Shown one piece after another: positions 1 to 64,000 of a stretch of 64,000 nucleotides of DNA. Numbering within the stretch: position 1 is the first letter of the stretch; every line of letters starts with the position of its first letter. A program made the translations under genes and the position numbers. The notes beneath the pieces are model-generated. The model searched no databases, was not told the DNA's origin, and saw nothing but the letters and a program-made list of their open reading frames with translations. This DNA is from Pseudodesulfovibrio nedwellii (GTDB lineage Bacteria > Desulfobacterota > Desulfovibrionia > Desulfovibrionales > Desulfovibrionaceae), in the NCBI RefSeq assembly GCF_027923765.1, contig NZ_AP026709.1, positions 3,275,501 to 3,339,500 on the forward strand, given 5' to 3'.

Positions 1-1
1 T

Positions 2-934
2 AATCTTCGGTGTACCTATTGCGCCGGGGAGGGAATGGAATTCATTCCTCACCCTGACATTCTGCGATACGAAGAAATTCTGGATCTCATTTCTCTGGCC
101 GAGGGATTTGGTGTTGAAAAAGTTCGTTTTACCGGTGGTGAACCTTTTGTCAGAAAAGGATTCGCAGATTTTATGATGAAAGCGGCCCAGCGTTTTCCTG
201 AGGTCGATATGTGCGTGACAACCAACGGCACATTGATCGGTGATCATGTTGAACGCCTTGCCAAGGCCGGTGTGAAACGGATGAATATATCTCTGGATAC
301 CATGGATCGGGCGAAATTTGAGAAAATTACCGGGCGGGATGAGTATAATACGGTCCGAGAAAATATTGATCGCTGTCTGGATGCCGGAATGACCGTTAAG
401 GTCAACAGTGTGGCCATGAAGGGAGTCAATGACAATGAATTGCCGGGATTCGTGGAATTTGCTTCGGAACGGAATCTTGATTTTCGGTTTATCGAATTTA
501 TGCCTGTGGGCACGGAAACGGGTTGGAAGGATGATCTTGTCTGGACCGCAGATGAGATATTGAACGAGGCCAGTGAACTGACTGAATTGCGGCCTTCCGT
601 TAATGGAAGCAAGCACGGGCATGGACCTGCACGTATGTTTGATATCGTGAACGGTAAAGGACGCATCGGTCTGATCTCGCCATACACCAATCATTTTTGC
701 GCCACCTGCAACCGATTGCGTATTACTTCGGATGGGCTGCTCAGGACATGCCTTTTTTCGGACAAGGTGTACAATCTTCGTCCAGCTCTGCGTAATTCCA
801 AACTCGGTGTAGAATTTGTGGAGCGTATTATTCGTGCCGCGAATCGAAATAAGCCTATCGGTCATGAACTGCTCAAGAAAATGCCCGCAGGGCAGGGTGT
901 CTGCCAAACTCGTATGGCTTCCATCGGCGGATAG
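2..934 (+). CDS. moaA: GTP 3',8-cyclase MoaA, 5' end outside window
   Basis: Radical-SAM enzyme of molybdenum-cofactor synthesis that turns GTP into 3',8-cyclo-GTP with MoaC. The reading frame is open from the left edge: it begins NLRCTYC, which is the CxxxCxxC radical-SAM motif with the first Cys lost upstream (base 1 fits the last base of TGT). FTGGEP follows, and the second Fe-S site NHFCATCNRLRITSDG plus RTCLF lies near the C-terminus. 310 residues are present, so only a short N-terminal piece is missing. The C-terminal end lacks the usual GG dipeptide context but ends SIGG, as MoaA normally does. It supplies the pterin cofactor needed by the formate dehydrogenase at 49-52 kb. A bidirectional terminator follows. 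Confidence 0.95.
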   Translation, partial: NLRCTYCAGEGMEFIPHPDILRYEEILDLISLAEGFGVEKVRFTGGEPFVRKGFADFMMKAAQRFPEVDMCVTTNGTLIGDHVERLAKAGVKRMNISLDTMDRAKFEKITGRDEYNTVRENIDRCLDAGMTVKVNSVAMKGVNDNELPGFVEFASERNLDFRFIEFMPVGTETGWKDDLVWTADEILNEASELTELRPSVNGSKHGHGPARMFDIVNGKGRIGLISPYTNHFCATCNRLRITSDGLLRTCLFSDKVYNLRPALRNSKLGVEFVERIIRAANRNKPIGHELLKKMPAGQGVCQTRMASIGG

Positions 935-1006
935 GAACCGAATCTGTTTCGTTGACCGGGGATTGCAGTAGTATAAGGCTACAGTTTTTCCCTAGGTATT
1001 AATGAT

Positions 1007-1044
1007 AAAAAAGACCTGCTTTCAAATGAAAGCAGGTCTTTTTT
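1007..1044. terminator. Bidirectional intrinsic terminator between moaA and the DUF748 gene
   Basis: A perfect inverted repeat with arms 1007-1023 and 1028-1044 around an AAAT loop. The stem core is GACCTGCTTTC and it has A-runs on the left and T-runs on the right, so it can end transcription of both convergent genes. Confidence 0.9.
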
Positions 1045-1059
1045 ATATGTCCCAGCGGG

Positions 1060-4000
1060 TTAATTGATGCCGAGGTCCGCCCTGTGGGCCGGGACGCCGG
1101 TTTTGCCTTTGGCATCTTGCCGGTCGAGAAGGAAAACACGCTCTTTCAACTCCGGCTGTTTTTCGATGATGTAGCCTTTGACAGTGTTGGCCCGATCCAT
1201 GGCAAGATTATGGAGCAGTTCGTCGGTGATCACGATGCGGTCACGAATGAATTTTTCCATGACATCAACTGGTTGTAAGTCTGTCATGAACAGAGTCGTC
1301 GGTTTGATATCTTCTTCGTCCGGTTCGTCTGCATACGCTTCAAATAGGAGGGCTTCATATTCTTCGGGTGTTATGACCATGTCAGCCACGTTTTGTTCAG
1401 CTTGTTCGGAACGGGTGAGTGTGTCGTATTTTTGTTGTTTGATCTTGTCTTCGAAGATTGCTGCGATCAAGCCATTTTTGTCCGCCATCGGATCAATGAC
1501 GCCGTCAACTTCCAGCGTGAGTTTTTTACGTTCACTCAACGCCTTGATGATGGTCTCCATTTTTTCTACCCCACCGGCATCCAATGCGTGTCTGCCGGGT
1601 TCAAAGACCACGAAATCCATATTTTCACCACCGCCGAACATGGAGCCGATCAGGGTGAATGGCGATGCCAAAGCCTTGAATAACAGGCTGACAATGGCCT
1701 TGAAAACAATACCGCCGATACGGAAATCCGGGTCGTTCAGTTCTCCGCGAATGGGCAGGTTCAACTCCATGTTGCCATTGCCATCTTGAAGCAGGGACAG
1801 ACCGAACTCTACGGGAACATTGGGTGCATCAGGGCGTTTGTCTTTGGCTCCCAGCACCAGTTGTTCAATGTAGAATTTGTTTTCAGCGTTGAGTACCCAG
1901 TTTTCAGTCTTGAAGGTCACGTCCGCATAAAGTCGCCCTTTCTCGATTGGGTAGGCAAGGCTTTTGAGCGTGTAGGGAGTGAGCGGCACAAGTTCCATGC
2001 CGTTGATAGAGATTGCCAGGTCCGAATAAATTGGGGAAATGACCGGGTTGACCACGCCCGTGATTGACATGGGAGTGGGGCCGATGTTGGATTTGAAATC
2101 CATCTTGGGTCTCGCTTCGGGCGATTGGTCGATGTCAGTGAGTCGCAAATCCATACCGGTTAATTCCGTAGAGAAGTCCGGGTGAACACTCTCGTCTTTG
2201 AAGGCGACAGTGCCTTTTGTTATGTTGATTGCGCCAATTTTAACTGATTGGAAGAATGACAACTTTTCTTGGCTTTCCGTCGGTTGAGCTGTTTCTTCTG
2301 GGACAATTTGCTCTGTTTTTTCGTTTTCAACCACGGGCGGTGGTTGGGGTACGCGCAAGACTCGCAGTATGTTCATGCGTCCTTTTTCATCGAAATGAAT
2401 GAGTCCGCGTGGACTTTTCAGGTTGATTTCACCGATGGAAAGCGTGTTTGGGTCGTTGGCAAAGGCGATGGAGTTTATTTCAAATTTGTCGATGCCAGCC
2501 ACTTCATTTTTACTGAGAGTGTCTTTGATGGAGACTGCGCCGAGCGCTGTATCACCTGTGACAGTGAGTTTTGGTTTTTCGCCTCCCTTGAATGAATATT
2601 TCAGGTTGGCAAAAGCTGCGCCCTTGGCAATGAGTAGGTCTGTGTATTCAGCCAGATAGCCATCAAATGGACGTAGTCCAACGCCGTTGACGCGCATGGT
2701 TCCTTCAGACCAGAGTGGGGTAATGGAGGCTTTGCCCTGTCCTGAAAATGATCCATTGCCTGTCCATGTTCCACTCAAGGAAAAAGGCATGGTGGCGTTT
2801 TTTTGTGTTGAAAGGGCTTGTAGGTCCAGTGTGAACTCTTTGATGCCCAGATTGGCCGGGTGTTTGAGTGCCATGTTCTGGAAGTCGGCGACACCTCCTT
2901 TAACAAGAATGCGGCCAAATTCAGCATGCCATCCGCCTGCCCAGGTTTTTTCTGCAACCTCGACGACTTTGGATTCACGCAATATCTTTTCTTCTTTGAT
3001 CAAGAGTTTACCCAGGTCAAATTGGCCGTTTTTTCCCATGACGACTTTGGCGAATGGACCTGTAATTGTGACGTTCGCGACGGTCACAGCTTTGTTTTTC
3101 AAGCTCATGGAAGCACCGGATACATCCAATGCAGTCAGTCCGAGACTTGGTTTTTGGGCATCTGGTTTGCGGATAGAAATATCTCGCAACGAGGCTGTCC
3201 CGTTTGTGACATCCAGAGAAGGGGTGTCCCCTTCCATTTTAAAGTCGATGTTGGCCGAAAAGCCTGCAACACCTGTGTCCACAATGAGTGGTTGCGCATG
3301 ATTGATATAGGATTTGTAGGCCGGGATCGGGAGATTCTTTCCGGTCACAGAAAGGGAGGCTGCAAGGGGTTGTACAGTGGCTATGCCTTCTATTGTTATG
3401 ATACCCTGAGCCTTGCCTGCCGTAGCTTTTATGTGACTAGGCCTGTCTCCTGCTGTTGTAATTTCCGTTCCTGTGAACGAGAGAGGAGCAAAGGTTCGTT
3501 TAAAGCCGTTTTTTACATGGCGGTCTTCCCAATCAACTGCGCCTTCAATTATATCTATTTTTCGAATATCCAGAACAAAGGCTGAATCCGTTTCTGATTT
3601 GGTTTTGACCTTTGGGCCGGCTTCACTCATTTTTGAGCCGGGGAAATAGTGCGCCCAATTGATGCTGTTGTCTTTGTTGCGGATAACTTTGAAGTAGGGG
3701 TTCTCCAAGCTTATGCTGGTGAGGATCAAGGCCCGGTCTCCCAGAGAGAACCGTTCCATTTCAAAAGCGAGTTCTTTTACCGAGAGTACTGAATTTTCGT
3801 TGGGATCAGTCAATTCCATATTGGTCAGCTTGCCACCACCACCGAGGAATAGATTGAGTCGTTGCGCGTCAGGCCGTTCAAAAAAAAGAGAAATGTCCGA
3901 GGTGAATTTACCGTCTTTGAGTTGAAGCGGTGTTTTGATTGGTACATATTGCCAGTATTGATTGAGATCAATGTCCACGGCTCCAAGTTCAAATTCTGTG

Positions 4001-4692
4001 AGCAGGGTTTCGTCAAAAGGAAGTGTCCTGCCTTTCAGTTCGACTGGATCGCCATTGATTACAGCTGTAAATTTAGGCTGGGTAAATTCTTTTTTCATGC
4101 TCGTAAAAGACGAGGTGAAAGGAACACGAAGGAAAAGGTCGGAAATGATATGTTTTTTGTGATGAGGTTGGTCGTCGAAAGTAATTTTCGAGTTGGTCAT
4201 CTCAAAGCCATAGAGCGCGAAGGGGAAAATTGCCTTTTCTTCCGGTGGCGTGTCTGTTGATTCTTCGGTTACGGCATCCGGCGTGCCAAGAAGGTCTGAA
4301 ATGGAGTATTTCCCGTTCCCAAAGAATGTGATGTCTAACTGGAAATTCTCAAGATGTAGGTAGGCTATGACCGGGGCAAATTTCCATAGTGTGGAGATAC
4401 CCGGAGCTGCTACGACTTTGTCCACGGAAAGCAGGTTTCCCTCACCTTCCAGCTTGTTGACCTTGAGGTTGATGATTTCAAGGTGGCAGGTGAAAGGGTT
4501 GAAGTAGATTTCTTCGATCTGGGCAGGCCTTTTCAAGCCATCATCGATTTGGCCCATGATCACATTCTTCAGTATGGGCGGTACCGCGAAGAAGCCGGAT
4601 AGGGTGTAGGCAATGAAGGACGCCAAAAGCCAAAAGGCAATACGACGCAATTTGGGAGAGCTAATATGGATTTTATCAGTAAATGACAGCAT
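1060..4692 (-). CDS. DUF748/AsmA-like envelope protein
   Basis: A 1210-residue protein of the AsmA-like DUF748 family, whose members are thought to work in envelope or lipid homeostasis; the exact role is not known. One N-terminal membrane anchor (about residues 17-38) is followed by a very long periplasmic part made of repeated beta-strand-rich segments (patterns such as ISLENPYFKV and LHLENFQLDI), typical of AsmA/TamB-like bridges. A Pro/Glu-rich linker lies near residue 790. The C-terminal 150 residues look OmpA-like in spacing (LDAGGVEKMETI, then DRANTVKGYI). It stands alone, convergent with moaA. Length agrees with the family (about 1000-1250). Confidence 0.85.
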   Translation of the reverse strand: MLSFTDKIHISSPKLRRIAFWLLASFIAYTLSGFFAVPPILKNVIMGQIDDGLKRPAQIEEIYFNPFTCHLEIINLKVNKLEGEGNLLSVDKVVAAPGISTLWKFAPVIAYLHLENFQLDITFFGNGKYSISDLLGTPDAVTEESTDTPPEEKAIFPFALYGFEMTNSKITFDDQPHHKKHIISDLFLRVPFTSSFTSMKKEFTQPKFTAVINGDPVELKGRTLPFDETLLTEFELGAVDIDLNQYWQYVPIKTPLQLKDGKFTSDISLFFERPDAQRLNLFLGGGGKLTNMELTDPNENSVLSVKELAFEMERFSLGDRALILTSISLENPYFKVIRNKDNSINWAHYFPGSKMSEAGPKVKTKSETDSAFVLDIRKIDIIEGAVDWEDRHVKNGFKRTFAPLSFTGTEITTAGDRPSHIKATAGKAQGIITIEGIATVQPLAASLSVTGKNLPIPAYKSYINHAQPLIVDTGVAGFSANIDFKMEGDTPSLDVTNGTASLRDISIRKPDAQKPSLGLTALDVSGASMSLKNKAVTVANVTITGPFAKVVMGKNGQFDLGKLLIKEEKILRESKVVEVAEKTWAGGWHAEFGRILVKGGVADFQNMALKHPANLGIKEFTLDLQALSTQKNATMPFSLSGTWTGNGSFSGQGKASITPLWSEGTMRVNGVGLRPFDGYLAEYTDLLIAKGAAFANLKYSFKGGEKPKLTVTGDTALGAVSIKDTLSKNEVAGIDKFEINSIAFANDPNTLSIGEINLKSPRGLIHFDEKGRMNILRVLRVPQPPPVVENEKTEQIVPEETAQPTESQEKLSFFQSVKIGAINITKGTVAFKDESVHPDFSTELTGMDLRLTDIDQSPEARPKMDFKSNIGPTPMSITGVVNPVISPIYSDLAISINGMELVPLTPYTLKSLAYPIEKGRLYADVTFKTENWVLNAENKFYIEQLVLGAKDKRPDAPNVPVEFGLSLLQDGNGNMELNLPIRGELNDPDFRIGGIVFKAIVSLLFKALASPFTLIGSMFGGGENMDFVVFEPGRHALDAGGVEKMETIIKALSERKKLTLEVDGVIDPMADKNGLIAAIFEDKIKQQKYDTLTRSEQAEQNVADMVITPEEYEALLFEAYADEPDEEDIKPTTLFMTDLQPVDVMEKFIRDRIVITDELLHNLAMDRANTVKGYIIEKQPELKERVFLLDRQDAKGKTGVPAHRADLGIN

Positions 4693-4872
4693 GTTCGACC
4701 TACCTACTGAAGGTGTTTGACTGGGAAGTCTTTTACCTTACCCGAAATTGTTCTCATTATCCATGCTTCTGGTGTGACGAAGAAAGGACATTATTGGGGT
4801 AGCATACAGATTAAGAGGCATAGCTTGATTGAGAGGTCGACAAAGAACGGGAAGTCTATGAGTGAGTGGGGT

Positions 4873-6093
4873 TTATCTCCTCCCAATTATTCCGACGATG
4901 AATATTCTGTACAAGGTCAATAATACAAAAAAGATGACGATGAGCATGACGCCGAGCATGAATGCGTGGTTCAGCATCTCTTCCATCTCTCCACTGCCTT
5001 GGTCGACCAGTTCGTCGACCCTGTCGAACAAAACGTCCTGTTGCTTGATCAGTCCGGCCATGGCTTGGCTGATTGCTGCTTCACGTTCTACGGAAACATT
5101 GAGCATAACGTCGTGAATCATGTCGTCCTGCCATGTAGTCAGGCCAGTTAAGGTTTGGGTCAGGGTTTCATCTCGTTGCTTCGAGAGGTTCACAAAGAGT
5201 TGGTTGATGAGCTTGGAGGCCTCGGCGCTCATTTCTTTGGGGAGACTCTCAGCGATATCAGCATATCTTTCGGACAGGCCGACCATCTTTTCCGTGGAAG
5301 TAATGAGTCCGTTTGCTTCCGGTTGGAAGACCATTTCAAGATAGGCAAGTCTGATTTGGAAATTAACCAGAAGTTGCATCCGGGAAACGAGGTAGAAGGC
5401 TCGGTCAATGGCTAGCTTCATGTCTTGCGCCACCCGTGCGGCTTCTTCGACACTGGCAAAAAGTCCGCCCGGCGCGATGAGCTTACGCATGGACGGTTTG
5501 AGACCGAGTTCGCCGAAGTCTTCAAAACGAACGTAGTTGACACTGATTTTGTTTGGGTATTTCGTACGCCATGCCATAATAACTCGTTTGAGTTCTTCTA
5601 TTTGTGCTGGTGGCATTATCCTATTAGCCACTTCCCAAATATCTTTTTCAGCCTCTTGGATGATGGAGAGGGCGGGTTTTCCTTCTTCGCCGAAAATTTC
5701 GGGGATCCAGAAGTCTTCCCATACCATGCGTCGAAGGGTGGCAATGACAGTCATGTCCAGTAAAGACACGCCCGGATAAGGACCGGCTGCTATTTCCGTA
5801 TTACTGGAAAGGTTGAAAACCAACATTCGGGCTGCGGTCAGCCTTGCCTGTGGCGTGCCAATTGCGTTTATGATTGCAGCGGCTTCACCCATGAGTGTGT
5901 TGGTTGTATCGGCGTACGCCATGACGGCAGCCTGGAGCTCCTGTGGCCCCATGTGTTCCGGATTTTCGATTTCCTTGGTCGTTTTGGTCACGAAAAAAGG
6001 CTTGGGGTGCTGGGGGCTGTTTACACTTCTTCCCCCTCCGCATCCGAAAAGGATAAGCAGTGTCATGAGCAGGATTGGCAGGTGTAGTTTCAT
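4873..6093 (-). CDS. Putative lipoprotein with C-terminal membrane segment, unknown function
   Basis: I do not recognise the family. Start chosen at 6093 (MKLHLPILLM), because this gives a lipoprotein signal with lipobox LILFGC; a longer in-frame N-terminus to 6168 would bury it. The 406-residue product is mostly helical, with long amphipathic stretches around residues 200-360 that could form coiled coil (for example LINQLFVNLSKQRDETL, DELVDQGSGEMEEML). It ends in a hydrophobic helix (FMLGVMLIVIFFVLLTLY) followed by basic residues. A lipid anchor plus a C-terminal helix suggests a periplasmic loop tethered at both ends. It is 180 bases downstream of nothing obvious and reads as a single-gene unit. 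Confidence 0.75.
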   Translation of the reverse strand: MKLHLPILLMTLLILFGCGGGRSVNSPQHPKPFFVTKTTKEIENPEHMGPQELQAAVMAYADTTNTLMGEAAAIINAIGTPQARLTAARMLVFNLSSNTEIAAGPYPGVSLLDMTVIATLRRMVWEDFWIPEIFGEEGKPALSIIQEAEKDIWEVANRIMPPAQIEELKRVIMAWRTKYPNKISVNYVRFEDFGELGLKPSMRKLIAPGGLFASVEEAARVAQDMKLAIDRAFYLVSRMQLLVNFQIRLAYLEMVFQPEANGLITSTEKMVGLSERYADIAESLPKEMSAEASKLINQLFVNLSKQRDETLTQTLTGLTTWQDDMIHDVMLNVSVEREAAISQAMAGLIKQQDVLFDRVDELVDQGSGEMEEMLNHAFMLGVMLIVIFFVLLTLYRIFIVGIIGRR

Positions 6094-6321
6094 GGCGAAT
6101 GTCCGTATACTTTGCTCTGAATGATGTATTTTTATGAGTATATTCATCATGCGATAGGAAATATGCAACCATTATTTACTATTTTTTAAACATATATTTG
6201 AACATTTGTCTGTTGAAAGAATCATATTTTTTGTGTGCGTGGGCCTTTTTTTTATCCGTTAAGTACTATTTTGTATTTCCGAGTATGGGACGCTGTTTTT
6301 GTGAGAAAAAAGTAGGGGTTG

Positions 6322-6351
6322 TTGATTTATGGGGTAAAATGGTTTTATAAT
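6322..6351 (+). promoter_or_regulatory. Candidate sigma-70 promoter for signalling cassette A
   Basis: TTGATT at 6322-6327 and TATAAT at 6346-6351 are separated by 18 bases. It lies about 90 bases before the kinase start at 6443. The 6094-6442 gap (about 350 bases, AT-rich) holds no other gene that I can support. Confidence 0.5.
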
Positions 6352-6442
6352 GCACTTAAGTGAAGGAATCCATGTGGTGTTTTGACTGCTTTGACATGGC
6401 TCCCCTACCCCCTGTGGCGTTTCCCCGTGATTCGGAGTGAGA

Positions 6443-8176
6443 ATGTCTGATACGCATTATTACCATGGGTTGGCCAAGAGTATGATGTTTACCATCATAC
6501 TCGTTTCCTTTGCTCCACTTTTGTGCATCGTTCTTATCGCTGGCTATCAATACAGTATTGTTTATGAAGAAAAGGTTGAGGCTCATTTACGTGAGTTGGT
6601 GCTGAAGCACGACCAATCGGTGGCTTCATATCTTGAAGAAAAAGTCGCTGAAATTCAGGTTCTTGCTGAAATTATTGAGTTGGGTAAACTCTACGATCCA
6701 GCCAGCCTTCAGGCCTTGCATGATGCGCTTGTTCGTGGTCATGGCAGTGATTTTGTGGATTTGGGCATGGTCAACAGTGAGGGAATTCAGGTCGCGTATG
6801 CAGGGCCATACAAGCTTCAGGGTGTGAACTATTCCGAAGAGGAATGGTTCAAGGCTGCCAAAAAGCGCAAGGTCCATGTCAGTGACGTGGGCCTGGGGCT
6901 TCGCGGAGTACCACATTTTACTATCGCCTTGTTGCTTGATGAAGATGGGCAGGAATGGGTTTTACGGACCACCCTCGATTTTATTGCTTTTAACAAGCTG
7001 GTTGAAGATATCCGTATCGGTGAAACCGGTTTGGCCTATATCATTAATAGACAGGCTGAGTTTCAGACCACCCCGCGTCGGGATATGACCGCTGAGGTCC
7101 CGTTCCTGCGTCAGATGGCTGTGGCCATGACTGAGCGATCCGGTCTGGTGAGAGGCAGGGCGGCCATGACTGTCGAGACCAATCCAGCCACTGGGCGCGA
7201 GACAATATTCGTGACAAGTCCTATCAAGAATGGCGATTGGATTATGGTGTATCAACAGGATGTGGCAGATGCCATGTCCGATTTGAACCGATCCAGGAAT
7301 CTGGCGTTGGTAGTTCTGTTAATTGGTGGAATTTCTATTGCGGTCATGGCGTATCTCATGAGCAAGCGCATGGCGCGTAAGGTGGCCCGGGCGGATGCGG
7401 CAAAGGATATCATGAATGAACAGGTTATTGAGGCTGGCAAGCTGGCATCTGTAGGAGAATTGGCCGCAGGTATCGCCCACGAGATCAATAATCCAGTAGC
7501 AATCATGGTGGAAGAAGCCGGGTGGATTCAGGATTTGCTTGAAGAGGGATTGGATGAGGATGATAATGAGCGAGAGGTACAACGCGCCTTGAATCAGATT
7601 AGGACTCAAGGGGGGCGATGTAAGGAAATTACCCATAAACTGCTCAGCTTCGCTCGGAAGATCGATCCCACGGTTAAGTCTGTTTGCCTCAACGAACTGG
7701 TTCTTGAAATTGTGCAGCTTTCCGAGCAGCGGGCCAAGTATGCCAATGTAGTGATTGAAACCAGTCTTGGTGACAGCATTCCTCCGGTAGAAGCCAGTCC
7801 GTCAGAGATGCAGCAAGTCTTTCTTAATTTGGTCAACAACGCCATTGACGCCATGGACCCGGGCGGTGGTAATCTCGACATTATGACTCGTGTGGAAGAT
7901 AATACAGTGATGGTTTCCATTGCCGATACCGGTTGCGGTATTCCGCAGGCCAATCTGTCGCGTATTTTCGATCCGTTTTTTACGACGAAACCCGTGGGTA
8001 AGGGGACTGGCCTTGGGCTGTCCATAATATACGGTATTATTAACAAGATGGACGGCACCATTGCGGTGAATTCCGCTGTGGATCAAGGAACGAAATTTAC
8101 CATCCGTTTGCCGGTGGCCGAAGGCGAGGATGGAGGTGCGTGTGATTTTAAAATGAATGAACATGGGGCATCATGA
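6443..8176 (+). CDS. Cache-domain sensor histidine kinase (cassette A)
   Basis: Membrane sensor kinase of 577 residues. Start ATG 6443 is preferred over GTG 6437, because GGAG at 6434 sits five bases ahead. Order: TM1 about 13-35, a periplasmic dCache-like sensor of about 250 residues (FVDLGMVNSEGIQVAYAGP, then IGETGLAYIINR), TM2 about 287-309, HisKA with H346 in GIAHEINNP, and an ATPase domain with N box NLVNNAIDAM, DTGCGIP, FFTTK and GTGLGLS. Cache domains bind small solutes such as organic acids; the ligand is unknown. Three receiver genes and a PEP-synthase-like gene follow in the same direction. It is a close paralogue of the kinase at 37674-39380. Confidence 0.92.
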   Translation: MSDTHYYHGLAKSMMFTIILVSFAPLLCIVLIAGYQYSIVYEEKVEAHLRELVLKHDQSVASYLEEKVAEIQVLAEIIELGKLYDPASLQALHDALVRGHGSDFVDLGMVNSEGIQVAYAGPYKLQGVNYSEEEWFKAAKKRKVHVSDVGLGLRGVPHFTIALLLDEDGQEWVLRTTLDFIAFNKLVEDIRIGETGLAYIINRQAEFQTTPRRDMTAEVPFLRQMAVAMTERSGLVRGRAAMTVETNPATGRETIFVTSPIKNGDWIMVYQQDVADAMSDLNRSRNLALVVLLIGGISIAVMAYLMSKRMARKVARADAAKDIMNEQVIEAGKLASVGELAAGIAHEINNPVAIMVEEAGWIQDLLEEGLDEDDNEREVQRALNQIRTQGGRCKEITHKLLSFARKIDPTVKSVCLNELVLEIVQLSEQRAKYANVVIETSLGDSIPPVEASPSEMQQVFLNLVNNAIDAMDPGGGNLDIMTRVEDNTVMVSIADTGCGIPQANLSRIFDPFFTTKPVGKGTGLGLSIIYGIINKMDGTIAVNSAVDQGTKFTIRLPVAEGEDGGACDFKMNEHGAS

Positions 8177-8205
8177 CGAGGTCCCGGTGAATCTGGAGGA
8201 AACAT

Positions 8206-8637
8206 ATGCCTGCGAATATTCTTCTCGTCGATGACGAACAGGGTTTTGTTGACACTATGGCCAAGCGGTTGGACAATCGTGGCCTGACGGTGACCATCGC
8301 CTACAGCGGACAGGAGGGTATAGATGCCTTGGCCGCTAATCATTTTATTGATGTGGTGGTTATGGACGTCAAGATGCCCGGTATGGATGGCAATGAGGCC
8401 TTGAAGGTGGTCAAATCGGAATTCCCGTTGGTGGAGGTCATCATGTTGACCGGTCATGCAACGGTGGAGTCCGCTATCGAGGGTATGAAGTCCGGTGCAT
8501 TCGACTACATGATGAAGCCGTGTGATCTTGAAGAATTGTTGGTCAAAGTCGATGAGGCCTATGACAAGAAACAAACTCATGAAACCAAAATTCATGAAGC
8601 CCGTGCCAGACATATTGTCCTGCGAAGGGGCGATTAG
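8206..8637 (+). CDS. Single-domain response regulator A1
   Basis: Receiver of 143 residues with acidic pocket D9-D10, phosphoacceptor D54 (VVMDVKMPGMDG), T82 and K104. It has no DNA-binding or enzymatic output; a charged helical tail of about 25 residues follows the receiver. GGAGG precedes the ATG. It is the first of three receivers behind the cassette A kinase and corresponds to 37250-37681 of cassette B, sharing VEVIMLTGHATV and AIEG. A stand-alone receiver with a tail could pass phosphate on or bind a partner protein; which is not visible. Confidence 0.92.
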   Translation: MPANILLVDDEQGFVDTMAKRLDNRGLTVTIAYSGQEGIDALAANHFIDVVVMDVKMPGMDGNEALKVVKSEFPLVEVIMLTGHATVESAIEGMKSGAFDYMMKPCDLEELLVKVDEAYDKKQTHETKIHEARARHIVLRRGD

Positions 8638-8649
8638 GAGGGATGCTTG

Positions 8650-9024
8650 ATGAGTGATGCGCCCATTCGCCTTCTTTTGGTGGATGATGAAGTCGGTTTT
8701 CTGGAAGTTTTACAGAAACGTTTGGGGAAGCGTGGGCTTAACGTGACCATTGCCATCAGTGGGGCCGAAGGCATACAGGTCTTGAGAGGGAGGGATTTCG
8801 ATGTGGCTGTCCTTGACCTCAAGTTGGAGGACATGGATGGTATTGAAGTCTTGCAGATATTTAAGAAGATGGTTCCTGAATTGCCGGTTATCATGCTGAC
8901 CGGTCATGGGAGTGAACAGGCGGCGCGGGAAGGTGTGGCATATGGCGCATTCGACTATATGCTTAAGCCGTGTGACCTTGATGATTTGTTGAAAAAGATT
9001 CGCCAGGCCGTTGATCAGGCATAA
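8650..9024 (+). CDS. Single-domain response regulator A2
   Basis: Receiver of 124 residues with D12-D13, phosphoacceptor D56 (VAVLDLKLEDMDG), the switch Thr in VIMLTGHG and the conserved Lys in YMLKPCD. Start ATG 8650 follows TAGGAGGGATG; the TTG three bases earlier is not needed. No output domain. Its best match in the window is 36841-37227, with which it shares the unusual DLKLE-MDGIE sequence in place of the usual D-x-x-MP, so proline is absent after the phosphosite in both paralogues. That shared oddity supports descent from one ancestral three-receiver cassette. Confidence 0.92.
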   Translation: MSDAPIRLLLVDDEVGFLEVLQKRLGKRGLNVTIAISGAEGIQVLRGRDFDVAVLDLKLEDMDGIEVLQIFKKMVPELPVIMLTGHGSEQAAREGVAYGAFDYMLKPCDLDDLLKKIRQAVDQA

Positions 9025-9047
9025 TTGGCAAATGATGGAGAGTGTAT

Positions 9048-9458
9048 ATGGCAGGCATCAAGGTGCTTCTCGTGGATGATGAAGCGGGTTTCCGTAAGAC
9101 GCTGGGTAAAAGGCTCGGCAGGCGGGGAATGACTGTTGAGGAAGCAGACTCGGGCGAAAAAGCTCTTGAAATTCTCGAATCATTTGAGCCGGATGTCGTT
9201 TTGCTTGATGTCAAGATGCCCGGCATGGATGGCCTGACAACTTTGCATAAGCTTAAACTGATCAACCCATTGGTCGAAGTAGTTATGCTTACCGGACACG
9301 CTAGCATGGATATTGCCATCAACGGTATGGAACTGGGGGCGTTTGACTACTTGATGAAGCCTGTGGAGTTCGAGGAGTTGTTGTATAAGCTTGAGGATGC
9401 CTCCATTCGTAAACGGCATCATGAAGAAAAAATTACGGCCAAGGAACACAGTCAGTAG
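9048..9458 (+). CDS. Single-domain response regulator A3
   Basis: Receiver of 136 residues with D10-D11, phosphoacceptor D54 (VVLLDVKMPGMDG), the switch Thr in VVMLTGHAS and the Lys in YLMKPVE. Start ATG 9048 has GGAG seven bases upstream; an in-frame GTG at 9042 is less well placed. A charged tail (about 20 residues) follows the receiver. It pairs with 36473-36844 of cassette B, including GKRL-RRGM near the N-terminus and MKPV near the end. The next gene, 58 bases on, is the PEP-synthase-like protein. Confidence 0.92.
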   Translation: MAGIKVLLVDDEAGFRKTLGKRLGRRGMTVEEADSGEKALEILESFEPDVVLLDVKMPGMDGLTTLHKLKLINPLVEVVMLTGHASMDIAINGMELGAFDYLMKPVEFEELLYKLEDASIRKRHHEEKITAKEHSQ

Positions 9459-9516
9459 CGGCCAATCATGATCTATTTTTCCCTGAAAATGTATTTTCTG
9501 TGTCGACGGAGGCCAT

Positions 9517-12090
9517 ATGGGCTTTCTTGACTGGTTGCCGTGGAGAGCGCGAAAGAAAACCCCTGAAGAATTGTCAGAGATTCGTCGGGTCTTTGCGGCG
9601 CGATATGATCATTTTCGTCTTTTGATTCAGGCCAACACGCGCGCCCATGAATTGATAGGTGAGCTGGAGGAAGCCCTGCGCGGTTTTACTCCTTATGGAA
9701 TGGAGTACGTCAACACTCTGTGCACTCGAATTTCAACATCTATTTTTCAAATGGTCCGTCATTTGGGTGAACTGGATCACAAAGGGCACGACGAGCTTAT
9801 GATCGCCATGCAGTCCATCAACGAGCGTATCATGACAGCGCTTGCGCCGGAAGAACATGTGATGAGCGGAGAGCTCGTCTTTGATTTGTCAGAAATTGGA
9901 CGGGATCATGCGGATTTGTGCGGTCCCAAGATGGCCATGCTCGGTGAGGCAGGGAGCAGTCTCGGGTTGAATATTCCTGCTGGATTCGTGGTTACTGTGG
10001 CGGCGTATCGACGGTTTGTTGAAGCCGGCGGATTGCGGCCGGAAGTGGCGCGACTCATTCAGGCTACTGATGGAAACGATAGAGAGGCTTTGTTTCGAAC
10101 CTCGTCGGATATAATGCAACTGGTCATGGAAACCCGATTGCCCGATGATTTGGCTGAAACAATTTTGGCCGCTTATGATCGGTTGAGCGAGCGACTTGGC
10201 GAACTGCCGGATCTGGCTGTTCGTTCCAGTGCTTTGGGTGAAGATGTCGAAGGTTCATCATATGCTGGGCAGTATCGGTCCGTCCTCAATGTGGACCGTG
10301 GAGCATTGTTGGATTCCTATAAGGAAGTGTTGGCATCTAAATTTTCAAGACAAGCCATGGCCTATCGCATGAATCGCGGCATCAGGGACGAAGATGTCGC
10401 CATGAGTGTGGGGTGCATGACCATGGTTCACGCCATGTCCGGGGGCGTGGCCTATTCCCGGAATCCGGTCAACGTGCGGGACGATTCCGTTTCTATTCAT
10501 TCTGTTTGGGGTTTACCCAAGCCAGTTGTCGATGGCACGGCTGAGACTGACGTGTTTTTGGTGAATCGTGATTCTCTGGTTGTGAACGACCGTATTGTTG
10601 CTGAAAAGCCCGATATGTTCGTGTGTAGCCCCAAGGAAGGCGTTTGTCGCGAAAGTTTGCTGGAGGAGCAACGGTGCGAACCTTCCTTGACTGATGAACA
10701 GGCCGCGACAATTGCCCGTGAGGCTGTACGGATTGAAGAACAATTTGGCACACCTCAAGACATAGAATGGGCCATGACGCCGGATGGCGTCTTCCATTTG
10801 TTGCAATGCAGGCCGCTTATGCAGATCGAGTCCGCCAAAATTGCCCATCCATCCGCTGCCGATTTGCCAAAGCCGGTCTTATCCGGTGGACGAACAGCCA
10901 GTCCCGGTGTTGGGGTTGGTCCTGCATATTCTGTAAGGAAAGACGTGGATGCTTTGTCTTTCCCTGACGGCGGGGTGTTAATTCTTAAACATGCTTTACC
11001 CAGTCGTGCGGCGTTGCTTGATCGATGCAGTGCGTTGATTTCGGAGCAGGGTGGCATGGCCGGTCATTTGGCGAATGTTGCGAGAGAATTTGGCGTTCCT
11101 GCGCTGTTTGGTGTGAAAGGTGTGGTCGGGAATTTTGAGAACGGTCATATCCTTACAGTGGATGCCGATGGCCACGCGGTGTATGATGGAGCGGTTGAAC
11201 CATTGCTCGTGGAAAAACCGAGAGAACGGATTATGCGCGGGAGTCCTGTGCAGGGAGCCCTCAGGAAAGCGGCGCGTCATATTGTTCGTCTTAATCTGAC
11301 TAACCCGGAATCCCCGGAATTCAAGCCGGAGAATTGTAAGACCCTGCACGACATCATGCGGTATTGTCATGAAAAGGGCGTAGCTGGAATGTTCGAGTTT
11401 GGCACGGACAACGATTTTATTGAAGCTGCGAGTCGTCAGCTTATTTGCGATGTCCCCAAACAGTTTTGGGTGTTAAATCTTGACGACGGTTTCTTGCCGG
11501 AAGGAGAGAACAGGTCTGACCAATGTATTTTGCTCAAACATGTGGACTCATACCCCATGCATGCCTTGTGGGAAGGGATGCAGGCAGTTCAGTGGGAAGG
11601 CCCCCCGCCGGTTCATACCAAGGGGCTTATGTCGGTCATGTTTGAGGCTACCATGAATCCGGATTTGAATCCGTCATCCGGCACTCGGTATACGCAGAAA
11701 AATTATTTCATGATTTCCAAAAATTATTGTTCGCTGCAATCTCGTTTCGGTTTTCATTTTTGTGGTGTCGAATCTCTGGTGTCAGATCGGACCAGCGAGA
11801 ATTACGCCAGTTTTCAATTCAAGGGTGGAGCTGCCAATGTGGAACGGCGCATTCTGCGTGCTCGTTTCGTGGGAGATCTATTGGAAGAACTGGAATTTCG
11901 TGTCCGTGTTCGTCAGGATAATATGTTCGCCCGAGCTGAAGGGCTTCCTCGGAAGGCCATGGGCAGGCGGTTGAAAATTCTTGGCTATCTCATCACGCAC
12001 ACCCGTCAGCTTGATATGATCATGACCAATAAGGCCGAAGTCGCACGACGCAAGGCTCGGTTCCTCAAGGATTTTGCGATGTTTGATTGA
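9517..12090 (+). CDS. PEP/pyruvate-binding and phosphohistidine-domain protein without TIM barrel
   Basis: An 857-residue relative of phosphoenolpyruvate synthase. Residues 1-140 form a charged helical domain of no recognised family. About 145-430 matches the ATP-grasp PEP/pyruvate-binding domain (LAVRSSALGEDVEGSSYAGQ, then PQDIEWAMTPDG and LLQCRP). About 455-565 is the swivelling phosphohistidine domain, with the His in GGMAGHLANVAREFGVPA. The last 290 residues do not contain the usual PEP-binding TIM barrel and are not recognised; SENYASFQFKGGAA is its most motif-like part. The enzyme may therefore transfer phosphate to something other than pyruvate, or act as a phosphorelay partner. It lies directly behind the three receivers of cassette A. 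Start has GGAGG. Confidence 0.82.
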   Translation: MGFLDWLPWRARKKTPEELSEIRRVFAARYDHFRLLIQANTRAHELIGELEEALRGFTPYGMEYVNTLCTRISTSIFQMVRHLGELDHKGHDELMIAMQSINERIMTALAPEEHVMSGELVFDLSEIGRDHADLCGPKMAMLGEAGSSLGLNIPAGFVVTVAAYRRFVEAGGLRPEVARLIQATDGNDREALFRTSSDIMQLVMETRLPDDLAETILAAYDRLSERLGELPDLAVRSSALGEDVEGSSYAGQYRSVLNVDRGALLDSYKEVLASKFSRQAMAYRMNRGIRDEDVAMSVGCMTMVHAMSGGVAYSRNPVNVRDDSVSIHSVWGLPKPVVDGTAETDVFLVNRDSLVVNDRIVAEKPDMFVCSPKEGVCRESLLEEQRCEPSLTDEQAATIAREAVRIEEQFGTPQDIEWAMTPDGVFHLLQCRPLMQIESAKIAHPSAADLPKPVLSGGRTASPGVGVGPAYSVRKDVDALSFPDGGVLILKHALPSRAALLDRCSALISEQGGMAGHLANVAREFGVPALFGVKGVVGNFENGHILTVDADGHAVYDGAVEPLLVEKPRERIMRGSPVQGALRKAARHIVRLNLTNPESPEFKPENCKTLHDIMRYCHEKGVAGMFEFGTDNDFIEAASRQLICDVPKQFWVLNLDDGFLPEGENRSDQCILLKHVDSYPMHALWEGMQAVQWEGPPPVHTKGLMSVMFEATMNPDLNPSSGTRYTQKNYFMISKNYCSLQSRFGFHFCGVESLVSDRTSENYASFQFKGGAANVERRILRARFVGDLLEELEFRVRVRQDNMFARAEGLPRKAMGRRLKILGYLITHTRQLDMIMTNKAEVARRKARFLKDFAMFD

Positions 12091-12115
12091 TTGTCTTGAG
12101 GTCATATAGCAAGAA

Positions 12116-12148
12116 AAAGGCCCCGGAAGCGATGCTTCCGGGGCCTTT
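12116..12148. terminator. Bidirectional intrinsic terminator between cassette A and tmcA
   Basis: A 15-bp perfect stem (arms 12116-12130 and 12134-12148, loop GAT, core GGCCCCGGAAGC), with A-run and T-run flanks. It serves the plus-strand gene ending at 12090 and minus-strand tmcA ending at 12170. Confidence 0.9.
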
Positions 12149-12169
12149 CATATTCAGTAAGCCTATCGT

Positions 12170-12571
12170 CTACTTAGTGTGGCATTCGCCGCAGGCAACC
12201 GGGCCTTTGGCCTGCTGCTTGTGGCAATCAATGCACTGCTTGTGGTAGGCGCGCATCAGCGGAGTGCCGCCGTCAGTGCGTTCTACCTCATGGCAGGATG
12301 CACAGGTTTCGCCTTCGCTGGAGTTTTCAAGGTCCTGCTTGCCGTCATCGGTGATACCGTGGTGACAGACAACGCAGTCTTCCAATTCTGCCTTTTCATT
12401 GTGGGCGTCATGCATGAAGGGGACCTGCGGGCGTTCGAGTTTGGCGAATGCGTCCACGGGGATCATTGTCATGTCGTCCTGAGCAAAGGCGGCCGGAGCC
12501 ATGTATGCGATGACCAGCGCAAGGATGGTCAGCATGGAGGCCGCAAGCTTAATGGTATTTCTTTTGTGCAT
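12170..12571 (-). CDS. tmcA: Acidic (type II) tetrahaem cytochrome c3, TmcA
   Basis: Periplasmic electron carrier of the Tmc complex. A Sec signal peptide (residues 1-30, ending PAAFA) precedes four CxxCH haem sites: C66-H70, C90-H94, C113-H117 and C127-H131. His residues at 54, 57, 71 and 110 can serve as distal ligands, as in cytochrome c3. TmcA receives electrons from type I cytochrome c3, in turn reduced by periplasmic hydrogenases or formate dehydrogenase, and hands them to the membrane partners. It is the last gene of tmcDCBA, 10 bases behind tmcB. Its low-identity, acidic composition fits the type II group rather than ordinary c3. Confidence 0.93.
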   Translation of the reverse strand: MHKRNTIKLAASMLTILALVIAYMAPAAFAQDDMTMIPVDAFAKLERPQVPFMHDAHNEKAELEDCVVCHHGITDDGKQDLENSSEGETCASCHEVERTDGGTPLMRAYHKQCIDCHKQQAKGPVACGECHTK

Positions 12572-12581
12572 GGCGTCCTCC

Positions 12582-13898
12582 TTACACTTCCGGTTTTTCC
12601 ATCAGTTCGTAGATGATATCGCCGATGAACTTTCCGTGCATGCCGAGATCATAATAACCGATGATATCTTCAATGCCGCCGTGGCAGTTGTGGCATGGGA
12701 TAACGATATCCTTGACTCCGGTGTTCTTGAGCTGTTCAGCCTTGACCCGGTTGCCTTTCATGCGTGTGTTTTTGAACGGCGGACCGCAGTTGATGACACC
12801 GCCACCGGCGCAACAACAGTAGTTGTGCTCACGGTTGGGAGTCATTTCCACGACCTCTTCACAGAGGTAGTGAACTACGTCTCTGAGCTTGTCCATCAGA
12901 CCGCGGCCACGAATGACGTTGCACGGGTCCTGAATGGTGACAGGCTTTTCGTATTTATGGGTGATCTTGAGTTTGCCTTCCTGAATCAAATCCCAGTAGA
13001 ATTCGATGGCATGGATGACAGGAATGGGCATTTCCTTGTAGCCGAGCCAGCGGTTGCCCATGTCATAGATAGACCTGAAGGCGTGACCACATTCGCCCAT
13101 GACGATGCGTTTAACACGCAACTTCTGAGCAGACTCGTAGTGGGCGCGTTTAATGCGACCCATGTTTTCCCAGTCTCCCACGTACATACACATGTCCGAG
13201 TTATCCCAACCGGGATGGGACGGCATTGTCCAGTCAATACCGGCTGCGTTCATGATGGCGGCAGCCTGATAGATGAGCTGGGTACGGAACTTCGGTTCGG
13301 GACCGATGACCGAGTAGTAGACGTCTGCTCCTTCCTTATCGAGAGGAATGCGCAGGTCCGGGAACTCATCACGGGCTTCGTCTTCCTGCCATTGCAGGGA
13401 GTCGATCCACTCATCATCCTTGACCCACATCTGGTTCATGGTGGAGGAGTGAGAGTGCGCTGTATCGCGGATGTACTGCGGGACAACGTCCAGCAGGTAG
13501 CAGATACGGCGGACTGTGATCATGACGTACGCAATATCAATGCCCACTGGGCAGTAATGCGCACACCGTTTGCACAGGTTGCATTCGGTGAAGGCGATCT
13601 GGGCCATCTCGTAGATGCGCTCAGGGGTAACCTTTCCCTTGGTGTCCATCAATTCGTACATTGTCTCCGTAGCTTTACTCACTGGGGAGTAGCTCGGATC
13701 CTCATCGTGGGACATGTAGAAGTGACAGCCTTGCGAACAAAGACCGCAACGCATGCACGTCTCTTTGTACGCTTTCAGCTTTGCTCCGGTTTCGCCGGCA
13801 AGCGTTTTGGTGACCACTTCCTGAATTCTTTCGGTGGTCAGACCGGCGATACCGGCTTCAAGGCCGACATCGGATATTATTCTGTCAGTTATACTCAT
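12582..13898 (-). CDS. tmcB: Tmc complex iron-sulfur subunit TmcB (HdrD/DsrK-like)
   Basis: Cytoplasmic-side Fe-S subunit of 438 residues related to heterodisulfide reductase HdrD and DsrK. Two [4Fe-4S] motifs lie at about residue 48 (CMRCGLCSQGC) and about 110 (CNLCKRCAHYCP). The C-terminal half carries CCG-type cysteine motifs (MGECGHAF, then YCCCAGGGVINCGPP), which bind the unusual catalytic [4Fe-4S] centre in this family, and ends with PCHNCHGG. In the Tmc model it receives electrons from TmcC and passes them to an unknown cytoplasmic acceptor on the sulfate-reduction side. It sits between tmcC and tmcA on one strand. Confidence 0.93.
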   Translation of the reverse strand: MSITDRIISDVGLEAGIAGLTTERIQEVVTKTLAGETGAKLKAYKETCMRCGLCSQGCHFYMSHDEDPSYSPVSKATETMYELMDTKGKVTPERIYEMAQIAFTECNLCKRCAHYCPVGIDIAYVMITVRRICYLLDVVPQYIRDTAHSHSSTMNQMWVKDDEWIDSLQWQEDEARDEFPDLRIPLDKEGADVYYSVIGPEPKFRTQLIYQAAAIMNAAGIDWTMPSHPGWDNSDMCMYVGDWENMGRIKRAHYESAQKLRVKRIVMGECGHAFRSIYDMGNRWLGYKEMPIPVIHAIEFYWDLIQEGKLKITHKYEKPVTIQDPCNVIRGRGLMDKLRDVVHYLCEEVVEMTPNREHNYCCCAGGGVINCGPPFKNTRMKGNRVKAEQLKNTGVKDIVIPCHNCHGGIEDIIGYYDLGMHGKFIGDIIYELMEKPEV

Positions 13899-13934
13899 TA
13901 TTCATAACCTCGCGTTACTTTGATTAGTTGTGGC

Positions 13935-14594
13935 CTACCAGTCGTTGGCGTGGCGAACGCCACCGAACTCGGAACCCATGTACGCCCTGGTGAACAGGAT
14001 GAACAATGCATGGCTCAGGCGGGTGAACGGAATCAGCGCAATAAGAAGTTCTGCGAAGATTACGTGCAAGGTAGTCATCAGGAGAACCGGACCCACCTGA
14101 TGGTAGGCCAGAACGCCAGTGATGAATGGCATCACAACAAGAATCAGGGCAAACCAATCCTGACAGCGGGTCACGCCCTTGACGTGAGGCAGTGTCAATC
14201 GGCGGTATGCGAAAACCGCACAGCCAGCGATGGCCACGAAGCTGATGACATCTCCCATGTAGGAGGGCAGGCTCGGAATACTGATACCAAATGCGGTGTC
14301 CCAAAGAACCACGTGGGCGTTCAGAAACACGGCCACCAAAAGGAACGCGATGTGAAACACGAAAGTGGTCACGGTCGCGAGGGGGTCGGATTGCCAGCCC
14401 TGGGATTTGAAAGGCACCATCCATGCGAGGATGGAGCGCAGTCCGTAGTACCAGCTCATGTAAGCCAGAGAGGAGCCGTCTTTGGCCTTGGCCAAAGCAT
14501 ACATGCTCACCAGACGGTAAATGGAACCGATGATGAAGATGCCGAAAGCAACCCAGGCGAGGGGGCCGGTGACGAAAGTATACAAATCAGTCAT
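13935..14594 (-). CDS. tmcC: Tmc complex membrane cytochrome b, TmcC
   Basis: Integral membrane protein of 219 residues of the NarI/DsrM-like b-type cytochrome kind, with five or six hydrophobic helices (for example WVAFGIFIIGSIYRLV, FVFHIAFLLVAVFL, WFALILVVMPFITGVLAY). Histidines inside helices (FHIAF, ANAHVVLW-like segment, TTLHVIFAE) are suitable haem ligands. It connects periplasmic TmcA with cytoplasmic TmcB. The start at 14594 lies 15 bases after the tmcD stop, so translation is likely coupled; the tmcB start follows 36 bases after its own stop. Confidence 0.92.
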   Translation of the reverse strand: MTDLYTFVTGPLAWVAFGIFIIGSIYRLVSMYALAKAKDGSSLAYMSWYYGLRSILAWMVPFKSQGWQSDPLATVTTFVFHIAFLLVAVFLNAHVVLWDTAFGISIPSLPSYMGDVISFVAIAGCAVFAYRRLTLPHVKGVTRCQDWFALILVVMPFITGVLAYHQVGPVLLMTTLHVIFAELLIALIPFTRLSHALFILFTRAYMGSEFGGVRHANDW

Positions 14595-14609
14595 TGCGTC
14601 TCCCTTCGC

Positions 14610-15869
14610 TTAGAATTTATCCACTTCCGCAACAATGCGGATGTAGCTGTTGTTTTCGATGGCGCGGATGAGCACTTTGGTTCCGTCTTCGTTGAAGACC
14701 GGAGGCCATGCATGATCAAAGTCTCGTTCGAACGGCTTGCCATTGACCAGAATGCGGCGTTTGCCGTCTTTCTCGACCATGGTGGCAGCGTTTTTGGAAT
14801 CGGCGGAGAAAGTGACAGGCCAAGCCATTTCGTACGAGCCGGCCCAGGCTTTACCATCCACCACAACTTCGAAGTTTGCGCTGTATTCGCTTCCCAGTAC
14901 GCCTGCCCGTTTGCCGTCAGGGCTGATTACCAGATCGGTAACGGTGGAGTACGTGGTGTCCCAAGGGGCGTTATCGCAGGCAGCGGTGAATTGACCATAG
15001 CCAGTGGCAACGATAGCCCACAGCTTGCTGCCGTCTTCCGAGTGCTGGAGTTCCAGACACTGGGCGTAACGGGGTTCCCAGATAACAACGCCATCACGAG
15101 CGACGCCCCATTTGCCCTCAATACGGACAGGAGCGACGATGGTGCCGTCTTTAGGGTTAAAGTTGGGTTCCCATACCTGATTAAAGGTTTGGGCCCACGG
15201 CTTGTCGTTTACGACGATGGTGTTTTCGTAAACAGTGACGCGTGCCTGTGCGGCAACAGTGTCACCCTTTGCATTGAAAGTCGGAGTCCAGACGTTCAAA
15301 TAGCGTCCGGCCCAAGGCTTTCCATCAACGACGACAGAATATGCGCCGCGCTTGAAAGCTTCAATGTCAGCTGCAGGCATTTTTTCTACCTGCGCAACGC
15401 CAGCTGTGTGCAATCCGTCTGGAGACAGTGCAGGCTGGTTGACGTTGTCATAGGTTTCTTCCCACGGCTCACCGTTCAAGGCCATGGAGTACCGTTCCAT
15501 GCCCTTGTGCATGGTAGCAATACCGGAGCCGTCTTCGCTGATGAGTGTGTCCCAGATGTAATCGGTTGCTTCGCCGACCATTGTGTCGTCCACGGTCAGA
15601 GCCCACTCCATGTCTTGTTGACAGATAGTGGCCAGTCTTCCATCCGGTGTAAATTTCGGATACCAGATCTTTTCGTAAACGTTTTCCCATACCGAGTCGT
15701 TGGTTCGAACGGAGAATTCGCCGTCGCCTACTTTGACGATTGCGGCCAGTGTTTCGCCATCAGGTGAAACATAAGGCTCTTCCTGCCATCCGTGCCCTTC
15801 GAGCGGGGAAAGGGATTTAACGACCGTTTTCTGGCCGGTTTCCCAATCCCATGAGGAGATTTTTCCCAT
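14610..15869 (-). CDS. tmcD: Tmc complex Trp-rich repeat protein TmcD
   Basis: A 419-residue Trp-rich protein and the first gene of the operon. There is no signal peptide (it starts MGKISSWDWETGQ), so it is probably cytoplasmic. At least eight repeats of about 45-50 residues share a pattern of GKPW-x6-VW-P-F-x2-DG, for example GKPWAGRYLNVWTPTFN, DKPWAQTFNQVWEPNFN and GKAWAGSYEMAWPVTFS. Such repeats suggest a beta-propeller (inference). The family is known as the fourth subunit of Tmc; its biochemical role is unclear. GGGGGG lies before the ATG. The 490-base gap upstream must hold the operon promoter. Confidence 0.88.
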   Translation of the reverse strand: MGKISSWDWETGQKTVVKSLSPLEGHGWQEEPYVSPDGETLAAIVKVGDGEFSVRTNDSVWENVYEKIWYPKFTPDGRLATICQQDMEWALTVDDTMVGEATDYIWDTLISEDGSGIATMHKGMERYSMALNGEPWEETYDNVNQPALSPDGLHTAGVAQVEKMPAADIEAFKRGAYSVVVDGKPWAGRYLNVWTPTFNAKGDTVAAQARVTVYENTIVVNDKPWAQTFNQVWEPNFNPKDGTIVAPVRIEGKWGVARDGVVIWEPRYAQCLELQHSEDGSKLWAIVATGYGQFTAACDNAPWDTTYSTVTDLVISPDGKRAGVLGSEYSANFEVVVDGKAWAGSYEMAWPVTFSADSKNAATMVEKDGKRRILVNGKPFERDFDHAWPPVFNEDGTKVLIRAIENNSYIRIVAEVDKF

Positions 15870-16140
15870 AGCACCCCCTTGTGTGTGACGCCGTGTTTAT
15901 TACGGCAAATGCGCCTCGCTCATGCAAGGCAGACCAATAAAGCAGTGTGGTAGAAATCGTCATAATTGGACCTTTCCGGGCCACATCCATGACGAGTTCA
16001 ACATCAGAGGATTTAATACGATCGGAACAGTGTTTTCACTATTTCGGATCGATGGCGTGCATCCCTTCCCAAAAACGCACCCCAATCCATGGCTGTTTCC
16101 AGCTGAAGCCGTGATCCTTGCATGACTGAACAGCCATTCA

Positions 16141-16162
16141 ATCGTCTGATATATCTGACGAT
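16141..16162. promoter_or_regulatory. Near-palindrome upstream of tmcDCBA, possible operator
   Basis: Arms ATCGTC-T-GATA and TATC-T-GACGAT form a 22-base inverted repeat with one mismatched pair (T opposite T). It lies about 270 bases before the tmcD start. The size and symmetry fit a dimeric regulator site; no regulator can be named. Confidence 0.35.
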
Positions 16163-16303
16163 TCAAGGCTCTTGTCATCCCGCGGACCAGCGACATGGTT
16201 CTCTATAACCATAGCCAGTGTAAATAGTCCATTCTTTTCAGAGTAAAAGCACTGTTTTGCGTGAGATAAAAACCCACCAAATCGGTGCCAAATTGCCGAT
16301 GAA

Positions 16304-16337
16304 AAAGGGCGATTTTGCTTTATGCAAAATCGCCCTT
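16304..16337 (-). terminator. Intrinsic terminator behind the TadG-like gene
   Basis: A perfect 14-bp stem (16305-16318 with 16324-16337, loop TTTAT, core GGGCGATTTTGC), followed by a T-run when read on the minus strand. It is 20 bases downstream of the stop at 16358. Confidence 0.88.
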
Positions 16338-16357
16338 CGAGTTATAAAGTACTGTCC

Positions 16358-17530
16358 CTATTGTCGACTGGAGTCGAGCATGAGTCGGCTTATGCGTAGA
16401 AGACAGTCCGAAGAACCACCTGGTTCTGGATCAACCGCTACAGTATTCATGAATCGGGCTGTCACATTACCATTGCTGTCGACATTTTCGATGAAAAAGG
16501 CACCAAGCTCATAGACTGTAATGACATTTCTACCGCCTGTTGGCGGGTAGCGAGGGTCATAGAAGGAGATGATGGCGACGCGAGGACTGTCGAGAGGATC
16601 ACTAAAGGAGCTGCCTTCAATGGAGTTAGTTGATGTGTCCCATGCCGCGTAGGGATCAAGTCCAATGAGGTTGTTGGTTCCGGCTTTGACCGGGCCAGCC
16701 GAGTTGCCGGGTTCGATCAACAATTCGTCGCCTGGTTCAACAGGATATTCACTGTTGGAGCCGGTACACCCTTCAATATTTTCTTTGACCATAGCCGCAC
16801 CCGTTGTCGGATTGCCTTTGTTGATGGGTGGCAAATCTATAAGATTGTACTGCCCGGGAGCGATGGCCAAGCTTGGGTCGCCCGGTTTGATAATGATCTG
16901 GGTGCCGACGTCGTCCTGAGTGTATCCGAGGACTTCTACCGAGTCGAGTTCCTGAACGCTTTCCACGTCCATCCTGTCGTTTTCGTAGTACTTGGTGGCA
17001 GGGGCAGCCGAATCGTTCCATGTGAATTTGGTGGGAACAACAAAAGGTTTGATGCATTTGCTGGAGCAGATGCCGACGATACCTGCACGGGCTACGACTT
17101 GAATGTTTGCGAAGGGAATACCTATAGCCTTACCAAAATACAGTGGGAATGGATTGCCTTGGGCTTCATTGAGAGTGACGGTGACTTCGACTTGATTAGG
17201 CTGGTCCTCATCAGGCACGCCATCTCTCAGGAAAACGATGTCTGTCGGCGTCACTGATTCGTTCGGAATATCCGTCGCTGTCAGGTTTCGTTCCGCGTAT
17301 TTTGTGACAATGGCCCTGAGTTTTTCTATGTCGCTTCCTTCGGCCATAAGAGAATTGGCTCCGGCCAGTGCTCCGGCATCGGCAGCTGTCTGAATTGCGC
17401 CACGTTTGATATAGATTCGACCTATATCTACAGCCAAGGCACACATCCCCATCAAGGCGGCCATGCACATACCGACGAGAATGCTGGCCACGCCGTGTTG
17501 TTGGGAAAAAAGATTACGTAAAATGGTCAT
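16358..17530 (-). CDS. TadG-like pilus-associated protein
   Basis: Start taken at 17530 (MTILRNLFSQQHGVA), which lies seven bases after the stop of the gene upstream and has GGAG ten bases ahead. The N-terminal 60 residues carry the TadG/TadE-like signature: a hydrophobic helix (ILVGMCMAALMGMCALAVDIGRI), then KRGAIQTAADAGALAGA. The remaining 320 residues are an extracytoplasmic domain with cysteines at GICSSKC and a C-terminal CLLRIS. TadG-like proteins are minor pseudopilins or envelope anchors of Flp pilus systems. 390 residues is usual for the type. No Tad ATPase, secretin or prepilin peptidase is in the window, so its machine, if any, is encoded elsewhere. Confidence 0.8.
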   Translation of the reverse strand: MTILRNLFSQQHGVASILVGMCMAALMGMCALAVDIGRIYIKRGAIQTAADAGALAGANSLMAEGSDIEKLRAIVTKYAERNLTATDIPNESVTPTDIVFLRDGVPDEDQPNQVEVTVTLNEAQGNPFPLYFGKAIGIPFANIQVVARAGIVGICSSKCIKPFVVPTKFTWNDSAAPATKYYENDRMDVESVQELDSVEVLGYTQDDVGTQIIIKPGDPSLAIAPGQYNLIDLPPINKGNPTTGAAMVKENIEGCTGSNSEYPVEPGDELLIEPGNSAGPVKAGTNNLIGLDPYAAWDTSTNSIEGSSFSDPLDSPRVAIISFYDPRYPPTGGRNVITVYELGAFFIENVDSNGNVTARFMNTVAVDPEPGGSSDCLLRISRLMLDSSRQ

Positions 17531-17537
17531 AATGGCA

Positions 17538-17927
17538 TCACTCCACTTTGGCGTAGGCAACTATGGAGATGCCGTCCGGCATGAGTTCTTCCCATGGAAG
17601 TACGGTGCTTCCAGAGAGGTTGTAATTTAGCCTTACGGCAATTTCCTGACCGAGTTCAGGGTCATCCTGTCCGAGCTCTATTTCCACGACAAGGTTGTTT
17701 GATTCAAGCCCTGCAGATTCGACAAAGGCCTGCACTTGGGCAACAGGGTCATTCCCACGTGAGGCCATGACTACGCCTTCTCTTGCTGCGCGGGTTAAAA
17801 TTTGATTCATGTCTATTAATTGAGACGCATCCCACATGCCTGTAATTAGCGGGATGAGTAAGAGTGACATAAGAAGGGCGAATTCAAGGGCCATGGCGCC
17901 TTGTTTCTTTGTATTATTTTTGCGCAT
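17538..17927 (-). CDS. TadE-like pseudopilin
   Basis: A 129-residue TadE-family protein: basic N-terminus (MRKNNTKKQ), GAMALEFALLMSLLLIPLI as the TadE cleavage and membrane segment with the conserved Glu, then a small periplasmic domain (LTRAAREGVVMASRG). It sits between another TadE-like gene (two bases upstream) and the TadG-like gene, all minus strand, clearly one operon. TadE-like minor pseudopilins help in Flp pilus assembly in other bacteria; here function is inferred from family and neighbours only. Confidence 0.82.
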   Translation of the reverse strand: MRKNNTKKQGAMALEFALLMSLLLIPLITGMWDASQLIDMNQILTRAAREGVVMASRGNDPVAQVQAFVESAGLESNNLVVEIELGQDDPELGQEIAVRLNYNLSGSTVLPWEELMPDGISIVAYAKVE

Positions 17928-17929
17928 GG

Positions 17930-18328
17930 TTACCTCTCATGAATCATGACAGCCGCAGCCGAAATGTTGGTCGGCCCTTCCAGAGATGGAAGCAGGTTAT
18001 CGATGACATAAAACTCGAAGGGGACAGAAACTTTGACTTCAACGGGTTGTGACGCCTGGCGGTCGCTGATCACGACAGATGAAGACTGGTTAATTCCGCC
18101 TGACACCAGTTCTTCGGTAACAACCGATTCAATTTGGCTGGTGGTGCTTTCGTGAAGAATGGCTGTACGAGCTCCTTCGAAGGCTGCGTCACGGACAACA
18201 CTTTGTGTCCAGTATAATCGGCCAGTATCCATGACGCCGACCAGTAACATCATGAAGATCGGGAACAACATGGCCATTTCTATGGCTGCTAATCCTTGTT
18301 TGGACTGAGTTTGTCTGTTCTTTTTCAT
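17930..18328 (-). CDS. TadE-like pseudopilin
   Basis: A 132-residue TadE-family protein and first gene of the three-gene group. N-terminus MKKNRQTQSKQG, then LAAIEMAMLFPIFMMLLVGVMD with the conserved Glu five residues into the hydrophobic segment, then TQSVVRDAAFEGARTAI. It resembles the next gene in layout but not closely in sequence, so the pair is old or functionally distinct. GGAGC precedes the ATG (read on the minus strand). The promoter must be in the 360-base gap toward the cytochrome gene. Confidence 0.82.
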   Translation of the reverse strand: MKKNRQTQSKQGLAAIEMAMLFPIFMMLLVGVMDTGRLYWTQSVVRDAAFEGARTAILHESTTSQIESVVTEELVSGGINQSSSVVISDRQASQPVEVKVSVPFEFYVIDNLLPSLEGPTNISAAAVMIHER

Positions 18329-18686
18329 TGTTGCTCCTGGTTACGACGCTTGTCGTAATGCGACTTTATTTAATGTAAAATAAGCAAGAGACATGCCATT
18401 GTTTTGTTGGGGTTTTGGAAATTTTAATTGCTTGAAATGAAAGATGTTTTAAGAATATATGAGGAGCTCCTCATGTGAATGCTTTATAAAATCCAGCATT
18501 TATAGAGTCGCCTTGATGAGAGCTCTATTTTGGATGGAGTGTGTTTTAGACAACCAATGGTGTTTTGGGAGTTGTAGATCGGATGAATTGTGGGTATATA
18601 GGAAATAATCCTGTTTACAGTAAAAGTGGTTTTGATTTACTTTTTATAGTGAAATGTCGTTAACATATTATATATTGAGGGCCACC
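18329..18686. other. Divergent intergenic region between tadE-like gene and cytochrome c553
   Basis: About 360 AT-rich bases with no supported gene. It should hold the promoters of both divergent units. A perfect 16-base palindrome (ATGAGGAG then its complement) at 18459-18474 is the only clear symmetric element. Confidence 0.6.
18459..18474. promoter_or_regulatory. Perfect 16-base palindrome, possible operator
   Basis: ATGAGGAGCTCCTCAT is its own reverse complement and lies between two divergent genes, about 130 bases before the tadE-like start and 210 before the cytochrome start. No regulator can be assigned. Confidence 0.3.
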
Positions 18687-18992
18687 ATGAAGAAGATTCT
18701 TGCAATACTGACCGTGATTTTCTGTTTCGGCGTGACCGCAGCTTTTGCCGTTGACGGTGGAGCTTTGTACAAAAAACGGTGTGCCAAGTGTCATCGTGAC
18801 GGATCCGAATCGTCTAAATCCGGCGGCGGTGTCGTTCTTAAAGGGCAGAGTAGTGGGGAGATCGAGATGAAAATGAATGGGTACGCCGATGGTTCGTATG
18901 GCGGAAAGAAAAAGAAGACCATGATACGTATTGCCAGCAAGCTCAAAGGGCAGGAAATCAATGCCATCGCGGAGTATATAGGCTCCATGTAA
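18687..18992 (+). CDS. cyf: Monohaem cytochrome c553-like protein
   Basis: Start taken at 18687 (MKKILAILTVIF), which gives a clean signal peptide ending AAFA; GAGG lies just upstream. The 101-residue precursor has one haem site CAKCH near the mature N-terminus and a Met ligand candidate near KKTMIRI. The stretch GYADGSYGGKKKKTM matches the well-known GYADGSYGGEKKAVM of Desulfovibrio cytochrome c553, so it belongs to that class I family. It is a periplasmic electron carrier, in some species linked to formate dehydrogenase. The gene is monocistronic, with a terminator behind it. Whether it is the main c553 or a paralogue is open. Confidence 0.85.
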   Translation: MKKILAILTVIFCFGVTAAFAVDGGALYKKRCAKCHRDGSESSKSGGGVVLKGQSSGEIEMKMNGYADGSYGGKKKKTMIRIASKLKGQEINAIAEYIGSM

Positions 18993-19022
18993 CCCCTGAA
19001 ATTATCTGATATACAGAAATAT

Positions 19023-19052
19023 CGCCCGCGCCATGTTGAGGTGCGGGCGTTT
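19023..19052 (+). terminator. Intrinsic terminator behind cytochrome c553 gene
   Basis: Stem CGCCCGCGCC (19023-19032) pairs with GGTGCGGGCG (19040-19049), followed by TTTGTGCTTT. It is 30 bases downstream of the stop. Confidence 0.8.
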
Positions 19053-19240
19053 GTGCTTTAAGTGAATAATATAATTGATAGGTTCAATGGTTATTTGCAC
19101 CGTGCTTATGTGAGGAGCCCGATAATTTGGGTTTGAGGTTTTGTATCGCTGAGTGTCTTTTCGGCAACCTGATGTGCATGAGCATGCCGGGTGTTGGATT
19201 GTCGGCCCGGAAAATAGCACGGAGTTATGGAGTTGGTTAA

Positions 19241-20032
19241 ATGGATTGTATATTTTCAATGAGAAAAAGCACGGCTTTGGGATTTTTCGTACTCCTTCTG
19301 TTCGTGTGGCAGGGCGGGACTGGGTGCAGCCGTCGTGCTGATGCGGATAAAGATCGGAAGACCTTGATAGTCTTTTGTGGGTCTACGATGATTTCTCCGA
19401 TAATGGAACTTGCCAAGCGGTTTGAGGCAACACACGATGTTACAGTGAAGATGACCTCTGGTGGTTCTCAGGATTTAGCCAAATCCATTGAGGTAAACCA
19501 TGTGGGTGACATTTTTTTTCCTGGCTTCAAGACATTTGTTGATACCATGGAAGCCGACGGGCAAGTGGTCGATAGCGGGATGGTCGGGCATAATGAACTG
19601 GTAATTTTTGTGGCCAAGGGTAATCCTAGGGAATTAACGGGTGACCTCGTTCAGTTTGTGGACCCATCTTTGGCAGTTGTCATCGGTCATGAGGATCTTG
19701 GTGCTGTCGGAAAAGAGTCCAAGAGGGCTTTGTCGGTCATGAATATTTATGAGCAGGTGGTACGAAATACGGTTTTCATGGTATCGGATTCGAAAGGGTT
19801 GAGTGCCGCAATTCGAGAAGGCAAAGCGGATATCGTGCTCAACTGGAAGGCTGTAGCCCAACTTAAGGACAATCTTGATTATATTGACGTGATCCCCGTT
19901 AAAGGTATCGCTCCAAAACCGTTGGTCATGGCAAGCCTTATCTATAGTGCCAATCCAGAACTGGCCAAATCCTTTTTGCAACTCTGTGTCTCTCCCGAAG
20001 GCCGTGCGGTCTTTGAAAGGTTCGGTTTTTAA
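19241..20032 (+). CDS. Periplasmic binding lipoprotein of a sensor operon (ModA/PstS-like fold)
   Basis: A 263-residue lipoprotein: hydrophobic signal and lipobox GGTGC, then a type II periplasmic-binding domain beginning TLIVFCGSTMISPIMELAKRFE with the family's SGGSQ-D-AK segment. This resembles ModA/PstS-like anion-binding proteins. GGAG lies eight bases before ATG 19241. There is no ABC permease or ATPase beside it; its stop is two bases before a sensor kinase start. It therefore probably senses a solute for the kinase rather than importing it (inference from context). The ligand could be an oxyanion, but no binding residues can be assigned by eye. Confidence 0.82.
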   Translation: MDCIFSMRKSTALGFFVLLLFVWQGGTGCSRRADADKDRKTLIVFCGSTMISPIMELAKRFEATHDVTVKMTSGGSQDLAKSIEVNHVGDIFFPGFKTFVDTMEADGQVVDSGMVGHNELVIFVAKGNPRELTGDLVQFVDPSLAVVIGHEDLGAVGKESKRALSVMNIYEQVVRNTVFMVSDSKGLSAAIREGKADIVLNWKAVAQLKDNLDYIDVIPVKGIAPKPLVMASLIYSANPELAKSFLQLCVSPEGRAVFERFGF

Positions 20033-20034
20033 TA

Positions 20035-23000
20035 ATGGCTTTCAGTTTTCGAGAACCGATTTTACGGAAGATGTATTCCTTTTTCCTTTTGACCGGTGCG
20101 TGCATCTTCCTGACTCTTGCTTCTCATTTCCTTTTGGAAAAAAGTCAGGAAAATGCTCTTGATTTTGAGCAGAATCTGCGTGTTAAAACGCATATCAGCC
20201 TTATTGTTCAGCAGGAAATCCGTTCATTACAAAATCAGTTTCAATATATGTTGCTGTCTGCATCCGTTATAGAGCTGGACAACGCAAACAGCGAAATCGG
20301 CAGACTCCTGGAATTGGTGCAATCTGCTGTTTCGGTCATTGAACATGGCGGTGAGTATATTACCAAGGTCTCGGTAAACTTTGGAAATAAGGATATTATT
20401 GCCTGGCCGATTCGGCATGTAGTTGAAAATGAGGGAGAGGTAAGTTTGTCTGCCATCGAAATGCGGACTAATCTTGCACGATTGGAAGAGATGCGGACAG
20501 AATATTATGCCGTGATGCAGCAAGCGGTGCTCAGTCCCAATGGAAGAGAAGAGGGTGACTTGGCCCTGTATCACAAAAAGATTGCCCCGTTTTTTACTCG
20601 GTTGGTGGAGAGTTCCAACCGTTTGTATATAGAAAGCCTTGAATCCGAAAAATTTGCTGAGAAAGAGCGCAAGGGACAGGTTCATTTTTATAATTGGGTC
20701 GCATCAATTGTGGTCCCTTTCTTTTTGGTTATGACGGGTTTGATTGCGTTGTGGATTATCCGTGACATTCGTCGGCTTATCCATGAACGAGCCGAAGCTT
20801 TGGCCTCCATGACCGAGACCAAAGAAAATCTTGAAGGAATGGTTTTCAAACGCACCAAGGCCTTACGGCAGGAAGTCTCGGAACGAAGATTGGCGGAAAA
20901 GCGATTTGCCCGTCAGGCAGATTTTTTGACAACAGTTATTGAATCTCTCGGGCACCCTTTTCATGTCATCAATGTCCATGATTATACGGTTTCCATGTCT
21001 AATCAAGCAGCTAGAGACAAAGCTCTTGGTGCGGGGGACCATTGTTATTCGATGAATTACGATCTGCATAAACCGTGTTCGGCTATCGAACGAGGCTGTC
21101 CGCTTAATGAGGTAAGAAAAACCAAGAAACCGGTTATTCTGGAGCATAAGATTTCAACGTCAGACAGAGGGATACAATACCTAGAGGTCCATGGGTATCC
21201 CATTTTTGATAGTCAGGACAACGTCGTTCAGATGATCGAATACAGTTTGGATATTACGGAGAAGCATTTAGCATTGCGTGCGCTGGAGCAATCTAGGGAT
21301 GAACTCGAGCGCAAAGTTCGTGAACGGACGTTTCGCTTGGAAAAGGAAGTGATTCAGCGGGTTGAAATTCAGCAGGAACTTGAAGCCAGTGAACGTCATT
21401 TTCGTACACTTATTGAGTGTATTCGAGATGTTATCGTTATTTTGAACAATGACGGGATCATTACCTATGTATCTTCGTCAATTGAGACGAATTACGGATA
21501 TTCTCCCGATTTGCTTTTAGGAAAATCTTTCAGGGAGTTCGTACGGGTGGGTGAAGATACTCATTTGGAAAAACCCTCGGATACGTTTTTTCTCGATGCC
21601 GTGAATCTCGATGAGCCTTTGGAGCATATGGCGGTGAGTTCGGACGGGATGAGTTTCTCTATGGAGTCCCGTGTGCAGGATATGTTTCAGGATCCTGCCA
21701 TCGGGGGGCTTTTGGTTACCTGTCGAGATGTTACGGCCCGCAACAAGGCCGAGGAGATGCAGAAGCGGCTCAATATGGTTATTGAGCAGAATCCTTCTAG
21801 TATAGTTATCACCGATACATCTGGAAATATTGAATATGTCAATCCGCAGTTTGAACGACTGACCGGGTATAGCCGGGAAGAGATTGTCGGGAAGAATCCG
21901 AGCATTCTCAATTCGGGACTGACAGACCCCGCGCGTTTCGTGGCTATGTATGAAGCCATCGGCAGGGGAGAAGTTTGGCAGGGAGAATTTATCAATAAAA
22001 ATCGAGCCGGTGAATTTTACACGGAAAACGTGATCGTGGCTCCGATCAAGAATAATCGGGGCGAGGTGACCAATTATGTGGCACTCAAAGAAAATATAAC
22101 CGAACTCAAGAAGGCTCGTGAACAGGCGGAAAGTGCGGATAAGGCAAAAATGGAATTTTTGTCTCGCATGAGTCATGAACTTCGTACACCACTCAATGCC
22201 ATCATTGGTTTTTCCAAGCTGCTTATGGAGGACAAGTTTGGTAATTTATTGCCTAAGCAGATTGAGCAGACCAATCGAATTCATGTGGCCGGTAACCACC
22301 TTATGCAGATGATTTCCGAAATACTCGATTTTTCTCGTATCGAGACAGGGAGTTTTTCCATCCGGCTGGAGCCAGTGTTTCCTTCGGAAATAGTCAATGA
22401 ATGCCTCATGCTTACAGAAAATATGGCCCGAGAAAATGGGGTCGTTTTTTCGGTGGAAGATTCCGTTTATGCGATGCCGCGTCTTATTGTCGATCGGATT
22501 CGTTTCAAGCAGGTGTTGGTCAACTTGATGTCGAATGCGATCAAGTACAACATCAAAGATGGGGCAGTGAGGATTTCGGCTGAAGTGCATGGCGGTTCGG
22601 CTAAAATTCGTGTGGTTGATACGGGGATCGGTATCCCGGCAGACAAGCAGGGTGAGCTGTTTACTCCCTTTACCCGGATGGTGGCAGAGCACTCCGGCAT
22701 CGAGGGGACGGGGATCGGTATGACGATCACCAAGCAGTTGTTGGAAGCTATGCATGGAACCATTGAATTTATCAGCACGGAGGGTGAGGGGTCTACTTTC
22801 ACTGTCATTTTGCCATGTGAAGAAGAAATTATATCCGGGCCGGGGCCGGATATGGTGTTAAAAGATTCAGGAGCGGCTGATCTTTGTATTTTGTATGTGG
22901 ATAATAATTCTGAACGCATCAGTTCCATGCGAGAACTTGTGGCAGCTTGGCCTGATGTAATCGTTGTCATTCGAAGGAGCTGGGAAAAAACTTTCACGGC

Positions 23001-23238
23001 TATCGATTTGCTCAAGCCGGAAATAGTTGTTGTCAACGTCGCTTTTGCCGGGCAGGACTACGCCGAGTACGTCCGGGAGTTGAAAAATCGGAGTGATATC
23101 TCGCCGACAGTGTTGACGCTGGGAGAAGATGAAGTCCCGGTACCGGCGGTCGGAGTAGATGGGAGTTTGTGTTCTCCTGTGTCTTTGCAGGACATCATTG
23201 ATGTATATAATGCCAGTCAAGGAAAGGACGATGATTGA
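20035..23238 (+). CDS. Multi-PAS hybrid-type histidine kinase with degenerate receiver
   Basis: A 1067-residue sensor kinase. TM1 about 12-34, periplasmic helical domain about 35-220, TM2 about 222-243, then a coiled-coil linker (LEGMVFKRTKALRQEV) and three PAS regions (about 300-410, 460-570, 580-700). HisKA has H714 in RMSHELRTPLNAIIGFS; the ATPase domain has DTGIGIP and GTGIGMTI. The last 110 residues have receiver spacing (LCILYVDNNSER), but the phosphosite Asp is Asn (EIVVVNVAF) and the Lys is missing, so it is a pseudo-receiver. It follows the binding lipoprotein by two bases and overlaps the HD-GYP regulator by eight. Confidence 0.9.
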   Translation: MAFSFREPILRKMYSFFLLTGACIFLTLASHFLLEKSQENALDFEQNLRVKTHISLIVQQEIRSLQNQFQYMLLSASVIELDNANSEIGRLLELVQSAVSVIEHGGEYITKVSVNFGNKDIIAWPIRHVVENEGEVSLSAIEMRTNLARLEEMRTEYYAVMQQAVLSPNGREEGDLALYHKKIAPFFTRLVESSNRLYIESLESEKFAEKERKGQVHFYNWVASIVVPFFLVMTGLIALWIIRDIRRLIHERAEALASMTETKENLEGMVFKRTKALRQEVSERRLAEKRFARQADFLTTVIESLGHPFHVINVHDYTVSMSNQAARDKALGAGDHCYSMNYDLHKPCSAIERGCPLNEVRKTKKPVILEHKISTSDRGIQYLEVHGYPIFDSQDNVVQMIEYSLDITEKHLALRALEQSRDELERKVRERTFRLEKEVIQRVEIQQELEASERHFRTLIECIRDVIVILNNDGIITYVSSSIETNYGYSPDLLLGKSFREFVRVGEDTHLEKPSDTFFLDAVNLDEPLEHMAVSSDGMSFSMESRVQDMFQDPAIGGLLVTCRDVTARNKAEEMQKRLNMVIEQNPSSIVITDTSGNIEYVNPQFERLTGYSREEIVGKNPSILNSGLTDPARFVAMYEAIGRGEVWQGEFINKNRAGEFYTENVIVAPIKNNRGEVTNYVALKENITELKKAREQAESADKAKMEFLSRMSHELRTPLNAIIGFSKLLMEDKFGNLLPKQIEQTNRIHVAGNHLMQMISEILDFSRIETGSFSIRLEPVFPSEIVNECLMLTENMARENGVVFSVEDSVYAMPRLIVDRIRFKQVLVNLMSNAIKYNIKDGAVRISAEVHGGSAKIRVVDTGIGIPADKQGELFTPFTRMVAEHSGIEGTGIGMTITKQLLEAMHGTIEFISTEGEGSTFTVILPCEEEIISGPGPDMVLKDSGAADLCILYVDNNSERISSMRELVAAWPDVIVVIRRSWEKTFTAIDLLKPEIVVVNVAFAGQDYAEYVRELKNRSDISPTVLTLGEDEVPVPAVGVDGSLCSPVSLQDIIDVYNASQGKDDD

Positions 23239-24301
23239 TAAAACAACACTTTACTCGTCGAGTATCCTGATCGTTGACGATAATCCCACCAATATAGCCC
23301 TGCTCGAAGATATTCTCGAAGAAGAGGGGTATGATAATTATACCTCCACCACGGACCCGCGCATGGTGGTCGAATTGCATGCAAAGGAAAAATTTGACCT
23401 CCTGCTTCTTGATATACGTATGCCGTATATGAACGGGATCGAGGTCATGCTTGCGTTGCGCGATCAGAATCAGTCAGACTACTTGCCTATTTTGGTTCTG
23501 ACGGCACAGACGGATCAACAGACTCGTCAGCGGGCGCTTGAAGCCGGAGCTAAGGACTTTTTGACCAAGCCGTTTGATCATTGGGAAGTCCTGCTTCGGA
23601 TTCGCAATATGTTGGTCACAAGACATTATTATAAGCGGCAGGTAGTTCGTGGAGATCTCCTTGAAGAACAGGTGCGGGAACGGACGCGCGCCTTGAGCGA
23701 GGCACAGCTTGAGATTGTTCGTCGACTTGGTCGAGCCGGTGAATATCGTGATAATGAAACCGGGGCGCATGTTATACGCATGAGCAAGGTGGCTGAAATT
23801 CTGGCGCGGGGTTTGGGTTTGGAAAATGAAATGTGCGAGCGTATTCTTCACGCCAGTCCCATGCATGATGTGGGCAAGATAGCCATACCGGACGCCATCC
23901 TGCTCAAGCCGGGGCCACTCGACAAGGCTGAGTGGGAGATCATGAAAGGCCACACGACTTTTGGAAGTGACATCATGGGCGACCATCCGTCAGATGTTAT
24001 CCTCATGGCGTCGGAGTTGGCCCTGTGTCACCATGAATGGTGGAATGGTAACGGCTACCCCAATGGTCTCAAAGGTGAAAATATCCCGTTGTGCGCCCGA
24101 ATAGCCACGGTTAGTGACGTCTTTGATGCGTTGATGTCACATCGTCCTTACAAGGAACCGTGGCCTGTGGAGAAAGCAGTAGCCTACATCAAAGAGTCGT
24201 CCGGCACGCAGTTTGATCCTACGGTTGTCGAGGTGTTTTTGGACAGCCTTCCGGCAATCATGGCTGTTCGCAAAGAACATCCTGATCCAGAAAAGGGATA
24301 A
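23231..24301 (+). CDS. HD-GYP response regulator (cyclic-di-GMP phosphodiesterase)
   Basis: Start at 23231 (MIDKTTLYSSS), inside the end of the kinase gene and with AAGGA ahead; longer upstream starts are ignored. 356 residues: receiver with D16-D17 and phosphoacceptor D61 (LLLDIRMPYMNG), a short coiled coil (LLEEQVRERTRALSEAQ), then an HD-GYP domain with the HD pair in MHDVGKIAIPD, HHEWWNGNGYP as the GYP motif, and DVFDALMSHRPYK. HD-GYP enzymes hydrolyse cyclic-di-GMP. It is the output of the binding protein-kinase operon, so a periplasmic ligand would control c-di-GMP level. Confidence 0.93.
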   Translation: MIDKTTLYSSSILIVDDNPTNIALLEDILEEEGYDNYTSTTDPRMVVELHAKEKFDLLLLDIRMPYMNGIEVMLALRDQNQSDYLPILVLTAQTDQQTRQRALEAGAKDFLTKPFDHWEVLLRIRNMLVTRHYYKRQVVRGDLLEEQVRERTRALSEAQLEIVRRLGRAGEYRDNETGAHVIRMSKVAEILARGLGLENEMCERILHASPMHDVGKIAIPDAILLKPGPLDKAEWEIMKGHTTFGSDIMGDHPSDVILMASELALCHHEWWNGNGYPNGLKGENIPLCARIATVSDVFDALMSHRPYKEPWPVEKAVAYIKESSGTQFDPTVVEVFLDSLPAIMAVRKEHPDPEKG

Positions 24302-24353
24302 ATGTGTGACCGACCACCGTAATAATATGGCAGTCGGTCTCATTTGTAGAAAA

Positions 24354-25517
24354 CTACGCGTATTTTTCGTATGCCCTGACTGCACTCAGAGCGGTCAGCA
24401 ATGCCTGACGAACCATCGAGTCTGCCCGCATGCTTTCGTCCGGGGTGTGGAGCTTTTCGCCGGATGATCCGAGGCCGTCCAATACGGGGACACCCGCCTC
24501 GGAGACGATGTTGGCATCGGACCCGCCGCCCCGGAAGTTGGATTTGACAGACAATCCCAATTCTTTTGCAGCCTGTTCCACTGAATCAAACAGCGCAAGG
24601 TTTGCCTCGTTGGGAACCATGGGCGGACGTTCTATCTGAATTTTAAGGGTCGCTGATGTGCCGGAAAGAGTCGGCGAGGTGATGATTTTGTTGATGGCGG
24701 ACCAGACTTTGTCTCGTCCTTCCATGGTTGTGAATCGTGTTTCAACTCGTGCTTTTGCTGTTGCGGCGACCGTGTTGGGGCCAACGCCACCTTCAATCTG
24801 CCCAACGTTCAGGGACGTGCCGGCTTCAGGATCGTTCAATGCTTCAAGCGCGGTGACCATCTGCGCCATTTCCGCAATGGCACTCGCTTTAGGAAAGGCT
24901 GCGTTGCCAGCGTGTCCGGCTTTACCGGTGACTTCAAAATCGAAGACGATGCGGCCCTTGCGACCTGTGACTATTTCACCGCCATTGGCACCAGAGCCTT
25001 CCATAACAAAACAGAAGTCGCTTCTTTTTGCTTCTTTTACAATAATGTCGCGGGAGTGGGGTGAGCCGATTTCCTCGTCAGAGTTGTAGGTGAATCCGAC
25101 AGGGATTGTTTCTAGCAACCCGGCAGCCTGCATGGCCTTGGCTGCGAAAATACCGACGACCAGACCACCTTTCATGTCGTAGACGCCGGGACCGTATATG
25201 GTGTTCCCATCTTTTCTATAAGTATCGAACCCCATTTCTGGCGGAAAGACCGTGTCCATGTGACCGATCATGAGCAGACCGCCGCCGGAAATGCGAGCGG
25301 CGTTCTCGGCCACCAGATTATCGCCAGTGACATCACGCTGTTGACGGCGGATTGTCAGGCCCATGTCTTTAAAGGTGCCTTCAAGGACGTCCACGACCTT
25401 GTCCACTCCTTTCTTGTTTCCAGAGTAACTATTGATGTTCACGATCTGTTCAAGCAGGTCGAACATTTCGTTTTTGTTGTCTTCAAGGTACGTTTTGAGC
25501 GTTTGTATCATGTCCAT
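24354..25517 (-). CDS. M20-family metallopeptidase (glutamate carboxypeptidase type)
   Basis: Start at 25517 (MDMIQTLKTYLED); AGGA lies nine bases upstream. The long in-frame extension to 25787 crosses the divergent promoter region and is not used. 387 residues of the M20A/CPG2-like peptidase group: metal ligands in GHMDTVF, YGPGVYDMKGG and SDEEIGS, MEG downstream, and the C-terminal His in GEKLHTPDE; the lid domain contains TGKAGHAG. It has no signal peptide, so it is cytosolic. It likely removes a C-terminal or acyl-linked amino acid. It is divergent from a peptide-type ABC importer, which could deliver its substrate. Confidence 0.9.
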   Translation of the reverse strand: MDMIQTLKTYLEDNKNEMFDLLEQIVNINSYSGNKKGVDKVVDVLEGTFKDMGLTIRRQQRDVTGDNLVAENAARISGGGLLMIGHMDTVFPPEMGFDTYRKDGNTIYGPGVYDMKGGLVVGIFAAKAMQAAGLLETIPVGFTYNSDEEIGSPHSRDIIVKEAKRSDFCFVMEGSGANGGEIVTGRKGRIVFDFEVTGKAGHAGNAAFPKASAIAEMAQMVTALEALNDPEAGTSLNVGQIEGGVGPNTVAATAKARVETRFTTMEGRDKVWSAINKIITSPTLSGTSATLKIQIERPPMVPNEANLALFDSVEQAAKELGLSVKSNFRGGGSDANIVSEAGVPVLDGLGSSGEKLHTPDESMRADSMVRQALLTALSAVRAYEKYA

Positions 25518-25692
25518 GATGGTTTTTCCTGTACTTGGTTGGCGGTGTAAAACGGTGGACATGTTACAGGCAGCCAAATATTTGTTCAAGGAATTCAATG
25601 TATGGAGTTTTTTCGTCGAATATATTGATTTTTTGTAGAATTTATGACATTTTTGTGAGCCTTTTCTCGGTAAAAACCACAAGGAGATATTC

Positions 25693-27261
25693 ATGAAAAA
25701 GAAACTGTTGATCAGCTTCGTCATCATGGCGAGCCTGATCCTCGGCGCATCCATTGCGATGGCCAAGGATCTGACCATCGGCCTCAAGGGCGAGCCTACC
25801 TCTCTCGACCCTCATTTCCACAATGTCACCCAGAACAACCAGATGGCCCTGTGGGTCTTTGACAAACTTATTCTTCAGGACTCCCGCCAGAAGTTGTATC
25901 CCGGTCTGGCCGAATCTTGGACACCTGTCAGCGACACCGTTTGGGAGTTCAAGCTCCGCCAAGGCGTCAAATTTCATGATGGTTCTCCGTTCACCGCAGA
26001 AGATATGAAATACACCATCGAGCGCATCCCCAATGTTCCTAACAGCCCCTCTTCCTTTACCGGTGCTGTGGGTGCGATCACCGAGGTCGAAGTTGTGGAC
26101 CCGTACACCGTGCGTATTCACACTGAAAAACCGGCTCCTTTGATGCCGCGTAACTTTGCATCTTTCACCATTGTTTCCAAGAAAGCCTCTGAGGGCAAGG
26201 CCACCGAAGATTTCAACTCAGGTATAGCCTGTATCGGCACCGGTCCCTACAAGTTGGTCGAATGGGTTCGTGGTGACAAAATTGTCTACGAACGTAATGA
26301 TGATTACTGGGGTGTGAAGCCCGCATGGGAAAAGATCATCGTTCGTCCCATTTCCAATGATGGAACACGCGTGGCTGCTCTTCAGTCTGGCGATGTTGAC
26401 TTGATCAACTTTGTTCCCCCGGCAGACGTGAAGCATCTCAAGGCCGCCGAAGGTGTCGCTTTGTCGCAGTCTCCGTCCACCCGTCTGATCTACCTGCATC
26501 TTGATTCCGATCGTGACGATTCTCCCATGGTTACCGATAATGACGGTAACAAGATCAAGAATCCCATGAAGGACGTTTGCGTCCGCAAGGCCATTTCCAA
26601 GGCCATCAATCGCGAAGCCATTGCTGCTCGCATTATGGAAGGTCTGGCCATTCCCGCAGCACAGATGTTGCCCGAAGGCTATGAAGGGACTTCCAAGACT
26701 TTGCAGCCCGAAAAATATGATCCCAAGGGTGCCAAGGCTTTGCTGGCCGAAGCCGGTTACCCCGAAGGTTTCAAGCTGACTATTCATGGTCCCAATGACC
26801 GTTACGTCAACGATGGCGACATTGCTCAGGCTATCGCTCAGATGTTGACCAAGGTTGGCATCAAGACTGAAGTTAACACCATGCCCAAGGCCGTGTACTT
26901 TGGTAAGGCATCCGCGCTGGAATTTAGCCTCATGCTGCTTGGTTGGGCCACTGATACCGGTGAGCACACCAACTGCGTCGGTTCCCTGCTGCATACCTAC
27001 GACAAGGAAAAGGGCTTCGGGTCTGCCAACCGTGGTCGTTATTCAAACCCCGTGGTTGACCAGAAGCTGGAAGAAGCTTTGGTGACTGTTGATCCTGCTG
27101 AGCACAACAAGATCGTCATCGAATGCGTTGAAGCCGGTATGAATGACGTTGGCATCGTGCCCATCCACTTCCAGGTCTCCGTTTGGGGTACCAAGAAGGG
27201 TCTGACTTACAATGGTCGTACCGACGGTTACACGCTGCCTTACGAAATCAAGGCTCAATAA
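25693..27261 (+). CDS. Peptide-type ABC transporter substrate-binding protein (family 5)
   Basis: A 522-residue periplasmic binding protein of the DppA/OppA family (SBP_bac_5). Signal peptide 1-24 ends SIAMA with no lipobox Cys, so it is free in the periplasm. Family features: GEPTSLDPHF near the N-terminus, LAESWTPVSDTVWEFKLRQGVKFHDG, IGTGPYKL and NDDYWG. GGAG precedes ATG 25693. It heads a complete five-gene importer (binding protein, two permeases, two ATPases). The preferred substrate, di- or oligopeptide or another small amide, cannot be read from sequence. Confidence 0.93.
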   Translation: MKKKLLISFVIMASLILGASIAMAKDLTIGLKGEPTSLDPHFHNVTQNNQMALWVFDKLILQDSRQKLYPGLAESWTPVSDTVWEFKLRQGVKFHDGSPFTAEDMKYTIERIPNVPNSPSSFTGAVGAITEVEVVDPYTVRIHTEKPAPLMPRNFASFTIVSKKASEGKATEDFNSGIACIGTGPYKLVEWVRGDKIVYERNDDYWGVKPAWEKIIVRPISNDGTRVAALQSGDVDLINFVPPADVKHLKAAEGVALSQSPSTRLIYLHLDSDRDDSPMVTDNDGNKIKNPMKDVCVRKAISKAINREAIAARIMEGLAIPAAQMLPEGYEGTSKTLQPEKYDPKGAKALLAEAGYPEGFKLTIHGPNDRYVNDGDIAQAIAQMLTKVGIKTEVNTMPKAVYFGKASALEFSLMLLGWATDTGEHTNCVGSLLHTYDKEKGFGSANRGRYSNPVVDQKLEEALVTVDPAEHNKIVIECVEAGMNDVGIVPIHFQVSVWGTKKGLTYNGRTDGYTLPYEIKAQ

Positions 27262-27286
27262 AACCGTTTCAATTGTGTACAACGGG

Positions 27287-27307
27287 GGGACGCGTTATCG
27301 CGTTCCC
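27287..27307 (+). terminator. Intercistronic hairpin after the peptide-binding protein gene
   Basis: GGGACGCG and CGCGTTCCC pair around a TTAT loop with one bulge, followed by TCGTTTT. It lies between the binding protein and first permease genes and could lower downstream expression or protect the upstream message. Confidence 0.5.
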
Positions 27308-27335
27308 TCGTTTTCCACGTAAATAAAGGACAGAA

Positions 27336-28310
27336 ATGCTCGCGTTTCTTATTCGTCGCATCACTCAGAGCGCAGTCGTGCTTCTGGTTATGTCGGTTCT
27401 TGTGTTTGTCGGTGTGTACTACATCGGCAACCCGATCGACATTCTGATCGCACCCGACGCTTCTCCGGCCGAGTACGCTCGTGCCGTCAGCGAGTTTGGT
27501 TTGGACAAACCGCTGTGGGAACAATATTTCATTTTTCTCAAAGGCGCCCTGCATGGCAATTTCGGCAATTCGTTCGTATACAACGAACCCGCTCTCAAGA
27601 TCATTTTTGATCGACTTCCGGCCACGTTGGAACTCGCCTTCACTGCCATGTTCATGGCGGTGTTCATGGGTATTCCGCTGGGCATGATCGCTGGTATCCA
27701 GCATGATAACTGGATCGGGCGTAACATCATGCGCTTCTCCATCCTCGGATTTTCCCTGCCTACATTCTGGGTCGGGCTCATGCTCATCATCATTTTTTCC
27801 GTGCAGCTCGGCTGGCTCCCTTCAGGTGGCCGTGGCGAGCCTGTCGAATTTCTTGGTATGCACTTCAGCTTTCTGTCGTGGAAAGGGTTGTCGTATCTCA
27901 TTTTGCCAGCGTCCAATTTGGCCTTGTTCAAGACGTCCCTGGCCATCCGGCTCAGTCGCGCCGGAGTTCAGGAAAATTTGCAGATGGATTACGTGAAGTT
28001 TGCACGGGCCAAGGGCTTATCAAACACTCGTATTATCGGGCTGCATGTCATGAAGAATATCATGATCCCAGTGATTACCGTTCTCGGCATGGAGTTTGGT
28101 AACCTGATCGCATTCGCGGTTGTTACGGAAACAATTTTTGCATGGCCCGGTATGGGCAAGTTGGTGATTGACTCCATCGGAGTTTTGGACCGGCCTATCA
28201 TTGTGGCATATCTGCTCATTACGGTGACCATGTTCATTCTCATCAATTTGATCGTGGACATCTTGTACTCGGTCCTTGACCCCAGGGTTCGCCTGGGCGA
28301 CGAGCGATAG
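27336..28310 (+). CDS. Peptide-type ABC transporter permease (DppB-like)
   Basis: Inner-membrane permease of 324 residues with six helices (first MLAFLIRRITQSAVVLLVMS, as is standard for DppB/OppB). The cytoplasmic EAA-type loop is near residue 220 (YVKFARAKGLSNTRIIGLHVMKN), which docks on the ATPases. It follows the binding protein after a 74-base gap that contains a hairpin and is nine bases before the second permease gene. Size and motifs are typical; no defects seen. Confidence 0.94.
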   Translation: MLAFLIRRITQSAVVLLVMSVLVFVGVYYIGNPIDILIAPDASPAEYARAVSEFGLDKPLWEQYFIFLKGALHGNFGNSFVYNEPALKIIFDRLPATLELAFTAMFMAVFMGIPLGMIAGIQHDNWIGRNIMRFSILGFSLPTFWVGLMLIIIFSVQLGWLPSGGRGEPVEFLGMHFSFLSWKGLSYLILPASNLALFKTSLAIRLSRAGVQENLQMDYVKFARAKGLSNTRIIGLHVMKNIMIPVITVLGMEFGNLIAFAVVTETIFAWPGMGKLVIDSIGVLDRPIIVAYLLITVTMFILINLIVDILYSVLDPRVRLGDER

Positions 28311-28319
28311 GGGGAGAAC

Positions 28320-29207
28320 ATGGCACAACAAAGTGAATCCTTGTTCTGGCAGACTGTTCAGGAATATTTCGAGAGCCGGGTGGCGACCATCGGGCTTATC
28401 CTTTTGACAATCATTGTTGCGGTGGCCTTGTTGGCACCGTTTATTTCGCCGCAAAATCCGTATGATCTCATGTCTATTGATATCATGGATTCCAAGCTTG
28501 CTCCGGGCGAAACGACTTTTGACGGAGCTACCACCTTCTATCTTGGTACGGACAGTCAGGGGCGCGATATGCTCAGCTCCATTCTGTACGGACTGCGCAT
28601 TAGTCTCGGCGTGGGAGTACTTTCCACGGTTATCGCGCTCATTATAGGTGCGATTATCGGCCTTTGGGCTGCGTATCAAGGGGGGAAGACTGACGCTTTC
28701 ATCATGCGAACGGTGGATTTGCAACTGAGTTTTCCCGCCATTTTGGTGGCGTTGATCCTACTCGCCATTCTCGGCAAGGGTATCGACAAGATCATTTTGG
28801 CGTTGGTCATGGTTCAGTGGGCGTATTACGCACGCGCCATCCGAAGCAACGTATTGGTGGAGCGCAACAAGGAATACGTGGAAGCGGCCAAATGTTTGGC
28901 GCTACCCAAGCGGCGAATCATGTTTGGTCACGTTTTGCCTAACTGTACGCCTGAGTTGATTGTTATTTCCACAGTCAAGGTGGCCGGGGCTATTGCTCTT
29001 GAAGCGACTTTGTCCTTTCTTGGTCTGGGAATGCCTATCACCAAGCCGTCGCTTGGTCTGCTTATCGCCAACGGATTCAAATTCCTGCAAAGCGGGTATT
29101 ATTGGATCAGTGTGTATCCCGGCATAGCCCTGTTAATACTCATCGTCTGCATCAATCTGGTCGGCGACCGGTTACGCGACGTGTTGAATCCGAGGTTGAA
29201 GCGATGA
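28320..29207 (+). CDS. Peptide-type ABC transporter permease (DppC-like)
   Basis: Second permease, 295 residues, of the DppC/OppC type with six helices. N-terminal OppC-like segment (VATIGLILLTIIVAVALLAPFIS), then LGTDSQGRDMLSSILYGLRISL, which is the family hallmark. The EAA loop is YVEAAKCLALPKRRIMFGHVLPN. It forms the membrane heterodimer with the preceding DppB-like gene and overlaps the first ATPase gene (ATG inside GCGATGAGCG at the stop). Confidence 0.94.
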   Translation: MAQQSESLFWQTVQEYFESRVATIGLILLTIIVAVALLAPFISPQNPYDLMSIDIMDSKLAPGETTFDGATTFYLGTDSQGRDMLSSILYGLRISLGVGVLSTVIALIIGAIIGLWAAYQGGKTDAFIMRTVDLQLSFPAILVALILLAILGKGIDKIILALVMVQWAYYARAIRSNVLVERNKEYVEAAKCLALPKRRIMFGHVLPNCTPELIVISTVKVAGAIALEATLSFLGLGMPITKPSLGLLIANGFKFLQSGYYWISVYPGIALLILIVCINLVGDRLRDVLNPRLKR

Positions 29208-30187
29208 GCGCACCACTTCTTGAAATGAAAGACCTCCAGACCTATTTTTATACCCGTGCGGGTGTGGTCAAGGCGGTCAACGGCATATCTCTCACCGTGA
29301 ACAAGGGTGAGGTTATCGGCATTGTCGGCGAGTCCGGCTCTGGTAAATCCGTTATGGGCTTTTCCATCATGGGACTTGTTGATCCTCCAGGTCGTGTGGC
29401 TGGTGGGTCCATCAAGTTCAAGGGCAAGGAATTGGTCGATCAGACCGAGCCTGAATGGCGTTCCTTTCGTGGTAATAATGTGGCCATGATTTTTCAGGAC
29501 CCCATGATGACCTTGAATCCTGTTTTGCGTATCGACACGCAGATGATCGAAGCTATTCGAGCTCATGAAAATGTCAGCAAGGCCGAGGCCCGTCGTCGTT
29601 CCGTCGAGGCTTTGGGTATGGTCGGAATTCCATCGCCCGAGGAGCGCATCAAGGCGTATCCGCACCAGTTCTCTGGTGGTATGCGTCAGCGTGTTGCCAT
29701 TGCGACCGGGCTGTTGAATAATCCCGACCTCATTATTGCGGACGAGCCGACCACTGCGCTCGACGTGACTATTCAGAGTCAGATTCTCGCAGAGATGCAG
29801 AAGCTCTGTCGTAAAACGGATATGGCTCTTATGTGGATTACTCATGACCTGACTGTCATCGCTGGGTTGGCTCATCGGGTCGCTGTTATGTACGCAGGGA
29901 CAATTATTGAGGAAGGCCCTGTGCAGGATGTGCTTGATAAACCACTGCATCCTTATACCGAAGGGTTGATTGGCTCGGTACCGAGTCGCAACCGGCGGGG
30001 CGAAAGACTTTATCAGATTCCAGGGACAACTCCGTCCCTGATTAATCTGCCGGAAGGGTGTCCTTTCAGGATGCGTTGTTCCCGGAGTTCAGAGAAGTGT
30101 TTTCAGGAGCCGCCCGTGACCATTATGGACGATGGCCGCAAGGTTTGTTGTTTTCATCCGGGCAAATATAACAGGAGCAACGGATAG
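29204..30187 (+). CDS. Peptide-type ABC transporter ATPase (DppD-like)
   Basis: Start at 29204 ([15 protein letters not shown]), overlapping the permease stop by four bases; the in-frame extension to 29102 is within the permease gene and rejected. 327 residues: Walker A GESGSGKS, signature [12 protein letters not shown], Walker [13 protein letters not shown] and switch His in THD. The C-terminal oligopeptide-type extension has a cysteine cluster ([16 protein letters not shown]), which binds an Fe-S cluster in DppD/DppF relatives. It works with the next gene. Confidence 0.94.
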
Positions 30188-30191
30188 TATT

Positions 30192-31193
30192 ATGAGTGAC
30201 GTAAAGACACCGTTCATCCGCTGTGAACATATCAGTAAGGTTTTTGAGAAAAAACTGGACTTTGCCAGTAAAGCGGCCCGCAGGCTTGGTGCGAAGATTC
30301 TCGAAGAGCGTGTACAGGCTGTGGACGACGTGAATCTGTACGTCATGCCCGGCGAAGTAGTCGGGTTGGTGGGTGAGTCCGGTTGCGGAAAGTCTACCCT
30401 TGGCCGCATGATCTGCGACATTATGCAGCAGACATCCGGCAATATTTATTACAAGGGTAAGAATGTTGTCGAGATGACCGCCAAGGAAAAGCTCGACTAT
30501 GCCATCAATGTTCAGATGATTTTTCAGGATCCGTTTGCCTCGCTCAATCCGCGTAAGCGCGTCAAGGCGATCATTGGCGAAGCCCCATTATATCACGGTA
30601 TGACCACGGCTAAAGAATTGGATAATTATCTTGATGGAGTCATGGAACAATGCGGTCTGGATACCTCCTTCAAGAATCGGTATCCACATCAGTTTTCCGG
30701 TGGACAGCGGCAGCGTGTCGGCATTGCTCGTGCTATGGCCGTGAAACCGGAATGTCTGGTCTGCGATGAATCCGTGGCTGCTTTGGATGTATCTATTCAG
30801 GCCCAGATTCTGAATCTGTTTATGGACTTGAGGGAACAGCACAATCTGACTTGTTTGTTCATCTCTCATGATCTTGGTGTGGTTGAGCACATTTCCGACC
30901 GTATCGCCGTTATGTATCTTGGACGTATCGTGGAAACCGCGCCCGTGGACGAGTTGTTCAAATCCCCATTTCATCCTTATACTCAGGCATTGTTGAACGA
31001 AGTGCCAAGGCTGGATAAACGCGGTGTGGATTTTTCTCCGCTTATCGGTGAGATTCCATCTCCTTTGGACCCGCCAACTGGCTGCCATTTCCATCCGCGC
31101 TGTGCGCATGCCATGGATATTTGCAAGCGAGAGGCCCCGACTCGGCGTGAAATCGCACCCGGCCGGTATGCTCGATGCCATCTGGATTCCTAG
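30192..31193 (+). CDS. Peptide-type ABC transporter ATPase (DppF-like)
   Basis: Start at 30192 ([16 protein letters not shown]), four bases after the DppD-like stop. 333 residues: Walker [10 protein letters not shown], signature [14 protein letters not shown], Walker [14 protein letters not shown] (Ser in place of the usual Pro of DEP, as is normal in DppF), and the C-terminal [14 protein letters not shown] cysteine cluster. It completes the importer; a strong terminator follows. Confidence 0.94.
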
Positions 31194-31215
31194 AAAGTGC
31201 GATTTTGTGAAGAAT

Positions 31216-31253
31216 AAGGCCCCATGATATTTATCGTGGGGCCTTTTTTTTGT
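31216..31253 (+). terminator. Intrinsic terminator of the peptide importer operon
   Basis: AAGGCCCCA-TGATA (31216-31229) pairs with TATCGTGGGGCCTT (31232-31245), followed by at least eight T. It lies 23 bases after the last ATPase gene. Confidence 0.92.
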
Positions 31254-31259
31254 TTGACT

Positions 31260-31478
31260 AAGTAGCCTTCGGCGGTGCTTTTAGCGGGACCAGAGAATCT
31301 TTTGGAAAAGGTTCTTTGGACTTTTCCAAAATCTTTTGTCGCTCGCAACGCTCGGGGGCATACGTTTACAACGATGTCTATCCCCCTCGCCGAAGGCGCG
31401 ACAAAAAGTTCTGGAAGGGGAGTCCAGAGGGGGAACCTCTTGAAAGAGGTTTCCCTTCTGGCCGCCGGAGGCATCTTT
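31260..31478. repeat. Composite extragenic hairpin repeat, copy 1
   Basis: About 220 bases of nested inverted repeats between convergent genes. Clear parts: TTTTGGAAAAG (31300-31310) with CTTTTCCAAAA (31321-31331), and GGGAACCTCT with AGAGGTTTCCC around 31431-31455. CGCCGAAGGCG and GGCCGCCGGAGGC occur near its right end. A diverged relative lies at 61604-61790. No open frame is credible here. Confidence 0.65.
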
Positions 31479-32813
31479 TTATTTTTGAGCGTCCATTCGT
31501 TTGAGCTTCTCGCGCAGGGTCTTTCGGTTGATTCCGAGGATTTCTGCGGCTCGGGTCTTGTTGTCGCCGGTCATGGCAAGCACGTTGAGGATGTGTTCGG
31601 CTTCGACTTCATCGAGGGAACGGTCAACGCGTCCGCCTGCTGGCAGACTGAACCGCATGTCTTCCGGGAGATCTGCGACTTCGATCACGTCTCGGTCTAC
31701 AATGACGACCAGACGGTGGATGAGATTTTCCATTTCGCGGACATTGCCGGGCCACGGATGATTGCGGAGGGCATTGAGGGCTTCGTCGCTCAGGACAGGT
31801 GCAGTGCGCCGCATGGTTTTTGAAAATTTGTTCAGGAAATGGTTGATGAGCGCTAGCATGTCGTCACCACGTTCTCGCAAAGTGGGAACCGGGATGTCTA
31901 CGATGTTTATGCGGTAATAGAGGTCTTCGCGGAAGCTGCCTTCCTCTACCAGTTGTTTAAGGTTTTCGTGGGTGGCGGCCAGAATACGAGTGTCAGCAGT
32001 GAGCACCTTGCTGGAGCCTACCTTGCAGAATTCTTTTGATTGGATGACCCGAAGGATTTTGGCCTGCATGTTGGGGCTGGCGTCACCAATTTCGTCCAGA
32101 AAAATTGAGCCGCTGTGTGCTATTTCGAAAAAACCAGCCCGACCGTTTTTGGCGCCGGTAAAGGCTCCTTTGACATGGCCGAAAAGTTCGGATTCTACGA
32201 GTCCTTCCGGGATGGCGGTACAGTTGACCGGGACGAACGGGGCGGAACGGCGGTCGCTGTTGTAGTGGACTGCACGGGCCACAAGCTCTTTACCTGTGCC
32301 TGAATTGCCAGAAATAAGGACGTTGGCATCGCTTTTGGCGGCCTGCTCTATACGACGGAAGACCCTTTTCATTTCCGGGGAATCGCCGATGATACCAAAG
32401 TTGTCGGGTGGCGTGTCGCCGGTACTTAGGATGCGGCGCCGGAGCAGTCGATCCACAATGCGCTGTACAGCCGTAAGCAGTTCATCTGTTGTGAAAGGTT
32501 TGGCGAGGTATTCTCCGGCGCCGTCCTTGATGGCTTTGACCGCTCCGGGAATGGAGGGGTAGCCGGTGATCATCATGATTTCCGTGTGCTGGTGATTGTC
32601 ACGGACGTGTTTGATGAGGTCCAGACCGGTCGCTTGTGGCATGCGAAAATCCGTGATGACAAGGTCTATGTCCAGTTCCTCAAGTAAGGGCAGGGCTTCG
32701 GCCACGGCCTGGCATGTATAGACTTCGTATCCGCCGGACTGAAGGTTGCGCTTGAGAACTTCAAGGGTGTTGGCGCTGTCGTCCACGGCCAGAATCCTAA
32801 TATGATCACTCAT
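31479..32813 (-). CDS. NtrC-family sigma-54 response regulator
   Basis: A 444-residue transcriptional activator. Receiver 1-120 with D11-D12, phosphoacceptor D55 (VITDFRMP) and Lys in LAKPFT. AAA+ domain about 140-375 with Walker A GNSGTGKE, the sigma-54 contact loop GAFTGA, Walker B IFLDEIGD and WPGNVREMENL. Fis-type helix-turn-helix at the end (NKTRAAEILGINRKTLREKL). It activates sigma-54 promoters when phosphorylated by the kinase at 32810-34297, whose stop overlaps its start by four bases. No sigma-54 promoter that it might control could be fixed by eye in the flanks. Confidence 0.94.
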   Translation of the reverse strand: MSDHIRILAVDDSANTLEVLKRNLQSGGYEVYTCQAVAEALPLLEELDIDLVITDFRMPQATGLDLIKHVRDNHQHTEIMMITGYPSIPGAVKAIKDGAGEYLAKPFTTDELLTAVQRIVDRLLRRRILSTGDTPPDNFGIIGDSPEMKRVFRRIEQAAKSDANVLISGNSGTGKELVARAVHYNSDRRSAPFVPVNCTAIPEGLVESELFGHVKGAFTGAKNGRAGFFEIAHSGSIFLDEIGDASPNMQAKILRVIQSKEFCKVGSSKVLTADTRILAATHENLKQLVEEGSFREDLYYRINIVDIPVPTLRERGDDMLALINHFLNKFSKTMRRTAPVLSDEALNALRNHPWPGNVREMENLIHRLVVIVDRDVIEVADLPEDMRFSLPAGGRVDRSLDEVEAEHILNVLAMTGDNKTRAAEILGINRKTLREKLKRMDAQK

Positions 32814-34297
32814 GGGTATACCGTTGTGTTGCGTTGACTGGGGAAGGCGATTTCTACCTGCGTACCATTGTTTTGGGTGGAGTTTACCTGAATGAATCCG
32901 TTGTGTGCCTTGACGATTCCGTGAACTACGGACAGGCCTAATCCGGTTCCTTTGTCCACATCTTTGGTGGTGTAAAACGGGCTGAATATCTGTTTGAGTG
33001 TGTCCTGCTTCATCCCTGAGCCAGTGTCTTCTACTATGAGATAGACATCGCCCTTATCCACCGTGCGTGCCGTCAAAGTGCCGCCATCGGGCATGGCCTG
33101 AATGGCGTTGGCTGCCAGGTTGACTACGACCTGTTTGATGTGTTGAGGGTCAGCCATTATGTGGGGGAGGGCTTCGTCAAATTCACACCGGACTTCGACA
33201 TGGGAACGTTTGGCATTGGCCGAGGTGATATGCAAGGCCTGATCCACCAATTCGTTGAGATTTACAGCGATTTTTTGGGGTGGGAACTGGCGGCTGAAGA
33301 ACATGAGTTTGCGGATGATCTCGCGTGCGTGCAGGGATGAGTCCACGATATTTCCAAGATCATTGGTCGCTTGTTCCGGCAGTTTTGGTGTCTGGAGGGC
33401 CAGTTGAGCAAATCCGAGAATGTTCGCCAGTGGTTCGTTGATTTCATGGGCTACGCCAGCAGAAAATTGGCCGATTTTTGCCAATCGGTCTGCTTGTCGG
33501 AGTTGGCTCTCGAGAGCCTGTTTTGCTCGACGGGTTTCCTTTTTTCCGATGAGGATTGAGACTTGTTTTGCCACCATGACCAGAAAGCCTTTTTTGTGTC
33601 TGAGTATGGCAGGGGAAGGGTGCTCTTCGCTGTTATCCACGGATACAGTCAGCATACCCCGATGTTCCTCATTGACAAGTAGTGGTTCTGCAAAGGAATG
33701 GATATCTTCTGAAATTCCTACGGTTTTCCAGGTTTCGCCATCCAGACTGATTCGGACATGCGTCCGAGCCGGGTCCTTGAAAGCGTGTGGCAGAAGGTGG
33801 ACTACCTGATCCAACATAGAGGCGAGCTTCGGCTGCATACTCGTCATGATCTGGCTGATTTTATAGAGACAGTCGAGTTCCCGGTTGCGTTCGATCAGGG
33901 AATACCTTTCACGAAGCAGTCCTTTTTCGCGCAGGATGAGGTTAGTCACGTCCTGTCCAACGCATAACAGGCTGATAATTTCGCCGTTGGAGTCGGTCAG
34001 GGGTTTGAGGTTCCAGTTGACGTAAACTGTATCACCGTCTCTGGCTGAAATGACTCCGGCAAAGGCGGATATGTCGAGTTCTTGAAAACTGTCAGTGATG
34101 GCGTGTCGAGCGGCCTCTCGATCTTCTTCTGGGATGAAGGTTTCAAACCAGTCCCGCCCAGCCAGTTCCTGCATGGTGTAGCCGGAAAGGAATTCAAGTT
34201 CCGAGTTACCGTGAATGATCCTCCCCTTAATATCCAGCGTGACCACGATGCCGTGGGTGAGCTGCATGACCGTTTCGTAATAATTGTGGAGGTTCAT
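32810..34297 (-). CDS. Soluble PAS histidine kinase, partner of the NtrC-like regulator
   Basis: Start at 34297 (MNLHNYYETV) with AAGGA six bases ahead; the adjacent ATG 34300 is also possible, and the extension to 34462 is rejected. 495 residues without membrane helices: PAS about 8-125 (GIVVTLDIKGRIIHGNSELEFLSGYT), a middle region of about 140 residues that could be GAF-like, HisKA with His in FSAGVAHEINEPLANILGF, and ATPase with NLAANAIQAM, DTGSGM and GTGLGLS. The absence of membrane segments points to an intracellular signal. It is translationally coupled to the regulator. Confidence 0.91.
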   Translation of the reverse strand: MNLHNYYETVMQLTHGIVVTLDIKGRIIHGNSELEFLSGYTMQELAGRDWFETFIPEEDREAARHAITDSFQELDISAFAGVISARDGDTVYVNWNLKPLTDSNGEIISLLCVGQDVTNLILREKGLLRERYSLIERNRELDCLYKISQIMTSMQPKLASMLDQVVHLLPHAFKDPARTHVRISLDGETWKTVGISEDIHSFAEPLLVNEEHRGMLTVSVDNSEEHPSPAILRHKKGFLVMVAKQVSILIGKKETRRAKQALESQLRQADRLAKIGQFSAGVAHEINEPLANILGFAQLALQTPKLPEQATNDLGNIVDSSLHAREIIRKLMFFSRQFPPQKIAVNLNELVDQALHITSANAKRSHVEVRCEFDEALPHIMADPQHIKQVVVNLAANAIQAMPDGGTLTARTVDKGDVYLIVEDTGSGMKQDTLKQIFSPFYTTKDVDKGTGLGLSVVHGIVKAHNGFIQVNSTQNNGTQVEIAFPSQRNTTVYP

Positions 34298-34375
34298 CAT
34301 ATTTCCTTTATGGATATAAAATATATGGAAATCGGTGATGAGTAAACACCCGTGACCAGAAAGGGCGTAAAGGGT

Positions 34376-34411
34376 GCACGGCCCGACCTCTCGGGGACGG
34401 TCGGGCCGTGC
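34376..34411 (-). terminator. Strong hairpin downstream of cassette B
   Basis: Perfect 13-bp stem, GCACGGCCCGACC (34376-34388) with GGTCGGGCCGTGC (34399-34411). On the minus strand it follows the stop at 34438 and is trailed by a weak T-rich stretch (CACCCTTTACG), so it is a terminator with a poor tract. Confidence 0.7.
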
Positions 34412-34437
34412 GGCATAGGGTATGTACTTACAATGAA

Positions 34438-35124
34438 TTAATGGCTGAGTCTCAGTCCCCATCCTTCAAAGACGAAGAGAATGGCAAAGCCGTACCACAG
34501 GGTATAGAAGACATAGAAGACCAGTGAGAATATAACCAGACCAAGATTATCCATGATGTGCATGGGCTCAATCTTGAAGTAGTTGTATGCGGCTTCCACT
34601 CCCTTCTTTTCTATAGTGTTGATAACCTTGGCAGCTTCAAACTGACCTTGGTCCGTGAGTTCCTTGTCCATGAGCTTCAGGCTGGTCCACCAGTTGAACA
34701 TGATTCGCCGGGGTTCCAGGTTGTATTTTGTTTGCAGTACGTCACCCTTGTTGTGATACATGGTGTCGCAGTCCGTGAGGGTTGCATCCAGAATGCTGCC
34801 CAAAGAACCGTTGACGTGTAACGCCTTTCCCTGCAGAGCGGTTTTGACACCGGCTGTCAGGAACAGGGCCGTGGCCTGACTGGCTTCGATCTCGCTGTCG
34901 TAGTTCAGCGTTAAATCAATGTCCGTGGATGCATACTTGCTGAATTCTTTCTTGAGAGCCGGGGCATATTCCACGGATCCCTTTGAGATTGAGTTGTAAA
35001 GGTTATCTAGATATTCCATTGCATTGTGACCATTAAATAATGGCTGGAACATGAAGAACAGGACAACGAAGAAGGCTACCAGGAGACCTGCGCCTCCATA
35101 GAATTCCTTTTTGTTATGAATCAT
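34438..35124 (-). CDS. Unknown membrane protein next to TauE/SafE permease
   Basis: I do not recognise the family. 228 residues: one helix near the N-terminus (GAGLLVAFFVVLFFMFQPLF), an extracytoplasmic domain of about 140 residues, and a C-terminal hydrophobic region (LGLVIFSLVFYVFYTLWYGFAILFVF) that could be one or two helices. Its start is one base from the permease stop, so the two proteins are probably made together and may form a complex. It ends cassette B. Confidence 0.78.
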   Translation of the reverse strand: MIHNKKEFYGGAGLLVAFFVVLFFMFQPLFNGHNAMEYLDNLYNSISKGSVEYAPALKKEFSKYASTDIDLTLNYDSEIEASQATALFLTAGVKTALQGKALHVNGSLGSILDATLTDCDTMYHNKGDVLQTKYNLEPRRIMFNWWTSLKLMDKELTDQGQFEAAKVINTIEKKGVEAAYNYFKIEPMHIMDNLGLVIFSLVFYVFYTLWYGFAILFVFEGWGLRLSH

Positions 35125-35125
35125 T

Positions 35126-36403
35126 TTACGCCTCCTTTCGCTTGAGCGACGAGATGTTCTTGAGGAACGTTCCGATGACCCAGACGGAGAATCCTCCGAT
35201 CACAATGAAAAACGCCCATATACCGATATCGTTAAGTATCGATCCGAATCCGGGCGAAATGGGAATGAGACCCATCTCACCAAGTTTGCCCGGCAGGGCG
35301 AAAATACGGTTCATGAAGCCGGCCAGGACAGCCATTGCGTAGAAGCCGCGAATGGTGATGCCAGGAACAACTTTGGTGACCAAAGCACCGATCTGGATAC
35401 CAAGGAGGGAGCCGATGAGCATACCCATAGCCAAGGTATAAAAGATGAATCCGTAGATAGCGTACTGGGTGACTGATGCAAAACCTGCAGTGAATACAAT
35501 CTGGAAGATGTCAGTACCGACTGTTGTCATGGATGACACACCCAGAACGTAGACGAAGATCGGGAAGGTCAGGAACCCACCACCAACACCCATGATGCCT
35601 GCAGCCAGACCGACGAGGAGACCAGACAGAACCAGGAATATCCAGGAGATTTTGCGTCCGCCGGGAATGAGGTCTTGGTCGAACTTGATCATGGGCGGGA
35701 ACTTGACGTCCTGAAGGGACTTGGACATGGCGCCAATTTCTACACCCTCTTCGCCACCGTGCGCTCCGCCGCCTTTATCAGCCTTGCGAGAACGAAGGAA
35801 GTCGGTCAGGGCATAGATGCCGAGGAATCCAAGCATGACGGAATAAATAGTGGTGATGAACGCGTCGCTCAAGACCGGATTTATTTCATACAATACACGG
35901 TTGATGATACCGCCAGCCGTGGCTCCAAGGACGGCTCCAATAAGGAACACTGCGGCCAGAGGGACGGAGACATTACCGAGTTTGCGGTGAATGACACTGC
36001 CCATGATCGCCTTGGCGAAAATATGGAAAAGGTCTGTACCAACTGCCAGAATGCCTTTGATGCCTGCGGACATGAGGGCCGGGGCGATAATGAATCCGCC
36101 ACCCGCGCCGATACATCCGGTAATCAGGCCTGCCCCCACGCCGATGGCGATGGACACAAGGAAAATGCCCAGACTGTAAAACGCCGGACTGTATGCTTTC
36201 TTTCCACCGAGCAGATCGGGCAACAACGGTCCGATGTCATCGGCAAAGGCAATGCCGCCAAGAATGATGGGAATGACCATCAAGCCAATAATCATAAGCT
36301 TCTTTCGGCTGCTCACGATGGACTTGGCATTGGCGATTTCCCACTCTGCCATGGCGCCAGCCCCGGCGAGCATGAACTTCCCCCACTGACTGAAAAATCT
36401 CAT
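35126..36403 (-). CDS. TauE/SafE-family permease
   Basis: Start at 36403 (MRFFSQWGKFMLAG), preceded by GAGGA; a start 12 bases earlier is less likely. 425 residues with about eight or nine helices in two related halves, each with a Gly-rich motif: GAGLITGCIGAGGGFIIAPAL near residue 90 and GLAAGIMGVGGGFLTFPIFVY near 270. This internal repeat is the TauE/SafE (DUF81) signature; members export sulfite, sulfoacetate or other organosulfur anions. A hydrophilic insert (KADKGGGAHGGEEGVE) separates the halves. It takes the place held by the PEP-synthase-like gene in cassette A. Confidence 0.9.
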   Translation of the reverse strand: MRFFSQWGKFMLAGAGAMAEWEIANAKSIVSSRKKLMIIGLMVIPIILGGIAFADDIGPLLPDLLGGKKAYSPAFYSLGIFLVSIAIGVGAGLITGCIGAGGGFIIAPALMSAGIKGILAVGTDLFHIFAKAIMGSVIHRKLGNVSVPLAAVFLIGAVLGATAGGIINRVLYEINPVLSDAFITTIYSVMLGFLGIYALTDFLRSRKADKGGGAHGGEEGVEIGAMSKSLQDVKFPPMIKFDQDLIPGGRKISWIFLVLSGLLVGLAAGIMGVGGGFLTFPIFVYVLGVSSMTTVGTDIFQIVFTAGFASVTQYAIYGFIFYTLAMGMLIGSLLGIQIGALVTKVVPGITIRGFYAMAVLAGFMNRIFALPGKLGEMGLIPISPGFGSILNDIGIWAFFIVIGGFSVWVIGTFLKNISSLKRKEA

Positions 36404-36472
36404 GTGTATCCTCACTTCCTTTAGGTGTTGTATCGTCTGGATTCCGTCTAATTAAAGTATGGAAATCCTGAT

Positions 36473-36844
36473 TCACGTATCATTTCTGCTTGCTTCACGC
36501 ACTTTGTCAACCAATTCGTCAATATTTACCGGCTTCATCAGGTATCCGCAGGCTCCAAGTCCCATGCTTGCAAGGACCATGTCCGTGTCTGCGTGGGCAG
36601 TGAGCATTATGACAGCTATCTGTGGATGAGTCCGTTTGATTTCGCTCAGGGTTCTGAGTCCGTCCATGCCTGCCATTTTAATATCAAGCAGGATGACATC
36701 CACTGGACGGTTGTCGAGTTCGGTCAACGCATTTTGGCCGCTGGAGGCGGTGTGGACGTCCATGCCACGCCGCGCTAGTCGTTTGCCAAGAGGTGCGCTG
36801 AAATCGATTTCGTCATCGACCAGCAGAATCCTGATTTGTTTCAT
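36473..36844 (-). CDS. Single-domain response regulator B3
   Basis: Receiver of 123 residues with the acidic pair in LLVDDEIDF, phosphoacceptor in VILLDIKMAGMDG (Ala replaces the usual Pro), Thr in VIMLTAHAD and Lys in YLMKPVN. No output domain. It overlaps the gene upstream by four bases (stop of B2, start of B3). It corresponds to A3 at 9048-9458, sharing GKRL-RRGM and MKPV, but lacks that receiver's charged tail. Confidence 0.91.
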   Translation of the reverse strand: MKQIRILLVDDEIDFSAPLGKRLARRGMDVHTASSGQNALTELDNRPVDVILLDIKMAGMDGLRTLSEIKRTHPQIAVIMLTAHADTDMVLASMGLGACGYLMKPVNIDELVDKVREASRNDT

Positions 36845-37227
36845 GACGCTCTCTCCAGGCTGACTTGCTGGGAAATCATGTCCAGCAGTGCGCTGAAATC
36901 GAATGGTTTCGACAGATATCCGGCGGCACCGTTTTTTATACAGGCCGCTCTTGCCACTTCACATCCATGGCCAGTCAGCATGATGACCGGCATTTGCGGT
37001 ATCAGCAGCTTGAAGACTTTCAGGATTTCGATTCCATCCATGCCTTCGAGCTTAAGGTCCACGATGGCGACATCGAAATCACGGTTTCGGAGAATTTGGA
37101 TAGCCTCCTCGCCGCTGGAAGCAGTGCAGGCGTTGACGCCTCGCCGCTCCATGCGCTTGCAGAGTACGTCTGCAAAGCCGGTTTCATCGTCTACGATGAG
37201 CAATCTGATTTCTTTGATGTCTGTCAT
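36841..37227 (-). CDS. Single-domain response regulator B2
   Basis: Receiver of 128 residues with DDE near the N-terminus, phosphoacceptor in VAIVDLKLEGMDGIE, Thr in VIMLTGHG and Lys in YLSKPFD. It keeps the unusual DLKLE sequence after the phosphosite that is also present in A2 (8650-9024), and RDFDVA before it. No output domain. It sits 22 bases after B1 and overlaps B3. Confidence 0.91.
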   Translation of the reverse strand: MTDIKEIRLLIVDDETGFADVLCKRMERRGVNACTASSGEEAIQILRNRDFDVAIVDLKLEGMDGIEILKVFKLLIPQMPVIMLTGHGCEVARAACIKNGAAGYLSKPFDFSALLDMISQQVSLERAS

Positions 37228-37249
37228 GTTTTGTTCCGCCTTCGAACTG

Positions 37250-37681
37250 TTACGCCATGCGTTGGGCGATGTCCGAGACCCGGGCGTCCACTGCCTCGGC
37301 CTCGTGGTCTTGCTTCAACGCCACTGCTTCAAGGATCTTGGCATTCAATTCTTCAAAGTCGCAGGGCTTCATGAGATAGTCGTATGCCCCGTGCTGGATT
37401 CCCTCGATGGCTGTGGGGACCGTTGCATGGCCAGTCAACATGATGACTTCGACCAGAGAGTACGCTTCCTTGATTTCCTGCAAGACTGTCAGGCCGTCCT
37501 TGATGGGCATCTTCATGTCCAGAATGACGACTTGAATACCTGGATTTTCTGCAAGCCGAGTCATGGCTTCGTCGCCGTTGAACGCCTTGAAGACAGACAT
37601 GTTTCGCTTACCGAGTCGCTTGGCAACCGCTTCCACGAAGCCCACTTCATCGTCCACTATCAATACGGTGGCATCAGTCAT
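37250..37681 (-). CDS. Single-domain response regulator B1
   Basis: Start at 37681 (MTDATVLIVDDEVGF), overlapping the kinase stop by eight bases and preceded by AGGAG; a longer frame to 37777 is inside the kinase. 143 residues: D10-D11, phosphoacceptor D55 (VVILDMKMPIKDG), Thr in VIMLTGHATV and Lys in YLMKPCD, then a charged tail of about 20 residues. It is the match of A1 (8206-8637), with the same length and tail. Confidence 0.92.
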   Translation of the reverse strand: MTDATVLIVDDEVGFVEAVAKRLGKRNMSVFKAFNGDEAMTRLAENPGIQVVILDMKMPIKDGLTVLQEIKEAYSLVEVIMLTGHATVPTAIEGIQHGAYDYLMKPCDFEELNAKILEAVALKQDHEAEAVDARVSDIAQRMA

Positions 37682-39380
37682 GGAGCATCTCCTTTGGTGT
37701 TTCCTGATTGGTGTGGTGAGGAGGAATGGGGAGCCGGATATTGAATCTGGTTCCTTTCCCCACGGTACTTTCAACATCTATTTCTCCACCCATTTGGTGG
37801 ATGATTCCGAAACATATGGACAGTCCAAGTCCGCTGCCCTTGCCCACGGGCTTGGTGGTGAAAAATGGATCAAATATCCTATTCAGATTGGCAGCCGCGA
37901 TACCGGGACCAGTGTCGGCCACCGAGATGAGGATCTGACTATCCTCGGTTCCGCACGAGACGGACAGAACGCCCCCGACAGGTTCCATGGCTTGGATGGA
38001 ATTGTTCACGAGATTGAGGAGCACCTGCTGCAATTCCGTGGTTGAAGCATTGATACTCGGTAGATCCGTGTCGAGATCCAGCGAAAAGTCCACCTTGGCG
38101 TATTTGGCTTGTTGCATGGATATGTCCACCACTTCTTCAACAAGCTCCGGCAGAGATATTTCAGTAGCGCGAGAATCAGACTGTCGGGCAAAGCTGAGGA
38201 GCTTATGGGTGATGTCTTTGCACCGTTGTCCCTGAGTACGGACTTGATGCAGAGCACGGTCGATTTCGGTCGAAGCCTTTATTTGGGCCTTTTCATCTTC
38301 CAAGAGGTCGCTGACCCATCCCGCTTCCTCGATCATGATGGCAACGGGGTTATTTATTTCGTGAGCAATTCCCGCCGCAAGTTCGCCGATAGCTGCCAGC
38401 TTACCGGTTTCCACAATCTGCTTGCTCATCAACTCGGATTCCACATCCATGGACTTGAGTCTGACCACGAGCTTGCGGGAGATGACGATTGCTGTAGCAA
38501 CGATGGCAACGCCGCCCAACAGGAAAATAATGAGTGTGACCATTTCACTGCGCGTCATGGCAGAAAAAGCGTCTGCGTAATTTTGTTGATATACGAGTGA
38601 CCAGTCGCCGTTCTTCATGGGCGAGGAAACTGTGATGTATGTGTCGTCATTCTCAGCAAGGGCTTCACGGATGGTGATACCCCGGACGCTTGCCGGGATG
38701 AGAGTGGACTTGATTGGGGTCAAGGCCATTTTCTGGTTGTTCAGGGGTGTTGTCTGAAACACGCCTTCTCGATTGAGAATATAAGCGCAGCCGGTTTCAC
38801 CGATGCGGATGTTTTCAACGATGGAACTGAAGGCCAGGAAGTCAATGGATGCACGAAGTGTCCATTGTTGTTTATCCATGTTGTTTATGGTGATGATGAA
38901 ATGAGGAGATTGGCGCAGTCCCATGAATACGTCACTGATGTACGTGGTCTTGTTTCGAGACTTTTTGTACCATTGAGCCTGTGAATAATCGGCACCGAGC
39001 AGCTCGAGTGGCCCGGCGTATGCCACCTGCTTGCCGTTTTCATCAATCACTCCGAGGTCCACGAAGATGCGACCATACTGCTGACGTAATCCCTTCAGAG
39101 TATTTTCGATGAATACGGGGTCAGAGAGTTGTTCGTAGGTAAAAACCTTGTTGAGGTATTGAATTTCCGAGAGTTTTTCCTTGAGGAAACTGTCGATCTC
39201 ATGCTTGTGCTTGTCTACGAGCTCGGCAAGGTGTGCGTATACTTTTTCGTGATATATGGAACGGAATTGGTCGAAAATCAGGCCACCCACCAGAATCAAC
39301 GGAGCCAGCGAAACCGCGATGATGGTCAGCGCGATGTTGCGGGACAGTTTGTCGTACGAGACGTTCTTTTCAGGGTGCAT
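37674..39380 (-). CDS. Cache-domain sensor histidine kinase (cassette B)
   Basis: Start at 39380 (MHPEKNVSYDKLSRN); an upstream GTG at 39440 has no well-placed ribosome site. 568 residues: TM1 about 16-37, periplasmic dCache-like domain (IFVDLGVIDENGKQVAYAGP, IGETGCAYILNR), TM2 about 280-302, HisKA with H340 in GIAHEINNPVAIMIEEAGW, and ATPase with NLVNNSIQAM, DTGPGI and GSGLGLS. It is a close paralogue of the kinase at 6443-8176; the helix after the His (THKLLSFAR) is identical in both. Receivers B1-B3 follow. Confidence 0.92.
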   Translation of the reverse strand: MHPEKNVSYDKLSRNIALTIIAVSLAPLILVGGLIFDQFRSIYHEKVYAHLAELVDKHKHEIDSFLKEKLSEIQYLNKVFTYEQLSDPVFIENTLKGLRQQYGRIFVDLGVIDENGKQVAYAGPLELLGADYSQAQWYKKSRNKTTYISDVFMGLRQSPHFIITINNMDKQQWTLRASIDFLAFSSIVENIRIGETGCAYILNREGVFQTTPLNNQKMALTPIKSTLIPASVRGITIREALAENDDTYITVSSPMKNGDWSLVYQQNYADAFSAMTRSEMVTLIIFLLGGVAIVATAIVISRKLVVRLKSMDVESELMSKQIVETGKLAAIGELAAGIAHEINNPVAIMIEEAGWVSDLLEDEKAQIKASTEIDRALHQVRTQGQRCKDITHKLLSFARQSDSRATEISLPELVEEVVDISMQQAKYAKVDFSLDLDTDLPSINASTTELQQVLLNLVNNSIQAMEPVGGVLSVSCGTEDSQILISVADTGPGIAAANLNRIFDPFFTTKPVGKGSGLGLSICFGIIHQMGGEIDVESTVGKGTRFNIRLPIPPHHTNQETPKEMLHD

Positions 39381-39821
39381 GGCTGGTTCCAATGTCTTTG
39401 TCGAGGTTCCACGTATTTTAATGAGATCAATGAGTCTCACCCTCTAAAAAGCAAATGGTGTGCCATTGGATGGATGGTCGACTATAAAGAGGGTAATAGG
39501 GGTTACCGTCTCTTACTCATTGAAATAAAAGAATTTATTTTAATAATTAAGAGAGCATCATTGAGCCTTCAGGATGAAGTGAGAGGGGGAATTAAAGAGA
39601 GTTAGTTCAAGCTTTTCTTTTGAATTGGTACATTTTGTCTCGGTGGTACAAAACGCCTCGCCGGGAGAAAATGGGGCGAAAAACCGTTGATTTCAAAGGT
39701 GAGAATGAAAGAAAAATGGAGGCGAGGCATTTTGTACCACCTCGAAGCGTCCATTTGAGAATGATTCAGTTTTTATATTTTCAAGAGGTATTTTTTTTAA
39801 AGGAAAAGATAGAAAATTGAA
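39381..39821. other. Intergenic region between cassette B and wtpABC
   Basis: About 440 AT-rich bases without a supported gene. It should carry the cassette B promoter (minus strand, right of 39380). The main structure is the long inverted repeat at 39641-39744, described separately. Confidence 0.6.
39641..39744. repeat. Inverted repeat with 21-base arms around 60 bases
   Basis: Left arm 39641-39662 (core GGTGGTACAAAACGCCTCGC) and right arm 39721-39744 are reverse complements except for one base (C versus T) over 21 bases. The 58-base interior is AT-rich and has no frame. It could be a miniature transposable-element relic or a large RNA hairpin downstream of wtpC. Confidence 0.7.
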
Positions 39822-40877
39822 TCAGGCTGAAATTGTCTGAGGTGGCATGAAGTGTAGATGTGGCTTGGCTATGCCGAGATGTACAGTCGTGTTTTTTGTC
39901 GAATGTTCCAGAGCCGTGAGTTGGTCGACGGTAGCAGTGACGGTCTGGTCGTCGCATCGGATTTGTGCGGTCCAATGGAATCCGATGCGGTCGATTCGGG
40001 TGACGTTACCCCGGAGCGTGCACCAGTCGTCTGGGAACCGATTTGTTTGTGAGACCAGAATGTCTTCTGGGCGGAAGGCGACGTATCCATCGTCCCAGTC
40101 CGGTTTTCTGTCCAGCGAGACTGTGTGTCCGGCAAATGAGCATTGTCCGTTGTGGAAGCATGCGGGCAGGACGTTGGCCATGCCCACGAATTCGGCCACA
40201 AATGGGGTGGCAGGTTGACGGAAAATATCGGTGACATCTCCAGCCTGTTCAAGTCGACCGTTGCGGATGACGGCGGCGCGGTCTGCCAGTGTCAGTGCGT
40301 CTACAAAATCGTGGGTGACCATGAGGATCGTTAGGCCAGTGTCCTGATGTAGTTCTTTGAGAGTCTGTCGCAATTCGGCTCTGAATTGGGGGTCCAACGA
40401 TGACATAGGCTCGTCGAGCAAGAGTACGCGTGGGTGACAGGCAAGGGCGCGGGCAATGGAAACGCGTTGTTTTTCGCCACCGGACAGCTTGTCTGGTTTT
40501 CGGTTGACCACGCGGGACAGGCCGAGGCGTTCTAGTAGTTCAAGCGCTTCCCTTTTACCTGTCCGGGCATCGACGCCGTGATACCGTTGACCATAGGTGA
40601 CATTATCCAAGACGGTCAGGTGCGGAAACAGGGAGTGGTCCTGATAGACAAGGCTGACTTTGCGGCGTTCCGGTGGGAGTTTGGCAACGTCTCGACCATG
40701 AACGAGTAAATTACCCGTGCCTTGGGGAGCCAGTCCGGCCAGACTTTCCAGCACAAGGGTTTTGCCAGATCCGGTGGGGCCTATCAATGTGAAAAATTCA
40801 CCGCGTCGCACATGCAGGTTGATGTCGGTGACGGCAAATCCGGGCAATTGGATGGTCAAGTTACGAATATCAATCAT
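39822..40877 (-). CDS. wtpC: Tungstate/molybdate ABC transporter ATPase
   Basis: A 351-residue ATP-binding subunit with Walker A GPTGSGKT, Q-loop VYQDHSLFP, signature LSGGEKQRVSIARAL, Walker B VLLLDEPMSSLD and THD switch. After about residue 235 a C-terminal domain of the TOBE/Mop type follows (VAFRPEDILV, then LRGNVTRIDRIGFHWTAQI), as in ModC/WtpC where it can bind oxyanion. Its start overlaps the permease stop by four bases. It is the last gene of wtpABC. Neighbouring genes and binding protein type support tungstate or molybdate as substrate. Confidence 0.87.
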   Translation of the reverse strand: MIDIRNLTIQLPGFAVTDINLHVRRGEFFTLIGPTGSGKTLVLESLAGLAPQGTGNLLVHGRDVAKLPPERRKVSLVYQDHSLFPHLTVLDNVTYGQRYHGVDARTGKREALELLERLGLSRVVNRKPDKLSGGEKQRVSIARALACHPRVLLLDEPMSSLDPQFRAELRQTLKELHQDTGLTILMVTHDFVDALTLADRAAVIRNGRLEQAGDVTDIFRQPATPFVAEFVGMANVLPACFHNGQCSFAGHTVSLDRKPDWDDGYVAFRPEDILVSQTNRFPDDWCTLRGNVTRIDRIGFHWTAQIRCDDQTVTATVDQLTALEHSTKNTTVHLGIAKPHLHFMPPQTISA

Positions 40878-41704
40878 ATTCCGCTCCTTTTGGGCAGAGA
40901 AAAGGCCCGCAGGAGCAGGAAAAAGAGCATGCTTACCAGAATCAGGATAACGGCTACCGGTTGTGACCAGCCAAGTCCATATGCCGTGAAGCGTTCGTAC
41001 ATGAGTACAGGAGCGGTCATGGGGTGGTAGGCCACGATGATGATTGCGCCGAATTCACTGATGGCGCGGGCCATGCACATGATCATGCCCACGAGCATGT
41101 ATCGCCATGACAGCGGGAGTGTGATGCGGAAAAATGTGTGTCCACGACCGGCACCCAGAGAGCGGGAAACATTTTCGAGCCGTGGCGGAATGGATTCAAT
41201 GCCACCCTTAACGGTGTTGACGTAGAAGGGCAGTCCCACGAAAACCAATACCGAGACAATTCCTGTGGTCGTCCCCATGATTTCCACGCCGAGGTCCGAG
41301 ATGAATGTACCGAACCACGTGTCGCGGCCTGTCAGGCTGAGCAAGGATATACCGACCACCGGATGGGGGATCATGATGGGCAGGTCGATGATACTTTCCA
41401 CCACGTTTTTCCCCGGAAATTCGTGTCTGGCGAGAATGTAAGCCAGAGGGGTTCCGAAAATGAGAGCAATGAGTGCTGCCATGCCCGAAGTGGACATGGA
41501 AAGCCAGATCGACTGGATTACGGCAGGATCGACGAGTGTTTCGACAAGTCGTTCCCAAGTGGGAGCGGCAATAGTCGAGGCCAGCGGTGCCGCAATGAAC
41601 AACAGGATCAGGACAGACGAGCCCAGAAACCAGAGCTGGAAGAGTGAGCCGGGGAGGCCCCGTAAAACGGAGCCTCCCTGGTATGCGGTGCTGGGTGAAG
41701 CCAT
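40874..41704 (-). CDS. wtpB: Tungstate/molybdate ABC transporter permease
   Basis: Inner-membrane permease of 276 residues with five or six helices, similar to ModB/WtpB. The EAA loop is LENVSRSLGAGRGHTFFRITLPLSWRYML, of which ENVSRSLGAG is the diagnostic part. It lies five bases behind the binding-protein stop and overlaps the ATPase start by four. Typical length; no odd features. Confidence 0.88.
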   Translation of the reverse strand: MASPSTAYQGGSVLRGLPGSLFQLWFLGSSVLILLFIAAPLASTIAAPTWERLVETLVDPAVIQSIWLSMSTSGMAALIALIFGTPLAYILARHEFPGKNVVESIIDLPIMIPHPVVGISLLSLTGRDTWFGTFISDLGVEIMGTTTGIVSVLVFVGLPFYVNTVKGGIESIPPRLENVSRSLGAGRGHTFFRITLPLSWRYMLVGMIMCMARAISEFGAIIIVAYHPMTAPVLMYERFTAYGLGWSQPVAVILILVSMLFFLLLRAFSLPKRSGI

Positions 41705-41709
41705 GGTTA

Positions 41710-42690
41710 TTAGTTGACTTCCACGAGAGTTTTGAGGTTGGCTGGCAGTTTTGCCATGCCGGCTTCGTCAGTGCGAACAGGCTCGAAAGGTGGTTGGCCC
41801 ATATCCTTCAGGATTTTGAGGCCACCTTCAGGATCGAACATGTATGCCAGGAAAGCCTCGGCGGCTTCCGGGTTCTTGGCGGTATCGAGCATGGTGATGC
41901 CGTAAGTGATGGATTTGCCGACGCGTTCGATGAAAGTGCCGGGCTTTTTGCCGGTGACTTTGACACGGGCCTGAGAATAGAAGTCGGTCAACGTGTAGTT
42001 GCTCAAGTTCATGTGGTTGTCGATGGTGATGTATTTGAGGCCGTGCTGGACAGCGACAGAAAGGTATTCCCATGCGTAATCCATATGACCGGACTGGAGC
42101 AGTGAAATGAGCTCGACAGACTTGGGACGGACATTCTTTTCAGGACGGTTGGCGATGAGAGCATCAGCCAGACCTGGCTTTTTGTAGAATTTCTCAGCCA
42201 GTTGCAGGACCATGATGGAACGGTAACCGCATGGGTCGAGGTTGGGATCTGAATGTCCCCAGACAACGCCTTTTTTCTGCAAAATGTCAGTCCAGTTGTC
42301 GCTGTTGATTTCTTTGGCGAACTTGGAGTTGTCAGTGTAGCAGAGCACCATCTGGTTGGTGGCGAAGCGCACGTTCCAGGATGCGTACTTGGGCATCAGG
42401 TTCTTGTTGATGACCACGTAGTCGGCGGAAGCCATGATATCAGCAGGTTTGCCGACTTCGGAGATAAGGCGGGCCATTTTTGTGGAGCCGCCGGATTCCC
42501 GTTGAACATCAACACCGGGGTATTTGGCTTCAAAAGCCTTTTCCATGGCGTCGAAGGGTACGGACAGGCTGCCCGCATGAAAAATAACCAGTTTGCCGGT
42601 AGGCTCGGCTGAGGCAGGACTCCACGTACAGAGGACGACTGCTAAACAGACACACAGGGCCAAGGCACATTGATGAGAGAGAGAATGCAT
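41710..42690 (-). CDS. wtpA: Tungstate/molybdate-binding protein WtpA
   Basis: Start at 42690 ([12 protein letters not shown]) with a perfect AGGAGG seven bases ahead. 326 residues: signal peptide ending SPASA, then [21 protein letters not shown], the hallmark start of the WtpA/ModA class III binding proteins, and [20 protein letters not shown]. These residues bind tungstate or molybdate in octahedral coordination in the family. It heads wtpABC. In this organism the metal would go to the pterin cofactor of formate dehydrogenase (fdhA at 49-52 kb). A GACATA-containing AT-rich element lies just upstream. Confidence 0.88.
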
Positions 42691-42702
42691 AAAACCTCCT
42701 AG

Positions 42703-42719
42703 ACATATAGTCATATATT
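42703..42719. promoter_or_regulatory. AT-rich symmetric element before wtpA
   Basis: ATATA (42705-42709) and TATAT (42714-42718) flank GTCA, and the element begins GACATATAG. It sits about 12 bases upstream of the wtpA ribosome site. ModE-type sites have TATATA arms, and the GACATA core also occurs in the inverted repeat before fdhA. Assignment to a metal-responsive regulator is inference. Confidence 0.3.
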
Positions 42720-42948
42720 CAATTGATGAGGCTTATATGCTCTCTCTAACATAATTCGTCAACAGAGGAGAAACGGTCCATGGTTTGACACTATAGGCGC
42801 GGGAATTCTGTGGGCGGTGTGGAATCATTGCACAGTTTGAAAAAATTGCTTTGGCCTGCCTTTTCGGGCATATTTGAGAGTAGGATAAAGTTATGAAAAA
42901 GAGCAGATGAATTGTCTGCATACACACCAGATATCATGAGGAAGACCT

Positions 42949-43482
42949 ATGAAAAAAATGACACTGATCGCTCTGGCTTGGGTGCTTCTGATCGCTGTTC
43001 CGGCGCAGGCAGCTGAAACTTTTCCCGATTTGTCCATGACCGCCAAGATGTCTCCAGCCCATATGAAATATCTTTCAGTGACTGGAAGTGAGTTTAAAAT
43101 ATCGGATATCAAGGCGGATTTCGTTCTGCTTGAAGTTTACAGCATGTATTGCCCCATCTGCCAACGTGATGCTCCCAAAATGAATACTTTGTATCAGGAA
43201 TTGGCCAAGACCGGGCAGGACAAACAGATCAAGGTCCTCGGTGTTGCAGCAGGGAATACGCCGTATGAAGTCGAATTCTATCGCAAGAAGTTCAAGGTAG
43301 AGTACCCGCTCGTGGAAGATCCTGATTACGTGCAGCACAAAGCGGTCGGTGAAGTGGGGACCCCGGCGTTTTATCTGTTGGACCTGCGGGAAGGGCGACT
43401 GCTTATTCTTTTTTCACAGATTGGTGAGATTGAGGACGTTGACGAATTTGTGAAGATCGTCGTGGAGACGACAGAGAAATAA
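42949..43482 (+). CDS. Exported TlpA-like thioredoxin-fold protein
   Basis: A 177-residue precursor with a signal peptide (1-21, ending AQA) and a thioredoxin-like domain carrying the redox motif CPIC (YSMYCPICQRDAP), GVAAGNTPYEVEFYRKKF and cis-Pro in VGTPAFYLLD. Such proteins reduce or shuffle disulfides in the periplasm, for example during cytochrome c maturation. GAGGA precedes the ATG. A peroxiredoxin-like gene starts 14 bases after its stop, so the two may work as reductant and peroxidase (inference). Confidence 0.85.
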   Translation: MKKMTLIALAWVLLIAVPAQAAETFPDLSMTAKMSPAHMKYLSVTGSEFKISDIKADFVLLEVYSMYCPICQRDAPKMNTLYQELAKTGQDKQIKVLGVAAGNTPYEVEFYRKKFKVEYPLVEDPDYVQHKAVGEVGTPAFYLLDLREGRLLILFSQIGEIEDVDEFVKIVVETTEK

Positions 43483-43495
43483 GCGAGAATAGGAT

Positions 43496-44077
43496 ATGAA
43501 AAAGAGATTTGTTTTAGTATTTTTTGTGGTGTGTCTTTTGGCTTCGCCTGTCATGGCGGAGAAGATGACGACCTATTCCGCCGGGAAGCTCAAACCGGTG
43601 GATTCCGTACTCAAGGTTTCTGAAGGCGATATGGCCCCGGATTTTGAATTGCCGTCCATTGCGGATGCAAAAGTGCGGTTGAGCGATTACCGTGGAAAAA
43701 AGAACGTGGTGCTGACCTTTGTCCCTGCGGCATGGACGCCGGTCTGCTCAGATCAGTGGCCAGGATATCGTCTTGCCATGGATTTGTTCAAGGCGAACAA
43801 TGCGGAACTTATCGGTATCACCGTGGACAATACCCCAACCCAGAAAGCGTGGGTTGATGCCATGGGAGGACTCAATTTCCCTGTGTTGTCCGATTTCTGG
43901 CCTCATGGCAAGGTGGCGTCGGAGTATGGTGTGTTGCGCTCGGAAGGTTTTACGGAACGCGCTTTGTTCGTGATTGATATCACAGGCGTGATTCGTTTTA
44001 TTCATGTAGGCGACATCAACAAGCGCCCGGATTTGGGCATGCTCATGCAGGCTTTGGAAAAGATGAACGCCGAGTAG
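43496..44077 (+). CDS. Exported peroxiredoxin-like protein (AhpC/TSA family)
   Basis: A 193-residue precursor with a signal peptide ending VMA. The AhpC/TSA domain has FELPSIADAKVRLSDYRGKKNVVLTFVPAAWTPVC, where the Cys in WTPVCSDQ is the peroxidatic residue (the usual T-x-x-C spacing), then ITVDNTPTQKAW and FPVLSDFWPHG. No second conserved Cys is evident, so recycling likely needs a partner thiol protein; the CPIC protein just upstream is an obvious candidate. Periplasmic peroxide detoxification would suit an anaerobe exposed to oxygen. Confidence 0.85.
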   Translation: MKKRFVLVFFVVCLLASPVMAEKMTTYSAGKLKPVDSVLKVSEGDMAPDFELPSIADAKVRLSDYRGKKNVVLTFVPAAWTPVCSDQWPGYRLAMDLFKANNAELIGITVDNTPTQKAWVDAMGGLNFPVLSDFWPHGKVASEYGVLRSEGFTERALFVIDITGVIRFIHVGDINKRPDLGMLMQALEKMNAE

Positions 44078-44082
44078 TCTTT

Positions 44083-44799
44083 CTACTGTGCAGCTAGTGC
44101 TTCTTCCCCATTGTCGAAGAGTTCTGCATAGCGGGTGATGCCCACAGCTTCGAAGACCGACTTGAAATTGCTGGACAGTCCAGCCAGCACGATACGAACG
44201 CCTTGCTCCCGGTTTTCCTTGAGCAATTCGGTCAGGCCGGTGATTCCAGCTCCGTTGATGGATGCGTTTTCTTCGAAATCGATGAGCATCACAGGCTTAT
44301 CAAGAGCTTTGGCTTTGGTCAGGGCGTCTGCCAGGTGCGGAATGGTGTGTGTGGAGACATTGCCACGCACGCCAATGACCACGGCTCCGGGGCGGTCCTC
44401 CAGCGAGACCTGACTTTCCTCGTTTTTGGTGATGGCGAGCCTTTCGCCTGCGCGAGTCAGGGCCTTTTCCAATGCCTCGCGTTGGAGTGGCTTGTTGATG
44501 AAGTCCGTGGCATCAAGGTTTAGGGCTTGAATGGCCAAATCCATGTCGCCGTGACCGGTTATGACAATAACTTCGGTGTGCGGATTGATTTTCTTTATTT
44601 CCTTGAGAGCCTCAATGCCATCCATGATGGGCATTTTGATGTCGGTCATGACCAGACCGGGGCTTTTTTCCTTGAAAATCCTGACCCCTTCCTGTCCGTT
44701 TTCCGCTGTGAGAACTTCATACCCGTAAGCTGAAAGCAGGAGTGTGAACATTTTTAGGGTGGGTTGTTCGTCGTCTATGACCAGTACTTTTTCTTTCAT
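44083..44799 (-). CDS. Response regulator with C-terminal STAS domain
   Basis: A 238-residue fusion. Receiver 1-120 has D9-D10, phosphoacceptor D53 (LVMTDIKMPIMDG), Thr in VIVITGHGD and Lys in INKPLQ. A STAS (anti-sigma-factor antagonist type) domain follows from about 137 (GAVVIGVRGNVS, then PVMLIDFEENASINGAGITGL). The Ser normally phosphorylated in STAS switches (DSSG) is replaced by NGAG, so control probably comes from the receiver alone. It overlaps the kinase stop by four bases and ends a binding lipoprotein-kinase-regulator operon. The partner could be an anti-sigma factor or another STAS-binding protein. Confidence 0.88.
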   Translation of the reverse strand: MKEKVLVIDDEQPTLKMFTLLLSAYGYEVLTAENGQEGVRIFKEKSPGLVMTDIKMPIMDGIEALKEIKKINPHTEVIVITGHGDMDLAIQALNLDATDFINKPLQREALEKALTRAGERLAITKNEESQVSLEDRPGAVVIGVRGNVSTHTIPHLADALTKAKALDKPVMLIDFEENASINGAGITGLTELLKENREQGVRIVLAGLSSNFKSVFEAVGITRYAELFDNGEEALAAQ

Positions 44800-46811
44800 G
44801 ACTTGGTTTCTCCTCGCGTGTTGGCTATCGGGAATTCCATGCGGAAAACCGTGCCTTTGTCGCGTTTACTGTCAATGCGGATGTCTCCACCATAATCCTT
44901 GACGATACCATACGTGATGGCCAGACCGAGTCCCATGCCCTGTCCGGCTTCCTTGGTGGTGAAGAACGGTTCGAAAATCTTTCGTTTGTCTTTTTCATCA
45001 ATACCGGAGCCAGTGTCTTCGACTTCGACATAGACGGTTTTTCCTTCGGCTCCGGTGCGGATCATGATGCGTCGGTTTTCAGCGCCATCAGCCGGGGAAG
45101 AAATATCGTTTAGAGCATCCCGGGCATTGGTCACCAGATTGAAGATGACCTGTTGCAATCTGTTCGAATGGGCCATTATTGGTGGCAAATCTTCATCCAG
45201 ATCAAGGGTGAAACGGATATTGTCCAGCTCGAATTGTCGACGTAGAATGGATAGAACCGCATTGACGGTTTGATTGAGATTGACACGTTCCTCAATGAGG
45301 TCGGATTTGCGTCCGAAAGATCGCAATGTGTTGATGATTTCGGCAGCACGGTCAACTTGGGTCGAGATTTCCTTTACGACTTGCAGGAAGTCTTCTCTGG
45401 GAACTTCGACGCCTTCTTCTTGCATCATGGAGAGGAATTCACTGCCCATTTTGATGGCATTGAGCGGCTGGTTGACCTCATGGGCCACACCCGCAGACAT
45501 TTCACCCAAGGATTTCATCTTTCCTGCCTGAATAAGTTGGGCATCCTTTTCAATGAGTTCCGTGATGTCTGTGACCGCGATGATGATAGCGTGCCGTCCT
45601 CGATATGAAATGGGGCAGGCGTGCATGTTTACGAAGAACGGTTCGCCACCCTGTTTGTAGTGGAGTAGTTTCGGGAAGTAGACACATCCCCCGCCTCCCT
45701 CAACGAAATATTCCAGACAGCCGAGGTTGTGTTCAGGGCCAAGCTTTAGGAATTTCATTCCGATGAGATCTTCCATGGAATATTCATAGAGTTCGACGGT
45801 GCGTGGGTTGGCATCTCGGATGATACCGGATTCGCATTCCACGACAAAGATTGGGTCCGGACCGGAGTCGAACAATGACCGATATTTTTCTTCTGATTCG
45901 CGCAGTCTGCGACGATAGAGTTTGATGGACCAGACCATGTTGCGGAATGAATCGCCGAGTTGGATGACTTCATCGCCGAGGGAATGCTTGCGATAGAAGG
46001 CACAGTCCGCGCATTTGCGATGAGCTTCACCGGGTTTTTCGCCACTTCTTGATTGGTCGAAGTGCCAGCATGGGAGGTCTGTGTTGGTGAAAGCTGGACA
46101 TCGGGATGTATCCCAGTCTTCGTTCGGCGCGAGGTGTTGGGGAATTTCAAAGTTGCCTCGACTTATTTCGTCGGACAGTCGAGTCAGGTCAGAAATGGGT
46201 TTGGTGATGTACTTGGAGAGCCAGGAACTGAGAAAAATGGTGATCAGGACCACGGCGGAGATGAAGCCGAGAAAGGCTACGCGTAATTTACCCACCAAAG
46301 AGTCAATGTGACTCTTATTTAGCCCTACGTGGACCGTGCCAATGCGATATAACCCTTCATTGATGGCAGCGGCGAGATCATAGACTTCCAGTCCACCCAG
46401 ATCGAGTCGTTTGATGGAATCGTGTTTGTCCTTGGGCAGTGTGTTTCCGCGCAGGGTGTCTGGGAGTTTTCGTGTCAACGTGTGGGCCAGAATTTTACCG
46501 TTTTGATCTTCGATGAAGATGTAGGCGACCAGATTCTTGCGTTGACGAAGGCGTCCTTCATCGAAAATCAGGGCCAACAACTTGGGCACATCGTTATCCA
46601 ACAGGTATGAGCCTCCGCGTTCTGCCACAGAGTGGGCAATGGCGAAACCTCGCATTTCCAGTTCGTGGGTCAGGGAACTGACCAGGATATATCTGGAAAC
46701 TAGTGCAATCGTGATGGAAATGAACAGAATAGCCGCAAGCATTGAAAACAGCAGCTTTTCTCGCAAGCCGATGTTATCGAATCGAGTAGCCAGCTTCTTG
46801 GCCATGGTCAT
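44796..46811 (-). CDS. Histidine kinase with HAMP, two-CW cysteine insert and PAS
   Basis: A 671-residue membrane kinase. TM1 about 20-42, periplasmic domain about 43-180, TM2 about 181-203, HAMP (SKYITKPISDLTRLSDEIS), then a cysteine-rich insert about 235-290 with CPAF, PCW and CADC resembling the two-CW domain, PAS about 310-430 (also with CESG, GGGGCVYF, HACPISY), HisKA with His in SAGVAHEVNQPLNAIKMG, and ATPase with NLVTNARDAL, DTGSGI and GMGLGLA. The cysteines suggest a metal or Fe-S redox input. ATG 46811 overlaps the lipoprotein stop. The binding lipoprotein upstream is the likely periplasmic signal partner. Confidence 0.9.
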   Translation of the reverse strand: MTMAKKLATRFDNIGLREKLLFSMLAAILFISITIALVSRYILVSSLTHELEMRGFAIAHSVAERGGSYLLDNDVPKLLALIFDEGRLRQRKNLVAYIFIEDQNGKILAHTLTRKLPDTLRGNTLPKDKHDSIKRLDLGGLEVYDLAAAINEGLYRIGTVHVGLNKSHIDSLVGKLRVAFLGFISAVVLITIFLSSWLSKYITKPISDLTRLSDEISRGNFEIPQHLAPNEDWDTSRCPAFTNTDLPCWHFDQSRSGEKPGEAHRKCADCAFYRKHSLGDEVIQLGDSFRNMVWSIKLYRRRLRESEEKYRSLFDSGPDPIFVVECESGIIRDANPRTVELYEYSMEDLIGMKFLKLGPEHNLGCLEYFVEGGGGCVYFPKLLHYKQGGEPFFVNMHACPISYRGRHAIIIAVTDITELIEKDAQLIQAGKMKSLGEMSAGVAHEVNQPLNAIKMGSEFLSMMQEEGVEVPREDFLQVVKEISTQVDRAAEIINTLRSFGRKSDLIEERVNLNQTVNAVLSILRRQFELDNIRFTLDLDEDLPPIMAHSNRLQQVIFNLVTNARDALNDISSPADGAENRRIMIRTGAEGKTVYVEVEDTGSGIDEKDKRKIFEPFFTTKEAGQGMGLGLAITYGIVKDYGGDIRIDSKRDKGTVFRMEFPIANTRGETKS

Positions 46812-48040
46812 GGCTTGACCCCCAATTCTTGTTTCAATCCCTTCCAGTCGGAAAATGGCATGAACTGACCATCTTGAAGGCGGGTGAAGTGGATGGCTTC
46901 AAGTCCTTGCCTGTCATATGGTCCATAGGTGATCGACATGCCCGGTCCGAGTTTGAAATCGCGGATGGATTCAATGGCATCGATGAATTTTTCGCGGGTT
47001 AGGAATCGTCCGGCCTTTTGCAAACCTTCCACCATGATTCTGGCATTGAGGAATCCTTCCAATCCGACAAAGCTTGGAGTGTCATTGGGGAAATATTGAT
47101 TCAGGAGCGTTACATATTCGCTGGCAGCGTCAATGTCGTTGTTCAGGTTGATGATCGGCGGTGGCACAACTTGCGACATGAGTACTTTGGCGGGGGCGTT
47201 GGTTTTTATGCGTCGGGCCAACTCTTCAGCTCCCACAAAGGAGACCGTGTAAAATGTTGGAGTATAGTCGCGTTCGCCAGCCTTGTTGATGAACCGGGCG
47301 CAGGCATCATAAGTGCCGATCATGACAACGGCTTCAGCTTTTGATTTGCGAATTTTTTCCAACCCCTCATCAATATCCTCGGTGCCTCTGATATACCAAC
47401 CGCGGGCCACAGGTTCGAGATTGAACTCCTTGAGTGTCAATTCCGCGCCGATGAGTCCGTCAAATCCGTAGGTGTCATATTGATAGAAAACTGCGATTTT
47501 TTGCAGTCCGAGATCCTTGATCATGTGTCGCACGGCATCTTTTGTTTCTTGATAGTAGGAAGCCCTGATGTTGACGACGTACCGGTTGAAAGGCTGACGC
47601 AGGGCGTTGGCTCCTGTGAACATTCCCACAAGAGGTATACGCGCTTCTTCAACCAGTGGCAGGGCTTTGACTGTGGTCGGTGTGCCTACATAGCAGAACA
47701 GGGCGAAGACATCGTTGTCGATGATGAATCTTTGCGTATTGGCAAGGCATTTGGGTGGATCATAGGAATCGTCCACGGCCTTGATCTTGATGGAACGACC
47801 ATGCACGCCGCCGTTGGCGTTGACGGAGCGGATATAGGCTTCAGCCCCGCGTAGGGTTTGTGTGCCGAGATATCCTGCATGACCGGTTAGAGCCAGTGAT
47901 GAACCGAGAACGATCTGGTTGTTGGTCACTCCGGGAGAAGTCGCTCCCGTGGTTGCGGATTCGTCCGAGGAGTTGCATCCGCTCATGCCCAGAACCAGGG
48001 GCAGGCAGAGAAATATGAGTGTCCATAGTCGGGTTTGCAT
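46808..48040 (-). CDS. Branched-chain amino acid type binding lipoprotein of a sensor operon
   Basis: Start at 48040 (MQTRLWTLIFLCL) with CGGAG eight bases ahead. 410 residues: lipobox GMSGC, then a type I periplasmic-binding domain of the LivJ-like Peripla_BP_6 family (IVLGSSLALTGHAGYLGTQTLRGAEAYI, VNANGGVHGR, VDDSYDPPKC). No ABC permease or ATPase is near; the next gene in the same operon, overlapping by four bases, is a membrane kinase. It probably presents a ligand (amino acid, amide or similar) to that kinase, a layout also seen at 19241-24301 with an unrelated binding fold. Confidence 0.87.
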   Translation of the reverse strand: MQTRLWTLIFLCLPLVLGMSGCNSSDESATTGATSPGVTNNQIVLGSSLALTGHAGYLGTQTLRGAEAYIRSVNANGGVHGRSIKIKAVDDSYDPPKCLANTQRFIIDNDVFALFCYVGTPTTVKALPLVEEARIPLVGMFTGANALRQPFNRYVVNIRASYYQETKDAVRHMIKDLGLQKIAVFYQYDTYGFDGLIGAELTLKEFNLEPVARGWYIRGTEDIDEGLEKIRKSKAEAVVMIGTYDACARFINKAGERDYTPTFYTVSFVGAEELARRIKTNAPAKVLMSQVVPPPIINLNNDIDAASEYVTLLNQYFPNDTPSFVGLEGFLNARIMVEGLQKAGRFLTREKFIDAIESIRDFKLGPGMSITYGPYDRQGLEAIHFTRLQDGQFMPFSDWKGLKQELGVKP

Positions 48041-48171
48041 GATTCGGCTCCGTGCTCGACGCTTGTAACAACGTATTGCCACTCTTCGTTACTGGCTTGG
48101 CTCCGAAAAGACAAGAAATCCTCATAACCCCACGAAACTGCATCTGTCAGCAGTGTCTTGGAACGGAGTGA

Positions 48172-48196
48172 CCCCGACGCACGGTGAACGTCGGGG
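48172..48196 (-). other. Hairpin upstream of the binding lipoprotein gene
   Basis: CCCCGACG (48172-48179) pairs with CGTCGGGG (48189-48196) around nine bases. No T-run follows on either strand, so it is not a classical terminator. Confidence 0.45.
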
Positions 48197-48270
48197 CCTG
48201 AAAAACTCCGTGCATTGTGTGCCGCAGGTCCGAGCGACATTCTTACGGAGGTGTTCTCCATGAGAGGAGT

Positions 48271-48299
48271 CCCGGCGCGGGCGTGCAACCCGCGCCGGG
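48271..48299 (-). terminator. GC-rich hairpin downstream of fdhB
   Basis: CCCGGCGCGGG (48271-48281) pairs with CCCGCGCCGGG (48289-48299), 12 bases beyond the fdhB stop. The T-run is absent, so release may need a factor or be partial. Confidence 0.65.
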
Positions 48300-48310
48300 G
48301 TGGTATGGTG

Positions 48311-49039
48311 TTATCCGTTCATCCGTTTGAGAGGGCTGGCCAGTTTTGCCAGGAACTGCTTCCTGGACAAGGGGCCCTTTTTTTGGATGGAGGAAGCGTC
48401 AGCGGACAGGGACTCATAGTAGCTGTCCGGGTCGGTCTGCACCAGATAGATGACGCGTACGCTGTCTATGTCGACAAGTTCTGCATCAGGGTACTTTTTC
48501 AGTGCTTTCTCAAGGTGTTTGTCTGCCAGGGCGAGCATTTCATCCCGATCGCCGAAGTTCATGGCCCCGGTGGGGCAGGTCTGCACGCAGGCGGGCAGCA
48601 TGCCGGCTTTGACGCGGTCAACGCACATGTCGCATTTGACTACTTGGCCGGTTTCTTCGTTGATGCGGGGGATGTCGTAGGGACAGGACATGCCAAAGGC
48701 TTCCTTGTCCGGTTCCTGAGCGGTCAGTTCGGTGTAGATGACTGCACCGGTTTCCTGGTCGTGCACGATGGAGCCGGGAATAGTCATAGCATCCAGACAC
48801 GGCGGATCGATACAATGGCGGCATTGCTCGGGGAAGAACAGCCAGTCCATGTTGCCGTCGGTTTCTACTTCTTCGAAGCGAACCAGTTTCAGGGTGACGC
48901 CCGACAGATCTTTGGGATTCTGGTGGGAACCCCAGTTTTCTGTCTTTTCAGCGGGCAGTTTTTTCCATTGCTTACAGGCAACCTGGCAACCACGGCAGGC
49001 CGTACATTTGGTCAGGTCGATGAAGAATGTCTTACTCAT
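48311..49039 (-). CDS. fdhB: Formate dehydrogenase iron-sulfur subunit
   Basis: A 242-residue ferredoxin-like subunit that carries electrons from FdhA to periplasmic cytochromes. Cysteine clusters for [4Fe-4S] centres: CTACRGCQVACKQW near residue 12, CRHCIDPPC near 76, SCPYDIPR with KCDMC, and ACVQTCPTGAM. No signal peptide of its own is visible, so it would be carried across the membrane with FdhA by the Tat route. It lacks the C-terminal membrane anchor seen in E. coli FdnH, fitting the soluble periplasmic FdhAB type of Desulfovibrio. It starts 14 bases after the fdhA stop. Confidence 0.93.
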   Translation of the reverse strand: MSKTFFIDLTKCTACRGCQVACKQWKKLPAEKTENWGSHQNPKDLSGVTLKLVRFEEVETDGNMDWLFFPEQCRHCIDPPCLDAMTIPGSIVHDQETGAVIYTELTAQEPDKEAFGMSCPYDIPRINEETGQVVKCDMCVDRVKAGMLPACVQTCPTGAMNFGDRDEMLALADKHLEKALKKYPDAELVDIDSVRVIYLVQTDPDSYYESLSADASSIQKKGPLSRKQFLAKLASPLKRMNG

Positions 49040-49053
49040 GTGTCATTCCTCCT

Positions 49054-52000
49054 TTACGCCTTGCGGACGTTGACCATAAAGGCCTTGGTTTCAGGGATGC
49101 CGGTGTTTGGATCGCCGACGGACGGAGTCAGGATGTTGGCTGTATCGCCGCCGTCCTTGGGCCATGTCCAACCGAAGTGCCAAGGCAGGCCAACCTGATG
49201 GATGGTCGTTCCTTGAACTTCGAACGGTTTCAGTCGCTTGGTCACGATAGCTTTGGCCCAGATGGAACCACGGATAGAATCGACCATGACCTTTTCGCCG
49301 TTTTCAATACCTCTGAGTTCCGCAAGTTCCGGGCTCATTTCAACGAACACCTGTGGTTCACACTCTGTGAGCCATGCGCAGTTTCTGGTCATCAGACCGG
49401 TCTGCCAGTGTTCGGTGACACGATATGTGGTGCCGACGAACGGGTATTTGGGATCGCAGACAGCCTTTTCTTCGGAATCGAAGGTAAGGGCCGTCGGGTT
49501 ATGCAGTGTGCCGGAGAATGGGTGTGTTTTGACCGGACATTCCAGCGGTTCGTAGTATTCGGGCAGCGGGCCGTCTGCGCGGCCGGGTCCGTACAGCTGG
49601 CCGAAGCCATGCTTGCGCATGATGAAGGCGTACTTGGAGCCGGGGGCCCATCCGCCATCAGGCACATCGCCAACCCATTTCTTGCCGTCCCATTCGATAA
49701 CGGGCTTTTCCGGGTTGTACGGCTTGCCCTGAAGGTCAACGGAAGCGCGGTTGTACAGCACGCGGCGGTTAACCGGCCAGCACCAGGAGAAGTTCGGGTA
49801 CAAACCGACTTTCGCTTGTTCCGGGGTTTGCGCCAAACTGCGACGAGCGGCCATGTTGCCCTTGTCGGTGTACGAGTTACAGTACAGCCAGTTGCCTGAG
49901 GCGGTTGAACCATCGGCCTGGAGGTATGCGAAACTCGGTACGAGGTCGCCTTTCTTGAACTGCTTCCCCTTGACTTCGATGTCACGGGTGAAGTGTCCGT
50001 TGATGAGTTTGGCGGTCTTATGCGGATCGAATTCGCCGTCAGTGGCGATGCCGTCCCAAGTGAGTCGAGTGATCGGCTCGGGGTATGCGCCGCCGTCTTT
50101 TTTGTAGAGAGCCTGAATTTCATGCATCAATTCATACATGAGGTCGCCGTCTGGCTTGAGGCCATGCGGTGCATCAGGTCCTTTGTAACGCCACTGCATC
50201 CAGCGGCCTGAATTGGTGATGGAGCCTTCTTTTTCGATGGAGACTGCGCAGGGCAGGAAGAAGACTTCAGTCTTGATTTCTTCGGGCTTCATGTCGGGAC
50301 CTTCCCAAAACCAACCGGTTTCATTAGGGAAGATGTTGACATTGACCATCCAGTCGAGGTTGCCCAAGGCACGGCGGCTTTTGTTGGCATTTGCGCCGGA
50401 ACAAGCCGGATTCATGCCCCATGCGAACAGACCTTTGAACTGTCCCTTTTCCATTTTGTCGAACAGGGTGAGCCAAGAGTATTCGCTGGCAGAACCGGAG
50501 TCCAAACGGGGGAGGAATTGGTATGCGTCTGCTGGAGTGTCATCCTGCCACATGGATTTGAGCAGAGATGCGGAGTATTTCGGGTAGTTTTGCCACCAGT
50601 TGGCAGACATGGGATCGTTGGAGACCGGAGTGTATGCCTTGTCATATGCTGCCAGCGTATCCTGACCCGCTTTGGGTGTCTTCAGGTAGCCGGGCAGGAT
50701 GTGGAACAGCAGACAGTGGTCAGTGGAACCCTGAACGTTGGATTCGCCGCGCAGGGCGTTAACGCCGCCACCAGCTATACCAATGTTACCGAGCAGCAAC
50801 TGGATCATGGCCATGGAGCGGATGTTCTGTACACCAACGGTGTGCTGAGTCCAGCCCATGGCGTACATGATGGTACCGGCCTTGTTGCCTACGCCGGTTG
50901 CAGCATAGGTCTCGTACAGGGCGATCAGGTCTTCCTTCTTCATACCGGAGATGGAAGTGACTTGGTCCATGTTGTAGCGTTCATAGTGCTTCTTGAGCAT
51001 CTGGTAAACGCATTTGGGGTCTTTGAGAGTGGGGTCTTTTTTGGGATTGCCTTCGGCATCCATTGCAAAGGCCCATTTGGATTTGTCGTAGGTCCTGGTT
51101 TCCGGGTCGTAACCGGCGAAGATACCATCGTCGAATTTGTAGTCGTCGCCGACGATGAAGGAAGCGTTGGTGTAGTTAACAACGTATTCTTTGAAGATCA
51201 GGTCTTTGTCCAGGATGTATTTAATCATGCCACCGAGTACGGCGATATCGGAGCCGGAACGGAGATTGGCATGCATGTCGGCCTTGGCCGAGGTCCTGGT
51301 GAAACGGGGATCGACGTGGATCAGGGTTGCACCCTTTTCCTGCGCCTTGGTCACCCACTTGAAAGAGATGGGGTGGTTTTCGGCAGCGTTACTGCCCATT
51401 ATAAGAATGCAATCGGAGTTCTGGATATCAATCCAGTGATTGGTCATCGCACCGCGTCCGAACGACTCTGCCAGAGCCGCAACAGTTGCGCTGTGTCAAA
51501 TACGAGCCTGGTGTTCCACATACACCAGACCAAGGCTGCGGAGCATTGTCTGGTAAGCCCAGCACTCCTCGTTGTCGAGAGCGGCGGAACCGACTGAAGC
51601 AATACCGTCGCAGCGATTGACCATTTGTCCTTTCGCATTCTTGTAGGTGAAAGTTTCGTCGCGGCTCTTCTTGACGTTGTGGGCGATTTTTTCCAGTGCC
51701 CAGCTCAAGGAGACTTTGGTGAATTCTTTGGAATAGGGAGCTCTGTACAGGACGGAATCCGGGCGGCGGTCGTTTTCAGCCAACTGCCAGATGGATGCGC
51801 CCTTGGCACACAGAGAACCTTCATTGATGGGATGATCCGGGTCACCTTCAACGTTGATGGCCCGTTTGTCCTTGAGGGACGTGTTGACGACGAGACCGCA
51901 ACCCACTGCACAGTAGCAGCAGATAGTCGTTGTCTGTTTGCTCCACTTGGGCTTCATGGCTTCGGCGCGATCGGCAATGGGTGCCTTTTTCGCGGTACAG

Positions 52001-52080
52001 CCAAGCCCGAGTCCGCCAAAAGCCGTGGCCGTGGCCGCGACAGCGGAGAGCTTGAGGAAGTTCCTTCGGTTAGTATGCAT
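49054..52080 (-). CDS. fdhA: Formate dehydrogenase catalytic subunit, selenoprotein
   Basis: Periplasmic W/Mo-bis-pterin formate dehydrogenase of 1008 residues. An in-frame TGA at 51496-51498 (residue 195) is read as selenocysteine: the flanks EHQARI-U-HSATVAALAE are the conserved active site, with the partner His directly after U. The Tat signal is RRNFLKLSAVAATATAFGGLG, the [4Fe-4S] site is CCYCAVGCG with SLCAKG, and pterin-binding motifs such as GSNAAENHP and WTQHTVGVQ follow. Length is usual for the family. Reading TGA as stop would give two open frames (51499-52080 and 49054-51447). A candidate SECIS hairpin lies just after the TGA. Confidence 0.96.
51464..51478 (-). promoter_or_regulatory. 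Candidate bacterial SECIS hairpin of fdhA
   Basis: On the minus strand, GGCTCT (51478-51473) pairs with AGAGTC (51469-51464) around a GGC loop, 23 bases after the UGA. That distance and a loop beginning with G fit bacterial SECIS rules for SelB binding. Confidence 0.6.
51496..51498 (-). other. Selenocysteine codon (UGA) of fdhA
   Basis: TGA on the minus strand, in frame between ARI and HSATV, at the place of the catalytic Sec/Cys in formate dehydrogenases. Confidence 0.95.
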
Positions 52081-52105
52081 TCGACCTCCTAAAGTTGAGT
52101 GCGAG

Positions 52106-52336
52106 TCATCGCCCGCGAATCTCGCAACCTAAAGTCACGAGTAACTCATAGCCGCTTGGCTGCGTGATTTGGTCCGGGGCGGGCAGGTTGGTTCCTGATC
52201 TGTCGCGATGACAGAGAGGTGTCAGGACCATTTCCTGCGCCGCCGCATGGACATTGTCCGCGGCAAATCCAAGGCCGTCGAAGGGCATTGGACTTGTCGC
52301 GTTTGCAGCCGACGAATGGTTGTGTGAAAAACGCAT
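52106..52336 (-). CDS. Small unknown protein upstream of fdhA
   Basis: A possible 76-residue protein starting MRFSHNHSSAANATSP; GGGAGAGG sits seven bases before the ATG and the stop is 25 bases from fdhA. No signal peptide, membrane segment or known motif; His, Cys and Asn are frequent (MVLTPLCHRDR, TLGCEIRG). The frame is also open further upstream to 52426, but that start has no ribosome site. The good ribosome site and operon position favour a real gene; weak coding character speaks against. Function unknown. Confidence 0.45.
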   Translation of the reverse strand: MRFSHNHSSAANATSPMPFDGLGFAADNVHAAAQEMVLTPLCHRDRSGTNLPAPDQITQPSGYELLVTLGCEIRGR

Positions 52337-52479
52337 AAGCGTACCTCTCCCAGTTAATTCCGTTATCCCTGTTATGGGGGATTGGAGGGAACTGTTCAAA
52401 GAAAGGATACTTTTCAGAGTTTTCACACAGGGTGAAATGGGGTGTTTTTTACAAACCCACTGGGGTTAGGGCGATTGCG

Positions 52480-52499
52480 TTATGTCAAAATGGACATAA
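52480..52499. promoter_or_regulatory. Inverted repeat TTATGTC-N6-GACATAA before fdhAB
   Basis: Perfect 7-base arms around AAAATG, in the 200-base gap between the transposase-like gene and the small ORF preceding fdhA. It has the look of a dimeric repressor site and includes a TTGACA -35-like box on the minus strand. The GACATA core also appears before wtpA. Confidence 0.45.
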
Positions 52500-52536
52500 A
52501 ATGATATCTGCCCCATGGTTCTGCACCAAAAGGGCA

Positions 52537-53466
52537 TTATTCTTGGGTGGGCACTAGCGCACAAAGGTATGCGGCCAGCATTTCGGCGATGGATTTGTCC
52601 CGGTTGTTGAACCGGAATTCGAGTTCTTTCATATAGAGGGGGAACCGCTGGCAGGAGATGCCACGGAATTTCTTGATCCGGGACTGGGCGTAATCCCAGA
52701 ATTCGTCCTGCACTGCGTCGATGTGCGGCGGCTCGTCATAGCGGCGAATGATTTCATATGGGAGTGAATCGTTGCCACAGAAAATGAGCGTGTCGTAATC
52801 CTTGTATCTGTCCGTGTAGACGAGATTACCGGTGCGGATGAGCTTCAGGTGGAAGTTCATGTGGAAATGGAACAACGTTTCTGCTTGAAAGCCCGGCACG
52901 AGGTCGATGAACACTATATCGTCACGACGCAGGATGCCGTAGACTGGGATGGTGTCCATGTGCATGTCACGTGGGCCGCCTGTTAGTCGATTGCCCTTGA
53001 GGTATGAATCAAGCCCTGTGGCCGAGCTGATGAGTTGCCGTGCATCCAGTGCGTGGCCGAGGATGGCGAACCTGATGGCGGTCAGGGCTTTGTATACCGT
53101 ATTATAGGACAGGCCGAGCTGGTCCTTCATCTGATGGACCGAACATTCCTGCACGAATAGGACGATGAGTCGTAGCCATTCGGAAGGACTGAGTGCTCCG
53201 TTGTTGATCCATCGGCCTGAGAATGGCTGGAAGGTGTATTTGCAACTGGCGCACCGCAGGCGTTCGCCGGACAGGGTGTAGACCTTGCGATGACCACACC
53301 GCGGGCAGAAAGGGTCGCCCGTGGGCCATGTCAGCTCAAGCAGGTAGTCACGTGCTTTTTTGTCGTCATGCAGGAGCGCATCGAATCCACCGGCAATGTC
53401 CGGCGCACAGTCTGCGGGTATGATATGCGATGTCTTGTGCATGCTGTTTCGGTTCAAGGCTGACAT
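52537..53466 (-). CDS. IS1595/ISXO2-like transposase-related protein, possibly domesticated
   Basis: Start at 53466 (MSALNRNSMHK) with GAGG five bases ahead, 13 bases after fdhE. 309 residues: zinc ribbon CPRCGH-x11-CASC near residue 55, helix-turn-helix like region (MKDQLGLSYNTVYKALTAI), and an ISXO2-type DDE fold with TGLDSYLKG, VYTDRYKDY, and near the end DEFWDYAQSRIKKFRG and ELEFRFNN. The catalytic Glu of IE-x-FW reads Asp here, and the first motif DE reads DS. No terminal inverted repeats or target duplication are visible. Position inside the fdh locus suggests a co-opted DNA-binding role, but a decayed insertion is also possible. Confidence 0.75.
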   Translation of the reverse strand: MSALNRNSMHKTSHIIPADCAPDIAGGFDALLHDDKKARDYLLELTWPTGDPFCPRCGHRKVYTLSGERLRCASCKYTFQPFSGRWINNGALSPSEWLRLIVLFVQECSVHQMKDQLGLSYNTVYKALTAIRFAILGHALDARQLISSATGLDSYLKGNRLTGGPRDMHMDTIPVYGILRRDDIVFIDLVPGFQAETLFHFHMNFHLKLIRTGNLVYTDRYKDYDTLIFCGNDSLPYEIIRRYDEPPHIDAVQDEFWDYAQSRIKKFRGISCQRFPLYMKELEFRFNNRDKSIAEMLAAYLCALVPTQE

Positions 53467-53479
53467 GGTCACCTCTTTG

Positions 53480-54367
53480 TTAGAATCCCCAGGCGGAGAG
53501 TGTTGCGCGCTTGTATCCCTGACCAGCGGCTACATAGTCGAGTGCTAAAGAGTCCAGATCATCAAGAACAGGTACGGCTACGCGGTCCAGATTACGAAAG
53601 TCAATGGTCTTGATATACGTTTTGCAGGATTCGCAGACGTCCACGCGGAATCCCGGCTCTTCATCAACGGTAAAGAATGTCAGCTTTTTCTGGTCGTCTT
53701 CGCCGCAAACCGGGCAGGCAATGCGCTTGATCCGGTACTCATGGCGACAGAATGAGCAGGTGGCGTGCCGGTATCCTTCTTTTTCTTTGAGACAAGAAAT
53801 GAGCGGCAGACTGCCACAAATGGGACAGGTGCCTACTTCTGGGACTTTCATGTCAGGTAGTTTTTCAGCCAGAATATCGGCGGCCGCTTCGATGGACGGG
53901 CTGAGCGATGCAAAAGCGAGGAACGCAATGGTTTTGGGTGCATCTGGCATGCGTTCAGTCCAGGAAGCGAAAAATTTCGTATCGTCGTTCAAGAATTTAT
54001 CGAACAACTCTGCCGGGGTGAATTCGTCGTCTTTCATGGCCTTGGCAACAGTTTTGGCTCCGTCGCCCAAGGGACCGCCTGCCTTTTTGAGCAGGGTAAT
54101 AAGGTCGAACAGCAAATTTGCAGCTTGAGTACTGTCGTGTGGAAAGTTTTCTCGGCCGATCAGAGACATTCCCTGAAACACTGCTTCGGGCGGAGCAAGT
54201 TCGCTGTCGTCCGGTAACACCACGGTTGCGTCAATGCGTGCCGTCAGTTGCAGTCGTGCCACGTCGGCCAGCAAGTTCACGAGTTCTTCGGAAATATAGG
54301 ACTTGCCTTTCAACTGGGTGATCTTCTTTTCAAGCCGTCGTTGATATTGTTCCACATTAAATTCCAT
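53480..54367 (-). CDS. fdhE: Formate dehydrogenase accessory protein FdhE
   Basis: A 295-residue accessory protein needed for active formate dehydrogenase in other bacteria. The C-terminal half has four CxxC pairs that form the FdhE metal sites: CPICGSLP, CSFCRHEY, CPVCGEDD and CESCKTYIKTID. The helical N-terminal half begins MEFNVEQYQRRLEKK. AAGGA precedes the ATG. It lies upstream of the transposase-like gene and fdhAB on the same strand, and downstream of fdhD. Confidence 0.93.
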   Translation of the reverse strand: MEFNVEQYQRRLEKKITQLKGKSYISEELVNLLADVARLQLTARIDATVVLPDDSELAPPEAVFQGMSLIGRENFPHDSTQAANLLFDLITLLKKAGGPLGDGAKTVAKAMKDDEFTPAELFDKFLNDDTKFFASWTERMPDAPKTIAFLAFASLSPSIEAAADILAEKLPDMKVPEVGTCPICGSLPLISCLKEKEGYRHATCSFCRHEYRIKRIACPVCGEDDQKKLTFFTVDEEPGFRVDVCESCKTYIKTIDFRNLDRVAVPVLDDLDSLALDYVAAGQGYKRATLSAWGF

Positions 54368-54430
54368 GGTGCGTCCTTTTTGATTGTTCGATTACAAAAA
54401 CAGTATGGACGCCTGTCTATGATGCCAAAG

Positions 54431-54449
54431 GCTTGAGACTTACTCAAGC
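54431..54449. promoter_or_regulatory. Inverted repeat before fdhE, possible operator
   Basis: GCTTGAG and CTCAAGC flank ACTTA, 64-82 bases upstream of the fdhE start. A dimeric regulator could bind; none can be named. Confidence 0.35.
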
Positions 54450-54578
54450 TTTGACACAAGAAAGACGCATTGTCATGAAATTATTATTTAATTTCAGTAT
54501 AATATTATGTCTTTTTGAGCATAAAGCGAGATGAAAAGGTCTACAATTCAGTATGTTCCGAAGAAATGAAAAAAGTCG

Positions 54579-54599
54579 ATAGAAAGGCGGTCTTTCTAT
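54579..54599 (-). terminator. Weak hairpin downstream of fdhD
   Basis: ATAGAAAG and CTTTCTAT pair around five bases; on the minus strand CGACTTTTTTC follows. It is about 100 bases past the fdhD stop, so it may end that transcript. Confidence 0.45.
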
Positions 54600-54696
54600 A
54601 GATTTACCCTATTTCGGGGAAAAATAAGCCCGGAGCACAGTGTGCTGGCAATCAATTTTGAGCCGTTTTTGTCTATAGATGTTCGGTATGAGATGT

Positions 54697-55476
54697 TTAA
54701 AACCCGATAATCCGTTTATTATCATTATACACCCAGAAGCTGTCGTCTTTGATGTTGCCAATAAGCGTAATGCCGGTTTTGCGTGCAAGTTCCACGGAAA
54801 AACTCGTGGCTACGGCCGTGGAAGCGAGAATGGGGACGCCGATTCGGATGACCTTGAGCAGAATTTCAGAGGCGATGCGTCCGGTGGACACGATGAGTTT
54901 GTCATCCACTGATACATCGTCCAGAAAACACTGGCCGCAGATCATGTCGATGGCATTGTGACGGCCGATATCTTCTCGAAAAAGCAGCATTTCATCCGGT
55001 GTGCACAGTGATGAATTGTGGCAGCCACGCGTGGCGTTGTACAGGGTAGAGCGTTCGTGCAGTTGTTTTGCCAGAGAGAGAATCTGTTCAGGTGTGACTT
55101 TGACGTTACCGTTTACACGACGTTTGGAAATAGTGGCCGTGTTGCGTCCGAAATTAGTACCTTTGCCACAACCGGAAGTGATGGAACGCTCCAGCACTCG
55201 GTTTTTCCACGGGTCGTGACAGGTCTCCACCTCAGCCAGGAGGCGGTCGCCTAGATCTCGTACGGTCATGTCGGTAATCTGGTCCGGGCTGGACAGAAAT
55301 GCATCGGATTTGAGAAATCCGATAGCCAGGTATTCAGGATGCTTGGCCGTGCACAGCAATGTCACGACCTCTTTTCCGTTGAGGTGAATTGTCAGCGGTA
55401 CCTCACGGATGGACTTGATTGGTGTCCGAGCAAAGCCCGCTTTGTATTCGTGTATTTCGTAATTGAAAGAATCCAT
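54697..55476 (-). CDS. fdhD: Formate dehydrogenase accessory sulfurtransferase FdhD
   Basis: Start at 55476 (MDSFNYEIHEYKAGF) with GGAGG eight bases ahead. 259 residues. FdhD carries sulfur from cysteine desulfurase to the bis-pterin metal site of formate dehydrogenase. Family motifs: EVPLTIHLNG, AIGFLKSD, TSGCGKGT, ATRGCHNSSLC, FREDIGRHNAIDM and STGRIASEI. In E. coli a CxxC pair is present in the loop; here only the first Cys (GCGKG) is seen and the second position is Gly, so the mechanism may rely on other cysteines. It diverges from the rbs operon. Confidence 0.93.
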   Translation of the reverse strand: MDSFNYEIHEYKAGFARTPIKSIREVPLTIHLNGKEVVTLLCTAKHPEYLAIGFLKSDAFLSSPDQITDMTVRDLGDRLLAEVETCHDPWKNRVLERSITSGCGKGTNFGRNTATISKRRVNGNVKVTPEQILSLAKQLHERSTLYNATRGCHNSSLCTPDEMLLFREDIGRHNAIDMICGQCFLDDVSVDDKLIVSTGRIASEILLKVIRIGVPILASTAVATSFSVELARKTGITLIGNIKDDSFWVYNDNKRIIGF

Positions 55477-55611
55477 GATTGTTCCTCCCGGTGTTGCGGT
55501 ATGGGAGCCGCACATCGTTTCCCTTGTATCCTTTCTTTACGGAGGCAATTCGCATGAATCAAATCAATCGCATTTCCCCCGGTTTTCACACTGCTTTCAT
55601 GGGATCATTTT

Positions 55612-55653
55612 CACTTTTGAATGAGTATAGTTCAATTTTCAAAAGTGTTTTTT
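55612..55653 (+). terminator. Terminator-like hairpin in the rbs upstream region
   Basis: CACTTTTGAA (55612-55621) and TTCAAAAGTG (55638-55647) are perfect complements, followed by six T. No plus-strand gene ends here, so it may be an attenuator, insulator or operator instead. Confidence 0.4.
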
Positions 55654-55702
55654 GGGTTTTTTCAAGCAAATCAAGCCGTCACAGATGTGTATTGCTGTCG
55701 CC

Positions 55703-55730
55703 ATCGAAACGTTTGCGCAAACGTTTCGAT
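55703..55730. promoter_or_regulatory. Perfect 28-base palindrome, likely RbsR operator
   Basis: A fully symmetric 28-base element centred on GCGC; each half contains CGAAACGTTTG. It has the core of LacI-family operators (AACGTT around a central CG step) and lies 60 bases before the rbsD start. The LacI-type gene at 60594-61598 ends the same operon and is the obvious binder. Confidence 0.82.
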
Positions 55731-55789
55731 TCGTGTTACAAGCGGGTGACTTTGCACGGCAACCGGCGCATAGGCGCCACGGTGGAAAA

Positions 55790-56209
55790 ATGAAAAATTC
55801 AAAACTTATTAACGCCGAAGTATCATATGTCGTGGCCAGTCTCGGTCATTTTGACGGATTGACCATCTGCGACGCAGGGTTACCCATTCCCTCAGACGTA
55901 CAGCGCATTGACCTGGCGGTGACCGAAGGGGTTCCGTCTTTTATGGATGTGGTCAAAACCATTATTTCTGAAATGGAAGTTCAGGAAGTGGAATTTGCCG
56001 AAGAATTTAAGAGCGTCAGTCCTGATTTACATAGGGAATTACTTTATTTTTTGCGTTCTGTTGAGACGGAGCGTGGCAAACCCATTCCTGTGAGTTATGT
56101 GAGTCATGAAGTATTCAAGGAAAATACGCGTGAGAGTGTGGCCGTGGTGCGGACGGGAGAGTTTACCCCGTATGCCAATGTCACCATCAAGGCAGGCGTC
56201 GCTTTCTAG
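55790..56209 (+). CDS. rbsD: D-ribose pyranase RbsD
   Basis: Start at 55790 ([20 protein letters not shown]) after GGTGG. 139 residues, usual length. RbsD interconverts ribopyranose and ribofuranose forms so that the kinase can act. Motifs: [16 protein letters not shown] with the conserved His and Asp, and [17 protein letters not shown] at the C-terminus. It is the first gene of rbsDACBKR, 11 bases before rbsA. Confidence 0.94.
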
Positions 56210-56220
56210 CGGAGAGAATC

Positions 56221-57723
56221 ATGGACGAATTGCTCAGGCTTGAGAATATCGAAAAGAGTTTTCCCGGCGTCAAGGCCCTGGATGGCGTCAATCTGCGGGT
56301 GACTCCCGGCAAGGTTATGGGGCTGGTTGGCGAAAATGGCGCGGGCAAGTCAACGCTCATGAAAGTGCTGACCGGCATCTACAAACGTGACGCTGGCACG
56401 CTTCGATATCTGGGTGAAGAATGTACTTTCAGTGGGCCTCGTGCGTCGCAGGCAGCGGGCATTAGTATCATCCATCAGGAACTTAACCTGTTGCCGGAAC
56501 TCTCCATTGCTGAGAATATATTTTTGGGTCGTGAAAAGGTCGGCTTTCTAGGACATATCCGTTGGAAGGAAATGTTTCGGATGGCGAACGAACTGCTCGC
56601 TAAACTCGGGGTGACACGGACTTCGCACACACGGCTTGGTGCGCTGGGGATTGGCGAACAACAGATGGTAGAGATCGCCAAGGCCCTGTCTTTCGAGTCC
56701 CGTGTTATCATTATGGATGAGCCAACCGACACTCTGACAGACACCGAAACAAAAGCGTTGTTTTCCGTCATTCGCGAGTTGAGCGAGTCCGGTCATGGCG
56801 TGGTCTACATTTCTCACCGTCTCAAGGAAATCTTTGAAATTTGTGATGACGTGACCGTCCTGCGTGACGGGCAGTTTATCGGTGAAAGTTCCGTGGTGGA
56901 TATCACCGAAGACGAACTCATCGAGATGATGGTTGGACGTCGGTTGGAAGAGCAGTATCCGCGTGTTGATGTGGAATTGGGAGCGGTCAGTCTGGAGGTA
57001 AAAGACCTCATCGGACCTCGCCTCGAAGGGCTGTCATTTTCTGTGCGAGAAGGTGAAATCCTTGGAATATCTGGTCTTATGGGCGCAGGGCGTACCGAGC
57101 TGATGAAGGCTATTTATGGAGCTTATCCCATGGATGGTGGTCAAATCTTCATGGGCGGAAAGCAACTTGATATTAAGACTCCCGGCGATGCCCTTCACGC
57201 TGGCATTGCCTATATCAGTGAAGATCGAAAGGCGGACGGTTTGATTCTTGGCCTGTCGGTCAAGGAGAATATGACATTGACTGCGCTGACGGGGTTTTGT
57301 TCCGGCATAGGTCATATCGACCAAATCAATGAACGTCGGGCCGCAGACGAGTATATCAAAGCTTTCAATATCAGAACGCCTTCCCGTAGGCAGGAGGTTG
57401 GCAATTTATCCGGCGGCAACCAGCAGAAGGTCGCCATTGCCAAGGGACTCATGGACCGCCCCAAGGTGCTTATTCTCGATGAGCCGACACGGGGTGTGGA
57501 CGTAGGTGCCAAAAAGGAAATTTATCAGTTGATTAATTCCTTCAAGTCGGAAGGTATGAGTATTATTCTTATTTCATCAGAAATGCCGGAAATTCTCGGT
57601 ATGAGTGATCGTATTGCCGTCATGCACGAAGGCCGTTTCTGCGGTGAATTCACGGCGCAGGAAGCGGATCAGGAAAAACTTATGGCCTGTGCTATCGGCA
57701 GGGCGCGCAAGGAGGCTGCATGA
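56221..57723 (+). CDS. rbsA: Ribose ABC transporter ATPase RbsA
   Basis: A 500-residue double ATPase. First half: Walker [30 protein letters not shown], Walker [11 protein letters not shown] (usual S-A replaced by D-T). Second half: degenerate Walker [11 protein letters not shown] as is normal in RbsA, signature [15 protein letters not shown], and [17 protein letters not shown] precedes the ATG, and the stop overlaps rbsC by four bases. Confidence 0.95.
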
Positions 57724-58700
57724 GCGCAGCAAAAAACATGTCAAATGGACAGGAGCAATCCGTATCCATCAAGGAACGGTTGATTCAGCAGAAATCTCTC
57801 ATTGCGCTTGTTGTGATGATTGTCATTGTTTCCTTTTTGAATCCCAATTTTTTTACCACGGGCAATATCCTTAACATTCTGCGGCAGACGGCCATCAACG
57901 CCATTATGGCCGTGGGTATGACGCTGGTCATTTTGACGGCTGGCATTGATCTGTCCGTCGGGTCGGTGTTGGCCCTGTGCGGAGCCATCGGGGCGAGTCT
58001 TATCGCCGCAGAAATGCCTGTCGTATTGGCCGTGGGAGTGGCTCTTGGAGCCGGTGCGCTGCTCGGCGCAGCCAGTGGCATTATCATAGCCAAGGGTAAG
58101 GTGCAGGCGTTTATCGCTACATTGGTTTCCATGACCATGGTTCGAGGGCTGACGCTTGTCTATACTGATGGTCGACCCATATCCACTGGGTTCACTGATG
58201 TTGCTGACGCTTTCGCCTACATTGGAACCGGCTATTTGTTCGGCATTCCCGTCCCCATTTGGATTATGGCCGTCACGTTTGCCGGAGCGTGGTACCTGCT
58301 CAATCACACCCGTCTGGGCCGGTATATCTATGCCCTTGGTGGGAATGAATCCGCTACTCGTTTGTCTGGTATCAACGTGGATACCATCAAGATCACGGTT
58401 TATGCCATCGCCGGTTTTCTTTCGGCATTGTCTGGTCTGATCGTGACCTCCCGTCTTTCGTCCGCCCAGCCCACAGCAGGGTATGGATATGAACTCGACG
58501 CCATCGCGGCGGTTGTGCTTGGTGGCACCAGCCTTATGGGCGGCAAGGGAACCATTATGGGAACCCTGCTCGGTGCTCTTATTATTGGATTTCTCAATAA
58601 TGCATTGAACTTGCTTGATGTATCTTCCTATTATCAGATGATCGCCAAGGCGCTGGTCATCCTGTTAGCGGTCCTGGTTGATACGAAAAGCAAGGAGTAA
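57720..58700 (+). CDS. rbsC: Ribose ABC transporter permease RbsC
   Basis: A 326-residue membrane permease with about eight to ten helices. Family landmarks: [35 protein letters not shown], of which AGIDLSVGS is diagnostic, [15 protein letters not shown] and [15 protein letters not shown]. It forms the channel dimer with RbsA on the cytosolic face. The start overlaps rbsA; rbsB begins 19 bases after its stop. Confidence 0.95.
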
Positions 58701-58719
58701 ACAACATAAGGAGTGTATG

Positions 58720-59595
58720 ATGAAAAAACTTTTGACCCTCGCCTTGGCCTTGGTGTTGACCATGGCTCTTGGTGTCTCTGCTCAGGCAAAGGACACCATC
58801 GCCCTGGTGGTTTCCACGCTGAACAACCCATTTTTCGTGACCCTGAAAGACGGTGCAGTGAAGAAAGCCAATGAGATGGGCTACGAGCTGATCGTTTTGG
58901 ATTCCCAGAATGACCCGTCCAAAGAGCTTGCCAATGTAGAAGATCTGACCGTTCGTGGCGTCAAGGCTATTCTGATCAATCCCACTGATTCCGATGCTGT
59001 TTCCAACGCCATTCGTTTGATCAACACTGCCGGTATTCCGGTCTTGACCCTTGATCGCGGCGCTTCTCATGGTAAAGTGGCTTCTCACATCGCTTCCGAT
59101 AACGTCGCAGGTGGTAAGATGGCCGGTGATTTCATGGCTGAAAAGCTTGGCAAGGGTGCCATGGTTATTCAGCTCGAAGGTCTGCCTGGTACTTCCGCCG
59201 CCCGTGATCGTGGTGCTGGTTTCGAACAGGCTGTCAAGGCCAATGGTTTTAAGGTTCTGGCTTCCCAGCCTGCCGACTTTGACCGTACCAAGGGCTTGAA
59301 CGTTATGGAAAACCTGCTTGCCAACTACGGTGATGTGCAGGGTGTCTTCGCCCAGAACGATGAAATGGCCCTCGGTGCCATGCGTGCTCTTCAGGCCGCA
59401 GGCAAGAAGGTCGTTATTGTTGGTTTTGACGGCACAGATGATGGCGTTGCCGCTGTCAAGCGTGGCGACATGGCCGGTACCATTGCCCAGCAGCCTGCTT
59501 TGATCGGTTCTCTCGGTGTTGAGACAGCCGACAAGGTCCTCAAAGGCCAGAAGGTTGAAGCAAATATTCCCGTTCCCCTGATGGTTGTCCAATAA
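58720..59595 (+). CDS. rbsB: Ribose-binding protein RbsB
   Basis: Start at 58720 ([14 protein letters not shown]); AAGGAG is seven bases ahead, better than the ATG directly before. 291 residues: signal peptide ending SAQA, then [41 protein letters not shown] and [11 protein letters not shown], all typical ribose-binding residues (Asn, Phe, Arg, Asp and Gln contact sugar in the family). It is periplasmic. An intrinsic terminator directly downstream should keep it the most abundant product of the operon. Confidence 0.95.
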
Positions 59596-59607
59596 CTCGA
59601 TATGTCT

Positions 59608-59639
59608 GGCGCACTGAGCAGTCTCGGTGCGCCTTTTTT
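59608..59639 (+). terminator. Intrinsic terminator between rbsB and rbsK
   Basis: GGCGCACTGAG (59608-59618) pairs with CTCGGTGCGCC (59623-59633) around CAGT, followed by TTTTTT. It lies inside the operon, so rbsK and rbsR are probably made by read-through or another promoter. Confidence 0.88.
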
Positions 59640-59660
59640 CGAATTAAGAGAGTATTTTTT

Positions 59661-60587
59661 ATGGCTTCACCGAAACTGATTGTCCTCGGCAGTGTTAATG
59701 CCGACCACGTCCTGCAAGTGGATGATTTCCCCCGTCCCGGTGAAACCGTCACGGGACACGGGTATCAGGTTATTCCCGGCGGCAAGGGTGCGAATCAGGC
59801 CGTGGCAGCCGCACGTCTTGGCGCGAATGTCGGTTTTATTGCCTGTGTCGGTGATGATGATTTTGGCCGTTACATGATCGATAGATTTCAGGCGGACGGC
59901 ATGGATACCACTGGTGTTATGACTGTGGATGACACGCCTACTGGCATCGCGCTTATTCAGATTGCGGCCAGTGGTGAGAATTCCATTTCCATATCTCCTG
60001 AAGCTAATGCGGCGTTGACCCCTGCACGACTTGAGCCGCACCTGTCTCTTTTGCAGGCGGCAGATACTTTGCTCATGCAATTGGAAAGCCCGTTGGAAAG
60101 CGTGCTTCTGGCTGCCCGAAAAGCCTGTGCGGCTGGGATACGTGTGATTTTGAACCCGGCTCCGGCCTGTGCCTTGCCGGATTCTTTGCTTGCTGATCTT
60201 GCCATGATTACCCCCAATGAGACAGAGGCCGAGGTTTTGACCGGTATCACGGTCAACTTAGAAAGTGATGCACGTAAAGTGGCAGAAATTTTACATGACA
60301 AAGGCGTTGAAACCGTCTTAATTACGCTCGGGAGTCAAGGTGCTTATTTGAGTTCCCCAGATGCTTCCGAGTTGATTCCCGGTTATCAAGTCGATCCTGT
60401 GGATACCACGGCAGCGGGTGATACTTTCAATGGCGCATTGGTCGCGGCCCTTCAAGAAGGGCAGGACATGCGTTCGGCAATCAAATTTTCCCATGCGGCG
60501 GCGGCCCTGTCTGTGACACGGTTGGGCGCACAAACATCCATACCGACCCTTAAAGAGGTCCACGCGTTTATGAAAGCGAACGCATAA
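59661..60587 (+). CDS. rbsK: Ribokinase RbsK
   Basis: A 308-residue PfkB-family sugar kinase that makes ribose 5-phosphate. Motifs: [21 protein letters not shown], the PfkB signature 1 [25 protein letters not shown], and signature 2 with the catalytic Asp in [13 protein letters not shown]. The start follows GAGAG. rbsR starts six bases later, so the pair is coupled. Confidence 0.95.
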
Positions 60588-60593
60588 AATACT

Positions 60594-61598
60594 ATGGCAA
60601 CGATCAAAGACGTAGCAAAGCTTGCTGGAGTGTCGACATCAACCGTGTCGCATGTCTTGAATAAGACTCGGTTTGTCAGGGAAGATACCTGCGATCGGGT
60701 GAAGAAGGCCGTGCGAGAGTTGAACTATCGGCCGTCTTCCATCGCGCGCAGTCTCAAGGGGCAGAAGACCCGAACGCTCGGGATGCTCGTTACGACCAGT
60801 CGAAATCCGTTTTTTGCTGAAGTTGTACATGGTGTAGAGCGGCGATGTTACGAGCGTGGTTACACTTTATTTCTCTGCAATACAGAAGGGGACATCCATC
60901 GAATGGAGACCAACCTCGACGCTTTGGAAGAAAAGCGCGTGGATGGGCTGCTTTTGTTGTGCAGCGAGGTCAACGATGACGTGATCAAGTTGCTTGAAGC
61001 CGAGCGCAGTGTACCCATTGTGGTTTTTGATTGGGGACCGGAATCCGACAACGTGGATCGTATTTACGACAACTCTCCCTATGGAGCGCGATTGGCGACT
61101 GAACATCTCATTTCCATGGGGCACACGGCCATTGGATGCGTGACCGGGCCCATGGGCAGGCGGTCTGCCGAAGAACGGTTGGAAGGATTTCGGAGTTCCA
61201 TGCATGATGCCGGATTGGTTGTGCGAGAAGAGTGGATTGTGGAAGGAGATTACGAGTGCGAAGGTGGTGTTCGAGCCATGCAGCGTTTAAATGATCTCGC
61301 CGACCGTCCTACAGCCCTTTTCGTGTGCAACGACATGATGACTCTTGGTATTATTAGTGAAGCTTCTCGTATGGGAATCAACGTCCCTGGCGATCTGTCA
61401 CTTATCGGATACGATGATATTTATATCGCGCAACATGCCGCACCGCCTTTGACGACCATTCATCAGCCCAAGGATGAAATTGCGGCCATGGCCGTGGATA
61501 CCCTTATCGATAGGCTGGATAGCAAACGCACCAAGGGTAAGGTCATCAAGATCGAACCCACGCTGGTGGAACGCCGCTCCGTTCGTAAGATCGGGTAG
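60594..61598 (+). CDS. rbsR: LacI-family ribose operon repressor RbsR
   Basis: A 334-residue LacI/GalR-type regulator. Helix-turn-helix TIKDVAKLAGVSTSTVSHVLNKTRFV at the N-terminus (only first part: TIKDVAKLAGVSTSTVSHVL), hinge RPSSIARSLKG, then a ribose-binding-like core (SRNPFFAEVVHGVE, FDWGPESDNVD, FVCNDMMTLG, IGYDDIYIAQHA). It ends the rbs operon and should bind the palindrome at 55703-55730, released by ribose or a phosphate of it, giving autoregulation. Confidence 0.93.
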   Translation: MATIKDVAKLAGVSTSTVSHVLNKTRFVREDTCDRVKKAVRELNYRPSSIARSLKGQKTRTLGMLVTTSRNPFFAEVVHGVERRCYERGYTLFLCNTEGDIHRMETNLDALEEKRVDGLLLLCSEVNDDVIKLLEAERSVPIVVFDWGPESDNVDRIYDNSPYGARLATEHLISMGHTAIGCVTGPMGRRSAEERLEGFRSSMHDAGLVVREEWIVEGDYECEGGVRAMQRLNDLADRPTALFVCNDMMTLGIISEASRMGINVPGDLSLIGYDDIYIAQHAAPPLTTIHQPKDEIAAMAVDTLIDRLDSKRTKGKVIKIEPTLVERRSVRKIG

Positions 61599-61603
61599 GG
61601 AGT

Positions 61604-61790
61604 GCCTCCAGCCCCCCTTATCTCATCCTTTTTCAAAACTTTTTGTGTCGCTTCGCGAGGAGGGAGATGGAAATGGGTGTGTTATTTAAAGGAATCAATT
61701 CGCCGAAGGCGATAGTGGGAATCCAAAGGGTGTTACCCTTTGGCCGTCGGAGACGAAATCACCTGATAATTCCACCGAAGGTGGTATCTG
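61604..61790. repeat. Composite extragenic hairpin repeat, copy 2
   Basis: Relative of the 31260-31478 element, same orientation: TTTTTCAAAACTTTTTGTGTCGC part, CGCCGAAGGCG at about 61701, and a perfect hairpin CCAAAGGG (61723-61730) with CCCTTTGG (61736-61743), then GGCCGTCGGAGAC. It lies between convergent rbsR and larB and can serve as their terminator. Confidence 0.6.
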
Positions 61791-62543
61791 CTATTTTTCA
61801 ATAAGTCTGGCTATTTTACAGGCAGCGCAGGCTGCTCCGAAACCGTTGTCGATATTGACCACGGTCACGCCGCTGGCACAGGACGTGAGCATGCCGAGCA
61901 GGGCGGACAGGCCTGAGAAATTGGCACCGTATCCGACAGAGGTTGGCACTGCGATGATCGGTTGATCCACCAGCCCGCCGATAACGCTGGCGAGCGCACC
62001 TTCCATACCCGCGATGACGATGAGCACGGAAGCCTTGCGGATGTCCTCCATACGGTCGAACAGACGATGTATACCGGCAACGCCAACATCCGAGAGGATC
62101 GAGGCTCGCGTGCCAAGTATCTCGCAGGTGACTTTGGCTTCCTCGGCCACGGGCAGGTCTGAAGTCCCGGCTGTGATAATGGCGATTTCAGTGGTGCCGT
62201 AGCTGATTGCGTTCTTGACCCATGTGAGGGTGCGGGCCGTGGCGTTGTATTGGACTTCCGGGAATTGTGCGCAGACATGTTCGGCTGTTTTCTCGGTAAT
62301 GCGAGTGGCCAAAACATTGCCGTGTTCCTGCATGTGCGCGAAAATATTTGCCACCTGTTCAGGTGTTTTACCGGAACCGTAGATGACCTCCGGGAAACCG
62401 TTGCGCAGGGATCGATGCAGGTCGATCTTGGTATGACCGATGTCCAGAAACGGAAGATCGCGAAGCTTATCCAGTCCTTGATCAATGGGCAAAGTACCGT
62501 CTTGCACACCTTGCAGAATACTTTTTAACATGTTGTTATTCAT
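61791..62543 (-). CDS. larB: Nickel-pincer cofactor synthesis carboxylase LarB
   Basis: Start at 62543 (MNNNMLKSILQG), with AGGTG six bases upstream; a GTG at 62552 is less likely. 250 residues. LarB carboxylates and hydrolyses nicotinic acid adenine dinucleotide to the biscarboxylate mononucleotide used for the lactate-racemase-type cofactor. PurE-like core: ITAGTSDLPVAEEA, DVGVAGIHRL, VIAGMEGALASVIGGL, AVPTSVGYGA, and NIDNGFGAA-CA. It is the last gene of larCEB here, nine bases past larE. Confidence 0.94.
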   Translation of the reverse strand: MNNNMLKSILQGVQDGTLPIDQGLDKLRDLPFLDIGHTKIDLHRSLRNGFPEVIYGSGKTPEQVANIFAHMQEHGNVLATRITEKTAEHVCAQFPEVQYNATARTLTWVKNAISYGTTEIAIITAGTSDLPVAEEAKVTCEILGTRASILSDVGVAGIHRLFDRMEDIRKASVLIVIAGMEGALASVIGGLVDQPIIAVPTSVGYGANFSGLSALLGMLTSCASGVTVVNIDNGFGAACAACKIARLIEK

Positions 62544-62552
62544 GGTCTTCAC

Positions 62553-63371
62553 CTACTCGGACGGACGGTTGAGACTGCCCATGGAATATCCGGCCAGATC
62601 CACGGCTACGTGACGGTAGCCAAGTTCTCGGAGTCTGGCATTGATGTGGTGACCGTGTGAGACGAGAGTGGCAATTTGATCGTGTGGAACTTCGATGCGA
62701 GCGACGTCACCGTGATGGCGTACACGGACTGCTGGGAATCCGTTTTTCATGAGGTAGATTTCGGCTTGCTCTACTCGTGTCAGTGCGGATTCGGTGACCC
62801 GTTTGTTGACCGGCATACGTGAGAGTAAACAGGCAAAGGCTGGTTTATCCCATGTTGGCAGATTGAAGTGGTGGGATAGCTCCCGTATGTCCTGTTTGGA
62901 CAATTCGGCTTCCATCAGCGGACTCATGACACCCAGTTCGCGCAGTGCTTTCAAGCCGGGGCGGTAGTCGCCCAGGTCATCAAGGTTCGTGCCGTCGAGA
63001 ACACTGGATAGCCCCCGATCCATCGCCACTTTGAGTAACATGCTAAATAGGGCTTTTTTGCAGGTGTAGCAATGATCCGGCGGGTTCATGCGCAATGCTT
63101 CGGGGAAAGGGAGGTCAATCTCACTGTACTTTACGCCGATGGATGCGGCGAATTTTCGTGCCTCCGTGATTTCCCATTTGGGAGTGTAAGGGGTGGAGAT
63201 GGTGGCAGCCATGGCTTTGTCTCCGAGAGCTTCTTTGGTTGCGTACAGAAGCAGCGTGCTGTCAACACCGCCGGAAAAAGCTACGAGTGCGCTTGTTGTG
63301 TCGGTTAATAGGCTGAGGAGTGTCTGATACCGTTGTATGGCGCCGGGGGAAACCACGATGTTCGTTGTCAT
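62553..63371 (-). CDS. larE: Pyridinium biscarboxylate sulfurtransferase LarE
   Basis: A 272-residue ATP-dependent sulfur-insertion enzyme. PP-loop SGGVDSTLLLY near residue 35, HCYTCKKALF near 105, LDGTNLDDLGDYRPG, and the Cys of WDKPAFACLLSR near 180, which is the sacrificial sulfur donor position in some LarE proteins; the CxxC adds further cysteines, so a cluster-type LarE is also possible. The start overlaps the larC stop by four bases. Confidence 0.94.
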   Translation of the reverse strand: MTTNIVVSPGAIQRYQTLLSLLTDTTSALVAFSGGVDSTLLLYATKEALGDKAMAATISTPYTPKWEITEARKFAASIGVKYSEIDLPFPEALRMNPPDHCYTCKKALFSMLLKVAMDRGLSSVLDGTNLDDLGDYRPGLKALRELGVMSPLMEAELSKQDIRELSHHFNLPTWDKPAFACLLSRMPVNKRVTESALTRVEQAEIYLMKNGFPAVRVRHHGDVARIEVPHDQIATLVSHGHHINARLRELGYRHVAVDLAGYSMGSLNRPSE

Positions 63372-64000
63372 TTCGAGCGTGCCTTGTTGATTGCGAGATA
63401 AACGTCACTGAGGGGAATATTGTATTTATGGGCGAGTGTGCGACAGTCTTCAAATTCCGGCTTGGAGCGGAGGACCTGTCCGTCGAGATGCGCATTTTTT
63501 ATGGTCACAGTGCCGAGCGGTGTCTCCAGTTTTTCAAATGAAATATTGAGCTCTGTTTTGTCCAGTGGAATGGATTTAATACCCAGCGTTGTGGTGTGTG
63601 TGAAAAGCAGACGCTTGAATTTCTCTTCGTCTTCGATGCCGCAAAGTACCGAAAGAGTTGTGGCTGGACGGCTCTTTTTCATGATTATGGGGGTGAAGTG
63701 GACGTCCATAGCCCCGTCATCCATGAGTTGGTCAAGGGCCGCGCCGAGCATTTCACCGGTCATGTCGTCGATGTTGCACTGGAGCAATCGCGCCGGGATA
63801 GTTTTTAGGCCCATTGGCTCTTCAACGACAGAAGCCAGATGCACCCGCAGAACATTGGGAATGTCCGTGTTCCGATGGCCTATGCCGTATCCTGTCTTTT
63901 CGACAATCATAGCCGGTGTGTCCGTGAAGTGATCGACAAGTGTGACGAGAATGGCCGCGCCGGTTGGGGTCGTTGTTTCTTTTTTTACGGCTCCATGAGT
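63368..64000 (-). CDS. larC: Nickel-insertion protein LarC, 5' end outside window
   Basis: The last 210 residues of LarC (DUF111 family), which puts nickel into the pincer cofactor using CTP. The frame stays open to the right edge (THGAVKKETTTPTGAAIL upstream of the internal Met at 63910), so the apparent start is not real. Motifs: EKTGYGIGHRNTDIPNVLRV, CNIDDMTGEMLGAALD, KKSRPATTLSVLC, and KPEFEDC. It overlaps larE. Unlike the split larC1/larC2 of lactobacilli, the piece seen here has no frameshift. Confidence 0.93.
   Translation of the reverse strand, partial: THGAVKKETTTPTGAAILVTLVDHFTDTPAMIVEKTGYGIGHRNTDIPNVLRVHLASVVEEPMGLKTIPARLLQCNIDDMTGEMLGAALDQLMDDGAMDVHFTPIIMKKSRPATTLSVLCGIEDEEKFKRLLFTHTTTLGIKSIPLDKTELNISFEKLETPLGTVTIKNAHLDGQVLRSKPEFEDCRTLAHKYNIPLSDVYLAINKARSK

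Follow-up and report, generated by a model that had tools for sequence, protein, structure and literature searches.

Gene content of the two cassettes

The window, i.e. the whole 64,000-nucleotide stretch of DNA analysed here from the sulfate reducer Pseudodesulfovibrio nedwellii, carries two signalling cassettes, A (6443-12090, forward strand) and B (34438-39380, reverse strand), whose positions in an earlier, sequence-only reading were confirmed. Each encodes a dCache histidine kinase and then three receivers (R1, R2 and R3) in equal order, and Pfam bears out the claim that the receivers lack an output domain, all six small proteins consisting of a single Response_reg domain. Cassette A continues with a PEP-synthase-like protein (PEP-like, or PEP in gene orders and trees) and cassette B with a TauE/SafE permease (TauE) and a membrane protein (MP), as had been described; missing from that description was the segment 31479-34462, with a PAS kinase and an NtrC-type regulator, which also belongs to B (Table 1).

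Table 1. Features of cassettes A and B, with positions in the window
Feature	Position	Strand	Basis
A kinase, dCache_1-HisKA-HATPase_c	6443..8176	+	Pfam; A clade of kinase tree
A receiver R1	8206..8637	+	Response_reg only; R1 family in receiver tree
A receiver R2, DLKLE phosphosite	8647..9024	+	Response_reg; R2 family; residue survey
A receiver R3	9042..9458	+	Response_reg; R3 family
A PEP-synthase-like protein: N-terminal ~118 residues, PPDK_N, phosphohistidine domain, C-terminal domain	9517..12090	+	Pfam
B sigma-54 -24/-12 match, TGGCAC-N5-TTGCT	39450..39465	-	11/11 specified positions; 85 nt before B kinase ATG
B kinase, dCache_1-HisKA-HATPase_c	37674..39380	-	Pfam
B receiver R1, begins at internal ATG of longer open frame	37250..37681	-	Response_reg; R1 family
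B receiver R2, DLKLE phosphosite	36841..37227	-	Response_reg; R2 family; residue survey
B receiver R3	36473..36844	-	Response_reg; R3 family
B TauE/SafE (TSUP) permease	35126..36415	-	PF01925; TauE trees
B MP, membrane protein	34438..35124	-	Hydrophobic helix at each end, ~165 residues between
B PAS histidine kinase, conserved end of B	32810..34462	-	Pfam; 26/26 genus B loci
B NtrC-type sigma-54 activator, conserved end of B	31479..32813	-	Pfam; 26/26 genus B loci

Both cassettes have the hallmarks of two-component signalling, namely kinases with HisKA and HATPase_c domains and receivers with a phospho-Asp and the conserved D, T/S and K, and no histidine phosphotransfer domain scored above the Pfam cut-off among the A or B proteins. 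The two kinases are 47% identical over 579 columns. A GTG at 39440 is an improbable start for the B kinase, lying about 10 nt beyond the -12 element. The B permease belongs to the TSUP family (PF01925, 126.6 bits against a cut-off of 32.6). The source genome, a single contig of 3.76 Mb, carries both cassettes and at least four more loci with related kinases and receivers, so that A and B belong to a larger set. Directly upstream of cassette B lies an ABC transporter with a tungstate-type (WtpA) binding protein (39822-42714).

Receiver families

Gene-by-gene pairing of the receivers was upheld: A1-B1, A2-B2 and A3-B3 are reciprocal best-scoring among 16 receivers of the genome that were compared, with one tie (A3 scores equally against B3 and A1). 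A tree of 136 receivers resolved R1, R2 and R3 families, each with A, B and outgroup members, at SH-aLRT values of 80-90 from few columns; its rows are named by order, so that loci without R1 carry shifted names. The DLKLE phosphosite of R2, noted before as unusual, is genuinely so, since none of the 32 R2 rows from A and B has the proline customary at D+4, the residue there being E, G or Q. Every one of the 32 R1 rows from A and B keeps the proline; a 33rd row bearing the R1 label, from L084, is not part of the cassette and was not counted. The phosphorylation residues, namely DD, the phospho-Asp, T or S and K, are kept in 98/98 A- and B-labelled receiver rows, while DN replaces DD in one of 14 divergent receiver copies and one outgroup row is degenerate. 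The distinct families, the R2 signature and the kept phosphosites together indicate that the receivers are old, distinct and mostly maintained, single receivers being absent in some loci. In the 136-receiver tree, 14 genus loci carry a fourth, divergent receiver of the R3 family ahead of the B kinase; it was not found beside the window's own B locus.

The PEP-like protein and the membrane protein

The name PEP-synthase-like fits the ATP-grasp and phosphohistidine domains but not the remainder of PEP synthase. PF01326 (PPDK_N) and PF00391 (PEP-utilizers) both match, and the ATP-grasp and swivel-histidine motifs are conserved in 46 PEP-like sequences; these are the domains held in common with PEP synthase (pyruvate,water dikinase). 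Against TIGR01418 the protein reaches 307 bits where the cut-off is 739.75, and the match ends at model position 489 of 784. No Pfam match to a C-terminal PEP/pyruvate-binding domain was obtained at E 0.001; the protein differs from PEP synthase in having a distinct conserved C-terminal domain of 290 residues, for which neither the Pfam families nor the PDB sequences gave a match. The first 118 residues likewise gave no Pfam match. A structural model of the C-terminal domain (pLDDT 78.9) had no PDB match at E <0.001 and a best VIA Z of 5.7, and no fold was therefore assigned or excluded. Rifampin phosphotransferase (Rph) combines the same two phosphotransfer domains with a different acceptor end, and the PEP-like protein scores 229 bits against the Rph cut-off of 999.

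Of 148 genomes sampled from the phylum, 60 contain the C-terminal family, which had no match on plasmids at E 1e-5. TauE was present in 13 of 20 flanks of such genes (0.74 expected, from 134 TauE matches in ~65.2 Mb); the flanks are the best match of 19 genomes and the second best of G131, and their ranking by likeness to the window family may favour A-like contexts.

MP matched no Pfam family above cut-off, and its model (pLDDT 86.3) matched no PDB entry at E <0.001. An Alph_Pro_TM protein occupies the place of MP in four other families, and comparison of the two by hhalign (probability 0.9%) showed no kinship. In other families of the phylum, genes for TauE, PEP-like proteins and receivers repeatedly have such Alph_Pro_TM proteins as neighbours (L132-L135), and universal-stress proteins as well (tested at L122, L126, L132 and L133).

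An ancestral cassette and complementary losses

Gene order was read with reference proteins at A and B loci from the genus and at the nearest loci from other families, excluding the distant-kinase loci L016-L031. The kinase and TauE trees were built without L012, L014, L097 and L105, and the careful PEP tree without the low-scoring PEP of L060 and 11 other rows, mostly near-copies. The complete order kinase-R1-R2-R3-TauE-MP-PEP runs in one line at five loci from deep members of the genus (L080, L085, L086, L095 and L096, with the PEP of L086 split over two frames) and at L088 outside it. Near-full cassettes are found in deep genus members without R1 (L084, L087, L098) or with R3 not seen (L064), and among outgroups without PEP (L089) or, again, with R3 not seen (L039); the cassette of L013 stops at a contig end. 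The presence of full cassettes in the genus and outside it indicates that the ancestral cassette carried both output partners.

The A loci without TauE-MP form one clade of 19 rows in the kinase tree (SH-aLRT 97), which points to one loss. TauE-MP is present in all B loci of the genus, and at four of these (L032, L038, L047, L050) a divergent R3-type receiver and a PEP-like gene stand beside the kinase. This B-adjacent PEP clusters with the A PEP (92/87), and its position suggests that B probably once had a PEP gene and lost it elsewhere. It is thus very probable that A and B are duplicates of one seven-gene cassette and that in this lineage TauE-MP disappeared from A and the PEP-like gene from B.

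Descent from a common ancestral module, which the sequence-only reading had proposed, agrees with the trees, in that the receivers cluster by cassette position, and A and B form separate groups in each of the trees of kinase, TauE, MP and PEP. That reading had also looked to receiver and kinase trees for one shared duplication; the positional grouping appeared (SH-aLRT 80-90), and the sisterhood of A and B is weak, at 94/84 for the kinase, 92/87 for PEP and 64/43 for kinase and PEP joined. This weak sisterhood suggests that the duplication may be older than the genus.

Among 35 genomes of the genus (G000-G034), 19 are split, with A carrying PEP only and B carrying TauE-MP only; seven have a full A without B, three a full A together with B, and four a B with the divergent R3 and PEP but without A. 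Two genomes (G020 and G031) have neither cassette at E 1e-100. Two of the full A cassettes are interrupted: that of G008 lies over two contigs (L097 ends within MP, and L161 carries MP-PEP at a contig end), and the kinase of G009 is in two frames. The losses amount to only a few events in the tree, so that the 35 genomes cannot be counted as independent tests. An extra cassette of G015 (L051) was kept outside the tally; it comprises an NhaB-type gene, a kinase and receivers, and the kinase tree places it with neither A nor B.

Promoters

A sigma-54 -24/-12 site matching 10 or 11 of 11 positions precedes the kinase match by 62-102 nt in 26/26 B loci of the genus, whereas none of 28 A-clade loci reaches 9 of 11 upstream of A (the scan did not cover a 29th locus, L064, whose kinase lies in two frames). 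Outgroup matches were 10 positions at L089, 200 nt away, and 9 at L088. At loci added later, L148 matched 11 positions, L150 matched 10 but 266 nt away, and L141 and L149 matched 9. Cassette B has both the upstream -24/-12 element and an activator gene; judged from the sequence, its own NtrC-type regulator probably drives its transcription from the sigma-54 promoter. B may have retained an ancestral promoter type that A lost.

Joint retention of TauE and the PEP-like gene

With a second genome of the source species added to the 35, TauE (E 1e-60) was found in 34 of 36 genus genomes and PEP (E 1e-150) in the identical 34. The two genomes with neither at these cut-offs, G020 (whose assembly is only 87% complete) and G031, have a more distant PEP (283 and 241 bits, respectively, with the C-terminal profile). 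TauE is single-copy in 31 genus genomes and double in the three with both a full A and a B. PEP of at least 54% identity occurs once in each of 30 genomes, namely the 29 with A and the second genome of the source species. The B-adjacent PEP of the four B-only genomes reaches 45-47% identity, and G016 holds others of similar score.

For 13 further loci from the order, we fixed in advance the expectation that A-only genomes keep TauE-MP-PEP and B-only genomes keep PEP; seven fitted and six did not. In six of the fitting loci (L138, L139, L141, L142, L146, L149) the kinase is followed by TauE-MP-PEP, in some cases with a reduced number of receivers, and the seventh, B-type L148, has an adjacent PEP, yet one that falls inside the A clade and is not B-type. 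As for those that did not fit, L140 lacks TauE, L143, L144 and L145 consist of a kinase and one receiver only, L147 has a distant PEP, and the operon of L150 has neither TauE nor PEP. Strict reciprocity everywhere is therefore rejected, as these six of 13 loci do not show it.

Whole-genome search of the six non-fitting genomes recovered TauE in five and PEP of at least 380 bits, a cut drawn after seeing the values, in the same five. The exception is G265 (L147), with a kinase, R1, a best PEP of only 300 bits and no TauE of the A/B family. The five genomes with broken-up loci (G259, G260, G264, G269, G287) retain PEP and a TauE-MP pair without kinase, which in four of them stands beside a PAS-kinase/NtrC pair. 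Their TauE genes form one clade (SH-aLRT 100), and the stand-alone arrangement may go back to one separation event. Of their PEP genes, those of L140 and L159 lie on the A side of the tree, those of G264, G269 and G287 cluster with outgroup PEPs (90) and not with A or B, and that of L160 (G260) lies near the PEPs of the C loci (80). The locus-level expectation thus failed in about half the cases, yet TauE and PEP co-occur in 12 of the 13 genomes.

In the window a tmcABCD-type electron-transfer operon (12170-15869) is convergent with cassette A, an arrangement shared by 14 of the 19 split genomes (four lack it, and in one A lies at a contig end). The lone PEP genes of G287 and G269 are also a few kilobases from tmc.

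Comparison with known systems

Branched two-component systems, in which one kinase serves several receivers, are familiar from chemotaxis. Chemotaxis and VemR likewise combine one kinase with single-domain receivers; unlike theirs, the receivers here come with genes for a transporter and a phosphotransferase. Full-text literature searches found no paper on three-receiver cassettes.

The closest described counterpart is the nitrate cluster of Desulfovibrio (DVU0251-DVU0245/Dde_0597-Dde_0605), whose parts are TauE, a hypothetical protein and PtxB, a kinase with a single receiver, a PEP-like enzyme and a phosphatase (PMC4001038). The claim that no named system has this make-up thus holds for three receivers, while a one-receiver version of the parts list is this cluster (PMC4001038). 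Isolated mutants of the PEP-like, receiver, membrane protein and permease genes (DVU0246, 0247, 0250 and 0251) were resistant to nitrate, growing alike whether or not 100 mM of it was present, and the phosphatase mutant was inhibited (PMC4001038). Mutation of the kinase DVU0248, which carries a pseudogene annotation, brought at most a slight advantage in preliminary growth data, although the pools were positive, and the pooled data for the membrane protein DVU0250 disagreed (PMC4001038). Leaky thiosulfate transport was suggested by the authors (PMC4001038).

A TauE-like permease, a small membrane protein, a histidine kinase, an output-less receiver and a PEP-synthase-like enzyme are common to the nitrate cluster and to full loci such as L080 and L088; in the window this parts list is divided over A and B. 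The nitrate cluster differs in its one receiver, against three in A and B, and in its phosphonate-type binding protein and phosphatase, neither of which is found among the A and B genes. The source genome has its own counterpart, the F locus L008 (757-9977; G000:C1:1598756-1607976), with the order and content of the nitrate cluster, phosphonate-type binding protein and phosphatase included, and one extra gene on the opposite strand. Its kinase is of sCache/PAS type rather than dCache_1. Identities between A/B and the nitrate cluster were taken from L008 proteins, not from the published sequences: TauE is 26% identical over part of its length and the PEP-like protein 33% over most of it, while the L008 membrane protein is not detectably related to MP. 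On these sequence comparisons, A and B are a different branch of the nitrate-cluster kind. The B permease also belongs to the same family as the TSUP/CysZ-type and TauE transporters of sulfate reducers, for which function prediction was called not feasible (PMC5840216).

A proposed joint system and its alternatives

The complementary losses leave the genome with two sensor kinases, six receivers, one TauE-MP and one A/B-type PEP-like enzyme. Since each copy kept a different half of the output, A and B probably still form one system. The best explanation, to which we lean with some reserve, is a duplicated seven-gene cassette that lost complementary output halves, with TauE-MP and the PEP-like enzyme now acting in trans. 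Its observed basis is gene content, the gene trees, joint retention and the promoter pattern, and its strongest functional argument, by analogy, would be the joint retention of TauE and PEP together with the common phenotype of the four nitrate-cluster mutants. That TauE-MP and PEP function jointly is likely. In the proposed mechanism, the dCache domain of each kinase would sense an extracellular ligand, and the kinase would pass phosphate to receivers without DNA-binding output, which may then dock on TauE-MP, the PEP-like enzyme or both. The ATP-grasp/histidine machinery of the PEP-like enzyme would phosphorylate some acceptor, and this could activate or tune the uptake of a sulfur oxyanion or a similar anion, with one TauE-MP and one PEP-like enzyme presumably working together in trans under both sensor arms. 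Direct control by receivers through protein contact is plausible, though we would put it at somewhat under even. More tentative still is the full picture of one signalling-controlled transport system cut in two, with six receivers converging on a TauE-MP and PEP-like pair in separate operons and directly controlling an energy-coupled or covalently regulated anion transporter; literature searches turned up no two-component output that directly controls such a transporter.

A and B could instead be independent by now, with A regulating the phosphotransferase and B the anion transporter, each through its own receivers, and the losses reflecting specialisation. The promoter class differs between them, as do the neighbours (tmc beside A in 14/19 split genomes, and for B its own PAS kinase and NtrC regulator), and a kinase identity of 47% marks the copies as old. 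Specialisation of this kind fits less well with the presence or absence of TauE and close PEP together across the 36 genus genomes, at the cut-offs used, and with the persistence of both parts in the five related genomes where the operon is broken up, and we regard it as rather unlikely. The receivers might also be phosphorelay links or phosphate sinks that feed the B NtrC, so that the real output is transcription, with TauE and PEP merely as targets. All of them could carry phosphate, given the intact phosphosite residues of the 98 A- and B-labelled rows; the PAS kinase and NtrC-type activator end 26/26 B loci together with a sigma-54 promoter, and several full A or outgroup cassettes have a PAS-kinase/NtrC pair just upstream. 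We nevertheless judge such a relay improbable, as the A and B proteins contain no histidine phosphotransfer domain above the Pfam cut-off, and two or three receivers are present in full A and outgroup cassettes that have no NtrC inside the operon.

The sequence-only reading took the different endings of present-day A and B to mean that an ancestral kinase with three receivers had exchanged its downstream partner. This is contradicted by cassettes that hold both partners in equal order, inside the A clade and in outgroups, so that each copy lost one partner. The TauE of A-type loci also forms its own clade apart from B TauE, and neither A-type TauE nor B-adjacent PEP falls with unrelated loci in the trees; partner exchange is accordingly rejected, and we would give it very little chance.

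Under the preferred reading, complementary loss followed by action in trans, the gene history names likely targets for output-less receivers, which are otherwise hard to guess. It also links the PEP-like enzyme family, present in 60 of the 148 phylum genomes sampled, to a transporter family. Both families are tied to a published nitrate-resistance phenotype that is of practical interest for sulfide control (PMC4001038). A and B are, in addition, a natural case of a duplicated operon that divides its output between the copies.

Other loci with related parts

Related parts recur elsewhere in the source genome. Locus L005 (4909-14614; G000:C1:1464908-1474613) encodes a receiver, a PEP-like protein, a dCache kinase, a receiver, a second kinase, a receiver, an NhaB-type antiporter and a PAS kinase. 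Locus L007 (7381-13973; G000:C1:1619380-1625972) begins with a SulP permease and a cytidylate-kinase-like protein fused to a receiver, and continues with a dCache kinase and two receivers that have a short HisKA-like protein between them; here too an anion transporter stands together with receivers and a phosphotransferase-like domain. Within the window itself, one run at 19241-24301 encodes a solute-binding protein, a 1067-residue PAS kinase and a receiver-HD-domain protein, and another at 44083-48082 encodes a periplasmic binding protein, an sCache/PAS kinase and a receiver fused to a STAS domain.
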